Source of the DNA: Paramacrobiotus metropolitanus
Taxonomy: Eukaryota > Tardigrada > Eutardigrada > Parachela > Macrobiotidae
Assembly (NCBI RefSeq): GCF_019649055.1
Contig: NW_026570516.1
Span: 1-64,000 of the forward strand
DNA length: 64,000 nucleotides
Reading direction: 5' to 3'
The translations under genes were made by a program, and so were the position numbers. Of this stretch, positions 1 through 64,000 are shown piece by piece (positions within the stretch are counted from its first letter, which is position 1; every line of letters starts with the position of its first letter). The notes below the pieces were generated by a model. That model searched no databases and was not told the DNA's origin. It worked only from the letters and a program-made list of their open reading frames with translations.

Positions 1-34
1 CGAGTCCGTCTCATCATCTTTCGATTTTTCTTCG

Positions 35-1977
35 TCAGATACACCTTCCTCTTGGGAATCTCCTCGGTTTTCGATTTACCTCCGCTGGTTTAGCTTGTTT
101 CGATGATTGCATCAATGATGTCTGCTGTCTACGACGGCGCATATCTTCCAGTTCTGCTTCCGTTTGTGCCGTGAGCTTGTCCATGGGAGTTACGGCCTTC
201 GTTTTCTCACCATGTGGCTGTTGGCTCGTTGTAGCTGCCTGTCCCGACGTTGAAGGCGCATTCGGTTCCGGTTCGTTATCCGACTCGTAGTCTAATTCCA
301 TGATGCCCTTCGGTGTTAACGATTTCTTCAATTTATCTGCCTCGATCTCTTCTCTGGCAGCTCTCTTCTGATCTCCCTTTTGAAGCATCACATTTAGCAG
401 GGAAGTTTCCGGATTATTCCGCTGAGGAATTGGAAGTTCATCCATCACTTCGCTATCAGAGAAGTTGCAGTAATCGTGTATTTCCTCCGGTATAAATCCC
501 AACATGGTATATCTGATCGAAGATCCTTCATAAGCGTTAGTGGTGAGGAGTTTACCCTCTCGCAGCATCTGTGTTGACGCCTTCTCGTTGCCCGCTTCGA
601 TCTCCGCGATCCTACGCATACCGTCTTGCCATAATCCATTCATATATTGGCTGATACGGTGTCGAGTAGATCCTACAGGACTTCGCAGGCCTGCGATAGC
701 CATTTCGATCTGTCGTCTCTTATCGGCATGTTTTTCGAATAACTTTTGTCGATTCCTTTAGTCCTGACAAACTTCGACTTGCAACGCCAGTCAAGGTGTT
801 TCTTGATCAATTGGCCCGAATTCAGGATATAATCGATTATCGTATCCAACTTCGATGGGGTCAACCGTCGATTTCGTTTACTCAACCATTCCTTAACACG
901 TTGTCGAAACCGTACCGTCACTGAGGTATCACCTCGTGTGCGTATTGTTCGCATGGCGAATTTTCCAGCCTCAAACAGATCATTCTCTGTTAAGGTATCG
1001 TTATCGTCCTCTAATTCCTCAAAGTCAGGGAATGGTTCGTCGTCCTCTGGTTCTGAGTATTCCAAATCGCTATTACCCTGTCTCCTGGTATAATGTGCCA
1101 GTCCGACAGCGTCAATTCGTTGGACCGCTTTCGGTTTAGACTTCTTCTTAGTGCTCTTCTTCTTTGCACTTTTCTTCTGTTTCTCCAACGCTGCTTGTTT
1201 CTGTCTCTCAAGAGTCGCTTCCAAGCTTTTGGGTGCCACCTTCGGCTCTCCCGTCTGACTTCAAGTGGTCCGAACTGGAATGCTGGGCTTGTACTTCGAA
1301 GCGACTGTCGATGTACTCGGACGGCTTGACTCTGATGCTGTCGACTCGCGGGATGTTTCACGTTTCGCTTTTTCCTTCTGTGCTTTGTCTGTACGTTCCC
1401 TCTCCTTTTGCTTCTGTTACTGGGTTTTGTTGCCCCGCAGAGATCCTTTCGAGCTCCTCTTGGAACGTTTTCCACATTTCTCTCTTTTCTGAAATCATCT
1501 GCGAGATCTTAAATGCTGTTGGTGACCTTTCGTCATCTGCTACGATCATCTCGTCATCTGTCACTTCCTCATATCCGCTGGGTCTTTTGTTCCCAATGAA
1601 GACACTGTTCGCGTTTAAGTCTTCGGCGAGGAGTTCGTTTTTAGGGTTCATCTCGTAAATGCACCATTTATCATCTCCTCGTTGGGGTATTCAGCTCCAT
1701 CTGGAACTGGTGCGAAGGTCACTTTCTTCTTGACTGAGTAACCAGCTATTTCATCTTCTCTTCGTTTCCGATATACTTTTAGTTCAAGTATATCCTTAAC
1801 TGGCATTGGAGGGAATTCTGCTTCCAGCTCTTTCCAATGCCCCTCAAAGAATTCTTCATCTCCCCACTCCAGTGCCTTGTAGAACATCTCGAACAGCTCG
1901 TATACTGGTTTGCCAAGTCCAGTTGGGAAGATGATCGTTGTTTCCTCTCCCTTATAGAGGTGATTAACGCAAAAATC
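35..1977 (-). pseudogene. Downstream frames of the left-edge retroelement
   Basis: After the TGA at 1978 the same frame stays open to 1648, then an ATGA overlap (1648-1651) leads into a second frame ending at 1358. The reading then shifts near 1400, crosses an in-frame TGA near 1260, runs lysine-rich (KSAKKKSTKKKSKPK) and acidic to about 690, shifts again, and ends at 35. The segment at about 690-560 (KMAIAGLRSPVGS) can be tentatively aligned with the last long frame of the 15.4-kb element (AAMSIKAALLGS at about 39.45 kb). If so, this element goes from protease to that domain with no RT, RNase H or integrase between. The breaks are frameshifts plus TGA codons. Function unknown. The coding nature is supported by long composition-coherent frames, not by a recognised domain. 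Confidence 0.45.
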
Positions 1978-4430
1978 TCAGGAGAGGTCCTCTCTGGCCT
2001 CTTCCCACATGATTCCTTCATCAAATACCTCATTTATTTCTCGATTAAGTTTCAATCGAAGCTGCTTGACTCTTGGGTCTGATCTCCCTAAATTCACGAT
2101 CGAGCTGTCAACAGTGTTATTCCAATGGAGTAAGGATCTTACCCTTGTTAAGATGAAGTTTCGAACGCAGGATAGCCATTCCTTATATCGCTGCCAATGG
2201 TAGCGCTCGATGTGCTGATTCCACATGGAGTTTGTCCTGCCAATACTCTTACTTCCTTCTGGACATGATTTTTCATCTCTTCGATTGCTGCGTTACAGTT
2301 TGGCCAGTCTCTGAGATCATCTTGACGAGCATCTCGACAACATTTTTCGCATCTCCATTGAGGTTGCACTCGACACGGATTCTCATTGTAACCATGAAGA
2401 CAACTGCTAATACGTTCTTCCAATGTCATCTTATCATGGCAAGCAAACGGGTTATTGCTATCGTCAGTTTCGGTGTTCCGAAAACTGTAATTCGGTGTTT
2501 CTTCAATCTCGTCAGGTGAGATTTCGATGACCTCCGGTTGTTTTTCAATTCGATGATCTCTCAACTGTTCGATCGCTCCATCTCGTATCTCGCTTAGGAG
2601 CATCTGTTCATCTTGCGTCAACTTTTTCGGAGCTTGGAGTTCCTTTTCAAATTTCTTGTCGTTCCAAACTTTTGCAGGTCTTATTCCCAGTGCCTCTGGT
2701 ACTGGGATAGACTTCGCCCACTCCATGCCGGGTACAAGGGCTCGTTTCGCCTCGGCAGCTGCTTCTTTTTGTATGGCTGCGATCTGTTCTATCGTTACTG
2801 CAGTTTTATCTTCCAATCCCAGTGCCTCTGGTACTGGGATAACATCTTTATCAGCTCTCTTTTGGTCTTTTTTCGTCGTCCCCTGTGCCTCTGGTACTGG
2901 GATAACGACGTTTGCCTGTTGCTTCGGTTTAGCTGATGATCTTCCCAGTCGGATGGTGATCTCTTTTTGGGTCGCTGCCATCTGTTCAATTATCGACAGC
3001 TGAGCAGGTGAACCTCCCCTTCTTTGGTTCATCATCTGCTTTCCCAGTGCCTCTGGTACTGGGATAGCCTTGAGATCCGGTTCAGCTGTTCCTTTTACAA
3101 GTCCGGTGACCTTTCCGGCCTGAACTTTGACAGCTGACTTTGGCTCATCTTCAACTTCCTCCTCCCCATGGTTATCGATCAGGACAAACTTTGTCGCCAA
3201 AAAATTATGTCCCAATAGAACTTGTACGTCATCTGTTTTCGGTCGTACATAGAAGGAGTGTTGATCGCTTTGTTTTCGCAGTGTTACTGGTCCCACGCAA
3301 TAGTGCGTCACGTTAAAGCCTGATGTTCCGCTGATTCAATTAATTCGCACCAATCGATCTGGTGGAAGCGGTAAAACATGAAGTCCGTTCTTTTCGCAAA
3401 ACGGTCGGCTGATCAGCGATGTTTCCGCACCGGTATCTAACATCGCCAAAACCTTTATGTCGCCGATTTTCACCTCATGTGTGTACGCTTCGATCCTTTT
3501 CGCCAAGTTATGTTTCGATCCGTTTTGCACTTTGAGCGTACGGATAGTACATTTTACTGGTATTAACGATACAGGTCCCGGATCCATATTAACTGCTGAA
3601 GAAGACACCTGTCCGTTCGCTAAGGTGCTGCTCTTCTTCAATATCGAACTCAGATGATCGATCCTATGTGGGACATCGGTTCGGACATCGTAAAGTTGTC
3701 TCTTCTTATTATCTCTTGAGCTTTTTATCATCTCACACCCCTTTTTCTTTGCAGCTTTTACATCGTTGATGATCTTTTCGGCTTCATTCAGTTGCCCCTT
3801 CGCAACTTCCGAGTGATCTTTGATCACCTCAGAGATGATCTGATGCAATGTCACATCATCTGTTTTATCGCGTAGATGCTCAATTACCTCATCTGTGATC
3901 TGGTCAGCTCGTTTTAACTCATCTTCTTCACTGTCTTTCGGCTGATCTGATGATCTCTCATATGTGACCATCTCATATCCATTTTGGGTCATCCAATCAA
4001 TCACCTTCGCTGATACCTCATTGTTCGTTTTCGTTGGATCGATCTGCGAAGACATCCCATCTGTTCGAACTGGTGACTTATCATTCGGATCTTTTTGTAG
4101 CGCTTCAGTTAAGTCCCGTGACCTTTCAGCTGGTTTAATGGAGAATCCGCCATTTGGCAGTTTTTGCAACGGGTCTTTTTCTCCATAATTTGGCGGTTTA
4201 TCAGCTGAGGGAGCGTTTTGCTTTTGATCGGCGAGCGTCTTTTTATATTCCATCTCGTTGAATACATGGCTCATCGGCTCTGCGGCAGATTTCCGCATGC
4301 CGTGGTTTCCATCTGAACGATATGTCACCTTTTGCCAGTTTTGCTTCCGCTGCAGCGTCTCTGCATCATCCAATGAGTCATCGGAGATCTGTTGTGCTCG
4401 TTCGCCCTCCTTAAGCTGCATTTTTCGCAC
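1978..4430 (-). pseudogene. Ty3-type retroelement protease region (broken)
   Basis: Reading frame on the minus strand, entering at about 4430. The first ~300 residues are charged and have no recognised domain. A retropepsin active site DTGAETSLIS follows, with the catalytic Asp codon at 3435-3437, and then a C-terminal protease segment with LLGHNFLA. An in-frame TGA at 3336-3338 splits the protease just after the active-site half. The frame then continues through an octapeptide repeat (IPVPEALG and variants, four times) and a Cys-rich segment (CEKCCRDAR). A frameshift near 2220 moves it into a frame ending in another in-frame TGA at 1978-1980. The related 15.4-kb element at 25.8-41.3 kb has the same protease order. 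No reverse transcriptase motif is seen between here and the left edge, so RT is either outside the window or deleted. Protease identity is secure; the layout is inferred. Confidence 0.75.
2686..3066 (-). repeat. 24-bp direct repeat encoding IPVPEALG, four copies
   Basis: Near-identical 24-bp copies at 2686-2709, 2818-2841, 2881-2904 and 3043-3066, spaced 40-140 bp apart in one frame after the retropepsin. They encode IPVPEALG, with one IPVPEAQG variant. The 15.4-kb element has shorter counterparts after its own protease (VPIPVA at about 31.29 and 31.37 kb) and in Gag (LPVPES at about 28.42 kb). This suggests a conserved short linear motif rather than random duplication. Confidence 0.8.
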
Positions 4431-4444
4431 TTTTTTAGACCTTC

Positions 4445-4573
4445 TTATGCTTTCTTAGGTTTCTTAGGTTTCTTAAGTTTCTCGGGTTTCTTGGGTTTCC
4501 TAGCTTTCTTAGGTTTCTTAGGTTTATTAGATTTCTTCGATTTTCTTAGCACAAGAGCGAATAACTTGCACAT
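4445..4573 (-). pseudogene. Lysine-proline repeat leader frame
   Basis: A 42-codon frame beginning MCKLFALVLRKSKK, then repeated KKP units encoded by a degenerate 12-15 bp tandem repeat. It ends in TAA at 4445-4447 and lies immediately upstream, in a different frame, of the protease reading frame that enters at 4430. On the minus strand a pyrimidine-rich tract followed by AG sits just before the ATG, so this could be the start of a spliced exon of the left-edge element. It could equally be a simple repeat that happens to be open. Confidence 0.3.
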
Positions 4574-5161
4574 CGTAGTGGGTGCCGATAACCTACCAAA
4601 ATAAAAAAAAAAGAAGCAAAAAGTTTAATAGTAAAGAAATCTCATTTTCAGTTGGCTAGGATAACGAAATACAGAAAACCAGTTCCATTAAAACATCGTG
4701 TGCCGATGATGGCAATGCACATAGATCGCGTCGTTCACGACGGTATGACGACATTCCGTAAAGCGCACACCTATCTCTTTATCGTAAAGCGCCTACTGCT
4801 CGCAGAGAAATATAGAAGTATTGTAAATTCTTCGCCAATCTTTGCGGCTCCGGTTTAACCAATCGTTGAGCGCCTGGATTGTGCAACCGGGTTCTGGCTG
4901 GTGCAGTGCTGAACCAGTTAATTATGCACGTGGACGAATCTCCTCACAAACGCCACCATCCGTTCCAAACCGTCTTCTTTTGAATTGCCACGAGAAAGTG
5001 AAGACTAAGGCGCGACAGTTTCTCCAACTCCAGTTCTTGCAAGCCATCAACGCACCACTTTTTGCCGCGGTAATACGAGGAGCATCGCGGATCAGCCGAC
5101 TGCGTCGCACATAACGTCTGCAACAAAAACTAAAGTTGCAACATACGTATTGCTTGTGTTA

Positions 5162-5433
5162 CCGGCAAAATCGTCCGGACGGATAAACCGTCCGCCGGAC
5201 GCTTTTGCCTGTAAGCCGACAAAACCGTCGACCTCCTGATACATCGACAAAACCGTCTGCACCAAATATACAGTCCGGCAAAACCGTCCATTCCCGAATT
5301 TACAGCTCAGCTGGTTCACAAGATCGAATACAGCTGGAAAAAATTTGGTGGGCAAAATTTACGTCGGACCTTTTTTTGGACCGCCGGATGGCTTTGCCAG
5401 CTTACGAGTAAAAGCGTCGGACGATTTTGTCGG
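5162..5433. mobile_element. Harbinger-type MITE, 272 bp
   Basis: Both ends read inward as CCGRCAAAATCGTCCG and are flanked by TTA (5159-5161 and 5434-5436), the 3-bp target duplication typical of PIF/Harbinger elements. The inside is short and holds several copies of AAAACCGTC. It has no coding capacity and lies in intron 2 of A1, so it is non-autonomous. Confidence 0.75.
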
Positions 5434-6652
5434 TTACATGTGTACGCAGTCTACTAGGACTACAAAAGATGGAACTGGCGATCCGCTGTTCGGAAACGCA
5501 GTACCAGCCGTCCTAAAATAACAAACAGCCAGTAACACAAATAGTAACGCGTTCAGTAGTAAGTACACACAAATAACCAACATTAGGTCGAAATAAAAGC
5601 GCGGGCTTTTATCCTAAACTACGAAACGGCGTGGCCAAAAATGCGGTTAGCAAGCCATAACTGCCGTTTCTACCTTGCACACGGCCTTCTCCAGCATGCC
5701 TTCGGCATTCATATCCTCGCCACCTTTCAACCGCTCCACCAGCTTTTGCAGCTCCTCTTCATCCGGCAGCGGCAGTACGGCGTCCATTGCATCCCACAAT
5801 GCGCATGCCAATTCCGCGTTTTGATGCAAGCGCGCCATACTAATGCGGAGTTCGATTGCAGTTTTGAACTTCTTATCCTTTACCGTCCTACGCCCCGGTT
5901 TGAGATAAAACGCGCAGACGAACGAAATAAAACAGTCCGCTATGCCAATAGTATCACACGGCAAACTGCGGCATCGGGCAATGAAATCCTGCAGCCAGCA
6001 ATATCCGTATTCCGGACGCAGCGTTGGCTTAAGAGAACTTGCCTGATGCATGTCACAGTCTACAGTGTCATCGATAGCACAGCCAATGGAAAAGTTAAGT
6101 ACGACCCGGCGTAAGAATACGGCACGTAGGCGGATTCCGGCCCGGTGCTCGGCCACATACTGTATCATGTCGCACATCATCAGGGCGAAGTCAGTGGTTG
6201 TCCACCATCCTGCCTCCAAGAGTGTTATGGCCACGCGTTGCGTGTCGGGCCGCAGGCATTTGTACACCGTCGCCAGGCACAGAAAATCGTCCGGTCTGCC
6301 TTTATTGGCATGATCCCTCGGACGACCATATTAGCACGCAGCGCCGATGTATTCAGGATCTGGTCCCATTTTGCGCACACAGCCCGCAGCTCATTTTGCT
6401 CCATGGCGTCCAAGTGAGAAAAGACCTCCTGCCACAATTCGGCCGGTAGCGTCAGCTGCAACAGGCTGTCATCGGCTGCGCGAAACTCCGCAGGATATAG
6501 TCTGGCCATGCGGCGCAACACTTCGTGGAGGTGATCGAGCTCTTCCTAGGCAACACACGTATCTGTAGTACTGTACAGCACGTTACAATTGACAACATAT
6601 GCTTCGTAGCTGCAAGGCCGCGCTGAATGTACCGATCGCTTAAACAGCTACA

Positions 6653-6730
6653 TTCGGTGGGCGATCCCTTAAATTTGATTTTTAATTTGGTTTCGGTGGG
6701 CGATCCCTTAAATTTGATTTTTAATTTGGT
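6653..6730. repeat. Perfect 39-bp tandem duplication
   Basis: Two identical 39-bp units, 6653-6691 and 6692-6730, beginning TTCGGTGGGCGATCCC. They lie in intron 1 of A1. Perfect identity points to a recent duplication or a replication-slippage event. Confidence 0.9.
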
Positions 6731-7585
6731 TTCCAAGAACCGGGAAAGTGAATTTAATAGCTGGCTTAAAACCTTAGTCATCCCTACACCAAGTATAGTG
6801 CAAAACGCACCTCGACGGTAATATCAACGAAACCCGCTTACCAATAAAGTGTGATCATCCAGAGCATACTTTTCATTATATGTCATTTTGTAAATGTATC
6901 CTAACTGGCCGTCCACGAGATCCACTACGAAAACTGGCAAGAGCAAATACAGACGACCGCCATTCAATCGCTCGATGAGTGCCTCGGTGTCGTCATTGGA
7001 CAAGGAGCGGAATTCCGTGCCCAGGTCCACACTGCGCTTTATGAAACAGTCTGGTTTGATGCAATGCTGGATTAAAGGATGACTTATTGCAAGAGCTGCC
7101 CTACGCCAAGAATAAAGATCTCCCGGTCCCGTGGGTTGAGAATGCGCAGAACACGGCTGCCAAGCTGAAACATCCCAACGTGGGCGAATGCGCTCAATAG
7201 GCAGAATATCGGTGCACAGAACTCCCGTGTCGGGACACTGCCAATGGACAACAGCACCTCCACACCGATATCGCGACCCAGCGCGCTCCACACAGACCAT
7301 TTCCCCCGGGAGCCAAATCCAGGGACCGGAGGGTGTCTCCGGCAATAAAATCTCCACTGACCGTTGCTCGGCATAGAATTTGTGCTGGTCTTCCAAGCGC
7401 ATTAAAAGATGGGTAAAGAAAACGCTGCCAAATGGCGAAAACTCCCGTCGATGATCGGGGCTGAGCAGATCGACGTACAGACCATCGTCTGTCACGTCCA
7501 CAATGCGCCCGTAGCGCATCCGCTGATCGCTGCCCAGAACGTATACGGCGGTATCGAGACTCATTCCGCTCGGCATTTTCAACAT

Positions 7586-8097
7586 ACGATGTGGGATGCA
7601 AAATGGAGAGATTTTCTACTAAGGATGAGGGAGCTGGGAATTAATACTGTACTCTAGCAAACAAAAATTTCAAATGACGAAATCAGAAACACGGAGGCAG
7701 TCAGAAAAACTTAAAAACTACAGAAAACGAAGTGAATGATTCATTCACTTCGTATTAGATATTAGCAACAGGTGTTGATAATATTGAATTTTTCAGTAAA
7801 GTGTATTGATTGTGCATAGAAACATCAACATTAAAGAAGAGGCTACAGTAAAAAATATTTCTAGCAACTGATTCGTGAATAATAATACCACGCCCTCTAA
7901 GCAGACGACAAATTTCCCGATATTTCCAGGCTAGAAACTGCTGTTCGGCCGTCAAAATTGCTAACTTTCAGCATTATATTGTCACACGTGGCGAATGACC
8001 ACGTAACTTGCCCTTACGGAGAAGGAGGACATGCCCGTAAAACAGGCGACGCTCTCACTGTTTGCGTTCTCACTTTCTTTTCTGCGTTCTTTCTTTC
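7586..8097. other. Spacer between divergent A1 and A4, with a palindrome
   Basis: No convincing gene. It contains the upstream region of A1 (minus) and a perfect 13-bp-arm palindrome with a one-base centre at 7727-7753. A short pyrimidine-rich stretch (8080-8100) leads directly into the truncated exon 1 of A4. Confidence 0.5.
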
Positions 8098-11000
8098 TAC
8101 GGCACGGAGGTGCGGTTGTCCACTGGCACAGTCTCGAAGATGGAGTGTTGTGGACCGATATCGTCCCTCTCCGACGCATTCGTCCTGCGGGGCTACCGAC
8201 TAAATCAAATAGAATCGCATCCATCAAGATTATTTTGTCTGGCGCAGTGTGGACCTGGGCCCAGAATTTCGCTCGCTGTCCACCGGAGACGCCCGGGCGC
8301 TTATCCAGCGACTGAATAGCTACTCGTACAGTCTGCATTACTACGCGCTTAACCCACCAAAGTCAGCTACAAGAAGGAGTGCGAATATCAACTTGAAAAT
8401 TGGCAATTCAGAATCAAATAATTCAATCAAGAAAAACTGATTTTTTGAGAATTTTTGTGACCATAGGTCAACCAGGGCGATAGCCTGCCAAACTGACAGG
8501 GATGGGCATCCTGCCATTTGGCAGGTAAAACGCCGAAATTTATAACTGATTATGGAAGAGTAGCGCTGAGGCAAACAAACACTTTATCGGAAGGCCTTAA
8601 AAAGCTCTTCACTTCTAGTACAGTGTTGTGGTCATCGAGTTGACCAGTGGTCAGTAATAATAAAAATTGTTAAAAAACTTCATTTTTGTGCCGGCACGTG
8701 TTAAAACAGATACAATTTCCACGCTTTTCAATAAAAAACGATATTGAGCGATTCTTAGTTAGACAAAAACAGCAAATGAATCCTTACCAGTACATATGCG
8801 GTGTTGGTCGCTTATGTCCTCGTTATACTGTACGTTAACCAATCTTCGTTGTTGTCGCAAACAATGTCGCTTACTGTTTTTAGCCGACTTATGGTAACTT
8901 TGTAGTGAATAGAGGTTGTACAGGAACTCTACCAAAGCCTCAACAATCTTTGAGCGGTTTATTAGCCAAAAACCACAGCGACAACTACCCGAACCGCATC
9001 ACCTACGTCCTACAGTATACGGTATATGCCGCACCGGCACTGAAAAACTGTACCCGCATGGTCCTTTTCGTTATTATTCTTTATGGCACGGTAACTCAAC
9101 GAAGCCCATGTGTCCGCGGAATGCAGAAATGCTATACAAGTTCAAAAATGGATACATAACTTTACAGCAGGTTCAACTTTTATCATTTCTTGGTACCCTG
9201 GACTAGGTATAGTGTGTAGTATATTCATTTCTCGAATCTAAATCTGATTTTTTACATGGTACTCAGCAAAATTTTGGTGTCAGCAAACGGAAAACACATT
9301 TCGGTCCATAATTCGCGTTAGTTCTTGTTGTTTACACTATATTTGCAATTACTTTTCCAAATTTTGCCCCCCAAAAAAAGCGGTTTTGAAAGTTTTCGAG
9401 CTTAGTGACCACTGGTCATTTCGATGACCACCGAAATACCACCATTTGTAACACTTTTTTTGCTGGATTTTTTATTCCATTTGAGGCTTTTCACCAAGCT
9501 CCTGAGATGTTACATGGAATTTATGCTTTTACTGCTGAAGTAGCACCAAGCCCATCCCTGTCAAACTTGGCAGGAAATTTTAGAATGACCGTGCTTGTCC
9601 ACTGTCCAGTTAGATTTCTTGCCATTTAATGAATTTGCAATCAGGGCCGCTAGGTTGGGTCGAATAATTTATTGTGGAATTATCTAATGTTGGGAGGCTG
9701 CAAGGGCAACCAAGACCTTCGCGAACCCAAAATTCCTGATTTTGGGCACCTTTGGTCACTTGGTGCATGCCCAGGCCACACTGTGTTTGACGGTCCTATT
9801 TTTTAAAATGACACTTAAGATGCCTGCTGTGAAATATAACTTAAGAATACGGGCAATCTGCGTTACGGGCCCTTTTAGAAAAAGAGTCCCCCACCCGACA
9901 GGGATGGACGGGAACGGGTTAAGTTTATGGTGGACCTCGCAGGGGTCGTACTGAACTATATTAATTTTATCAGCGCACCGATGCTGGTTTCCGGACTAGG
10001 TTGGTTTCGGTGGTGAATGCCGGGTTGGACGGGGATACTTTGCTAGCGTTCTCCTGTGCTGCAGCCCATTCGCCGGGAAGTAGATCGCGTCCACGAAGGA
10101 TTGCTGCGTATGGCCCAGGATATTTCAGCCAATAACAGGCAAACCAAGAGTGACACTTGGACTAAGTTAGCGCTCCACGTCGAACTGTAGGAGGAGGTCT
10201 TTTCCCACTTGGACAGTACGAAACAGTCGGAACTCCGCACTGTATGCGCCACGTGGAACCAGATCATGGATGCGCCGGCGCTGCGTTCCACGTTGATTGT
10301 CCGATACGACAATACAATCACCTGGAGAGCTGTCCGCTTTTCCGCCCTGGCGACTGTGTACAATTGCTTACGCATTGGAACGCAATGCGTTGTGATAGCG
10401 CACACGGGTGACAAGAAATGGGGCGTAGTGGACGTCTTGATGGTTTGCGACATGATACGACACGTGTGTAACACACGTGGCCGATCAGCAAACCGGACTA
10501 CATCTGCGCACCGTTGATCTGCACGGTGTCCGCCTTAATTTGCACATTGACTGCGATGTCAAGAGGGCTCACTTATCCCAATGTGGCCTTAATCACTAGG
10601 AACGGGAGGCGCAATATGATTACTGTTGGCTGGAGGATTTTTTGGCCAGTTGCCGCTGTCTGCCATGCGACACTGTGCGCCTGGCGAAATGCCAGGTCTC
10701 AATGGTCTGCAGCTTGGATGATCTTGATGGTCCGGAGCGTCACCCCGGTCAACCGTTTGAATGTAGGACGTTTGAAGCTGCGATCAGCTACCCATTACAC
10801 CTAGGTGCTGCATTCGGCTGCGCTTCGTGGGATGCGTTGGAGGATGCGTGGCGCTGCCGCAGCCCAGTGAGATGGAGCTGGACAAACTGTTCAAGCGATT
10901 AACATTGGGCGGGGATTTGAGTGGAGATGATGAAGTGAAAAATGCCGTCTGCAAGGTAGAGTCGGCAATTTACTAAGAGTCGGCAGTCAATGTTTCGTTT

Positions 11001-11197
11001 GTTGTACAGTTGGGAACGCGAAATCGCAGAGGTGGTGACATATTTTACAGATGCTATGTGCTGTGCAGTCGGCTGATCCGCGCCATTCGCCGCATTCTCG
11101 CGGGAAGAAATGGTGCGCGGACAGTTTGCAGGATTTGCAGTGGGAGAAGTTGTCGCGTGTTGCCCGGCAATTTCTCGTAATTTTACGCAAGCGGTAA
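8098..11197 (+). pseudogene. Family A F-box gene A4 (decayed, transposon-split)
   Basis: A partial exon 1 (about 8098-8355) begins in module 2 (HGGAVVHW, TDIVPLRRIRP) and contains a frameshift before LGPEFRSLS. The inverted-repeat element at 8484-9574 follows. Exon 2 starts after an acceptor near 10062. The conserved Trp of ELWEEVF is TAG (GAACTG TAG GAGGAG), so the F-box is interrupted. The frame then runs to about 10.5 kb and breaks again. Exon 3 is readable from about 11051 (LCAVQSADPR) to TAA at 11195-11197. Module 1 and the start codon are missing. Clear pseudogene. Confidence 0.75.
8484..9574. mobile_element. DNA element with long diverged inverted arms
   Basis: Two pairs of inverted matches lie at symmetrical distances: 8484-8507 against 9550-9574 (core TGACAGGGATGGGC), and 8628-8653 against 9406-9431 (core TGACCAGTGGTCA). 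Spacing within the arms is similar (about 120 bp), so the arms are probably one ~170-bp terminal inverted repeat that has diverged between conserved blocks. Exact ends and a target duplication cannot be read. Inside, 8916-9206 is open for 96 codons on the plus strand with no recognised transposase motif. It interrupts A4. Confidence 0.6.
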
Positions 11198-12424
11198 CGT
11201 GGATGGTGCCCGCTGTGAAGGCTTTCACTCGGACGCTGTGGAGCGCGCTTGTGTTTATTACTACCTGTTGTCATCTTCTGTTGTGGCTGGAAGTATTGGT
11301 GGTAGCTTTTCAATCAGATTAAGCTTAGTTGGTCTTCGTTTTTATTTGATTCGCTTCATTGTCTGCATCTTCATTATTTCTTCATATATATCTTCATTTC
11401 AAATCCGCCCCTCATTTTGCTTCTGAAACTGATTTTCGGCTGAGTTTAATTTGCTTATAATTGTGTGCGCATTACAATGGAGTAAAAAGATCTGTAATTA
11501 GTTCAGTCACTTGATTGACAGGGGTATTCCAGCATCAGTTTCCCCTTTTTGATAGACCTTCCATTGCAGAGCCGGTAACATTAAAAGCTTTACCTCAAGG
11601 ATCACAACTGCTTCTTGTTTTCATCGCAAAAAAGCTGCCTATGACGCTTTCTTGCTGCTCTAAAGATAGCTAAGCATGCGGAATCGCCACATGCGAAACT
11701 AACGTTTAAAGAAGTTGCAAGTGCGGACACAAGAAAGACCCTGCAATGTTTTTCAGGACGATGGCAGGTTCCTGCCATTTGCGTAAATGTCTGCGCATAA
11801 CTATGTTTTTCCTATGCGCACATGGGCCGGCCGGCGTTTCGTGTTTCAGACTGCATACTTAGAATCCAATTTTGCAGTTTTTGCATTCGTTTTCAATAAT
11901 CGATTCCCGAATTGTATGAGAAAGCGATTGCAGTGATAAGTTATAACAGAACTTTGCATGTGGTGGGCGCACGGTGATTCACCAAAGAGCTCGAGGCGGT
12001 CTCGTTGGCGCAGAATTCTGATATAGCTTGGATCACGACAGTGTTGTCATTAACTGACAAAAGGTTCGAAGCAGGAGCAATGTCCGTCATACAGGACTGT
12101 TACTCGTACTACTAATCGCTTATACTTACACCAAATTGGCCGACGCGGCGCTGATTGGACGGCTTTGTTTTGTGTTTTCGTCAGGGGTTGATCCTCCCAA
12201 ACAATACGTCCGTTTATTCATAACATTTTACTTGCTGCTAACTATCGGCCTATCGTTACCTTCCACTTGCTGCAGTCACTTTGAATTATCATAATCCACA
12301 TTGTGTTCTAGTTTCTGCATTCTGCTGTTGTATGTCCTTTTTATACGGTGTGCCACACGAAAGATTCTCATTTTTTCCTGGATAAATTGACGGATCAGAA
12401 CTCTAGTGCCCAACATCGCCAGTA
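11198..12424. other. Intergenic: 3' flank of A4 and upstream region of A2
   Basis: No gene recognised. The stretch ends in a block at about 12,125-12,215 that also precedes the A7 fragment near 45.8 kb (shared GGCGCTGATTGGACG and GATCCTCCCAAACAA). It is probably the duplicated family A promoter. GATTGG is an inverted CCAAT-type site. Confidence 0.5.
12125..12215 (+). promoter_or_regulatory. Conserved upstream block of family A genes
   Basis: The block shares GGCGCTGATTGGACG and GATCCTCCCAAACAA with 45,790-45,942 upstream of A7. A weaker version lies at about 15,340-15,435 upstream of A3. It sits 200-300 bp before the start codon of A2. Conservation of a noncoding block between decayed copies may only reflect shared duplication, so the promoter role is inferred. 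Confidence 0.4.
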
Positions 12425-14270
12425 ATGCCGAGCGGAATGGACAGCGATAACGCCGTGAACATTCTAGGCGGTGATCACCGAATGCGCTACGGGCGCGTTG
12501 TGGATGTGGCTGATGATGGTCTTTTCGTCGATCTGTTCTGTCCCCTTCGGCGGCGTGAATTTGCGCCTTTTAGCAGCGTCCACTATAACGGTCCAATGAG
12601 CTCACATGATCTAGAGTGTTTATATGCCCAGGAGCTGCCAACCGTCCCGGTGCTGGTTTTGGTGCTGGAAACGAAATCGGGTCCGTGGATTTGGGTTCCT
12701 GGTGAAATGAGGAGGAGCTGCGCAGGTCGCGGTCGGCCGTCTGCATTGCACGAATCGTCTGCATGGTGCGGAGGGGCTGTTGTCAACTGGCAGAGTCCTG
12801 ACAGCGGAGTACTGTGCACCGACATCGTACCCATGCAACGCATTCGTCGAGCAGACAAGGAAGTCCTACGCTGCGATCTCGTCAAACAAAATAGCTTTGC
12901 CAAACGCAGTGTGGACCTGGATCCGGAATTTCGCTCGCTATCCCCCAGTGAAGCACAGTCGCTCTTGCAGCGATTGAACGGCTACAGTCTGCAGTTCTAC
13001 TCGCCAATTTTTTTTGTGGGCCTCGTCTCGTGGACGGCGTGTTAAGCTACATTTATCAAGAAAAATGGTCTCGAGGCGAGGTATGTTTTCAAGGCTTTCC
13101 TTCGTGTAGACCCTAGGAAATTGTTACCTTATTCACGTCTTGCAGAGTTTTGAAAGGGAACGTGACCGCTTCCATAAGGGGTTGCTCCGTATGATCAAAG
13201 ATATTTCTGCCGCCATGGATCCGGCCAAGCATGGCGGCTTGTTGCCATTAGCACTACCAGGCGAACTGTGGGAGGAGGTCTTTTCCCATTTAGATAGTTT
13301 GGAACAAACAAAGCTGCGCAATGTGTGCGCCACGTGGAACCGGATCCTGGATGCGCCAGCTCTGCATGCGAACTTGGTCGTCCGATATGAAAAGGACATC
13401 AACTGGGGGCCTGCTCGTTTTCTAGCCTTGGCGACGCTGTTTAAATGCGTACGTCCCGGAACGCAGCGCGTTACCATAACTCACCGGGGTGTAAACCAGT
13501 TGGTTACCTTGGATATGCTGATGATATGCGACATGATTCAGCACGTGGCCGATCACCTAACCGGACTCCGTCTGCGTACCGTGCATCTGCACCGTGTCCG
13601 CCTGAATTTGCAGCTGGACTGCGCTGTTGATGGTACCCACAGCGCCGAATGTTGCAGATGCATGTATTTTAAGGATGATGATTACTGCTGGCTAGAGGAT
13701 TTCATTGCAAGATGCCGCAGTCTGCCGTGCAATAAGATCCACATAACGATGTGCCAGGCTTCGGTGCTCTGCAAATTTACTTTCCAACTGCCGCAGTTTG
13801 AAAGGTGGCAGGATGCCGGGCGGACGTATATTAAGGCAGAGATCGGCCTCAACATTGGCGGTGCGCGATTGCAGTTGGGTGGTGATTTTGGCTGCACATT
13901 ATGGGATGCGCTGGAGGCGGCACTGCCGAACGAGCAAGAACTGTACAAACTAATCCAGCGTTTGGCTGTGGGCGGAGACTTGTATAAGGAGGAGATCCTG
14001 CGAAACGCCATCCGCAAGGTAGGACTGGCAGTGTACTGTGTCGCTTTTTATTTAGCTGAAAGCCCGAAAACGCAGATTTATGGTTTTATGCTGCAGATAC
14101 TTAGTGCTGAGCAGTCGGCTGATCCGCGTCCGTCGTCGCATTTCCGCGGGAAGAAATGGTGCACCGACAGCTTGGAAGATGTGCAGTGGGAGAAATTGTC
14201 GCCTGTTTCCCGACACCTTCTTCTCAATATAGGGAAACTTAAGCGAGGGGTTGGATATTTCCCGCTGTAA
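12425..14270 (+). pseudogene. Family A F-box gene A2 (best preserved A copy)
   Basis: Exons 12425-13080, 13146-14018 and 14097-14270. Intron 1 (13081-13145, GTATGT to TTGCAG) is 65 nt and intron 2 (14019-14096) is 78 nt. Intron 2 is a multiple of three with no stop, so retained transcripts would stay open. Exon 1 has module 1 (RYGRVVDVADDGLFVDLF) and module 2 (GPWIWVPGEM, GGAVVNWQ). Exon 2 has the F-box (LPGELWEEVFSHLD, CATWNRIL), a leucine-rich-like part and FGCTLWDALEAALP. Exon 3 has QSADPRPSSH and GKKWC. The only break is a 5-bp tandem duplication (CTCGT at 13022-13026 and 13027-13031) that shifts the end of exon 1 and gives an early TAA. Exons 2-3 could still give a 370-residue F-box protein. 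Function is inferred from the F-box only. Confidence 0.75.
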
Positions 14271-15602
14271 GCCTGTGCCGCTGATCGCATGTTATCACTA
14301 CTACTCTGGCCAGTGCAACACTTCTCCAAACGTTGGTGTTTATTTGGTTTCTTATAGTTCCCTTTTGATTTTATTTAAATCTTTTTCTTTGATTTTTAAA
14401 ATTCCTCCGCTCCGCGGTTTTATCTACGTGCATCCCCGCTTCAATCTACAGGTTTCTTTCACAATCTGCTTTTTTTGGAAAATTTTTTTTCCTTTTGAGG
14501 TTCAAGTTGCGTTGGCACGACGAGGGCCGTAACTACAGTAGTTCTACCCTGCAAACAACATGATGTCAACATCCGTTACCATAGTGCTATTTCCTTGATT
14601 TTGTAGCTCCTTTTTTTTAAATGTTGATATCGCACAACAACAAATTCGTTGCTGTCAAGTACAAAACACCTGACTCTGTCTGTGACAGTAGAGCGGACCT
14701 TAGCGTTTCATTTAGATCTGAAAATATCGCACAGAATCGCTGGATAATAGGAGACATAATATGTAGCCATTTTTTCATTAGACCGGCCAATGGCACATGC
14801 CAACAACGAGTGCTGGGCATGTATTCCTGAACATAGGTGACCTTTGTTCCGTTTGATCAGCATCCAGGAACCCACACTAGCGCTTTTAACGGTCTTATTT
14901 TCGGGTTTAAGTTTTCATTGTGTCAGGTTGTTATACAAGCAAGCGAACATACCAGAAACAGGATTATCAACGAGCGATTCTAAACTGACTTCTTTCAATT
15001 TATTACGGCTTTCTCGGCAGCAACAGGGCTCGCATTTACTGGCTAAGTTAAACTATCCAGAGCTCGCAAATACTTTCAGCTGCGCGTCTCACATCTGCCA
15101 GCGAACAATTGTTGTGTCGGTGACGTAATCCGCTACGGAAAGGATTTCGCGGCTGCGCAATGGTACTACGATTCCAATCACACACTGGTCACTTGCACTT
15201 TACGGTTCAGACCATGTACCAATGTACAGTAATGCTTCCACGCTGACTTTAGCCAGTCATGCAGTAAGCCGGCCCTGCTTTTACTAACGGCCTAACCGAG
15301 CGAAAGAAGACATTAATACACACTTGTACTGTTTAATATACAAACCGCTAGTACGTACACCACACTGACTGCGCGGCCGTGGAGAGCTTTCATTGTTTTT
15401 ATTCGGCCAGCAGTTGATCCTCACAAAGAACCCGTAGGTTGATTCGTTTCGCCAGCTGCCAGCACTTTCAAATTTCATGCCACACAATCCGTTCCAATAG
15501 TGTATAGTCCAAGCTCGTGGATGCGACGGGCTGCTCAGAATTTCCCAATCATTTCCTAAGAAATTTAACAGATCAGAACTCTGGTGCTCAATATCGTGAA
15601 TC
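14271..15602. other. Intergenic region between A2 and A3
   Basis: No gene recognised. The part around 15,040-15,140 resembles 21,050-21,145 (shared CACATCTRCCAGCG and a TTGTTGAGTCGGTG-like stretch). Upstream sequence was therefore duplicated along with the A genes, and the second copy has lost most of its gene. Confidence 0.5.
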
Positions 15603-17400
15603 ATGCCCAGTGGGATGGACAACGATAACGCCGTGACCATTCTGGACAGCGACGGACGAAAGCGCTACGGGTGCGTTGTGGATGTCGCTGATGATGGTCT
15701 TTTCGTCGATCTGCTCTGCCCCCATAGCCGGCATGAATTTGCGCCATTCTACTGCGTCTACTTTAAGTCTTTAACCGCCCAGTGGGCTCACGTGATTTGG
15801 AGCCATCATATGTCGAGGACCTGCCCAGCGTCCCGGTACAGGTTTTGGTGCTGGAGACGTTATCGGGCCCGTGGTTCATGGTGATTGGTGAAATGAGTCC
15901 GAGCTGTGAGAGTCGCAGTCAGCCGCTTGCATGGTGCGGAGGAGCCGTTGTCCACTGGCCTAGTCCGTATAGTGGACTGCTCTGCACGGAGTTCGTACCC
16001 GTGCAGCGCGTTCGTCCTGCATACAAAGTTATGTGGGATGGCACCCACCCGGGTATCTTTTCCAAACGCAGTGTGGACCTGGGCGAGGAATTTCGCTCGC
16101 TCTCCCCCAAAGCCCACTCGCTCGTGCAGCGACTGAACGGCTACAGTCTGCATTTCTACTCGCCTGTTTTCGTTGTGGACCTCGAGGGCGGCGTATTAAG
16201 CTACATTTACCGGCGCAGTCTTCACGAGAAACGGTCTGAACGCAAGGTATTTTGGAAGCCAAATGTTGTTCTTCGTGTCGACATTAAGAAGTTATTACCG
16301 TACTCTTTTAGAGTTTTGATAGAGAAGTTGATCGTTTCCATAAGGGACTGATCGGGATGGTAACGGATAATTTTGCCAGCAATGGTCGGGCCAAAGATGA
16401 CAGTTCGGCGCAGTCCGCGCTACCGGTCGAACTGTGGGAGGAGGTCTTTTCCCACTTAGACACTGTAAAGCGCGCATGGTGTGCGTCACATGGAACCGGA
16501 TCCTGGCTGCTCCAGCGCTGCGTTCTACCTTGGTGGTGCGATATGAGAACGATGCCAACTGTTCACCTGCCCGTTTTCCTGCCTTGGCGACGGTCTACAA
16601 ATGCTTACGCCCCGGGACGCAGCGCGTTGTCATAACGCACGCGGATGATAACCAGTTGACGGCCTTCGATGTGCTGATGGTTTGCGACATGATTCAGCAT
16701 GTCGCTAGTCGCCTAACCGGTCTCCGACTGCGTTACGTTCATCTGCACCGTGTTCGACTGAATTTGCAGATTGACTGCGCTGTGGATGGTACTCACAGCG
16801 CCAAATGTCGTGAGTATCACTGGAACGAGAAGCCAGATGATTGTTGTTGGCTGGAGGAGTTCCTTGCAGTATGCCGCAGTCTGCCGTGCGATGCGATACA
16901 CACTACGAGCTGCCGTGTTTCATTGCTATGCAAATTCCAGCTGGAGCATCTGGAGCAGGGAAGTTTTTCAAAGCTGAGATCAGCATGAGTCACCGCAGTG
17001 CGCTATCGCCGGCTGGTGGTGACTTTGGCTGTGCATTGTGGGATGCGCTGGACGCGGCGCTGCCGGACAAACGGGAACGGAACAAACTATCCCAGCGGTT
17101 GGCAGTGGGTGGAGATTTGTATGGAAAAGACGAACGGAACGCCGTCCACAAGGTGCAACCGCCAGTGTGCTGTGCCGTTTCATTCCACTGAGAGATGCAT
17201 CGAATTCGCTCAGCAGAGGTTGTTTTTTGCAGATGTTGTGCGCTGTGCAAACGGCTGATCCGCGCCCGTCCTCGCATTCCCACGGGAAGAAATGGTGCAC
17301 GATCGGTCTGCAAGATGTGCAGTGGGATAAATTGTCGCATGTTACCCGTCACCTCCTCGTCAATCTTGAGAAAAGTACGCGCGACATGGGATGGTGGTGA
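15603..17400 (+). pseudogene. Family A F-box gene A3 (three frameshifts)
   Basis: It starts MPSGMDNDNAV at 15603. Exon 1 runs to 16246, intron 1 is 16247-16311 (65 nt, as in A2), and the last exon ends in TGA at 17398-17400. A frameshift near 15,775 separates module 1 (RYGCVVDVADDGLFVDLL) from module 2 (GGAVVHWPSP). A roughly 10-bp deletion after FSHLDTVK near 16,468 breaks the F-box. A third shift near 16,955 precedes the FGCALWDAL segment. Exon 3 reads QTADPRPSSHSHGKKWC. All segments align with A2 in order, so the assignment is firm and the copy is a pseudogene. Confidence 0.8.
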
Positions 17401-18586
17401 TTCCGTGCTCCTGCTCACATGTATTAACTACTACTGTGGTCAGTAATTGTGGCTCTCATGCAATTGGATCTGTTCAAGTTTATTTGCTTTTTTATAGTTC
17501 TCCAGTTGATTTACTTTATCGCTTACGCTGTGGTCTGAATTATTGTCCGCTAAGTGATTCCATCACTATGCACCTTTTCTTCAATCCGCATATTATTTGG
17601 AACTGGTATTAAATTTTCAGAGTGCTTGGCTTATACTTGCGAGCGCGTTTTAATGGGTCGACGAGGTCTGTATTCCGTATATAAACTAGGTAGTTCCATT
17701 CGGCGAGTAACAAAGGCTCTTCATTTCCATAACCCTTCCTTTCTGAAAAAGTTTCGCATCCCAGAGGAGGAATATTGTTATTTTCAAGTACAAACTAACT
17801 GAGTCTTTTTTTGCCATAAAGCGGCCTACTGCGTTTTCCTACTGCCCTTAAACTAACATGCCGAAGGCCGGATAGTGGTGTAAATCTAGGGACCATGATA
17901 TATAAGGGGCGAAAGTAAACGCGTTCCACCGTTCCCCTGTACTGCTGCCGTCAGCCGCCTGGAGTATGACGTTACGGCAGTACATATGGTTAAATCTGGC
18001 GCGGTACGTAAGCGCCATCTTCAGTCGCCAACTTTTAGACATATGTACAACATGTAAATGCCGTAGTCATAGAATGATAAAAGTCAGGCAAAGTAAAATC
18101 GGACAGCGTCTAAGTTCAAACTCTAACGGCTCACACTCTGACAACGGATCTTTGACCACACAAACTTGTATCAGTCCACCTTGGCCAACAAACTGATTAG
18201 GGAGAACGAAAAGCCTGCCAGGATACTAATAACAGTAAGAACTAAGAGTCACCGCTCACAGAAAGTTTCTTCAACAAACCTACACTTTGTAGTTTGTACG
18301 ACCAATCATTACTTATGATTTTCTCGCCTCAGTTTTGCAGAATTTATTGGACGTGTGCGTTTTAAAAAACTGGAAAATAAAGATAAGGCAACCTTGAACG
18401 TGATACACTGAGATAAGGAATCTGCAGGATTTTCACTTCTCGCAAACGACTGAATTTTGATTTTAAATGAAAGAAAGTAATACTGAGAAAAAAGAGCATT
18501 TGTTGAAACGACATGTTATGAACGAAGAGGTAGCATAACGACTTTGCTGATACATCTGTACTATCCAGAAAATCATTATTGGCCGC
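17401..18586. other. Intergenic region, no gene recognised
   Basis: Lies between the 3' end of A3 (+) and the 3' end of B1 (-), so the two genes are convergent. I see no coding frame longer than about 80 codons with sensible composition, no terminal inverted repeats and no RNA gene. Confidence 0.5.
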
Positions 18587-20768
18587 TTAAATTCCCCACG
18601 AAAGAAACAGTTCCATGAATGTGGAACCACTTTTCATGGCCAGTATGCCGCGCTGTATAAGTTTTGGCATCTTTTGCAGCTCCAGCTTAACCAGATCCTT
18701 TGCGGTTGCTTCCTGCGGTTGGATGGTGGTTTGTGAAGTAACTTGTGAAGCACAGAACCAAGCGCGCGATTCCGCCCATTCCGTTTGGATTTCTGAGAAA
18801 CCCTGCCGATTGACCAATGGATGCTATCCAATTTATTGAGGACAAGACAATTCGGTCGCAAAATATTTACCTGTCGAAGGTCTTCCCAGTCCACTGTCCC
18901 ATCGTCTTCTTCGCATGTTTCGGCCATCCAGTCAAGAATACCGGTCATCTCCGCTTCTGTCAGCTCAGGAATACTAGCCAAAATCATTTTCTGCCAGTCC
19001 TCGTTTCCGAGCTGCTGTCCGTTCACCAGACGGCCGTTGGTAATGCACAGCTTCACAGCCGGTGTCTTCTCGCAACGCCGGGATGCCGTGACGTTACGAA
19101 GTATGAGCTTCTGGCACAACCATGCCAGTGCATTGATCTCGTCCTCTTTATCGTGAATTTCCCAGTGCAGATTGGACGCGACTACAGTGCGGGGCGGACG
19201 GAGATCCAGTTCCCGCACAATGCGGCAGAAGCCGAGAGAGGAGAACGTTGGATTGTCGTGGGCAGACTCACCCGTGATACAGTAATAACGGTTGGAGCCC
19301 AGCACTTGCTAGCACAGACGGCGTTCAGGTACTCCTCTTCAGGACGTCCCGCTATCTCCTCCGCATCGGAATTGACCCGACCGGAGTAATTCAAACGCAG
19401 CTGGTTTTGGAAACGCGGCAAGGTTAGGACATTGTTCCAGTGGCTGCACACGTTTTTAACTCGGCAGCGAACTGGAGTGTCGAGACATTCGAATACCTCG
19501 GCTAAGATGACTGCCGGCAAGGACTGGATACCACTTTCAGCGGACTCATCCTGACCAGATTTGAAGTGCTGCTCCTGCAAAAAAGTTGTCAGTTACGTTT
19601 AAAAATAATTTACCGGCGAAAGCAACCCTTTCGTGACCGTTGACGAGTGCGAATAATTCATCAGCAAAGGCTGTACTGAGGGAAACAATACCTGGCGCGA
19701 TTCCGCTGCTAATTCACGACAGTCGTGTTGTGTGACAGCTAGCTATTCCGTGTACACTGCTCGGATCCGATGTGAGGGGACTATGACCTTCGAGGTTGAA
19801 TTAGGCTGGACGATGCTGGCCACGCCGAACACACCACTGCCGCGATCGAACAGCGTAAGAATACCTGGATGCCACTGTAACGGCTGATCGATACCCAGTC
19901 GTATCAGTACCTCCACAGGCATTTTCAAGTCGTCTGCAGGAACAGCAGGACGAGTTTTAACCAGCATCCTGCTTATTCTAATGTAATATGCCGAAATTAA
20001 CTGACACAATGCCTGCGTAAGAAGCGCATAACGGTTCAATTCGACTTACGAAGTAAGAGGCATCCCTACCAAAAAATCCGGTAATTATCGAATTATGATC
20101 CTGGACAACAAATAGTTTGAACACTATGGAGGAGGGGCGCTTATTTCGCAGAGGTACGCGCAAAGGTTCGCGGTTATTTCGCAGAGGTTCGCGGAGGTGC
20201 GCTTAATTCGGATGGTGCCATCATGTTTCAGACAATGAATTTCGGAGGGGCCATTATAATTATATCAACCAACAGCTTAGCCTGCTCTATTGCAACTGAA
20301 CGCAATAATCACCAGATATAGGGTCATACTCACCAGAGATATGGCTATATATGGTTAACGTTATGGTTATATAACTATATGGTTATATGTATGGTTAAAA
20401 TTATTACATATATGGTTATACCAGATACATATATTAGATTTAGCGTACATGCAACACCGCAGTTAAAGAGTACGGTACATACTGCAGTACATACATCTGT
20501 ACGATACATATGACAACTTACGCATCCACATTTCTTCCATCAGTTCGGGCCGAACGCTTCTCTCGCAGAAATATACTTTCCCATAGGGAACCAACTGCGT
20601 TGATCCCGCGTGTTTCCCGTCTTGTGTCTCCACAAGGATTCCCTCTTCGTTGCCACAGACAATCTTGCCACGATGCAGGACACCATTGTCATCCCGAAAA
20701 TCAACTAATAGCCTTCGGTGGCTTCCACTGTCTTCCATACGACAGGGTGGCTTCGTGGCCGTATTCAT
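18587..20768 (-). pseudogene. Family B F-box gene B1 (nonsense and frameshift)
   Basis: Four exons on the minus strand: 20768-20522 (module 1: LHRGKIV, EEGILVETQDGK, PYGKVYFCERS), 19933-19692 (module 2: PVEVLIRLGIDQPLQWHPGIL, 242 nt), 19574-18871 (F-box LPAVILAEVFECLD, then leucine-rich-like part) and 18802-18587 (last exon with TAKDLVKLELQKMPKL). Splice sites are canonical (GTAAGT donor of exon 1). Exon 2 has TAG where the other B copies have Trp (before LAVTQ). Exon 3 has five extra bases (ACTGT) near 19,285 that shift the frame after CWAPTVI. With both repaired the gene would be continuous. Intron 1 contains TATGGTTA-rich and TTCGCAGAGGT repeats. The SCF adaptor role is inferred from the F-box. 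Confidence 0.8.
20150..20425. repeat. Simple repeats in intron 1 of B1
   Basis: Two low-complexity stretches. Tandem TTCGCAGAGGT-type units lie at about 20,150-20,200, and a TATGGTTATA-rich block at about 20,335-20,425. Neither looks coding. Confidence 0.6.
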
Positions 20769-21574
20769 CCTGGCTTGCTGATAGCACGGCTTTCTAGAAA
20801 GATCGGAATTCGATTTAGAAAAGTCAGAATGCTATTATTTGTAACAGGTGCTATTGCTCACGCATTGGATCCGGTTTCTCTTTAAGCTGCAGCATTCTTT
20901 CTGTGCAGCTGTGTTCCAAAACTTACGTTTTAAAAGTGATTGCAAATTATCCCCTTGCCAATATTACTGAACGGCTACAGTGTCAAATACGTATGTATGC
21001 CATTGATAAACTTGCAGCTCACCAAGCGTATATATATAACTTAACATGCTCCCAATTATTTTTACATGCGTATCACATCTACCAGCGCACAATCGTTGAG
21101 TCGGTGGCGCAGTCTGCTACTGAAAAGATTCCGCGGCACAATAATAGTGTCAACTGGCAATAGTATCCGCCTATTGCGACGTATGGTACATATCCTGCTC
21201 GCGTTGTTACTGCCTGTATGTATCTGTATGTAAGAAGGTCATAGGGGCAAATCGCGATAAGAATAATTATTAGTCGAGTTAACACGGATGCCGGATTACG
21301 ACCGGGACGACGCATGGCTTAAGTAAAAATTAATTAATTGTATGTTTTAGTGGATGCACGCAACGCACGAGATAACGCTTAAAACCAGTTAGAGTTTGTT
21401 CGAACTGAGTGCCGCTTACAATCTTTTAATTTCCCAGCTCCGCGGAGACAGCGTTGCAGACTGGGCGGATCACCTCAACGGCTGCGTATAAGTGAGTATG
21501 CCCTGTCCTTCGATAATTAGATTAAGGAGGTTCGACACTATCATGAGCTACCTCGAACTGGAGAATCGCCCGGA
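20769..21574. other. Upstream region of B1 and 5' flank of A5
   Basis: No complete gene. The part at 21,050-21,145 resembles the region upstream of A3 (15,040-15,140), so this is a family A upstream region whose gene (A5) has lost exon 1 and most of exon 2. B1 and A5 are divergent. Confidence 0.45.
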
Positions 21575-22021
21575 TTGCATGACGCAGAGGTCAGCATCGG
21601 CATTGGAAGTGACCGATCCCAACGTGGCAATGATTTCGACTGTGCATTCTGGGATGCGTTGGAGGCGTCGCTGCCCATGCCGAATGAGCCGGGGCTGTGG
21701 AAACTATTCCAACGTTTGAAAGCGGACGGAGACCTGTATGAAACGGATGCACTGAAAGCAGCCGTCCGCAAGGCAGGACCGACGGATGGTTGCAATGCTT
21801 TTCTTTCGGCTTCAATCTCTCAATCTCTGCTTCAAGCTTCAATCTCGAAAACGCTCACTTGCGGTTGTATTTGAAGATGCTGTATGTTGTGCAGTCGGCT
21901 GATCCGCGCACGTCGTCGCATTCCCGCGGGAAACCGTTGGTGCGTGGACGGCTTGGAACATTCGCAGTAGCATAGATTGCCGCGGCTCACTCAACACTTT
22001 CTCGTTAATTTGCGGACGTGA
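21575..22021 (+). pseudogene. Family A fragment A5 (end of exon 2 plus exon 3)
   Basis: An open segment encodes the conserved end of exon 2 (FDCAFWDALEASLP, LKADGDLYETDAL, VRKA). An intron-like stretch follows, then exon 3 from about 21,875 (VVQSADPRTSSHSRG). Exon 3 then shifts frame after the glycine, where paralogues read KKWC. The shifted reading ends near 21,970, and the original frame resumes as LTQHFLVNLRT with TGA at 22019-22021. Modules 1 and 2 and the F-box are absent. Pseudogene fragment. Confidence 0.7.
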
Positions 22022-23640
22022 AAGGCTGAGAAGGGATATTGCCCACTGTGAAACGTTCCTGCTGTCAGTTTTACTGCTTAGGCAAACGCTACTGTAGGCA
22101 CTTTTCAAGGAGACACATTTGAAAGGGTTTTTCTTGGTTTCCTCTAGTCTTCCATTCTCGTTTGACTCTCTCCATATTTTTGTTTGGATTTGAAAATTCA
22201 TCCGCCCCGTGGCTCGGACAACATGTATCATTCTTTTCTAGGCCCCTATTATCTCACTGTGTCTTTCTCCCTTATTAAATCTCTGCGTGATTGCTGTATT
22301 CGAGCAGTAAACAGTAAAATACTACGGTAAGCAATAATATGTAGAAAATGGTATATGTACAATACAATATATAATACAAAACCAGATTTGTTGGCTTATT
22401 TTCTCAACCATGGCGTTAGGAGATCTGCTACAACAGTCCCGCCACAGCTCTAGAATCGGCGTTGCACTGCATAATTTTATCATAGCTGATAGTGTCGAGC
22501 AGGAAAGGTAATTGCTATCGAGTCATCGACCAGATAACTATTGTTTCTTTTTGTGACAGTGGTGCGGTCAATTGCGATTTCCTTCCTAAAAATAAAATAC
22601 TGACCCCGGCAATGACCCCAAAAATGTGTTATGCAACTAGCGTTTTCAGTGGTAACGTAAACGACAAAGTAGACGGAATACGCGCAGAATTTTCGGATGA
22701 CCAAAAAAGCGCACCTTAGCAACATACGGTACCATTCGCTTGTCTGGGTTATGGGCGGCAAAAATGAACTGACGTGTGACGGCTGCGCTTAGCATATGCG
22801 GTTAACGATCAAGACGGAGTTGTTGGACTACCTGTACGAGTATTACGGCACTACACGCGGTATATGATATTCCTAACCGGCACCTAGGATGCGGCTCAGA
22901 AAGTGCTGCTCCAGCATGGCACACGCCAGTTAAAGTCGACCTGCTTTAGTACAGTCGCACTCGGTTTTCCCAAGCAAAGAGACAATGGGACACTGCATCA
23001 CGCCAAGTAAAACAAAATCATTGCAAAAGGCTACCAAATGGGGGAATGGTGCAACGTTGTAGTTATTTTGGCGGAAAAAGCCGGTCAGGAACATCGGAGC
23101 GCAGTCGTTTGCACAAAAAATGGTGCAAAGTGTAAATTATGCAGGAACCGACGCTGATACAGACTAAACAAGAAGATGTGGCGTGCCCTGCGCCCCGATT
23201 ATCCATTTCTTCCAGAACATACAGAAGCATTTCTTGACAAAAAAATGGAACACGGCTCATGTATGTCAGCTCATGTATTATGGGAAATTAATTCAACATC
23301 TGGGAGCACTGCACTAGCAGAGAGCTGTTTCGATTTAAGTTATTCCAAGGCATCTTTTTATCATGCAGAACCTGAAGTAGAAGCGTCCAAAAATTAGAAG
23401 GGGAAAAGTAAAGGCAGACTCCTTGCTATGCACATTAGAACATATTGTCCCAATCAAAAAATTAATGTGAATGGACGAATCGTTTCTTTTCTAAGTGTGA
23501 ATAATGTGTTTGAGAACAGCAATAACCAAAATGACGATGGATGTTAGCTGGAAGTTTCTATACATGGTAATTCTAGAGCGATTGTTGAAAAAGTTCCCTT
23601 GCCGATCCAGTGTCGTTTCACCAAGATAGGGAAACCACCA
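22022..23640. other. Gene-poor stretch
   Basis: Short frames only: 22,492-22,719 (+) and 23,176-23,397 (+), each about 75 codons, with no recognised domain. No terminal repeats are found. Probably old transposon or intergenic sequence; I cannot assign it. Confidence 0.4.
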
Positions 23641-23745
23641 GTGGAGTGGATCCTCTCGTCCGTGTCAGGTCAATGTGCTGTATGATCTTTGGCAGCTTTT
23701 GCATCTCCAGTTTAGCCAAATCTCCGTGTCCAAAGTTTTTCATTA
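23641..23745 (-). pseudogene. Last-exon fragment of a family B gene
   Basis: On the minus strand this resembles the last exon of B1 (18.6-18.75 kb) and B4 (60.45-60.6 kb), with the same run of Leu, Glu and Lys codons in the DLAKLEMQKLPK region. It lies about 0.95 kb beyond the broken F-box exon of B2, in the right orientation to be its original last exon. Confidence 0.5.
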
Positions 23746-23770
23746 TGTCAAAAAAGAATCGGATGGATGT

Positions 23771-24726
23771 ACCGGGTGGCTGAACAAAATGGCCGTCTTC
23801 GTTTTCGGCTTATTTCTCGCGAACCGTTAACCACATCGCTAACAGTTTAAGCTCGTTCGATAGAGAATTTTATTGACTATTGAAAACACTAAAACTTGTT
23901 TTGAAAAACTGAGACACGCTCGTTGACAAGGGGGCCAACCAAAATCGTGTAAAAATTTATCGTGTCCCAGCTCGCAGAATTCAGAATCTTGCAACATGTC
24001 CTTCCCGTAAAAGCTTTTTACATTTTTCCAACTGTTTTATCTAGAAAATGGCATCGTTTTTCATTCAAAAAAAAATTGTTGACATAGTCCTTGCGCCATA
24101 TGAGCTATTCGGTTAGAACATTTCGGTACTTTTCGAAAAATTTGCAAGTTTGTTGCCTGATTTTTTTATATATTTTCGCTATAATTTTTGGTTGCGCGAC
24201 CTGGCGCATCCAAAAACGTCGGTTTAGTTGATAAAGGTAGCTAAGACATTGGTCTTGCAAAAACGGGTTTAATCTAGAAAATTACTCCACGTGTTCACAA
24301 GGAATTTGTTTTCAAAATCGCTACATGCCCAATTCACGAGAATTTCTTGTGCGTGGCCTGAGCTCTCTCCTTTCCTGGCCGAACACGGTCACAAGAATGT
24401 CATAGCTCTTAGCAGTAAAAAACCAAGGAACAACCTGTCTTCAAAAACTTCTAATCTGACACACAGTAATGTACTTCTATACATAACAGGAATTTTGTTC
24501 TTAAATAGGAAACTCGAATTTTCGTTTCCGGGACATCCTCAAACTCCACCTAGTTTTCCAAAACAATTTACTATAAAATCAGACCTTGACGTAAGGTAGA
24601 TTTATCATAAATTTTGTACGTCCTAAATATTGCTCTTTCGAATAAAATTAACACACTGGCAATCAGACAATAGACTGAGCCGGGGCACCTTGGTAAATTA
24701 GACGGCCATTTTGTTCGGCCACCCGG
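23771..24726. repeat. 28-bp inverted repeat flanking ~0.9 kb
   Basis: 23771-23798 and the reverse complement of 24699-24726 agree at 27 of 28 positions (ACCGGGTGGC then YGAACAAA and so on). Both encode GWxNKMAV of the family B F-box exon, once on each strand. The enclosed AT-rich 0.9 kb has no recognised gene. It looks like an inversion or an inverted partial duplication inside B2 rather than a transposon, because no matching target duplication is visible outside the repeats. Confidence 0.65.
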
Positions 24727-25713
24727 TAAACACTGCTCGGTTGTCTTTGGCAAAGCCGGTGATAATAATAGTGGGAGCCCAGCACTTACTGGCCCAGGCG
24801 GCGTTGAGGTATTCATCTTCCGGAGGCACCTTATTAACGTCCTCACCCGAATTGACCAGACCTGAGTAATTTAAACGCAGCTGATTCTGAATACACGGCA
24901 TGCTTAGAACACAGTTCCAGTGGCAGCACACGCGACGATAACGCCAACGGACCGGAGTATCAAGACACAAATATATTTCTACTAAGATGACGATGGACAG
25001 CGAATTAAAGCTCTTTTCGAACTCATCGGATTTCAGGCGTTCAGTCAGACGGCTATCAGCATCCGTTCGACCACCACCTTCTTGCATTTTATCGTCTGAA
25101 GTGCGATGATGCCCGATGAGTGAACCGTGGTGGGTGGCGGCAAAACAGTAGCTTCCTGCAAGAAAAAGTCGGTTAACGCACTTAGCACAAGCATAGCATT
25201 TCCCTTAGTTACTAAAAACGCCATACTAAAAATCTAGCCGTACTAAAACGCTGCTTAAGAAATGGTGTAGAACGCTGAAGGCGCCTCTCAAAAACTACGA
25301 ATCTGTCGGCCCAAGACTTTGACCAATCCGCTTAAAGCCGGGGAAAAACAACCAGCGCTTCAATCACTAATGGCTAAAAAAGGTATGGCCTTCCCAATGA
25401 GGGAAACTTCAATAGCTTCGCATTTTCTACCATGTCGAACGTTTCGTGCCTTTTTCATAATATGTACATACCTCTGCCGATTTCGCCGCTAACTCACGAC
25501 ACTCCTGCGGCGTCAAAGCCAGCCAGAATGTGCGATTGGCACGGATCCGGCTTGCATGGACAATCAATTTTACGGAGGAGCTAGGCAGGACAATGCTGGC
25601 CAAACCAAATGTAGCAGTACCGCCGTCAAAATGCAGAAGAATGGCTGGATACCATTGCAATGGCTGATCGATGCCCAGACGAATCAGCACCTCCACAGCC
25701 ATTCTTCCTCGGT
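24698..25713 (-). pseudogene. Family B F-box gene B2, exons 2 and 3
   Basis: Exon 2 is 25713-25472 (242 nt, same length as B1) with module 2 intact: VEVLIRLGIDQPLQWYPAIL and RIRANRTFWLALTPQECREL. Exon 3 starts at 25155 after TTTTCTTGCAG. The frame entered from exon 2 ends quickly, and the F-box frame (SIVILVEIYLCLDTPVRW, CCHWNCVL, CASKCWAP region as WASKCWAP) is out of phase by a frameshift near 25,100. The exon ends abruptly at GWPNKMAV plus TAA at 24698-24700, at the edge of an inverted repeat. Exon 1 is at 42,283-42,038, on the far side of a 15.4-kb retroelement. Pseudogene. Confidence 0.75.
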
Positions 25714-25852
25714 CTGTAGAGAAAAGCAAAGGATCCATGTATTTTTTTTCTGTTTAACAGTGGCTAGTTGACCAGGAAAAAGACTAAGTTCTACAAAGTC
25801 GACCCAGTCTGTCTTAATAGCCTGGGACTGAAACGGTAAGAGTACTTTCTGT

Positions 25853-26175
25853 TGTCAGGAGATCGGTGCCACCGCCCAGGATAGTGGGGCTGCGTGGATA
25901 TCGCACCGTCTCTCCGGTCTGTTTTTTGCCGATTCGACCGTACATTAAAATGTACGGCCTCACTTCGGATTTTGCCTTCTCCCAGCCAAGAATATCTTGA
26001 CTGGTCGATTCTGTTCTTCCTTTTGCTCCCATCTGGGGTTTTGATATCATCCTGCGGATGATTTAGATTTGTCGGGCTTCATTGCCTTTATTAAAATTCC
26101 ATTTTAATAAACGATCTGTTTGGCAGCCGTTTCGTTTCGTTCGCACTCCTGTGCAACGCACACAGCGTGCTTTCA
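25853..26175 (+). repeat. 5' LTR
   Basis: 323 bp, TGTCAGG to TTTCA. It holds a perfect 9-bp-arm palindrome (CCGTACATT AA then its complement) at 25938-25957 and AATAAA at 26106-26111. No difference from the 3' LTR was found on reading. Confidence 0.95.
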
Positions 26176-26187
26176 TGGTGGAGATAT
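26176..26187 (+). other. Probable tRNA primer-binding site
   Basis: TGGTGGAGATAT begins directly after the LTR, so it would pair with a tRNA ending ATATCTCCACCA. Animal tRNA-Ala genes end in CATCTCCA, so tRNA-Ala is a reasonable guess. The following bases (GCGGGTTCGATCTCCGC) look like a T-arm on the plus strand, which is unusual for a plain primer site. Confidence 0.6.
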
Positions 26188-26622
26188 GCGGGTTCGATCT
26201 CCGCATCCCTGTAGTCTGTGATTTTTTAATGAGCAAGCAGGCAATTAGCCCTGTGAGCTGCAATTAGCCGATCGTCCGCACTTTGAACCGAGCGCATCAT
26301 CAACCGTGCGCAAAGCCGAATTTCTCTGTTTGGCTAATCGGATTCCACACGTAGCGTACAGTGAAGAGTGGATTTGAGCCTTACGGAGTGCCATCAGGAA
26401 ATAGTTCAGCTACCTCCAGCCTACAGCGGAGTTCCTGAACGATTTCACCACACCACCGGATATCAGCATCCTTCTCTACACGTCGCGAGCAAGCCCAGAC
26501 ATCAGGCATTCACCGGTGGATAAAGCCGAAGCGGAAAAGCGTCTGTGTCTCGGACAAGCATTCGGGAAGCAGCAACAACCGTTCCTCAATCGCTCACTGC
26601 AGTCCTGTCGCGTCAGCAGCAG

Positions 26623-28181
26623 GTAAGCCGTGTTTGCACTTGCAAACAATTAGCCGAAAAAATTCTAGAATAATTCTAGAAGGTTTGCCGATAATTCTAG
26701 AGATTTTTTCTAGAACCTTACGATTTTGTCGTCGAACGACAGCAGCTAAAAGCTATCGTACCGCGTTGCCGTTCATCGTGATTGTATTGACGTTTTTCGA
26801 TCGAGTTAACCATGTTAATTTCTAATTTTATCGCCGATTTCGATTACCGAATGAATCTAGAATTTCTCTAAAAAACGTCGTGTAATTCTAGTAGTTCGCG
26901 CTCTAGAAATTACCCGAATTTTGCCGTGTATGGTAGCTCTAGAAGCTACCGTATTTTATCGTCGTTTTTGTCGTATAATCGCTACTGTTTGTGGTGAGAT
27001 CTTCTCGTTGATTTTACCACAGTAAGCCGCGGTTGCAATAAGAAACTACCCGCCGATAATTTTTAGAATAATTCTAGAAGTTTTGCCGTCAACTCTAGAG
27101 GGTACCTCTAGAGTTCTATAATTTTACTGTCGAAAGGGAGCTGTCAAAAGCTACCACACTTTGCTGCCGTTTGCCGTAGCGACGCTACTGTTTCCGAACA
27201 TGTATGCTTTTATAATTGTTGTCGAAAGTCGTTCATAATTGCCGTAAAATCTTACCATCATTTGTCGAATAAATTCTAGTTGAAATAACTAGAACTATAA
27301 GCCGTAATCTTGAAAATCGTAACTATAGGGATTATGCTGTCGAAATATTAATCGAATTTTCGTTCGATATTGCCGTACCGTATCATCTATATTACCGTAT
27401 AGAATTTAATTTCGGTAGAAATACTGAAATTAGAAAGTCGGGAAAATTAGTAGAATTGTTTGACCTTCTACTGGTAATTCAGAGAAGGAAACCGAAAAGT
27501 CGTTGATAATTCAAGCTGAATTATCGCACCGTATTACTTAAATAATTTCAGCTGTATTTTAGCCGACGAGAGTCGTTATGATTATTCGCAATTTCTTGAA
27601 ACAATCGTGAACCAATTGTCGATAATTTCGCCGAGTTGGTTGTGTCTGCAATTGCAGATTTAATCACACAGTTAAGAGGTCGTCTAGGCCTTACGAGCAG
27701 ATAAATTTGCAGTAGCTTATCCTTGTACCGCCGATTTGAGTTATTTACGGAAGTGATAAGCACCGTGAACAAAATAAGTCGAATAAACTAATAACATTTA
27801 ATGTGCTATTGATCTCCTAATTCATTGCCGACATTAATACCTGTAATAGCTGGATATTATCGAAATTAACGCAATTATTACCGCGTTATCGCTGCCGTAA
27901 TTATTGTTGCATAGAACGAGTGCTGATAATTGCCGAAAAATACCGATGTTCAGTATGGAGCACTGAATCTGTCAGTGCTAGAATATAGCGCCCCGATTGC
28001 GTCGCGTGACGTCATCGATCAATATTGACCGATATAGAATCGTAAGATCTAGTCGAAAATCATTAACAGATTTGATAGAATTTCTACCGACCCAAATATG
28101 GGAGCTAGATAACGAAGTACCTTTTGATTTACCGTATTTATTATTGGAATTCAATCGTAACAATTACCTATTGTTTTTCAG
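26623..28181 (+). other. Probable 1.56-kb intron in the element leader
   Basis: CAG followed by GTAAGC (donor G at 26623) and a pyrimidine-rich TTGTTTTTCAG ending at 28181, 13 bp before the Gag ATG at 28195. Everything between is AT-rich and noncoding. It contains repeated TTCTAGAA/TCTAGA palindromes (about 26,660-27,300) and many GCCGA/GTCGA pentamers. Splicing is inferred from the sites alone. Confidence 0.55.
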
Positions 28182-28194
28182 TAATACAGCCGAT

Positions 28195-30719
28195 ATGGAA
28201 CGAACACCAATAAATAAGGCGAAGCAGTTCGCTAATAATCTTTTACGAACAGCCGACCGGATGATCCGAAATCAGCCGAAAGAAACCGAAACAAACGATA
28301 ATGCTGCCCGCAATGTTACCCGCGGGAAAGCGAAACAGATAGTAGCCGGTGGCGATGAGGTAGTACATCAGGTACTACAAACGAATAAACGAAAGCCGAA
28401 ACGAGCACCATTAGCCGATCTACCAGTACCAGAGTCGGTAGAACAGCCGGCCTCGCCAATGGTTCCTAAGGAGCTGAACGAGGCCATGATCGAAGTAGAG
28501 ACACAACCGAGCGTAGAGAGAGCCGATAGTGCGACAGAGTCGATTACGTCGACGCTATCATCGGTATCGCTAATTAATACTAGCGATCCTGAATCAAATA
28601 AGCCACCCGACTCGTCGGATGATGAGGAGGATGAGCCGACAACGGTAGTACCGTTGGGACCGAAGGCGCATTCCAGTCCGAGCCTCATTGATAAGGCTTT
28701 GGGCAAGGATTTGACGCCGATCCTAAAATCCCGCCGATTCAGCCGTTGCAGCCGACAGGAGAGAAAGGGCCTCGGTTTAGCCTGTTAATGCAAGATACCG
28801 AAACAGTAGTAGAACTGCAAAATCAAGTCTCGGATCTTAGGATTCGACTTGATAAAGCCGAACAGCTAATCGCAAAGCGTAATAAAACGATTTGCGATAT
28901 GACAGCCGATCAAGACAATTTAAAGGAGCAGTTACGGACTGCCAAAGGCGCCCATAAATAGGCGCCCATCAGGCGCATAGGCGCCCATCAGGCCATAGGC
29001 GCCCATCAGGCGAATAAAGCCGCTGTAGGGCTTGGAGCCAAGGTCGTCGAACGTGATAATATAATTTAACAGCTAAAAGCCGAACTAAAATCAGAAAAGG
29101 ATTCGTCGACTAACTTCCGCAGTCAGTATCTCGAAGCTATACAAGCAAACGGGAAGTTGAGTAGGGAGTCGAACGACCGACTCGTTTCGATCTCTACGCT
29201 GCAAGAGTCGAGTGAGAGAATCCGGTCGGAATTTAATACATTAGCCGAAAAGTATAACCGTTTGTTGACAACGCATCAACAGATGGTGGCCGCAGTCGAA
29301 AACCAAATCGATTACGAAGAACGGTCGCCCACGCGAATGCGTGCTGGTCAGCCCGAAACCATGCACTCCCGCATGGAGCCGGCCCCGACAGTAGATATTA
29401 GCCGACAGCAGGTTTCCCATAAGGAGGCAGAGGTAATTTGCGAAGATCTGCGGGAAGAACTGCGTAAGCTAAGTAAACGAACAAGCCGAACCAATAGTCC
29501 GCTAAGGAAAGCCGACCTAGCCGACGCCATACGACAGCCGGTTCCTAGGCCATCGTATAATGGCAGTAAGGAAGACATTGATAGTTTTCTCATCAAGTTT
29601 GAGCAAGCCGCAAAAGAAAACCGTTGGGTTAGCGACGAGCGTAAGATAGCCAAGCTAGCTTACTGTCTAAAGGACGAGGCAGTAATCTGGTATAACGGCC
29701 CGCTCACGTCCCCAAATAAGCCGACTACGTACCGGGAGTGGCGTAACCAATTGGTTGCGCGGTTTGGTGATACCAGACGCTCTGTAAATGCGTTGTCCGA
29801 ACTCACGAACCGAACGTACCGTCCAGGTCAGGAATCGCTTGAGAGTTTCTTTCAGGCGATGATGACGCTGAGAGATAAGGCCGGTTATGCCGGTACGCCG
29901 GATCAATTCGTGACCTTTCTAATGAAGGGCATTAAGTCGCATGCAACTTTGCATGATAAAATCGAGGGCATGGATCCTCGCACGCCGGAAGAATTTTTAG
30001 AAAAGATTCGCTATTTAACGGCGAGCAATCCCGAAAAGTATGTGATTCCGGTCGGTAGTAAACGTAAGAACCAAAATGCCGACTCTGTGACCGTTCGTAC
30101 GGTACAGACCCAGCCGAAGCCGGTAAGCTATGCGGCAGCAGCTGCCAGCCCGCCGCGCCCCATTAATGGGGGGAATTGCCGACCAAATCGACCAGCCAAT
30201 AATGGCAACGATACCGGTAACATTAGGCCAGCAAGTAATGCTAATAACAGCAATGTTAGGCCAGCCGGCAATAACAATAATAATCAACAGTCGATCCGTT
30301 CCCAGCTGTGGGCCGAGAACGCCGGACGTATTCCCGAGAATACTAACCGGGCTCCACGGTTGGAGAAGGAGATGAGAAACGGCCGAGTCGTTGAGTACTG
30401 CCAGCAGTGCGATGTCTGCGGGCACTACTTTGAGGCATGTCAGTTTAAAGACGTGCCCCGAGCCGAGAACCCAATCTATTTGTCGTATCACGATCTGGTT
30501 ACGGGGAATCGCCGGTACGCCAGGGATTTCCGCAGCCGAAGCCAAGCCGGTAGTGGAACGGGCACGCCTAATAGTGGCCGTTCCCGAAACAATTCACAGT
30601 CGCGTGGCCAAGGCCCGGGCCAGTCGAATGGTCCAAGGCCGACGTCACGTTTACCGCCGCCGAAACAAAATGAATATGCCGCATCAGCAAGTAGCCAGGA
30701 AAACGACAACGGGGAGTAA
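28195..30719 (+). pseudogene. gag: gag of the 15.4-kb element (frame disruptions)
   Basis: Begins ATG 28195 (MERTPINKAKQFANN). The first ~180 codons then shift to another frame near 28,720. The second frame holds a coiled coil (LQNQVSDLRIRLDKAEQLI), crosses TAG at 28959-28961 and TAA at 29067-29069, and then runs open from 29,070 to TAA 30717-30719. It carries a retrotransposon-Gag-like capsid region (DIDSFLIKFEQAAKENRW, AVIWYNGPL, FFQAMMTLRDKAG) and a zinc knuckle at 30399-30440 (CQQCDVCGHYFEAC, matching CX2CX4HX4C). A triple repeat of GGCGCCCATCAGGC lies between the two stops. Gag would form the particle and bind the RNA. Pol follows in the -1 frame. Whether the stops are read through is unknown. 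Confidence 0.85.
28948..29012 (+). repeat. GGCGCCCATCAGGC repeat in gag
   Basis: One partial copy (GGCGCCCATAAATA) and three copies of GGCGCCCATCAGGC with short ATA spacers. It lies in the coiled-coil part of gag next to the in-frame TAG and may be a recent local expansion. Confidence 0.7.
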
Positions 30720-30739
30720 CTTCCGGCAGTACTCCCCGG

Positions 30740-33700
30740 TTGCCTGGTGAAGTGCCGGATACTACTGAAATAATAACTATTAGTGGTATCCGAATCACCG
30801 AACCGATCGAACGAGACGAGCCGATTGTAAACGAAATCAATATTGACGATTCTAAAGTCGATTCAACTAAAGAGCCGAAACGAGCGCCACCGTTAATGGT
30901 GTGGGCACGTATCTTAGGCACAACCGTTGTGGTTATGGTCGATACTGGAGCCGAGACGTCACTCATCTCGAATGAGTTCGTCGATGAGCTAAAACTAGAA
31001 AGACTACCGTTGGTTAAGCCGCTAAACATTAGAGGAATCGGTGGTATGTGTGGATTTTTAGTAACCCACTACTGCACGGTACCCGTTAATATATTTGGCG
31101 AACTAATCAACCATTCCTTCTACATTAAGCCGACCGTCGACGACACTAAAGTGCTATTGGGTCAGGACTTCTTGGCCGGCACTACCTTTGGTGTCCGTGA
31201 TAATGAACTACAATGGATCCATAGGATTAATACCCTAATGGTCGATCCATCAACTAATGAACCTAAAAAGCCGAATACTATTGAAGAAATCGTTCCGATA
31301 CCCGTGGCATCGGAACCAACTATTAATGCTATTGATATCTCTAAAGAGCCGACCCCTAAAGCCGAAATTGTTCCGATACCCGTGGCAAGGGCCACGAGCA
31401 AAACGAACATTAAACTACCGCCGCCGAGAAAGTCGTTTGCTAAATTATGGCAAGAATATCAAGTTTTTGTTTCCGAAGTACGGGGACTAGCGAAATTATT
31501 TCATAAAACTCGACAAGATATTCTTGTCCTAGCGGATGATAGCACGCCGATTACAGGCATAAGTCCTGAAGAAGCCGAACAGCTTATCAACAATCTCGAT
31601 TCAGCATTCAGAGATGAATATATCTTGATGCTAGAGAAACAGAAGAAGCTGAAGGAAGCATTTGAGTACTTCAAATACGACGTACCATAGGCATTACGAG
31701 ATGACTTAGAAAAAATGACTACAGTAAAACTAGAGTCAGCCGTACAGTTGCCGTATCAGCTTAAGCCGAAATATAAGCCGAATAATACGCCTCCCGAAGC
31801 GGAAGGCATGATTAAAGCTAACCGAGCGCCTCGGGCACATTTTAACCCAATGGCGTCCGTAATGGAGTTTAGTAAAGACGAGCCGACTATAGAATGTAAA
31901 CCGCAATCAAAGCCGAACAATGATGTCGCATGTAACGAGGCGAATGTTGAGCCGAACGAGCCGAATCATGCCGATACCGTAGTCGAAAATATACCAAGCC
32001 CTAATGGAACCCTATCTCATATACAATCATTTGATGCATCAAATCTAATCATTGCAAATGTAGAGCCGGTAGTAAATACTGAATCTACGCCGATTATTAG
32101 GGAATCAGCTGAACCTGATCAGTCAACTGATCCCACAGCTACTGATAAGACTTGGGAATTTTCTGAGTCGCCTACTACTGAATCTACATCTCGTAGCCCA
32201 CGCCTCCAATCGATTAAGGTGTTCGCTACCGATAAAATTCTAATCAATCCTGGTATAAATATGGCTGCAGTAGTAGCACGATTCGACCCAACTGAAGAAT
32301 TTTCGACCGATAAGTTTCTGTTCTTGCCGAGCCCACATGTTTACATGGAGAGGCATATTAAGCCGATCGAAGGTGTCGTAAGACCAGCTAATGGGAAATT
32401 TGAACTGGGATTGTTCAGTTTCCATAATAGTCGAAAGTCGATTAAGAAAGGTCAATTCATCGGTTACCTCGAGCCGTACGAAGAGATAGAAGATGATGAG
32501 ATCTGTATTAATTCCGTCAAACTAGCCGAACGAACGCCGGAAGAACAACAAGAAATCCGAGAAGCCGTCGATACGCTTAAGATTAATTCTAAGCTAACAG
32601 CCGAACAAATAGCGAAGATCAAGGAAGTATTTCTTGAATATCTTGATCTATTTGCCACTAAACGCCGACCTTTTGGTGATGTTACAATTGTAAAACATCA
32701 CATCGATACGGGTGATTCCCCGCCGATTAAATGTAAGCCGCACCGTACCTCTTGGCGAGGTTGGGAGATAATCGAAGAGCATGTTAAAGAAATGCTCGAA
32801 AAAGGAATTATTCGCCGATCAAATAGTAACTGGTGTTTCCCAGCCGTGCTGGCTTCTAAGAAGAATCCAGACGGTACTATCGGTACGCGTTTTTGTGTCA
32901 ACTATATAAAGTTGAACCACGCAACGAAAAAGAATAATTATCCTTTGCCGTCACCGGATGCATTACTTCGATCCGTGGCCGATAATGAATATTATGTAGG
33001 TGTCGATTGTAATGCCGGGTTCTGGCAGATACAAATGGCCGAAGATTTAATCGAAAAGACTGCGTTTATCACGCAAGACGGTCTTTTTGAATTTTTGCGC
33101 ATGCCCTTTGGTGTGTGCAATGGGCCGGCAACATTCCAAGAGACTATGAATAAGGCTCTTGTGGGAGTACGCAATGAGAATATCTTTGCGTACTTAGACG
33201 ATATTATTGTAGCCGCTAAGGATTTCGACGACTTGATTCGTAAAATCCGACTAATGTTTGAATGCCTCGTAAAGGTCGGCTTCACGCTTAAGCCGAGCAA
33301 GTGCCATGTCGGTGAAACCGAGTTGCATTTCCTTGGACACATAGTGTCTAAAGCCGGAATCAAAACCGATCCGGAGAAAATCTCCGCGATTCAACAGTTT
33401 GCGAAGCCGCAAACTGAGAAGGATCTTCGATCTTTTCTCGGTTTATGCAACTACTACCGCAAGTTCGTTAAGGACTTTGCCAGCCGAACTCGAGCCATGT
33501 ATGGCTTGCTAAAGGGCGAAATCGATGTTAAGAATAAGTGGACAGCCGAACATGATGCCGAATTTGTCGATCTAAAAAATGCATTGATTAATGCGCCGGT
33601 TTTGGTCAAGTTTGACCCAAATAAGCCGACAGTTATCTAGTGCGACGCTAGTACGATAGGAATAGGAGCTATCCTACATCAGGATGGTCATCCGATCGTT

Positions 33701-35656
33701 TACGCTAGCAAGCTCCTAACCGATGCCGAACGCAAATATCCCATCACCGAATTGGAATGTATGGCCGTGGTATTTGCATGCCGTAAGTTCCGACACTTCA
33801 TCAAATACTCACATGTTTATGTGCAAACCGATCATCAAGCGCTAACAAACTTGTTACGCTCTGTGTCGAGGAAGGAAGGCTTGAACGGGCGTCTGACCCG
33901 TTGGGCACTTTAGCTGAGTAGTCACAAGATGACTATTCAGTATCGGCCGGGTAAACAATGCGATAATGCCGACGCTTTAAGCCGACATCCAGTCGGACCG
34001 CCGGTCGAAACAGCCGACGATGACGACTGGGATGAAATGAAAGATCGGAAGTTTATTACTCCGACCATTCGAGTCGTCACTATCACCGACCCAGCCGAAC
34101 ATGACGAAGTCGAAGATAATTTCAAGTATTATCGAACCGAACAGGAAAAGGATCCTGTAATCGAAAAACGTATTCATGCCCTTGAGGGCCGAGCCGAAAG
34201 TACGCACTTAATCAAGCGCGATCCATACTTTGAGTTATGGAATGGCGTTCTGTACCGATTAACCGAAAAAGACGGCCGCCTTGATCGACGGTTCGTCGTG
34301 CCGAACCATATGCGTGTCGATATAATGCATGCTATGCACGATACACCGGCTAGTGGACATTTGGGTCCACTGAAGACGTACCAAGCGATTGCGCTTTGTT
34401 ATAATTGGGACGGCATGGTTGCCGATATCGATAAGTACGTACGCAATTGTTATTTGTGCCAACACCGTAAAACCGAACGGAAAGCACCGCCGGGTAAGCT
34501 ACAACAGATAGCTATCGGAGCTCCATGGTTCCGAGTACAAGTCGATTTAAAAGGACCCTTGCCGATTACCCCAAGAGGTAATAAATACATAGCCGTCGCT
34601 ATTGACGAATTAACTAAGTTCGTACTAGCTAAGCCGATTCCTAATGCGAAAAAGGAAACTGTCGCTAGTTTCCTTATTCACGACGTATTTTTGCCCTATG
34701 GCACGCCGCATATCTTAAATACCGATCGTGGAACTCATTTCCACAATAAGCTTCTGAAAGCGATCAACCATCGCTTAAAGATACAGCATCATTTTGGTGC
34801 CGCCTACCACCCTATTGGTAGAGGCCTAGTCGAACGTCAAATGCAAACTATTGCCGATTCGTTGGCAATGTACGCCGCCGACGGACGGGAAAAGAATTGG
34901 GATACCATTCTCCCGTTTGTTATAGCCGCTAAAAACCGAGTGCAAAATGCAACTACTCACATGTCGCCGTACTATATGCTGTACGGGCGTGAGCAAGTTA
35001 TACCAGCCGATACGGTCACTAAGACCAATGTACCAGTCGAACATGCGTCGATAGCCGAATATATGGAAGAATTTCGCCATAATTTGGCGCGAGCGCATGA
35101 GTTAGCCGAAATTTATATGCGAGAAGAATTTATTAAAACGGCCGAACGTTTTATTAAAAAACGTCGAGAAGACGATTATCAGATCGGCGAACTAGTTCTC
35201 CTAAAGCGAGAGAAGAAAAAAGGTGAAACCGAATCTTTCCGAGAAAAATTCGGAGGTAGATGGGAAGTTTCTGGTTTCCCGTATACCAATGCCGTCGAAA
35301 TTGAAAATAAAGATAAGCCGGAAGAAACTCGCATCGTGAATTGCGAGCGCCTCAAGCGTTATAATACTACCGAAGAGAATCGTAAAGGAATAACTAGTAC
35401 GATCTCCCTGCCGAAATCTGCCGAAAATGGCTTAAATGTGAACGCTGAGCCGTTCATACCAGCCGATACCGCAGAAGCTGTTGAAGTTATAAACGATACT
35501 GTCGAAAATAATGCCGACTCCGTCAATGACGATGATCAGTGGGAACCCGAAAGTGCGGTTGCCGAAGATATTAGCCGTAAAAATAATAAAAAGAAGCCGA
35601 TTAAACTTAAGCTACATGTGCGCCGTAACAAAAACGGATACGTACATGTACGGTAA
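30740..35656 (+). pseudogene. pol: pol of the 15.4-kb element (three in-frame TAG)
   Basis: One frame of 1,639 codons with no frameshift, in the -1 frame relative to gag. Protease DTGAETSLIS is at 30941-30970 and LLGQDFLA follows. RT has WCFPAVLASKK, FCVNYIKLN and YLDD at 33191-33202. RNase H has CDASTIGIGAIL, TELECMAVVF and QTDHQAL (33641-33910). Integrase has the HHCC finger (HDTPASGHLG, CYLCQHRK) and the D, D, E core (VQVDLKGPL, NTDRGTHF, GRGLVERQM), then a GPY/F-like tail (FGGRWEVSGF). TAG codons interrupt at 31688-31690 (after the protease), 33638-33640 (between RT and RNase H) and 33911-33913 (end of RNase H). The usual Q of YHPQ...G before the catalytic Glu is Ile. All catalytic residues otherwise remain. 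Either readthrough occurs or this copy was made in trans. Confidence 0.92.
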
Positions 35657-35909
35657 CTGTCGACTATATCCCCACTATCGTGAGGTTTTTACCTCCTGCC
35701 GAACTAAATCCCCACTAGTTTCTACCGTAGTGGTCCATACCTCTTGCCGATTCAAATTAGCCGCTCCAATCTGGAGATCTTTCACTATTAATCTTGCAAT
35801 TATTAGTGATTAGCCGTGCCGATTAATTACTGAATTAATTTTCGAATTATTCATGTAATTAATATGCCGTACAATTAACCGGGCTTACTGTGTTGTAGGC
35901 AAAGTCGGA

Positions 35910-37348
35910 ATGGAAGGCCAAGGCCAACGTCAGCCGCAGCGTCCGTCGGGATCAGGTAGTACCATAACGCCGCGAACGCCGCCGAATACAGTCCGTCTGA
36001 ACGTTGTGGCACATGCCCAATCAGATGATGGGCCGGTCGAAATACAGACAGTTCGAGTTTCTCGTTCTGCCCAAACCGATCCAGTAACCATTATCGATCA
36101 TGATCCGTTACATGAATTGATAAGCCGTCGCCAGATAAACTGTCTGACAAATCGAGTAAATCGCCGAAGAAATCGCCGAATAAATCAGAAGAGTCTTCGC
36201 CGTCTAGTGCGTCTCTTCCGTTCGAGCAGGACCCACCTGCAGAAGAGCTACCCGTTATGCTCGATGCCGCATTAGCAGCTTTTAAAGAGCTGAAAAATAA
36301 GGAAAGAGCCGCTTCATTCACCTTCAAATTTCAATTTTATAAGGGGCGGGTGAATTATAACGCAAGTCGTAAACGCTTCCGATTAGCCATTCAAGGTGCC
36401 GCTAATCGGGGTGAAATGTAAGAAGTGTACTTGCATTGGTCAAGTACCATTATGTATTCGCCGACAGATCTACGCCGTCGTTGGTACGAGCGTATGGTCA
36501 TCAGTACGCCGGAAAGTTTTAGAGAAGCCGTTACTATCGCTATTCACGATATTCATAACAGACTTGGTTCGTCTGTCGCCGAAATAGCGAATTATATTAC
36601 GCTAACTATGCCGATGCGACTTGTCGCCGCCGCACAACAGTTTCCTATGATTTTGGAAGCTGTTCACGAGTTAGTCCGTAGGGAAATAATTGTGGAAATT
36701 ACCGGATTAAATGTGCCGCGTTATGCGTTAGCTGATACAAACCGTACGCGGTTGAGTGCCGTCAGTGGCGTCCCAGTGAGAGACTTGGGTCTACCACCGC
36801 CGGATAAGAAACGCAAGAACGTTACGGTCATTCGACAACCGCCGCCGCCTCCAGAACCGACACACGCCATTCTGGCAGACGCTATAGGACAGATCTTAAG
36901 ATCTCGACAACAGCCGCTATTAGGCAGAATTCCCGATACGTTAAGGCATCGGTATAGTGCACAAGCCGTAGCAGTTTCGCTTAATCGCGAATGGGAACAA
37001 GGCCGACTTTTACGTCAGTTTAATCATCGCCAATTAATGGCATATTATACTGTAGCGCCGAACGTGTCCTTTTTGCAAGACTATCCGCTATTTGATGCCA
37101 CTCAATGGCAAGAGGTAGTTATCCGTACAATAGCCGAAATTAATGATCCATTGGGATCGACAGTCGACGAAATTGTGCAGTATATTCGCACGGTTCGTCC
37201 TGAAATGGGAAATCGTGTCGACCATTATGTCGAATTAGCCGTATCTGAGTTGGTGTTCAACCCGCGTATAATTTCCGTTAATGATCCGGAACGGGGCATA
37301 ACTGGGCGAATAAACCCAGCAGATGCACCCGGCCCGTCACGCCGATAA
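35910..37348 (+). pseudogene. Extra frame X1-X2: SPKK-type tail and two H1-like winged helices
   Basis: The frame starts at ATG 35910. Near 36,117 the reading moves to the -1 frame, where KSPKKSPNKSEESSPSSAS resembles the SPKK DNA-binding motifs of histone H1. A TAA at 36419-36421 follows, and the same frame stays open to TAA 37346-37348 (ATG at 36452 if separate, 298 residues). That part has two similar ~75-residue segments: AIHDIHNRLGSSVAEIANYI...LVRREIIVEITG...YAL and TIAEINDPLGSTVDEIVQYI...LVFNPRIISV. Their pattern (GSS, AI..YI, basic helix, beta wing) fits the linker-histone H15 winged helix. It lies directly after pol and has no membrane segment, so it is not env. A chromatin or DNA-binding role is inferred; domain assignment needs a profile search. 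Confidence 0.5.
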
Positions 37349-37631
37349 TTTATTGTTAAAATTAAAAGCCGATCAACTGTCGATATTACTCTCGTAAAAA
37401 TAACCGATAATTAATTATCAATTAGGATAGTTAGTTAATTTAATAAGCCGTTATTATTCCCCCACTAAATTGTGGTCCGTACGTAGTCGCTCTAATTAAT
37501 CGATAAAATGCCGATTAACCGAATAAAAAATAGGTTAAATAGTCGATTAATGTTAAATAGCCGATTAATAAACAAGGCAAATTAGCGTTGAATAATTATG
37601 GTTAATTAACCGGTATAATCAAGTAGATAAT

Positions 37632-40600
37632 ATGGAGCCGTGTCATCGTTGCGAAAGCAACACCAGTAGCCGGAAATGCGCCGAATGCCTGCTGGGACAG
37701 AATTTGTACCAGCTGGATCCGAACATTGTCGTTCCACGGTTGGTGAATGAGGTGCTGTCCCGTAATCTGGACGCATACATCACCGTGACGGAAGCGCAGT
37801 TTGAGCCGGCCTTACAGGCGAAGCCGTGGTTGCGGACGCGCATGAATGACGCAGTCCGCCGATTTATTTCGACAGCCGGTCCGCGGGATCCATGGCGAGA
37901 TATGCCAGAACCAGTGGATCAGCCGATTCAGCAGATCACACCGCCGAACAATTATGTTGCACAAATGCACTTGCCCATCAGCTACCCTGCACAAGTGCAG
38001 ACGCCGATAAATCAGGTAATTAGTTCCGACTCTGATTCTGAGACTTGTCCCCTAAGTACTTGGGAATGTGTTCCTTTAAATCGTTCCGATAATAATCCCA
38101 GTCAGTGGAAAATTGACGTTCTTAATTTAACTATGTCGCAGGGACATGCTATGAATCCCATGTCGCCGCTTCAGCAGATGCAGTACTACCAGCAGTACCA
38201 GTCGACACAGTATCAGCCGGCGCAATATGCGCAATATCAGCAGCAAGCCGAAGCCGCTTTCAATCAGCCGCAATATCAACAATATCGTTAGCAGAGCGAG
38301 CAGGTAGATAAGTTTATAATTCCTACCTGTAAGTTGTGTATACAGCCGTATAATAAACTACCTTTACAGCAGGCGCCGAACAGTGTCGATAGTGCAGAGA
38401 CTTCTGATCCCTGGCTGAGGGAGCGTGGGTATCCGGGAAATACTGCACCACAGCAGTATCCAAGCCGTGCTGCATCACAGCAGCGTCCAGCCGAAGTGCA
38501 GCCCAGTACGTCGCGTGTGAAACCAGACGCGCGTGTCGGACTGTCGAAGCAAGTAGGTAGTTTGTCAATTGACGACTCTAATACGTCGATTAGGGAACCG
38601 TCGTCTAGCGACAGTAGCCGATCAGTATTTGGTGCTCGACACCGTATCGAGTATACCTTGGAGCCGTCTGAAAACCACTCCCACTCGGGCAAGAATATAG
38701 TAGTTGCCGGGAGAGATTTGTCGAAATATGAACCTAAATTGTCCGCTGATTTGCAGAGTCGTGGCAGACAGCGCGCAAACCAGCCGAATATCCGTTCTGC
38801 TAGCTAACAGCAGCGTAATGAGCCGAATAAACCGCAGAATGTTAATCAGCCGGCTGAATCTCAGCAACCGCCGCCGCGTGAAACTAATTCCCGCGATAAT
38901 CGTGGTGTTCGACGACCACGACAGCCGACCATCGATCCTAATAGGATCCTACGCGATGTAACTTAGTATACCAGCGACTTGGGTATTTATATACACAAGT
39001 TAGCTACCGTCGCTGATATAGCGAAGACAAATGCGCCGGAAATGTTATGTTTAAAGAAGATGATCCAGAATGCCGTGGCATTTCTGGGGAAGATAGGACT
39101 AAAAGACCCGATGATGGAGTTTGATTACTCCACTGTCGACTTGTCGCGTTCGTTGGAAGTACTTACGTACGCGTCGAGCCACCGTAATAATCTCCGTACA
39201 GTGTTAGATAAGAAGCACTTGTACACGCCGATCACCGCCGTCGATATTGAGATTATTTCTCAATTCAAAATTTATGGAGATCCGGTAACTGAAAAATTTT
39301 TTATGCAGTATATACTGCCACAAGCCGATCCTGCGAAGTTTTTCTTCTTCTGCAAAGTCGCTCATTATTTAAACCAAGAATTAAATGAGCGCAATATCGA
39401 TTGGACGCCGATTCCCTACAATACGGGATTAAAATTCGCCGCTATGAGTATCAAAGCCGCACTACTTGGTAGTCATAGCGCCCATAAGGCGATCTACCAA
39501 AGTAAGGAACGAGCCGAATATGCCCTGTTAAAGGACTTGATCGAAATGCTAGGGAAGCCGCTCACCGAACAGCAGGAAGCGCAGGTGTTGAAAGACACTC
39601 TGGCTGCTGCCGGTCATGTTGAAATGGACACTGACGAAGCCGACCAGTTTTACGATGATGTTAATATCCGTATGAAACGATACGGTGATCGTAAGACGCA
39701 GTTCGACAAGGGCCAGCTGTACAAAAAGCGCCCTTTGCCCGATTCGCCGGATGCTCCTACGGGAAGCAAAACCGTACAGCCGGAGCCGAAGTTCCGAAAT
39801 ATTCGGAAAAATCAGTCGGGAGATTCCGCGACGCCGCAGTTGGGAGTGATGGGCGGAAAACAGCCCGTTAAGCCGATTCCTCCCATTACACAGCCGATTA
39901 TAATTCCACAAGTGAAGCCGAATCTGCCATTGGCGAAGTTCAAATCCGCTCCGTCGTTGCTGGATATGACTACGGTTAAATCCACAGGTACGAGTACCGA
40001 GCCGAATAAGAATAAGAATGTTTCACGACCGCCGAGTAATAATGGCAATAAAGCCGCTAATAAATCGGGTGTTGCAGGGAAGTCACAACAGCAGCAGTTG
40101 CCAGCTGTGCCTGCGCCCGTGCCGCCGATTTCAACTGTTCTTGTTGAACAACAGCCGATTGTTGCGAATGAACAACCAGCAAATGTTATATTGTCGATTT
40201 CCGCCGAAACGCAGCCTGTTAACGCTGCACTGCCGCAACGAACAGTTAACAGAGCTAAATCTGTTAGCACAGAGCCGAAGACGAAGGATATTCTCGTCGA
40301 GAGCTATTTGGTGAAATTACCAATTTCTCGTATGTCCGACGCCGAGTTTGAATTTTATAAGACGACGAAGTCGTTTGAAAATGAGGCCGAACCGAATTCC
40401 GATGACTATAAGCGGAATACGATCGCGTATTTACGCAAGATGAGGGAGTCTGAAATGAATAAAGACCAACTTGCGTTCTTTCGCCGATACCGTTCCGATT
40501 ATCTAGATGAGTATCTGGATGACGCCGACAATACTGAACAGCCGTTCATTCGATTGCCGCCACCGCAAGGTGAGGAAGATACCGAAATATTTCACGATAC

Positions 40601-40748
40601 AATGGAAAACGTGTCGGCACAATCTGTGCAACCAGTGTCTCAGATACTGGGCGATGCTTTGTATGCAGTCGCCGGAGCCGCTATAGCCGATTGTATTTCC
40701 GATCCTGCTGCCGTCGACGCTGACACCGACATGCTGAATGATGCGTGA
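37632..40748 (+). pseudogene. Extra frame X3: ~1,040-codon protein of unknown function (three stops)
   Basis: One frame from ATG 37632 to TGA 40746-40748, unbroken except for TAG 38289-38291, TAA 38805-38807 and TAG 38964-38966. The N-terminus has a CXXC pair (CHRCESNTSSRKCAEC) that could bind zinc. Next comes a Gln/Tyr-rich prion-like stretch (QYYQQYQSTQYQPAQY) ending at the first stop, then a Ser/Gln-rich linker. After the third stop lies a helical globular region of about 230 residues (KLATVADIAKTNAPEML, FFMQYILPQADPAKFFFF, KFAAMSIKAALLGSHSAHKA). A Pro/Lys-rich tail and a final acidic part follow. I recognise no family. There is no signal peptide or membrane segment. A weak match to the left-edge element suggests it is shared among these giant elements. 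Confidence 0.7.
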
Positions 40749-40932
40749 GCGATGCTGCCGAAATGCTGTTATGGAGGACAAGTCATTCTCCAAGCTGAAT
40801 TCATTATGGAATGGATCTCATCAAATTCGCCAAATTTTTGTGATTTTTTTAACCTAGTATATGCGCCGCAAGTTGTACTCGGTCGCATTTTGCTCATTAT
40901 TTTGGTGTTTGTTTTTGTTTGCTGTGTCCTCG

Positions 40933-40955
40933 CGGGAGCTCGGAGTTCCGTCCCG
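40933..40955 (+). other. Hairpin just before the 3' LTR
   Basis: Nested inverted repeats (CGGGA...TCCCG outside, CGGA...TCCG inside) end 5 bp before the 3' LTR. Here a polypurine tract would normally prime plus-strand DNA, but no clear purine run is present. The hairpin or the short GGGAG stretch may serve instead. Confidence 0.5.
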
Positions 40956-40960
40956 TGGCA

Positions 40961-41283
40961 TGTCAGGAGATCGGTGCCACCGCCCAGGATAGTGGGGCTG
41001 CGTGGATATCGCACCGTCTCTCCGGTCTGTTTTTTGCCGATTCGACCGTACATTAAAATGTACGGCCTCACTTCGGATTTTGCCTTCTCCCAGCCAAGAA
41101 TATCTTGACTGGTCGATTCTGTTCTTCCTTTTGCTCCCATCTGGGGTTTTGATATCATCCTGCGGATGATTTAGATTTGTCGGGCTTCATTGCCTTTATT
41201 AAAATTCCATTTTAATAAACGATCTGTTTGGCAGCCGTTTCGTTTCGTTCGCACTCCTGTGCAACGCACACAGCGTGCTTTCA
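40961..41283 (+). repeat. 3' LTR
   Basis: 323 bp, identical to the 5' LTR by reading. The palindrome is at 41046-41065 and AATAAA at 41214-41219, which would supply the poly(A) signal of the genomic RNA. It is followed by the second CTGT. Confidence 0.95.
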
Positions 41284-41379
41284 CTGTGTTTGAATGATAG
41301 TCCGGTTACACCTGGTAGCCAAACCAGGCAGAAACGAGGGAAATACCAAGATAACACGGCTGGCGTGATCTCTCCTCAT

Positions 41380-41583
41380 TCAAGGAGTGTCCCGGTACAT
41401 GATGCCCAATTGGGGGATATACACGAAAACTTCCACTTCCGCGCACTTCAAAAAGTTTTGTGCATCGTAGTGTTGCATCCTGTAGTCAAATGATTGGTCT
41501 ACGTTGGCGTGAAAACCGTTTACGAGCGCAACATCCGGTTGGGCGGTTATGGAAGATGCAAGAAGGAGCACCAAAAGTTTCAT
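41380..41583 (-). CDS. Possible small secreted protein (67 residues)
   Basis: A short frame in the remaining part of B2 intron 1, reading MKLLVLLLASSITAQPD at its start, which looks like a signal peptide with cleavage after SSITA. The rest (about 50 residues) has one Cys and no recognised domain. An upstream in-frame ATG adds 13 residues and would spoil the signal. No splice sites or paralogue support it, so it may be chance. Confidence 0.25.
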   Translation of the reverse strand: MKLLVLLLASSITAQPDVALVNGFHANVDQSFDYRMQHYDAQNFLKCAEVEVFVYIPQLGIMYRDTP

Positions 41584-42037
41584 TGTGAACCAATCTGTTT
41601 CAAATTTTGCAGAAAAAGGCACATAAGCATAAAGATTGCTTTAACACGGAACCAGGCTTCCCTGATATTTTTCAAATTTTAAAATGAATTTCAAACTATG
41701 AATTAATATAGATCATTTGGCTACAGAATGCAGCAAAACGATACAAAAAAGTGTTTGGGAGTGCGCGGAATGGGAAGTTTCGTGTATGTACCCAAATTTG
41801 GCACAATGGACCGGGCCACTTCGCTTAAGTGGTTGCTGAAAATGGGTGCAACGTATTTCAACTTGTCAATTAAAATGCACTGTAATTCAGCTCATTAATT
41901 GTCCGCTATGTTTACCGAGTTACCGGAGAGAACTCGGTTATATTCGCAATTCGAAATCCGATTCTTCGCAGTACGCTACAGTACTGTGCGACAGACACAG
42001 AAACGATTCGAATAATTATGTCATTTGTCGGTCTTAC

Positions 42038-42283
42038 GTTCTCTCATCCTCCTTATCAGTTCTGGTCGAGATCTTCTTTCGCAGACATAGACCTTTCCAT
42101 ATGGAATCAGGCGCATTGATCCAGGTCCTTTGCCCGTCTGCGCGTCAACCAAAATCCCTTCTTCCGTGCAATGGACAACCTGGCCTCGATGGAGCGAACC
42201 GTCGTTTCTTCGAAATCTACTGGATGAATCGGGCGTCTTCCAGTACTGGCGCTGATAGGCTGCTTAAGTAGTGCAGAATTCAT
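42038..42283 (-). pseudogene. Family B F-box gene B2, exon 1 (separated by retroelement)
   Basis: Starts at ATG 42283 (minus) and ends at a GTAAG donor (G at 42037). After a one-base frame disturbance near 42,215 it reads GSLHRGQVV, EEGILVDAQTGK, IPYGKVYVCERRSRPEL, matching module 1 of B1 and B3. Orientation and order fit exon 2 of B2 at 25,713-25,472. The two were joined by an intron of about 0.9 kb before the element at 25,853-41,283 inserted, as shown by the CTGT duplication on both sides. Confidence 0.75.
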
Positions 42284-42530
42284 TATGAGCTTCCTTGAAT
42301 CAGCGATCTTCGTGGATACGGTATTAAATAAACCAGACTAACACTACAATAATACCGTTTATATTATCAATGCGACAGTCGGCTCCGAACTGTAGCCACT
42401 AAAGAGTACTTCCTGAAATCGCAAACAAAGTTTACTGCACACTGAAATTATGGTTGGGAGAATGTACCTTTTTGCCGAGACTATCAGCAATTGCTGGAAG
42501 TCACGGTGAATACGGCCAAAAAAGCCCCTC

Positions 42531-42815
42531 TTAATCGCTTTTGCTGTGGAGATGCGTGTTCAAATCTAGCAGATGGTCCACCAGGATTTTTACATCCGTG
42601 CTTCTTTTAAGAAGAATAGCGCTTAGACAGTAAAACAATCCGTTGTTGCGGCCCCTCGTGCGATGTATTAAGTACATGATTAACTGCTGATCGCAGTTGT
42701 AATTAGTGTTCGATGAAAGTTCAGCCATATCCGGTTGCAAAATAGAGTGGAAGGATACAGATAGAGCTGAGCTGAAAGCTGATGTAATGATTGCCAATAA
42801 CAGGCCGGTGACCAA
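42531..42815 (-). CDS. Possible small secreted protein (94 residues)
   Basis: An open frame upstream of B2 exon 1, same strand. The start MVTGLLLAIITSAFSSALS resembles a signal peptide. The remainder is unrelated to known families as far as I can tell. A signal-peptide-like frame also lies just upstream of B3, but the two do not look homologous. Low confidence. Confidence 0.25.
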   Translation of the reverse strand: MVTGLLLAIITSAFSSALSVSFHSILQPDMAELSSNTNYNCDQQLIMYLIHRTRGRNNGLFYCLSAILLKRSTDVKILVDHLLDLNTHLHSKSD

Positions 42816-43499
42816 TTTTTCAAAATGTATACGAGTTGGGCATTCGACTGGCTGTGGAGAAAACTGATATAGAAAATCGTCCAGTGTTCATTGTACTGTC
42901 GTCGGGGTCAGGGTCAAAAATAGGGAGGGATATTGAAAAAATAGAATTTGTTGGTCAAATAAAATGGAAGAATTTATTGCAATTAACAGCTTAAAAGAAG
43001 TCACGGTGGCCTGTATGCAACGCCAGCTTCGCCAAGTTGCCAACAAAGTGCGCTGTGAAACAGTAAAGGTCTGTTTAGCGGCATTACTAGAGTGCTCGCA
43101 CTTCAGTGCACTTTTGCAATACTTCTAGGAACTGTGTATATATAAAAAAACAGTGGGTGGTAGATTTATTAATTTTATAACCAGAATAGCATCCACAGAA
43201 GCCCGGTGTGCAAGCACATCATGGTTTCATGGTTTATATAAACAGGCGAAAGACTGACCTCGTCAGAAAAGAAACAGCAAGACATAAATAAAGTATAAAT
43301 AAATTTTTCAAGTGCAAAAACGGCTGTTTCGTTTTATGCCATACAGCAAACTACAGCTACGATGTTTGTTAAGGTAAGTCAGGAAGCTCAGGCAGTTGCG
43401 GTATCTTGAAAGTGTTGTACCTTCATTTAGCGGCTACAGTATACGAACTTTTTCATCCCGATTCTGGAAAACGGTTTCATTTTATTTCAATCCATATAA
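42816..43499. other. No gene recognised
   Basis: AT-rich sequence without coding frames or terminal repeats that I can identify. Confidence 0.4.
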
Positions 43500-43935
43500 A
43501 ACATATTCCCGTCGTCGATGGGCCCGAGCAGGTCGACGAAGAGTCCATCCTCGGTCACGTTAACTACGCGCCCGTAGCGCAACTGTGATCGGCGCCGTGC
43601 ACGAATACAGCGTGAATCCACTCATCCCACTGGGCAAGATTTCGCGCCAGTTATTCCATTGTTTGATGGTGGGCGGAGATTCCGCGAAGAGAATGAAGCG
43701 ACAACCGTCGTCGGCACGGAACATGCGACAGCGTTGCGCTGGTTATGCTTTGCCAATCGAGGCTTTGGTAGGCACTGTGCGCGCTGCACTCCACGGATCC
43801 GCGTCCGTCGGCGCACAACCGCGAGAAGTGGTGACTGGGAGGCACGACAACTTCTCCAGTTGTACATTGTAAATGTTGTAACCCGTTCATGCGCCACTTG
43901 TTACCGCGGTTTGCATCTCCAGAATTTTTTTTCGT
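43500..43935. pseudogene. Family A fragments A6 in mixed orientation
   Basis: On the minus strand, 43,635-43,500 matches the start of exon 1 (LPSGM, then RYGRVVNVTEDGLFVDLL after a frameshift). The Met codon is changed to TTG. On the plus strand, about 43,770-43,835 matches exon 3 (LCALHSTDPRPSAHNREKW followed by TGA). Directly beside it, about 43,915-43,845 on the minus strand matches exon 3 again (GNKWRMNGLQHLQ). Three short pieces of the same gene family are therefore joined in opposite orientations. Clearly non-functional. Confidence 0.55.
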
Positions 43936-44046
43936 GCTACGAGCATGTCAGTTTTGCAGCAGAAGCGGCTCTGTCATTATCAGGGAAAAGGCACTAATAA
44001 CCAGGAAGCGGTTGTAAAAGTGTGATGTTTTTTTTTTGATTATCTA

Positions 44047-45345
44047 CGAGGGTTGGTAGTTATGTTATGTCGTATTAGTTTTATTTATTTCTGGATTCAT
44101 GCAATTATTATATTATTTTCATATTACTATTACTAAACTTCTAAGGCATCGTTTTCATCTGTTGCCAGATTTGTAAGTATGGTACAAAAAAAGTTATAAA
44201 TTTTTTGAACGATGGCACCTTGAAAATTTCGTTTAAATTTCTTATTTTTTGTTATTTCGTTTCTCTGCAACGAATCTTTCCAATTCGGAAAAATTTTGAA
44301 CCTGTGCAGGATCAAGCTTATCGAGTATTTAGGTTACAGGAATATTCAAACTATAGATTAAGCAAAATAAATTTTTTATTATTAAAGAGGCTTTTGGTTT
44401 GGGTCCGTCGTGGTGCCAATTACACCAGTCGACCAACTCCCGCCTCCATTTTTTCGCGTTTTCTCAAAGAAAGTTGTCAAGGTATTTGCAGATTACTGTA
44501 TACGGTTGATAGTTATTTCACGACCGAAAAGGCTTTTCTAAATAATTGCACAGCTGCGAGGCGCACCAAGATAAACGTTTCTCGGGGTGCTTTGTGGCTC
44601 TTGGCCTCACACTCTATTCACAAAATCCTATTCTGTTCTGTTGCTTCCACTAAATATCGTGGTAAGGAAACCAGGATCTGTCATGAGTGTAGACTGAGAA
44701 ATGATGGCTAAATCAAAGAAGTTCGGCTTTGCTAAGGAACATTAAATGCAAAAACAAAAGTAACCACTAGTCAACAAAAGAGGGGCCCGACGGTACGCGG
44801 CCTTGCAGAAAATCCAATCAACGCGCAATATAGAATCCGTTACTGGGGCTCTGGCCTACACTTCATTATCTATCTACCAGACAAACACATTTGGGGACTG
44901 GTGTCTGCAGAACGCAAGAGGATGGCGTGCTGTTTTAGGTTCCTCAATAAACCGACTGTTCCGATCTCCTGGCGCCATTCCTCGTTAAATTTCCAGGATA
45001 AAAACGACAAAACACCCGCTAAGTGGCTTACGCATAAGAATATTTAGTCCCCAACATAACAGGCGCTTCAGATAGTTACTGGGTTGCATTCCGCTTTTTA
45101 AAAAAAATTTAATGTGAAATAGCTCCCACCTGAGTTCGGGCATAAATGCGCCATTTTTAATTGTGAATTAAATTTGGTGCGAGTGAGTCGTGCTCTTACT
45201 CACGCTGACTGCCACCGAGAGCGGTCATTGACTCGGCCATTAACCTACTATTACAGTTATGATATGCTCTACTTTTTAAAAATTATTTCATATTTTTACT
45301 TTCATAACTAATATACGAACGACAGAACATAACTACCAACCCTCG
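44047..45345. mobile_element. Mariner-like element, 1.3 kb, degenerate
   Basis: Ends are inverted repeats CGAGGGTTGGTAGTTATGTT (left from 44047) and its near-perfect complement ending at 45345, each flanked by TA (44045-44046 and 45346-45347). TA duplication, CGAGGG ends and the 1.3-kb length fit Tc1/mariner elements. The longest internal frame (44,205-44,711, plus) shows no recognisable transposase catalytic motif, so it is non-autonomous or decayed. Confidence 0.75.
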
Positions 45346-45454
45346 TAATAATACGAGGTACGTTGTACCACAGGTGAATAAAGAGATATCGAAGCGGTGG
45401 GAAAATGCTTGCACATCGTGGAAGTGCATCATCAGGGCTACAGATTCAGACTTT

Positions 45455-45620
45455 TTTTAAAGCGCATATCAGCGTGAACATCGTCAGCGCGCGATGGCAG
45501 CTTGCGGTGATGGTAGCTGTGGATTCTGGGATGCGCTGGAGGTGACACTGCCGGTGCCGAAATAGCAGAAGCTGTGAATTTGTATGGCAAGGATGCACTG
45601 GGCAACGCGGTCCGCAAGGT
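45455..45620 (+). pseudogene. Family A fragment, end of exon 2
   Basis: It encodes, with frame breaks, the conserved end of exon 2 (ISVNIVSARWQL, WDALEVTLPVPK, LYGKDALGNAVRK) followed by an exon-end GTAGAG donor. An in-frame TAG replaces a codon after VPK. It is isolated from any upstream exon, with a long hairpin and the A7 upstream block immediately after. Confidence 0.6.
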
Positions 45621-45663
45621 AGAGGCGATAACAAGCCTTTTCAGCCTATCAGTTCGTGCAACT

Positions 45664-45731
45664 TGTGCTGCCGGTCGTCGTTCGCTCGATTTGTAGCGGT
45701 CAAAATCGAGCGAACGACGACCGGCAGCACA
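45664..45731. repeat. Perfect 29-bp inverted repeat (hairpin, 10-nt loop)
   Basis: The arms 45664-45692 and 45703-45731 are exactly complementary and separated by GTAGCGGTCA. They begin TGTGCTGCCGGTCGTCG. Expected by chance essentially never. It could be a tiny fold-back element, a hairpin RNA precursor or a replication-fold artefact. Confidence 0.9.
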
Positions 45732-45789
45732 CTTCGAAGCAAAATTTACGGATGTCGGTGCCACAAGCTTGTACTAATCGCTTGTACGT

Positions 45790-45823
45790 ACACCCAACTG
45801 GTTGTCACGGCGCTGATTGGACG

Positions 45824-45905
<82 letters not shown>

Positions 45906-45942
45906 CTCTCTCTCTTTCGTCAGGGTAGATCCTCCCAAACAA
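45790..45942 (+). promoter_or_regulatory. Family A upstream block of A7, expanded by a microsatellite
   Basis: Contains GGCGCTGATTGGACG then, after the CTTT run, CGTCAGG and GATCCTCCCAAACAA, matching 12,125-12,215 upstream of A2. The inserted microsatellite replaces a short TTTG run there. The promoter role is inferred from position. Confidence 0.35.
45824..45919 (+). repeat. CTTT/CT microsatellite
   Basis: About 19 TTTC units followed by CT units, inserted in the family A upstream block before A7. Open frames across it are meaningless. Long polypyrimidine runs of this kind are length-variable. Confidence 0.95.
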
Positions 45943-46027
45943 CCCATCGGCTATCGTAACACATCACTTTGCTGGAAGCATTCGCAATCATCATGTTCCA
46001 TATTGTGTACCAACAGAAATTTGGGAT

Positions 46028-47258
46028 TTGGGTCCGTGGATTTGGGTTCCTGAGAAAATGAGACTAAGCCGTGTGAGTCGCAGTCGGCCGCCTGCATGGT
46101 GCGGAGGGGCAGTTGGCTACTGGAGGAGTCCAGATAGTGGATTTCTCTGCACCGACATCGTTCCCACGCATCGCATTCGTACTGCGGACGCAGGTGTCCT
46201 ACTGGCCAATCGTATCGAAGCAGGTATCTTTTCCAGGCGCAGTGTGGACCTGGGCGCCGAATTTCGCTCCCTCTCCACCAGTGAAGCCCGTTCGCTCATG
46301 CAGCGATTGAACAGCTACAGTCTGCATTTCTACTCGCCAATGCTCATTGTGGACCTCGTGGGCGGCATAATAAGCTACATTTGCCGGAGCCAGTGGCGTA
46401 GGAAGGTATGGGGCCACGGGGCCGTGGCCCCGAAACCTCCCTACGCCGCTGGCCGGAGCAGTCCCCAAGAAAAAGGGTATCGTTGCAAGGTCGGTATTCG
46501 CTTTCCAAGATTTCCATTTTGTTGTGTCGACATTACGAATTATTGAGTAGAATTTTAGCAGAGAAGTTGATCGTTTCCATTATGAAATGATCCCGATGGT
46601 CACGGATAATCTCGCCAGCACTGGTCGGGTCAAAAATGACATTGTGGCGCCTTTTACGCTACCGTTGGAACTTGGAACTGTGGGGTCTTTTCCCGTTTGG
46701 ACACTGTAAATCAGACGAAGCTGCGCATGATGTGCGTTACGTGGAACCGGATCCTGGATACTCCAGCGCTGCGTTCCACCTTGGTGATCCGGCATGAGAA
46801 CGATGTCAACCGGCCACCTGCCCGTTTTCTCGCCTTAGGGACGCTGTACAAATGCTTACGCCCCGGGACGCAACGCGTTGTAGTCATGCACGCCGATGAC
46901 AACCAGTTGATGACTTGATGACCTTCGATGCGCTGATGGTGTGCGACATGATTCAGCATGTGGCCAGTTGTCTACCGCAGTCCGTCTGCGCACCCTTCAT
47001 CTGCACCGTGTCCGCCTGAATTTGCAGATGGACTGCGCTGTTGGTAGTACTCACAGTGCCAATCGCCGCGTTTACCGATCGGATGTTAAAGCAAATGATT
47101 ATTGTTGGCTGGAGGATTTCCTTGCAGTATGCCGCAGTCTGCCGTGCGGTACGATACGCATGCCGAGTTGCCAGGTTTCAGTGCAATGCGTAAAACTGTT
47201 CTGCACTCCAGCGTTCCAGTGGCTGTCGTCTGCGTACGAACTTTTTATCCTTTCGTAA
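46028..47258 (+). pseudogene. Family A F-box gene A7 (5'-deleted, frameshifted)
   Basis: Module 1 and the start are deleted: the upstream block runs straight into module 2 (GPWIWVPEKMRLS, GGAVGYWRSP, DIVPTHRIR). Exon 1 continues through GAEFRSLSTSEARSLMQRLNS and SYICRS, where a 61-bp hAT MITE plus 8-bp duplication adds 23 codons without breaking the frame. Exon 2 begins near 46,562. Its F-box region is damaged (ELGTVGSFPVWTL, then TAA), with frame changes to NQTKLRMMCVTWNRIL and later LNLQMDCAV...CWLEDFLAVCRSLPC. It ends near 47,258 without exon 3. Pseudogene. Confidence 0.75.
46391..46451. mobile_element. 61-bp hAT MITE inside an exon
   Basis: The element begins CAGTGGCGTAGGAAGG and ends CCTCCCTACGCCGCTG. 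It folds into an almost complete hairpin and is flanked by GCCGGAGC on both sides (46383-46390 and 46452-46459). CAGTGGCGTAG ends and an 8-bp target duplication are typical of hAT elements. Element plus duplication is 69 bp, a multiple of three. Confidence 0.9.
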
Positions 47259-47437
47259 CTGGCACTTTTTCGTACTGAATATTGTTATTATCACGGGAAA
47301 TATTTTAAATATTTGGCAGTCCCGAATTTCAAAGCAAAAGAAAAGTCGTATTAAACAGCAAAGCGCTGACTGCCGGAGTTGCAGAACACATGTGAATTAA
47401 AAAGAGAACATCAGCAGGCGAAATAATTGTTCGAAGT

Positions 47438-47606
47438 GGCTATTTTGCCGCAGTGTTTGCGGCTAAATAGCCAGTTGGCTATTTTGCCGCACTAAGGTGG
47501 GCGGAATAGCTCGTTGGCTATTTTACCGCACACTGCGCTAAAATAGCTGCTCAGCTATTTTGCCGCACTGTGGTCGGCAAAATAGTCAGTTGGCTATTTT
47601 GCCACA
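47438..47606. repeat. Palindromic repeat array 1
   Basis: Nine half-sites alternate in orientation: GGCTATTTTGCCGCA and its complement, with 2-5 bp between partners. Each pair forms a hairpin. The same unit recurs at 53,052-53,226. Confidence 0.9.
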
Positions 47607-48338
47607 CCATTGTTCCAGCCTGTCTCGCCGCGCACTCTGAGTGCGCTCAGTACGAAAAGTGCCGGAAACTGTCAAACAGCGTTACTTACTGAAAACAGCG
47701 TCCAGAGGTTCTCCCGGGGTTTTCCGGTTCTTCTCCGGTAAAGCCGGGTTACCCTCCGGTGATTTCGTTTTCCGGACCGGTGAAGTTGGGTTAGTCACCG
47801 TTGACTTGCGTTGCGAAGTCGTCCTCTGGGACCGTCTAGTCGTTCGTTTGGCTGATGTCCGGCTTTAGTTGGGTACTATGCCATCCTGTTGGAGTGACAC
47901 CAAGTCGCCCCAGTTTCGCGAAGCCGCGGCACTAGTTGGCGCTTGGTGCAACATTCCATCCGCGAAGAAATCAGGTTATTGCAGCACCTATTGGGCGCTC
48001 AACACCGGATTGAGGTTTCACTGGGCTCACCAACATTCTCGCTTAAGGGGCAAGTTGACCCAGGGTAGTTAGTTTCTGGTCCTCAGATTTTCTTCGTCGG
48101 GTCTGGACCGGTTTGCTATTCCACTCTTGGCCTTACCGTAGCTCAGAGAAAACATCCCCATACAAGACTTTTCTGTGACTTCCATTCTTGTACAGAGGAA
48201 GCCGTCGGAAAATGCCCCCAATTATTACTGCCGCCATTTCGACTTCTGCTTCCTCCGTTGCATGTTTCGTTCCGACTAGTGAATTCGTTACCTGGACTAC
48301 CGGCTGAGACCACAATTACCGCCGTAGTCGGCAGCGGG
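47607..48338. other. CCGG-rich stretch next to the minisatellite
   Basis: No confident gene. On the minus strand an open Ser/Thr/Lys/Arg-rich frame of about 60 codons ends near 47,688 (KSTVTNPTSPVRKTKSPEG). It could be the remnant of the Gag-like element at 48.6-51.5 kb. CCGGT is frequent between 47,720 and 47,790. Confidence 0.35.
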
Positions 48339-48577
48339 TCTCGGGAACGGCACAGCCGGGAACGGTTTAGCCGGGAACGGTTTAGCCGGGAACGGTTTAG
48401 CCGGGAACGGTTTAGCCGGGAACGGTTTAGCCGGGAACGGTTTAGCCGGGAACGGTTTAGCCGGGAACGGTTTAGCCGGGAACGGTTTAGCCGGGAACGG
48501 TTTAGCCGGGAACGGTTTAGCCGGGAACGGTTTAGCCGGGAACGGTTTAGCCGGGAACGGTTTAGCCGGGAACGGGC
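48339..48577. repeat. 15-bp minisatellite, about 15 copies
   Basis: Near-perfect tandem units CGGGAACGGTTTAGC. The first unit differs (CACAGC). It is open in several frames (RERFS on plus, AKPFP on minus), but nothing indicates translation. Confidence 0.95.
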
Positions 48578-48613
48578 CTGTAATTTATGCGATTGTTTGC
48601 TTTACGGACACAA

Positions 48614-51461
48614 TCACGGATCCAGATCTTCTGAAAAGGAGTTCGTAAAACTGATACGAGGTTCCCGCATTCTCCGTTGTTTGTCTAGTTGTTTGTCCGT
48701 TGTTTGTCTGGCCTTTGCCTTGGCCTTTGCATATGCATCGGCCACCGTTTGCATGTATACCAAATCATGCACTGGTGGACTGGCCCTTGGCGATGGTGCA
48801 GGCGTGATCTGCTGTACCACTACTTGTAGCGGTGGATGCAGTGACTGTGGCGCTGGGCCTGGCTGATGTCCCTGTTGAGGGTTCACCAACGGTTGCGGCG
48901 GGGATCGGATAACTGCGTTGAACGCCATCCACTCATATGCTCCATTGGGCAGCTGGATCAGCACAAGCGCATTCTGGCCCAGGTTTGGCTAAGCTGCAGG
49001 TCCGGGTGGCTTCGCCGCCGCTGGCAGTGCGCCGGGTGGGTGGGGCGCATTCTGGCCCGACTGGTTGGGGTTGGTCCGTTTAAGCTGCCGCTGAGATAGG
49101 AGGGCCAGTTAGGCTTAGTTGGCCTATGAGTGGCTGTTGCACCGTTGGTGTGCCACTTTGGCCTCCATTTTGTCCCTGTGTTGCTGATGGTCCGAACATC
49201 GAGCTCAGTGGATTGGACCTGTTTGGATCCGTGCTGCTTATGGGAGCCTGGGCTGAGACCAGGTGTGGGCTCAGGTGAAAATTCATGTTCGGAAACAGGG
49301 ATGGGTACATTGGGCTTGACCCGAAGTATCCGGGGCTCGGCGTGTGATTCTGAGACGTCGGCTGGCTCGGGCCAAACAATGGCCCAGTTGGCACAGACGG
49401 TTGAGTCTGAGTTGCGGGCATCACCATGGTCGATTGACCCATAGTTGCTGATGTGTTGACCGGGATTGGTGGTGGCGGTATCGTTACTGTCGCCGGTGAT
49501 GATCCCTGGTTCACCAAACTTAACGACCCTGGTATGGTCGGGCCAGTCGGAGGATGTCCCACTGATGGGTCCCCCACGGCCATGTTCACGTGGTAATTTT
49601 GTTGGTAATACATTGGCTGACGGTAGAACCGTTGGTCCTGCCGCAAAGCGTCGTCTGCTTTTTCTTGTTGACGTTGTGTATCCGAGTCCGGAAAGGTGTG
49701 GTAGGAGGGCGGTTCTGGACATCTCGGAATGTAAATTCTCGAGATGTGATTTTTTCGCGTCTAAGCAGGCGTTCTCTGTGCTTAGCCTTTCAAGATCCTC
49801 GTTGAGTTCAGTGATGCGTTGGGTGGCCACCTGGTAGTCTTTGACCAGGCTGGCGTTATTGGCCTCCAATTTGATGATGCGGTAATGTTGGCCCTGGAAC
49901 ACCTGTTTGGCTTGGGCAAAGGCCTGGTCCAATTGGACAATGTTTTGTTGTCCAATGACGTTGTTTTGCTCAAACTGGATCCGAATCCTTGAATTCGGTC
50001 CTGGGCTGGTTCTGGAGGGCAGAGATCTGTGCTTCCTTCTGTTGGACCGTTTGGTCCACCAGCCCTCCCTGTTGGATCGCCTGCAGCAGAGTCTGGTGAT
50101 TCTAGTACAGCAAGTGATATCCGTTGCGCAGGCGGTTGATCTCGTCCTGCAGGTTGGCCATGTCGTCGGTTAGACCATCATTGTCCGTCTGTAGGCGGTC
50201 CGCCTTAGAGTCAGTTTCGTCAATTGTGGCCCGGGCCGCGGCCAGGTCGTTCCTGGCTGTGGCCAGCTCGGTACTCGTTGAAGCGAGACTTAAGTCCCGC
50301 CACCGCCACTTCTAGGCGATGAATGTCTTTGTCAAGCTGTCTCGCTCAGCCTTGGGACATGAGGCCAAATTGAGTTTAGTCAACTCGAGTTGGGTCTGGG
50401 CCTGTTTAGCCGAGACACGTCTAACCTCTGCTTCCGCTTTGGATGCGAGGGTTTTGTACTTTCTGATCTCCTCTCTCATCAGCTGTTCAGCTGTGAGGGT
50501 CCTTTCGGCTGCGGCGACAAGTTGCTTGGTCATGTCCCGCACTCTGATCCTGAGGACTTCGACTTCGTTGATTTCTTCGGGCGGGGTTGCTTGTATCAGG
50601 TTCTGTGGGCCAAGGCTGACTGGTTCAAGTCAATCTCGACAAGTCCACTATTGGGTCCGGGTCCGGTTTGGTCCGGCCGGGCACGCCGATGACGTCATTG
50701 GTGGGTGATGGCGTTGGATGAGTTGAGCCATCAACTTCGAACATGATTGGCGACTGACTCATGAGCAGTTGGCCCCGGTGATGTGCCTTTGGACCAGGAT
50801 TTTGGCATTGGTCTTGCGCCTTGTCTCCCCCTTTGGTCATCGTTGGTGCCTCAGGTTGGATCCGGTCCAGACCCGGTAGGGTTGGACTTGTTATCGAATC
50901 CTGGGCGACAAGGTTGGCCCGGACTAGATTCTTGGCACCGGGTCCCCGTCCCGTGTCCTGTCCGTTGGTCACCGTTGGTCCCTCAGATTGGGCGTGGCCC
51001 GGATCAGGTATAGCCGGTTGGCGCCCCAAAACCCGGGGGACACTATTGGCCTGCGCCGGCATCTCGGCGCCAGGTTGGTTGTCTTGAAGCTGGTTGGCCT
51101 CAAGCAGCCCTTCGGACGCCTCCAGGAATGTATCGTCCTGGGTGGCGTTAATAACTTTCCTACTTGTGTCCAGGTCGGCCGGCAGGATTTGGTTGTCCCG
51201 CCTGGCTCTGGCCTCGACCTAACTCGTGGAACCGGTCGAGTTTGGTTCGTCCGGGTCAAAACTGGTCCGACTTGCGCCACGAAAACCGTATGGCCCCGTT
51301 GGTTCGAGCGTGGCGTAGTAATTCCCGCAAGGTTTGGCGTACTCAATGGTTTGTCGCCTGTCCCTAGGACTGAGCAATCTCCGTTGGAGTTGCTCACGGC
51401 CGATGTATGGCATCACCTTGGCCAAGGCACTGTGAGTTTGGCCCATGGTACTGGAACGTAG
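48614..51461 (-). pseudogene. Degenerate coiled-coil Gag-like region of another giant element
   Basis: Several consecutive minus-strand frames appear to be one broken gene. From high to low coordinate: a Pro/Gln-rich region (51.4-50.6 kb); a coiled coil (50,542-50,312: VAAAERTLTAEQLMREEIRKY); a second coil after a frameshift (50.3-50.1 kb); a third (49,932-49,740: IIKLEANNASLVKDYQ, RITELNEDLERL); a Pro/Ser/Gln-rich region (49,646-49,080); and a segment starting LIQLPNGAYEWMAF (48,964-48,614). Long coiled coils before a low-complexity part match the N-terminal half of Gag in the 15.4-kb element. No capsid, zinc knuckle or protease is seen. TTGG on the plus strand (CCAA on the coding strand) is extremely frequent. 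Identity as Gag is inferred. Confidence 0.45.
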
Positions 51462-52574
51462 TAAAATCTTCGGTCTAGGTCTGGACCGGAACTTTTTTTG
51501 GGTCTGGACCGGATCTGGATCGCGGGTCGATGCTGGTCAGGTGCGCTAGAGCTCAGGTTTAGCACTTGCTCCCTATGGCCCTATGCTACTTTACCGACCA
51601 GTGTGACGACACGTACTTAGTGGTCTTGCGATTAGCTCTACGTCACGAGTTGCGTCGCCACCTTCGTGCGGGCGACACACCATGCCACAAGAGGTGTCTA
51701 CCGCCTCGAGTGTGCGGCCTCTGAAATTAGCAACACTTATAGTGGTCTTTTTTTTTCCCCAGCGCTTTGGTCGGCTTAATGACGAACACGTTCGACGGAC
51801 ATGATTGCTTGCCCAGACGTTTTGGCCGGGTGCACACGCAAGACGCCGTTCACACGGACTGCCGCTTTTACTGCTTGACCGCAGATCGGTGACCATATGC
51901 ACGTTTCTTAGCAATGCTCCCTGCATCTGTTTTTCGCGCTCTTTTGGTGCCGCTGTTTACTGTTTGTGTCAGTTTTTGGCAAAGGTCCGGCATTGCGTTC
52001 TTTGTCGTTGTTGTCGCCCTGGCTGGTAAATGGCGAATTGTGGTATGAATGAATATAATTGTGATGTACTGTAGCCGCTAGATTTAGTGGCTCCACAGAG
52101 TCTGGTATAAGGGAAAATGCAAGCCCAATACACACACATTGCTCCATGCAGAATTGTTTTTGATTTCAAACAATTTTGACTCTGATGCTGACGTTCTACA
52201 TGTTTTACCGAGTTTTCTTATTTTTAGCAACGTACAATAAGTATTGTAAGAGCATAATGTAATGTCAGAGCTCTGATAGTTTTCAATTTATAAACGTTTG
52301 TTGTGGTTTTTGGGGTGCGCCTGGCAGGGGCAGACAACAGTTAGTACAGTGCTAATATCGAAAAGCAAAGTGTGCGCCTCCCGGTTTGAGGAAGGCTCGT
52401 GCTCAATGCCCGGCCAGTGGCAGGCAGCGGCCGGATTTAAAAGTGGAGCCACTTCATCTAGCGGCTACAGTACAATTTTCGATCCCCAGTTGCACCAGTG
52501 ATGAGCTTAAAGGTGATTTCTGGCAATAGCATACACGTGGAAGATGTTTCGGTCCACCGACTTGCTTCACTGCA
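51462..52574. other. Upstream of the Gag-like region; no gene recognised
   Basis: May include the leader of the minus-strand Gag-like element. No LTR pair, primer site or coding frame can be supported. A run of T (51,750-51,758) is the only obvious simple feature. Confidence 0.4.
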
Positions 52575-52582
52575 GTTGCAAT

Positions 52583-53042
52583 TAGGGTTGAAATTCAAAC
52601 GGCTTTTGGTCGTTTTTGAAATGATTTGAAATGAAACTGATTTGAAATGAAATGATTTGAAATTTGAAATTTAAAAAGGAATTATTTTTTTTAATTTTTA
52701 TTCGTATATTTCGAAAAATTCTTCCTGGTATAAACAGGGATATTAACTGAATGGTTAACATTTACAGTTTTGTCATTGATTTTATCAACAATTTCACTTT
52801 ATTGTAAGAACTTTTAAGCAGATTTAATGGTTTTCACCACTGAAAAGTAAATAAATAATACTTTAAAGAAAATTTTTTTCCATTTCAAATCGTTTCAAAC
52901 GCATTTCACGTGGTTTCATAATTTCAAATTTTCACATTTCAAATCATTTCAAATCAAATTTCAAACGGACCCTCGTTTGAATTTGAAATGATTTGATTTG
53001 AAGCTTGAATGTGAAATGATTGAAATTGTGATTTCAACCCTA
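52583..53042. mobile_element. hAT MITE, 460 bp, ATTTGAAATG-rich
   Basis: Ends TAGGGTTGAAAT and its complement, flanked by GTTGCAAT on both sides (52575-52582 and 53043-53050), an 8-bp duplication. The inside is almost entirely GAAATGATTT-type simple repeat, first forward, then reverse, then forward, so it can fold extensively. No coding capacity. Confidence 0.9.
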
Positions 53043-53051
53043 GTTGCAATA

Positions 53052-53226
53052 GCGCGGCAAAATAGCTGACGAGCTATTTTAACGCAGTGTGCGGTAAAAT
53101 AGCCAACAAGCTATTTCGCCAACCGTAGTGCGGCAAAATAGCCAACTGGCTATTCTGACGCAGTGTGCGGTTAAATAGCCTAAGGGCTATTTAGACCCTT
53201 ATTGTCATACTGCGGCAAAATAGCCA
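53052..53226. repeat. Palindromic repeat array 2
   Basis: About eight half-sites of GCGGCAAAATAGCC and its complement in alternation, the same unit as array 1 at 47,438-47,606. It starts directly after the hAT MITE duplication and is interrupted at its right end by a mariner-type MITE. Confidence 0.9.
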
Positions 53227-53228
53227 TA

Positions 53229-53684
53229 CGAGGAGGGGGTAAATGAGCTCGATGCACCCGAGCAAGGGGTAACAGAGCTCGTTATCTGTGCCCGTGACTG
53301 TGCAACCCGGCCAGCCACCCAGAGACGGCAGCCCGTGCTATCACGCAGCACACCTGAAGCAGTCATTGAGCCCGATAGTTTTTTGTCTCCATAGACTTGT
53401 ATTGCTAAACTGAATCACTTCTGTTTTGCACATTTGGGAACGAAACCAAGCAAATAACATTCCAAAAGAATCAGAAAAAATTCACGAGATTTTTGATACT
53501 TAACAAGTTATGATTCATGGTGCAGTCATGGCCATTTGCGTTTCTCGTAGACACAGCATAGAGACTTTGTGTGTGGAACCCAACCGTTGATTCGAATTCT
53601 GGCCGTGTTGCACAGTCACGGGCACAGATAACGAGCTCTGTTACCCCTTGCTCGGGTGCATCGAGCTCATTTACCCCTTCCTCG
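53229..53684. mobile_element. Mariner-type MITE, 456 bp, ~80-bp inverted repeats
   Basis: Long, nearly perfect terminal inverted repeats beginning CGAGGARGGGGTAAATGAGC, flanked by TA (53227-53228 and 53685-53686). No coding capacity. The high identity of the two arms suggests recent activity. Confidence 0.85.
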
Positions 53685-54069
53685 TAGCCATAATTGTTTG
53701 AAGTTCCAACGTGAAATTTTCAGCATTAAAAGTCCAGCTGAAGACGGTATTTTATGGATAAATTCAGCATGGAAAATGTTTGCGTAGTTCAACATTATAC
53801 TCCCAGTCTTTCTTAGTCGTCTTCTCTTGTCGTTTAACCAGAAGGTGTCGGGTGATGAGCGACAGTTTCTCCAGCTGCAGGTCGTCCAGTCCGTCCATAC
53901 GCCACTTCCTTCCGCGATAAGGCGACGGACGCGGATCGCCCCACTGCACCGCACACAGCGCCTGCAAAACGACATAAAGGCCCCGGATTTTGCATGACAT
54001 CGGGAAAAATTGCTCCCAAACATTTTTGCCGAAACATACGGCAAACATGTCCCCCTTGTCGGACACCTA

Positions 54070-54315
54070 GTAATTCAATCCGCCAATAATGGCCCGGATT
54101 ACGGACACTACTAAATTTTTCACGGAGTTGGGACAAAACCTTTTCTAGTGCGCTGTAGCAAGAGTTCACATACACATACACGGCACTACTAAATTTATTC
54201 CGGTAATAATGTCCCTTGTGCCCAAGGCTATTAAATTCATTTAGGCAATAAAATCCCCCATGCCCGGAGCCACAGGATTGATTCCGGCAGAATGTCCCTT
54301 TTGCCAGAGACTCTA
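54070..54315. repeat. Four degenerate ~58-bp tandem repeats
   Basis: Each unit reads roughly TTAAATTNATTCCGGNAATA then ATGTCCCNTGTGCCC. They lie in the intron of A8 between exons 2 and 3. The repeat makes a spurious open frame of about 190 codons on the minus strand. Confidence 0.6.
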
Positions 54316-54856
54316 ACTGCGGTCCAGCAATATGGTATCTAAGGGGACTAAATTTTATAATTTGTTTCACCTGGAAAACGCTTTGGTAACGCTGGTGACA
54401 GTTTTGGGAGTGTAACACTTTAACTCAAAAATCAGCGTTTTCGGATAGGCCCTTTATGCCACCGTTCGGGGCAAAAGGTTACCATTTTGGTACCGGTTAC
54501 AGCTGCAGAATAAAAAAAGCCATAGGAAGCTGCTGTCGTGAATATTTACCTGACAGATGTCCTTTTCCAGTATGTCCTGTGTCTTCGAGTTACCGTCCCC
54601 GAGTCGCAGCAAAAGCGTCTGCAGCTGCTGCTCATCTGCCATCGGCAGCGCTGCCTCCAACTCATCCCACAACGCACAGTCGAAACCGTCACCATGCGCC
54701 AATCGCGCGGTGTCGATATCGACCTCGATCAGACAGTCACGCTCTAAATAATCGCGCAGATAAATGTCGCAGGCCAGTGTTACAGAGTCAGCCCTCAGTC
54801 GGCTGTCCGTGGGGATCTCAACAAGGAGGGCGGTTCCGTGAGCCATTCGCAAAAAT

Positions 54857-54926
54857 GGCGATGGAGCGGAATCGAACCGCTGGCTACCGAGTGAGATCCA
54901 CGTAGCACAGCCACTGTGCCATCGCC
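54857..54926 (-). tRNA. tRNA-like Pol III gene, possibly tRNA-Glu(CTC) pseudogene
   Basis: Minus strand, 70 nt. The acceptor arms GGCGATGG/CCATCGCC pair perfectly (8 bp rather than 7). The D-arm is GCACA/TGTGC and the T-arm AGCGG TTCGATT CCGCT. The A box TGGCACAGTGG and B box GGTTCGATTCC are consensus, and TTTTT follows directly as terminator. The anticodon arm is weak: alignment puts T33, then CTC at 34-36, but the stem has mismatches. It is therefore either a decayed tRNA, an unusual one, or a tRNA-derived retroposon head. It sits inside exon 2 of the A8 pseudogene. Confidence 0.6.
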
Positions 54927-55246
54927 GCTGTTGGCGAAGATCAAGATATTTGTGCTTGAGCTTGAGCCAACCAGGTAGGCGGCGGATGGGGCGGCTGTCG
55001 TGGGCACAGAGTAGTCTACTCTAATACCAGTGTCATACGGCACTGTTCTAGATGGACGGTATCGCACGGCAAACCACGGCATCGTGCAACGAAGTCCCGC
55101 AGCCAGTAATAGTACTTATATCCGAATTCAGTTTTGCGTGACTCATGCAAGCCACATCCGGCAGCGTGCTAAATTCTTGTTAAAAGACGAACACTATGTT
55201 CTTCGTCACTCCGCGATCACCGTGCAAGCAAGACTTTGGTCTGAAC

Positions 55247-56495
55247 CAGACCTGGGCAGTTATGAGATTTCGACTCATAGTTAGAGTTAAGAGTTATTCG
55301 CAGCTCGCGAGTTACGCTACGAGTTAAGTTAGCCGCAATAACTAGAGTTAACTGGAGTTAACTTCTAATAAAAAAAATCATGATTTTATTAATCCACTTC
55401 AAGTAGTCTTTTATGCATGCCGATATCACTTTCACCAGATTTGAGACACAGACCATTGCTAATTTTTTTTTCTTAAAACTGATTTTGAAATTCATGCTTT
55501 TTCTTAGGTTTCTTTTTCATGTTTTTCCTGAGGGAGAGAGCGAGAGACGCATTATTCTTGAGGGAGGAAGATAAAATATAAATGAAACATAAGAAAGAAA
55601 GAAAGAAAGAATAAGAAAGAAACAAAAGAATGAAACGTAAGAAAATATAAATGAAACATAAGAAAAAATAAGAATGAAACAAAAGAAAGAAACATAAGAA
55701 AACATCCTTGTGTTTTTTTTGGTTTTTCTTCTTATTGTTATCTCTCTCCCTCAAGAAAAAATCAAACATAAGAAAAGTCCTTATCTGACAAAATTTCTGC
55801 CTCTTTTTAACCACACAAAAATTCCTCCTTCTCAAAATTCCTCCCTCTATTTGACCCTGGCTTTTTACGGCCGAGCGCCGGCAACGCTGAACTTTTTTAC
55901 TATGATTTCGCTTCACACGGCTACCGAAGTTAGTGTAGCTGTTTGACAGTGTTGACCGCGTTATTAAGCTTCCCTAATGGGCAGGTAGCGAAGACGCACA
56001 GACGATCAATTCGCGTGTGATTTTGGTGCGGAACATGATTTGTCCTCGCGTTGGCAAAATTTTGCTCCGCAAAAAATTACGTTCTCTGCACGCTGTTAAT
56101 TTAGCTCAAATTGAACGATCACACTCACTGTCAGCATGGACTCCCCTAAGCATAATCATCTAGACAAAGCCCTGGGCGGTCATAGTGTACGTCGGCTCGA
56201 GAAATTTCGGGTACACACATACTTTTGTAATTATGGCAATTTATGCGATCCACGGTTAAAATACCTTTTTTTCTGATATTTTCTATATTTTTGTTTCATT
56301 TTTGCTTTCACCTGAAACCCGCAGAGTTACGTTAAACTCGAGTTGCGCTATATTATTTTTGAGTTGCGCTAGAGTTAAGTTTTCGTCCTGGCGAGTTAAG
56401 CTTCAAAGTTAAGTTTCAACTCGTTAAGCTTCAACTCGTTAAATCGAAAAAAACTCGCGTTAAGTTAAATAGTTAAAATTAACTGCCCAGGTCTG
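55247..56495. mobile_element. hAT element, 1.25 kb, non-autonomous
   Basis: Ends CAGACCTGGGCAGTTA and its complement, flanked by GTCTGAAC on both sides (55239-55246 and 56496-56503). The regions next to the ends are rich in GAGTTAA repeats. The middle holds a GAAA/ACATAAGAAA simple repeat (about 55,560-55,710). No transposase frame is seen. An 8-bp duplication and CAG ends fit hAT. Confidence 0.9.
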
Positions 56496-56503
56496 GTCTG
56501 AAC

Positions 56504-57819
56504 AGTACGCGAAGTTGACTAAGACTTCCAAAGCATTCAAGGTGTGCTTATGACGGGCTGATCAGTACAAGACATAGAACATGGCGAACCGATTCGCAAT
56601 AACGGCAATATAAACCGCTTTGATGCTGTAAGCCTGTAACGTCGAAATTGCTATTTCTCTCGATATCCAGAATTATAACGGAACCTTCGTTTTGCTAAAA
56701 CAATTTCTATTTTATCCTTAAATGTTTCATTTCACGAACAGATTTACGATTTGGTCTATCGACTCTATCGCCGAGCCGACCAAACTGGCGATGGAGTCGA
56801 TTCAGCACTTGGCGGCTGTCTCCTAAACCAATTGTTCTTACGCCAGCCGCGGCCTACTGATCTACTTTTTTTGTGTTTCATACATACGTACGTAACGTAT
56901 GATCATGAATAAAAAGAGTTAGTCCCTATCAGAGAAACATGAAAACCAACGGACTGAACGGAGATATCGAGATTAACGCTGAACAGAGCGAATGACAAAA
57001 ATGACTTTGCAGAGCGGTCGGTGTTTTTTTGCAACTGATTTCAAATCCGGCTTGTAAACTAATGTTGTGGCCCGTCTTTCGACGCGCCTTTTACTGATCG
57101 CTGAACAGAGACGGTTGCCAATCATCAGTCATTAAAATCATCCGCTGCCGATAAATCTTTTTTTGTCACCTCTGCGACGGAAAACTAATTATGGCCGTTT
57201 TCGCAATACTAACGCGTCGACGTGCGATAAAATGGACAACGGTCAGATTGGGTTGCCTCTGCTTTTTGTGGTACTTGTAGTTGTCAATCAACATGCTCGA
57301 AGATTGGTCGCTTCCAGCCTTTCTGCTACATATATATTTTGAAGAACCGGCCTTCGGCTACCATGCATGCTGCGTGTTACATGATGACCTGCTGTATTAT
57401 TCTACTCGTACATCTAGTTGTGACCGGTTGGTTAAAAGGAAAAATTAAAATGATCGGTCTTGGAGAAAACCGAAGTACTGATGTAAGACCAAATAGTTAA
57501 TGTAGTACTCGAAATGCCTTTAGTCATTTCTCGGCAAATACGAGGGTGTTCTAATTAGTCACATATCTGAAAGTATCACATCAGTACTTTAATTTGAATT
57601 TATGCACATAATTCTACAGACCAGCGAGATCTGAAAACCAGTGGTCATAACTGCTTACGGAAAAGACACCTCCAGTTGCAGCAAACATAAAACGCTTTAA
57701 GTCGATTTAAAAATTTCCATGATCGCAGGAAAATCGAGTGATGAGCGAGAACAACTTGCACAAAATTACAACATCTATATAGTGGAGATTCTTAAAAATA
57801 TTGTCACAATACAGTGTCC
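56504..57819. other. No gene recognised; one 14-bp-arm hairpin
   Basis: No convincing coding frame. An imperfect inverted repeat at 56,759-56,800 (TCGACTCTATCGCC against its complement, one mismatch, 14-nt loop) is the only structure noted. Confidence 0.4.
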
Positions 57820-59716
57820 TTACCACGAGATGGTGAGTTTAACTAAACCGGATTTACAGATCACTGCCAGGACATGGTGCAGAAACAGCTTTGGCATCCT
57901 TCGCATCTCAATTTTGACCACGTCCCTAGCACTGAGATGTTCCGGGTCAGAGGACTGTTGTGAATTCCAGTAGACGAATCCACTTTTCGGTAGTTCTTCC
58001 TTCAGCTCCAATAAGTTCTAGAGAGAGAGAGAGAGCAACGAACCGAGGAGCGTCATGCATCTACTCCCAAAACCTTGCTTTTAGAGGTTACCATACCAAC
58101 AAGAAATCTTCCCACTTGACTCTCCCATTTTCGTCCTTGATTTTACGAGCCATCCAGCGCATGGTGCAATCCATTTCCTGCTCTGTCAGCGCCGGCGCAC
58201 CATCGTCCATCGTTTTGGCAAAATCGACTGAACCGACCGGTTTTCCTTCTACTAAACGTCCCTTGGCGATGCGCACTTTGTAAATAACGTCACTATCATC
58301 TTCATTCCGTAGAGATGAACGTAAAATCAGTGTGATGTTACGGAGTATCACAGTCTGGCTGCTGGCACACCGATGCCAGTTCATCCAATTCACTGCACTT
58401 TGTATCCTCGTCGGCGTTCAAGTCCAAACAGGAAATAAGCAGAGTGCGGGGCGCATGGAACCCGAACTGCTCCATGAGGCGACTGAGGAACTTGGCTGGG
58501 AAACCACATGGACGGTCATGAACTGGAGAGACGTTAAGGATGACGGTGGGAGCCCAGCACTTGCTGGCGCAAACAGCGTTCAGATATTCTTCTTCAGGAC
58601 GACCCTCTATCTGCTCCGCATCCGAGTTGACCCGGCCAGAGTAATCCAAGCGCAGCTGGTGTTGAATTCGTGCCACTGTTAGGACACCGTTCCAGTCGCT
58701 GCACACCTTACGATATCGGCAACGGACCGGAGTATCCAGGCATTCAAATATATCAGCTAAGATATTAGCGGGCAGTACATTAACATACCGGTTTCGTCGG
58801 GCTCCTTGCCGTGATTGAGTTTCCGGCGCTTGATCGGACTACCACATCTCCCCGTTAACCCTGTTGTGTTCGGTCATTTCCTGACGAATCCAGAGCGGGG
58901 AATGTGTGGGTTCTTTTGAGTTCCTGTTAAATGTGCCAACATTTAAGGATGTTGTCAGCAGTTAAAAAGTGCGATCCTTCATTGCTCGCAATATTTGGTG
59001 AATAAACCGCGTCGCGACACCACCAGCAAAAACTGCGGGAGACGATACATACCCGGCGCGATCCCACCGCTACTGTTTGACAATCCTGCTGTGTCACAGC
59101 CACGTATAGGTTGTTCGGATCCGATTCGCAGGGACAATTATCACTTTAGCGGACGCGTTGGGTAGAAGAATGCTGGCTAAACCGAAAGTGCCTCGGCCGC
59201 CATCGAACTACAGAAGAATGCCTGGGTACCCTTGCAACGGCTGATCAATGCCCAGTCGTATCAGTACCTCCACAACCATCCTTCCTCTGTCTGGAAGAGG
59301 AGAAAAAAAACAAAAAACTGAAAAAGTCTTGTTGTAAATACCGTATATCCCTCTATAAAGATCTGTAGACTCAAGACAATCGTGAAACGGTTTACGGGCA
59401 CTACATAACGAAAGAAAGCAGAGAAGCTCGAACAAACAAATTGATATCCTGTTCGTGTCTTACGGTTTTTCAGTTCTCCATAGAGTTCTGGACGAACACT
59501 CTTTTCGCAGAAATACACTCTCTCGTATGAAGCTAACTGCGTAGATCCAGTGTATTTCCCCGTTTGCGCCGCAACCAGGATGTCCTTCTCATCGGCACGA
59601 TCGAACGTCCCGCGCTGCAAGAAACCGTCATCACCTTGAAAATCTACCAGAAGGCTCCGGCGCCTGCCGTCATCGTCGGAACAGAGACGCTGCTTTGGTT
59701 GTGCAGAATCCATCAA
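57820..59716 (-). pseudogene. Family B F-box gene B3 (nonsense and frameshifts)
   Basis: Exon 1 59,716-59,464 is intact (SLLVDFQGDDG, ASYERVYFCEKSVRPEL) with a GTAAG donor. Exon 2 59,290-59,053 is 238 nt instead of 242. It has TAG at the position of CAG or CAT in the others (GILL then stop, then FDGGRGTFG) and a shift near its end. Exon 3 begins near 58,79x (LPANILADIFECLDTPVRCRYRKVCSDWN) and runs to about 58,340, where one base shifts it into the frame that ends KVKWEDFLL-type at 58,088. The last exon (58,011-57,820) reads ARDVVKIEMRRMPKL. A (GA)n run lies at about 58,020. Pseudogene. Confidence 0.8.
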
Positions 59717-59748
59717 ATGTTTGCTGAAGCCAACTCTAACTAGACAAA

Positions 59749-60066
59749 CTAAATGGAAAGTATTAAGAAAGTATTAAGAACACGGAAATAAAAATTATGG
59801 GGTGTGTTGTTTCCAATTGTGCAGTCCGCACGCAATAACAGGCACCACAGCCCCGCTTGAGTGTCTTCTGTGTTATTGCTGGACGTCACTGGAGGTTTGC
59901 ACTGCCCGCCACCCAGAAAACCGTTATTGGCTGCCCTTATACGACAGCGACTAGTAATCCCGCAATAAACCACGAACAAAAACAGGTAAAAAGTATGAAG
60001 GATCATACGCATACGCTGTAGGTTGGGATAGACAGCATTCCTGGATTTGTGTGGGATTGAGAACAA
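59749..60066 (-). CDS. Possible small secreted Cys-containing protein
   Basis: 105 codons on the same strand as B3 and just upstream of its exon 1. From an internal Met it reads MILHTFYLFLFVVYCG, a good hydrophobic signal. Five Cys codons (SRC, QCKPP, LWC, ADC and one in the signal) follow within 60 residues. No family recognised. It could be a small secreted peptide gene or chance sequence in the B3 promoter. Confidence 0.3.
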   Translation of the reverse strand: MFSIPHKSRNAVYPNLQRMRMILHTFYLFLFVVYCGITSRCRIRAANNGFLGGGQCKPPVTSSNNTEDTQAGLWCLLLRADCTIGNNTPHNFYFRVLNTFLILSI

Positions 60067-60442
60067 AATCGTATGATATTTTCCTGTCCGTTGAACATCA
60101 TTATCAATTACAATCCACGGCTATCACACAATACGCTACCGAGATGATGGCAAAATTTACACCAGGAGGCACTTATAGTTAGGGTTTGTCCTTCGCCTCG
60201 AAAGGAACCGACAGCAACGACAGTCACAAACAATCACAAGATTCACAACTAACCGAAAACCGAATTCGTTGCGGTACACGATTTACACCTGATACTCAAC
60301 CGTGGGCATTCTAACAAAAGGAAAGCAATAAACGAAAGAACGACCTTATTCCAGGCACCATGTCATTTGTAGAAAGTACTAAAAGCCAATCACGCTAAAC
60401 ACAGCCATCATTCCACAACGATATCGTCCTTAAGGGTATGAA

Positions 60443-61770
60443 TCAGGCGTCCCGGAGAGCCCCTGCCAGTAAGTAGTGCTGCAAGTATTTGGATAGTTTC
60501 AGCAGCTCCAATCTAGCCAAGTCTTTCGCGGTGGGATGTGCCATCTGGAGGGTGATCTGGGAAGTGCCGATAGCAGCCATTATATCCGCAAAACCCGTCG
60601 GCATCTCCAGCAAAGCCTGGCAATTGACCAGTGTATATACCATGATGCATCCGAATACAGTTTCAGAAAATGCGGACGGAAATTTACCTGTTTGACGTCG
60701 TCCCATGCAACGCATCCATTCTGATCCCGGTGGCGGTTGCCCATCCCGTCCAGGACAAAACCCACCTGTGTTTCCGTCAGCTCCGGCATACTTTCTACCC
60801 AGATCTTCATCCAGTCCATTCCGTTGATCTGTCGGCCTTCATCCAGAAGGCGGTTAGTGCTATGCACTCTCAAGATTTTGCAGCCACCCACCGACTCCAC
60901 ACTCAACACAGGTGCTGGGCCATTCCGTACAATCAGAGTCTGGCACCGCGATAGAACAGCAACAAGCTCCTCGTGAATCTCCAGAACGTTCCAGAGCAGA
61001 TCGGATACAATTAGAGTGCGGGGCTGACGGTGTCCGAATTTTACCATGATACACAGAAAGTTGACGGCCGAAAACACTGGCTCGTCATTGCCAGCGGAGC
61101 CGGTGATAACGATGGTGGGAGCCCAGCACTTGCTGGCGCAGACGGCGTTCAAGTACTCTACTTCAGGATGGCCCATGTTCTCGTCCGCATCCTTGACGCG
61201 GGTACCGTAATGCAAACGCAACTGGTTCTGGATACGCGGCAGAGAAAGAACGCCGTTCCAGTAGCTGCACACGCGGCGATAGCGACAACGGACCGGAGTC
61301 TCCAAGCATTCAAATATTTCCGCTAAGATGACAGCAGGCAACGTGTTAAGGCTTCTCTCATCAACCGAATCGGGAGCAGATTCCAAATGATCGGGACTGT
61401 TTTGGTTGAGACCCTCTGGCACTGCCGTATCTAACGATTTAGGAGTCGTTGGTGACGTATCCTGAAGAAAAACACGTGCTTTACCAGTAGAAGTTTTGGT
61501 GAAATCGTGCCAGTATCCAGTATCTTGACGATGGTCCGCGCATTGGTGGCTGCAGTAAACTATCCACATGACACGAAAATTCAGAATAGTTGAACTGAGG
61601 ATTACCTTCGTAGATCCTGCTGATAATTCGAGGCAATCTTGCGGCGTCAGGGCGACCCATTTCGTCAAATGGGTGCGGATCCGATTCGCGGGGACAATCG
61701 CTGTCACAGATAAACTAGGCTGGCCAATGCTGACCACGCCGAAAGTGCCTCGACCACCATCAAACTGCAT
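60443..61770 (-). pseudogene. Family B F-box gene B4 (intact exons 3-4, 5' part missing)
   Basis: The readable gene begins inside exon 2 at FDGGRGTFGVVSIG. The upstream half of module 2 and all of exon 1 are absent because homology stops at about 61,768. Exon 2 ends at 61,606; intron 61,605-61,462 (144 nt) is a multiple of three without stops. Exon 3 is 61,461-60,688 with F-box LPAVILAEIFECLETPVRCRYRRVCSYWN and CASKCWAPTIVITG. Intron 60,687-60,617 follows, and exon 4 is 60,616-60,443 (HPTAKDLARLELLKLSKYLQ). No stop or frameshift was found, unlike all other B copies. It may continue in exons beyond the right edge if a retroelement lies in between, as in B2. Confidence 0.75.
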
Positions 61771-62404
61771 CTAAAGCTAGATCCAGAATGGATCCAGAGA
61801 CGGAGACAGAAACGGAATCTATCCCGTGGAAGTGAGCGATACGACCTGGATCGCGAACTATGCGGAAACACAAACGCCGCGCCGTAAATCGCTGACTTTT
61901 AATAATATTGAAAGTCTGCACAACAGAAATCAACAAGTGATCGGCACAGCTCGATCGTAAAACGTAGAGCCCGTTCAACAGTGTGCAACACCGTGCAGCA
62001 CGTGCTATGCCGCGCCCACTATCAAAACGCAAGCCAATCAGAAGAGACACAACACAGACACGTAATCCTAAGGCGTAGGGCCACAGGCGTAGCGCCACTA
62101 ACGTGAACGCCAGTGATCCCGGTCTCACATGCCTCTGGGGGGATGCCGAGCTCCTGTGAGGCTGGACACACTCCCGAATCCACGAGAAGACGACGGTCGC
62201 CAGTGTCTGTGCGTGCTCAAAAGAAAACATCAAATTCTCTTATTCCATTTTATCACATCAATTCCATAAATGCACAATTCCATTTAATACGATGTGAATA
62301 AAGAGATCCAATTATAAAAATACTATCATAAAACAGATCAACAGTTATAAGATCAACAAAAGTATTAATCAAATGTAGACTAGGATCCTCCATTTCTGAC
62401 TCGT

Positions 62405-63766
62405 AAAGGTCACAGGTCCTGTCCACCGTTTTCCGCACATTGGCCCATTCCGCTCCATTGAGCAATTCTGCGCATCCATAGTGCGACTTCATCACAATCC
62501 GCTTGAGAATCAGGTGCGTATCAAGTACGACTTAAGAATACTGCTTCAGTCTTTGGAATAAGGTGCGTATCAATTGTACGACTTCAAATGAGATCCATAA
62601 AGGTCATGGAGGGACGTCATGTAGACAAGCGTAGTCCGCTTCCTCCCTGGTAAAGGTCATCCTTTGTTGAGATGATCCGTTGAGATGTGCGACTCATTTT
62701 GGGTTAATGGTCCCAAAGGTCATGCGACTTAATTCCATTACGGTGACTCTGTTGGGCATTTGATGATCCCAAAGGTTATCCCTCTTCTGTTCAAACTTCC
62801 ATTAAAGGTCATGGAGGAACTTAGCCAATTTTCTGCGGCTTTCAAGCACTTCTCTGCTTGCCTCCCTGGTAAAACTGCAATTTGACCTTTCCGTCGCACA
62901 TCCAACTTCAATATGCCTCGAGCGGCCAGAGTGCCGGCAAAGTTCACCGTAGCATCTCTGATCGGGCCGGCTAGTTACCGCATTGAATTTACCCCATGAA
63001 ATTTCCACATTTAATCTTTTACTCTTGTTCGCCGCCTGTGGCCCATGTTAATACGAGAAATCCGGCTCGATTACCGTAGTTTTTCTCGTTTCACCTTTAA
63101 CACTGAATCGCTTAAGAAGAGTGCCGGCACAGTTTACCGTAACAACTCTAATGAGGCCGGCTGGTTGCCGCATTAAGTTAACCTCATCAATATTCCACCT
63201 GTTGTCTTTCTCTTTTTCGCCGCTTGTGGCCCCGTTTCGTATTCAAGAGATCCGGCTTGATTACCGTAGTTTCTCTTGTCAATTTATAACACTGAATCGC
63301 TTAAGGAGGAGAGCCGGCTAACTGCCGTAACTACTCCCTTGGGGCCGGCTTTATAGACCGAATCAATTTCAACCCCAATAGATATTCCACATGATTTCTT
63401 TATCCCTTCGATTCTGTGCTATAAACGCTGAAAACAACAAGTACACGAACGCGGTTTCAGTAATATGTTACGTGACCTTTATACTTTACCATTGCGCCTA
63501 GTTAGGCTATACCGTACTGAACTGAGACTTTCGCATTCAATTCTTATTCCGATGACCTTTCGTTACTTTAACGTGATGACCTTTCCCGTGCCATTTTTCA
63601 GTTCATTCGTCTCATTCTAACACGGTGACCTTTCACGCTTTTGACGTTTTCACCAGTTCTCCAGCGATAACTAATTAACATTCAACTGTTTCTGATCTGT
63701 TCGCCATTATTCGAGTACAAAGTTCTTCCAGTTCTAAGTTCACAGCCTTGTAACTCGAAAGGTCAT
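62405..63766. promoter_or_regulatory. Cluster of eleven exact AAAGGTCA sites
   Basis: Exact octamers start at 62405, 62599, 62652, 62715 and 62804 (plus strand), 62883, 63473, 63553, 63577 and 63626 (minus strand), and 63759 (plus). About 0.04 would be expected by chance in 1.36 kb. AAAGGTCA is the monomer site of NR4A-type nuclear receptors and close to FTZ-F1 and ERR sites. A host nuclear receptor may therefore drive this leader, or the octamer may be an element-specific tag. Confidence 0.75.
62931..63395. repeat. ~190-bp tandem repeat, about 2.4 copies
   Basis: Units 62931-63120 and 63121-63309 share GTGCCGGCAMAGTTYACCGTA at the start, a GGCCGGCTGGTTGCCGCATT-type block, TTCGCCGCYTGTGGCCC and TAACACTGAATCGCTTAAG at the end. 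A partial third unit starts at 63310. Divergence is roughly a quarter of positions. Noncoding. Confidence 0.85.
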
Positions 63767-63895
63767 GTCGTTCCATTTGTTCGACATATATTATCCAATG
63801 TCGCATCAGTTATGACCATTCTCCACGCATTTTGTTGTGCTCTGGCAGCATTTTTCATTTCGCTGGTGTACCGCACGTATCCGGTTTCTGCGGGA

Positions 63896-64000
63896 ATGCC
63901 GAGTCCGTTGGTTCGGTTTCCTGACTCTGTTTCTCATCGATTGTCTATCTCGCCAATGATCCGGACGAAGACTGAGTCAATTCCGGTTCGTCAGTCTTCT
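63896..64000 (+). CDS. Start of a reading frame running off the right edge
   Basis: ATG at 63896 opens MPSPLVRFPDSVSHRL and stays open for 35 codons to the last base. A pyrimidine-rich CTCTGGCAG about 45 bp upstream could be a splice acceptor, mirroring the leader intron and gag start of the 15.4-kb element. Too short to identify; gag is a guess. Confidence 0.35.
   Translation, partial: MPSPLVRFPDSVSHRLSISPMIRTKTESIPVRQSS

Follow-up and report, generated by a model that had tools for sequence, protein, structure and literature searches.

A polar sequence word filling the interior of a Ty3/gypsy retrotransposon of Paramacrobiotus metropolitanus suggests a family-specific recognition code

The stretch of Paramacrobiotus metropolitanus DNA analysed here (the window; 64,000 nucleotides, contig NW_026570516.1, assembly GCF_019649055.1) contains a Ty3/gypsy LTR retrotransposon of about 15.4 kb whose interior is filled on one strand with the word GCCG, often within GCCGA or AGCCGA. 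Every GCCG-family element read has its interior filled in this dense and polar way. The pattern points to a cis-acting, family-specific and polar recognition code read in trans, as if the RNA or DNA of each family carried a tag private to that family. A trans-acting reader fits because the word changes between families, is kept between copies and is present in short elements. A preliminary description of the window had proposed a recognition code comparable to that of the plant VANDAL transposons and their VANC proteins. The code is well supported by shuffles, flanks, the change of word, conservation and the short elements; the likeness to VANDAL/VANC holds in logic only.

The element and its motif field

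The element occupies 25,853-41,283 of the forward strand (15,431 bp), and all features given here lie on that strand. Its LTRs (25,853-26,175 and 40,961-41,283) are identical at 323 of 323 bases, have TG...CA termini and are flanked on either side by a 4-bp CTGT repeat. The Pfam domain order is PR-RT-RNaseH-IN, and with the paired LTRs, their termini and the target-site repeat it identifies the sequence as Ty3/gypsy. A putative primer-binding site at 26,176-26,210 was read by eye, its reverse complement having a CCA end and resembling the 3' half of a tRNA. It opens a non-ORF leader of 1,821 bp (26,176-27,996), which is followed by ORF X1 (27,997-28,788), without a Pfam match and matching the N-terminal part of the longer Gag frame of a sister subfamily. 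Gag (29,157-30,719) was recognized by a Retrotrans_gag match below the Pfam cut-off and a CCHC knuckle seen by eye. Downstream are the aspartyl protease (30,740-31,690; E 1.2e-10), the reverse transcriptase with the start of RNase H (31,715-33,640; RVT_1 E 2.8e-26, the RNase H match also below cut-off) and the integrase (33,929-35,656; H2C2 E 3.6e-17, rve E 3.9e-10). The 3' part encodes a linker-histone-like protein, H1L (36,425-37,348; PF00538 E 4.7e-9, above the Pfam cut-off), ORF X3 (37,632-38,291), with a cysteine-rich start and no family, and ORF X4 (38,979-40,748), with no Pfam family. The linker-histone domain is the only Pfam domain among the extra ORFs.

The preliminary description had counted 29 GCCG (8, 5, 7 and 9) and no CGGC by hand in four intervals, and 1 and 0 in another, A2; these counts are exact. 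It had also claimed that one strand is saturated from 26,600 to 40,750, where GCCG occurs 268 times and CGGC 22 times, and GCCGA 140 times against 4 for TCGGC. This is confirmed, and word counts and spacing extend the field to the whole inter-LTR interior (26,176-40,960), with 273 GCCG and 22 CGGC, 144 GCCGA and 4 TCGGC, and 77 AGCCGA against 1 on the other strand. The 323-bp LTR has just 2 GCCG and 1 CGGC, and the flanks are symmetric (GCCG 98 and CGGC 121 in 1-25,852; 102 and 106 in 41,284-64,000). GCCG exceeds CGGC by at least 9 in all 14 interior 1-kb windows. The two differ by at most 7 in 46 of the 47 flank windows and by 15 in the last, whose position suggests that the tandem 15-bp array near 48.3 kb is probably the cause. 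The word is found in every codon phase, as had been described, with unequal use (85/24/97), and in the noncoding leader (23 GCCG, 0 CGGC); 206 copies lie inside ORFs and 67 outside. Spacing is more even than under random placement (CV 0.77 vs 0.98, sd 0.06). GTCGA, earlier called frequent, does show an excess (57 vs 23 TCGAC in 26,600-40,750), which is weaker and less polar than that of GCCG.

Controls, copies and related families

Codon-aware and host-flank checks had been named beforehand; the excess survives the former and is missing from the latter. Each control comprised 300 shuffles, of synonymous codons in ORFs and of dinucleotides elsewhere. ORFs contain 206 GCCG vs 99.1 (sd 7.4, maximum 124), in agreement with the earlier statement that codon choice is insufficient, and the non-ORF parts contain 67 vs 19.9 (sd 4.2, maximum 31). 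CGGC falls short of its expected number in ORFs (20 vs 38.3) as well as outside them (2 vs 12.5). GTCGA in ORFs reaches 39 vs 17.9 expected, and the top 6-mer, AGCCGA, 77 vs 17. When uniform synonymous codons are taken as the baseline (54 expected), roughly half of the excess in ORFs is common to the element's own codon and residue use (99 expected). The two shuffles rule out codon use and base composition alone as the explanation.

Elsewhere in the genome the GCCG excess is limited to element interiors. LTR orientation places 18 of the 60 LTR flanks read within elements (two of the 18 overlap), and these carry 17-36 GCCG vs 0-3 CGGC; in the remaining 42 neither word exceeds 14. In the pol region of the GCCG family, GCCG ranks first of 254 4-mers in retention (0.871 vs 0.683 overall; CGGC 0.756), and in that of the sister subfamily ACCG ranks third of 187 (0.882 vs 0.760 overall; CGGT 0.638). 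Leaders about 58% identical each retain 18-24 GCCG vs 0-3 CGGC. Retention of GCCG is above average in the leader and 3' end too, yet its rank is no higher than 39th of 244 in the former and 23rd of 255 in the latter. Gains and losses of the word were also counted (four gains and no losses of GCCG), in numbers too small to use. Clusters of three GCCGA are not family-specific, with 1,354 and 1,328 matches genome-wide and 2,096 and 1,721 for the reversed pattern. Of the matches shown with their letters, many come from a different repeat, in which GGCCGAARTGA units recur at intervals of about 16 bases.

The sister subfamily, 92% identical in RT, is filled with ACCG(A) instead. ACCG occurs 52-60 times vs 5-9 in all four of its pol loci, and the bias extends to the leader (12/0) and to two stretches between genes (5/0 in each). 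Its raw 5-mer strand asymmetry (3.9-4.4) is not above that of the highest host 3-kb window (4.5). Where the pol locus in the window has one of its 74 GCCG, the sister shows GCCG in 15 cases, ACCG in 21 and other words in 38, with changes at each of the four word positions. Words of the AGSCAG type mark three elements that are more distant, with AGSCAG at 10.8/0.1 per kb (sense/other strand) in C64, 12.0/0.3 in C13:674k and 9.0/0.0 in C117. Of eight related elements read, four (C212, C28, C17 and C7) have words that are weak or less polar. The trait is not general to Ty3 elements here, a possibility ruled out because no 5-mer exceeds z 3.6 in a Ty3 stretch at 35-4,430 and half of the pol loci (15 of 30) have no GCCG or ACCG excess at that level.

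Two elements of about 4 kb (C13:1410043-1414560 and C104:397962-402407) have only their ends in common with the 15.4-kb element. Their LTR pairs are identical at 346 of 346 bases in one and 99.7% identical in the other. Both carry the word on the same strand as the long element: GCCGA occurs 27 and 24 times, where 4 are expected in either case, and once in each on the opposite strand. Their longest stop-to-stop frame is 159 aa among the three longest per piece in the interior parts read, outside the middle 1.1 and 1.0 kb, and no RT, H1L or X4 match is among the matches listed for them. For this one pair GCCG retention ranks 12th of 77 and 21st of 106.

Candidate readers and competing explanations

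The explanation preferred here, given nearly an even chance, is that the word is a self-recognition tag, read by an element protein on sense RNA or single-stranded DNA, by which the element would select its own RNA. An element-encoded protein would contact the family word again and again on a single strand, for which sense genomic RNA or single-stranded cDNA is the most natural choice. The 15-kb transcript and those of the short passengers would be selected and coated, and also packaged or protected, and host RNAs and the RNAs of other families would be left out. Many weak sites would provide avidity, so that positions could turn over while density is kept. If the protein's preference shifted, the word would follow across the whole element, giving GCCGA and ACCGA in sisters and AGSCAG in others. 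GCCG is predicted to be unpaired in the sense RNA more often than words of the same composition (0.121 vs 0.041), partly because its reverse complement is depleted; for the words of C64 no such difference is predicted. Against a self-recognition tag, the LTR is hardly enriched although it is part of the RNA, and a directional DNA reader could also give polarity. The C64 prediction, the weak or less polar words of four related elements, the sister's asymmetry relative to host windows and the lower retention ranks outside pol count against it as well.

Candidate readers are the Gag nucleocapsid tail, X3/X4 with a basic linker, and H1L, and protein divergence from the sister singles out none of them. 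X4-like cores are present in other Ty3 families of the genome; the AlphaFold model of X4 has a mean pLDDT of 36.4, and its profile has no match among PDB sequences. H1L has at least 53 matches in the genome, and its profile matches histone H1.0 among PDB sequences (E 0.0035), other matches being weaker.

The linker-histone domain of H1L would also suit a VANC-like anti-silencing function on DNA, in which H1L binds the word in chromatin and keeps the element expressed, directional binding giving the polarity. Family-specific anti-silencing encoded by transposable elements has been reported in outline from plants (PMC5735166). Among the matches listed, H1L is found in all strongly polar-word elements read and not in C7, which has the least polar word (parts of one C7-type element). 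However, H1L is also present in the weakly marked families C212, C17 and C28, its net charge is only +4 in 307 aa, and a double-stranded site is not expected to show strict polarity with depletion of the reverse complement. This explanation is considered unlikely. An equally doubtful one is that host RNA factors read the word, so that an unspliced RNA of 15 kb is exported or stabilized, or so that splicing and premature polyadenylation are blocked. The even, transcript-wide coverage of the sense strand and the presence of the word in short elements without a long ORF in the parts read agree with it, but a shared host reader does not predict different words in related families of one genome. 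A functionless bias, mutational or compositional, of reverse transcription or editing is very improbable: an element copied in one direction would naturally acquire strand bias, and purine-rich sense 4-mers occur in related families too, but the excess survives both shuffles, and a single mutational process is made unlikely by the changes at all four positions of the 74 pol sites, by retention better than that of other words (the opposite of a mutable site) and by the very different words of families in one genome.

A broader proposal, possible although somewhat short of an even chance, is that the LTR families of one genome write private polar barcodes over their whole interior, coding parts included, which a family-specific element protein reads in trans to separate own from foreign RNA, that barcode and reader co-diverge and so isolate families, and that non-coding passengers evolve the barcode of their carrier. 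The usual account of how retroelement proteins choose their own RNA invokes a short, structured signal close to the 5' end. If true, a barcode over the whole interior would be a different answer to this problem, one that constrains coding sequence, switches between sister subfamilies and is common to a short passenger. It would provide natural word-and-reader pairs for studying the evolution of recognition specificity, and would mean that nucleic-acid recognition can drive both the codon use of mobile elements and the composition of their proteins. The idea is directly testable with purified proteins.

Comparison with known systems

Chi, KOPS and DNA uptake sequences are short, over-represented and strand-biased words that occur genome-wide in bacteria, genes included, and are read on double-stranded DNA by host machines or uptake systems. 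The words described here are likewise short, over-represented, strand-biased and inside genes, but they are confined to mobile-element families, with one word each.

Among retrotransposons, the plant Retand elements also belong to Gypsy and have a long internal region, the title of the paper pointing to the part that separates pol from the 3' LTR (PMC11963269). The title and the start of the abstract mention neither a linker-histone-like ORF nor a saturating motif for Retand, and titles and abstract openings listed in literature searches report no such motif or linker-histone ORF in LTR elements. Dispersed packaging signals of RNA viruses are outlined as stem-loops with a motif in the loop, believed to bind a structural protein (PMC6281560). 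The present element resembles them in having many similar sites with a common word along its sense RNA, coding parts included. It differs in that the word is linear, 4-6 bases long and far denser, and is predicted to be more unpaired than similar words in this element, not in C64.

VANC21 sites are outlined as motifs on double-stranded DNA that lie within tandem repeats in the non-coding regions of DNA transposons, and binding of VANC to its motif has been demonstrated (PMC5735166). By that outline, the system described here differs in belonging to an LTR retrotransposon and in being confined to one strand; the word is evenly spaced rather than tandem, and is abundant in coding sequence. It agrees in the dense short motif, which changes between related families, and in a putative element-encoded reader. 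In both systems unrelated elements can bear the motif, AT9TSD1 in Arabidopsis (PMC5735166) and the short elements here.

One-strand word in the window element

The stretch at 25,853–41,283 is an LTR retrotransposon. Its identical 323-bp LTRs (25,853–26,175 and 40,961–41,283) end in TG...CA with CTGT on either side, a primer-site-like sequence is present, and protease, RT and integrase were found in Ty3/gypsy order by Pfam, with matches to Gag and RNase H below the cut-off. Following pol, inside the element, the ORF H1L (36425–37348) carries a linker-histone domain (PF00538, E 4.7e-9, Pfam), and the ORFs X3 and X4 matched no Pfam family. All protein-database matches of H1L (1) and X4 (11) are named Paramacrobiotus metropolitanus, a tardigrade.

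The interior between the LTRs holds 273 copies of GCCG and 22 of its reverse complement CGGC; the corresponding counts are 144 and 4 for GCCGA and 77 and 1 for AGCCGA. The hand counts of GCCG and CGGC in the preliminary description were exact on recount, and its view that codon choice does not account for the word is borne out, as the ORFs hold 206 GCCG vs 99.1 (sd 7.4) expected under synonymous-codon shuffling and the 4,495 non-ORF bases 67 vs 19.9 (sd 4.2) under dinucleotide shuffling. CGGC falls under expectation in both. The 1.8-kb leader, the non-ORF stretch after the 5' LTR, alone has 23 GCCG and no CGGC; its part at 26640–27120 also abounds in TTCTAGA-like palindromic words. GCCG exceeds CGGC by at least 9 in 14 of 14 interior 1-kb windows; in the flanks the two counts differ by at most 7 in 46 of 47 windows and by 15 in the remaining one, which lies close to the tandem array at 48.3 kb. 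GCCG is spaced more regularly than under random placement (CV 0.77 vs 0.98, sd 0.06).

The remainder of the window contains remains of a second element (35–4430, minus strand) with a protease-like frame, Ty3-like by eye and without a family word; repeated gene copies at 5647–17300 and 46000–47200, pieces 65–90% alike, which we take to be F-box-like in part; a 15-bp tandem repeat at 48297–48620, lying within an ORF, where its 15 in-register copies read as RERFS repeats; and an 88-nt inverted repeat (53227–53314/53599–53686, 98% complementary, spacing 284 nt).

Words of related elements and copies

Related elements were sought in 169.8 Mb (533 contigs), and word expectations were both codon- and dinucleotide-aware (150 shuffles; other-strand counts in brackets). 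AGCCGA occurs 77 times vs 17 expected (1) in the window element, and ACCGA 100 vs 42 (9) in its sister, copy C6. AGCCAG reaches 91 vs 21 (1) in C64, together with AGGCAG at 49 vs 11 (0), and 25 vs 5 (1) in C13:674k; C117 has GCCAGA and TCAGAG, each 16 vs 3 (0). Weaker words were CCGTA in C212, 43 vs 18 (8), TACGA in C28, 19 vs 7 (1), and TCGAA in C17, 33 vs 13 (15). In C7, CGAT occurs 235 times vs 109, but with 145 on the other strand, and AACGAT 33 vs 11 (3). Under the same shuffles no 5-mer of the Ty3 stretch at 35–4,430 exceeded z 3.6. In host flanks 5-mers remained at z 4.3 or below and 6-mers rose to z 6.4 (TCTTTC), including TAGCCG in the right flank (18 vs 5 expected, 9 on the other strand, z 6.0); a single 6-mer reaching z 6 is therefore not conclusive.

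Sense/antisense densities per kb were 9.7/0.3 for GCCGA in the window element vs 0.8–0.9/1.3–1.5 in host flanks, 6.7/0.6 for ACCGA in the sister, and 10.8/0.1, 12.0/0.3 and 9.0/0.0 for AGSCAG in C64, C13:674k and C117. Strand asymmetry of raw 5-mers, measured in 3-kb windows, peaked at 4.5 in host sequence (30 tests). The window element (4.8–5.7) and C64, C117 and C13:674k (5.2–5.9) exceeded this value, the sister (3.9–4.4) and the weaker-word families did not, and the 35–4,430 stretch reached 4.6 with AAAAG. The case for the sister's word rests on the shuffles, non-coding counts and the conservation test.

Within 4 kb around each of the 30 best RT matches, 11 loci were GCCG-rich (62–77 vs 5–14), four were ACCG-rich (52–60 vs 5–9, with 22–26 GCCG), and 15 had neither excess at that level. 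The four ACCG loci make up the sister subfamily, with RT identity of 92% in three full-length matches and 88% in a partial fourth. Among 60 LTR flanks of other copies, the 18 (two overlapping) that lie inside elements by LTR orientation hold 17–36 GCCG vs 0–3, and the other 42 at most 14 of either GCCG or CGGC; the excess starts and stops with the element. A separate repeat, at G000:C1:549716–550605 and other places, contains GGCCGAARTGA units at intervals of ~16 bases; its two ends, ~0.7 kb apart, carry them in opposite orientations.

Conservation and short elements

Retention of 4-mers was compared across aligned copies. In pol of the GCCG family, GCCG was the best kept of 254 4-mers (0.871 vs 0.683 overall; CGGC 0.756), and in the ACCG family ACCG ranked third of 187 (0.882 vs 0.760; CGGT 0.638). 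Neither GCCG (0.646) nor ACCG (0.547) stood out in pol of the 80% family (0.581 overall). In the leader and 3' end, which change fast, retention of GCCG was over average but ranked only 39th of 244 and 23rd of 255. Leaders ~58% identical (13 of 15 pairs) still hold 18–24 GCCG each vs 0–3; what persists is thus their density, not their position. Of the 74 GCCG sites in the window pol locus, the sister shares GCCG in 15 and shows ACCG in 21; the other 38 carry different words, including GCTG (8), GCAG (8), GTCG (3) and GCCT (2). The differences fall on all four positions and are not of one kind.

Two short elements have their own LTR pairs (C13:1410043–1414560, 346 bp identical; C104:397962–402407, 99.7% identical), and their LTR matches ~10 more contig places. 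They resemble the window element only over the LTR's first 60 bases, at element positions 210–357 and over ~55–63 bases preceding the 3' LTR. In the parts on either side of the middle ~1.1 and 1.0 kb, a survey of the three longest frames per piece gave 159 aa for the longest wholly internal stop-to-stop frame, and among the matches listed none to RT, H1L or X4 lies in these parts. GCCGA occurs 27 and 24 times vs 4 expected in each, with 1 each on the other strand, and GCCG retention in this single pair ranked 12th of 77 and 21st of 106. Since these elements share little but ends with the 15-kb element and carry the same polar GCCGA, their sequence argues for a cis signal, putatively read in trans.

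Putative reader and known systems

Because the word keeps to one orientation, its complement is depleted and its coverage of the transcript is even, it would most simply be read on a single strand. As families of one genome have different words, we favour a reader that would be element-encoded rather than a host one. Divergence between window and sister ORFs does not single it out (identities IN 87%, RT 78% with RT core 92%, H1L 70%, Gag 69%, PR 63%, X1 50%, X3 43% and X4 43%). The sister's frames are Gag 865, H1L 859 and X3/X4 1,036 aa, the corresponding window-copy frames being split; the sister's Gag tail (+10) and X3–X4 linker (+8) are basic, and H1L is just slightly so.

A serious rival to single-strand reading is a DNA-level role for H1L like that of VANC, the VANDAL anti-silencing protein named in the preliminary description. 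H1L, with at least 53–54 genome matches, is present in every strongly polar element read; the weakly marked C212, C17 and C28 have it too, and none of the matches listed falls in C7. It scores above the Pfam cut-off in the window element, the sister and C212 and narrowly misses it in C64. X4-like cores are more widespread (at least 147 matches, 150 of 345 candidates scored) and include C7. As far as the available text goes, the VANC21 system is like the present families in that its motif changes with the family, but its motifs are dsDNA sites within tandem repeats of non-coding DNA, an anatomy unlike that of the word here (PMC5735166).

At the level of titles and abstract openings no earlier report of such a motif was found, and the available text of a tardigrade transposon study covers Hypsibius and Ramazzottius, without the word Paramacrobiotus (PMC11071193). 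The dispersed packaging signals described in the available part of PMC6281560 are like the word here in being numerous and on the sense strand, but differ in being stem-loops.
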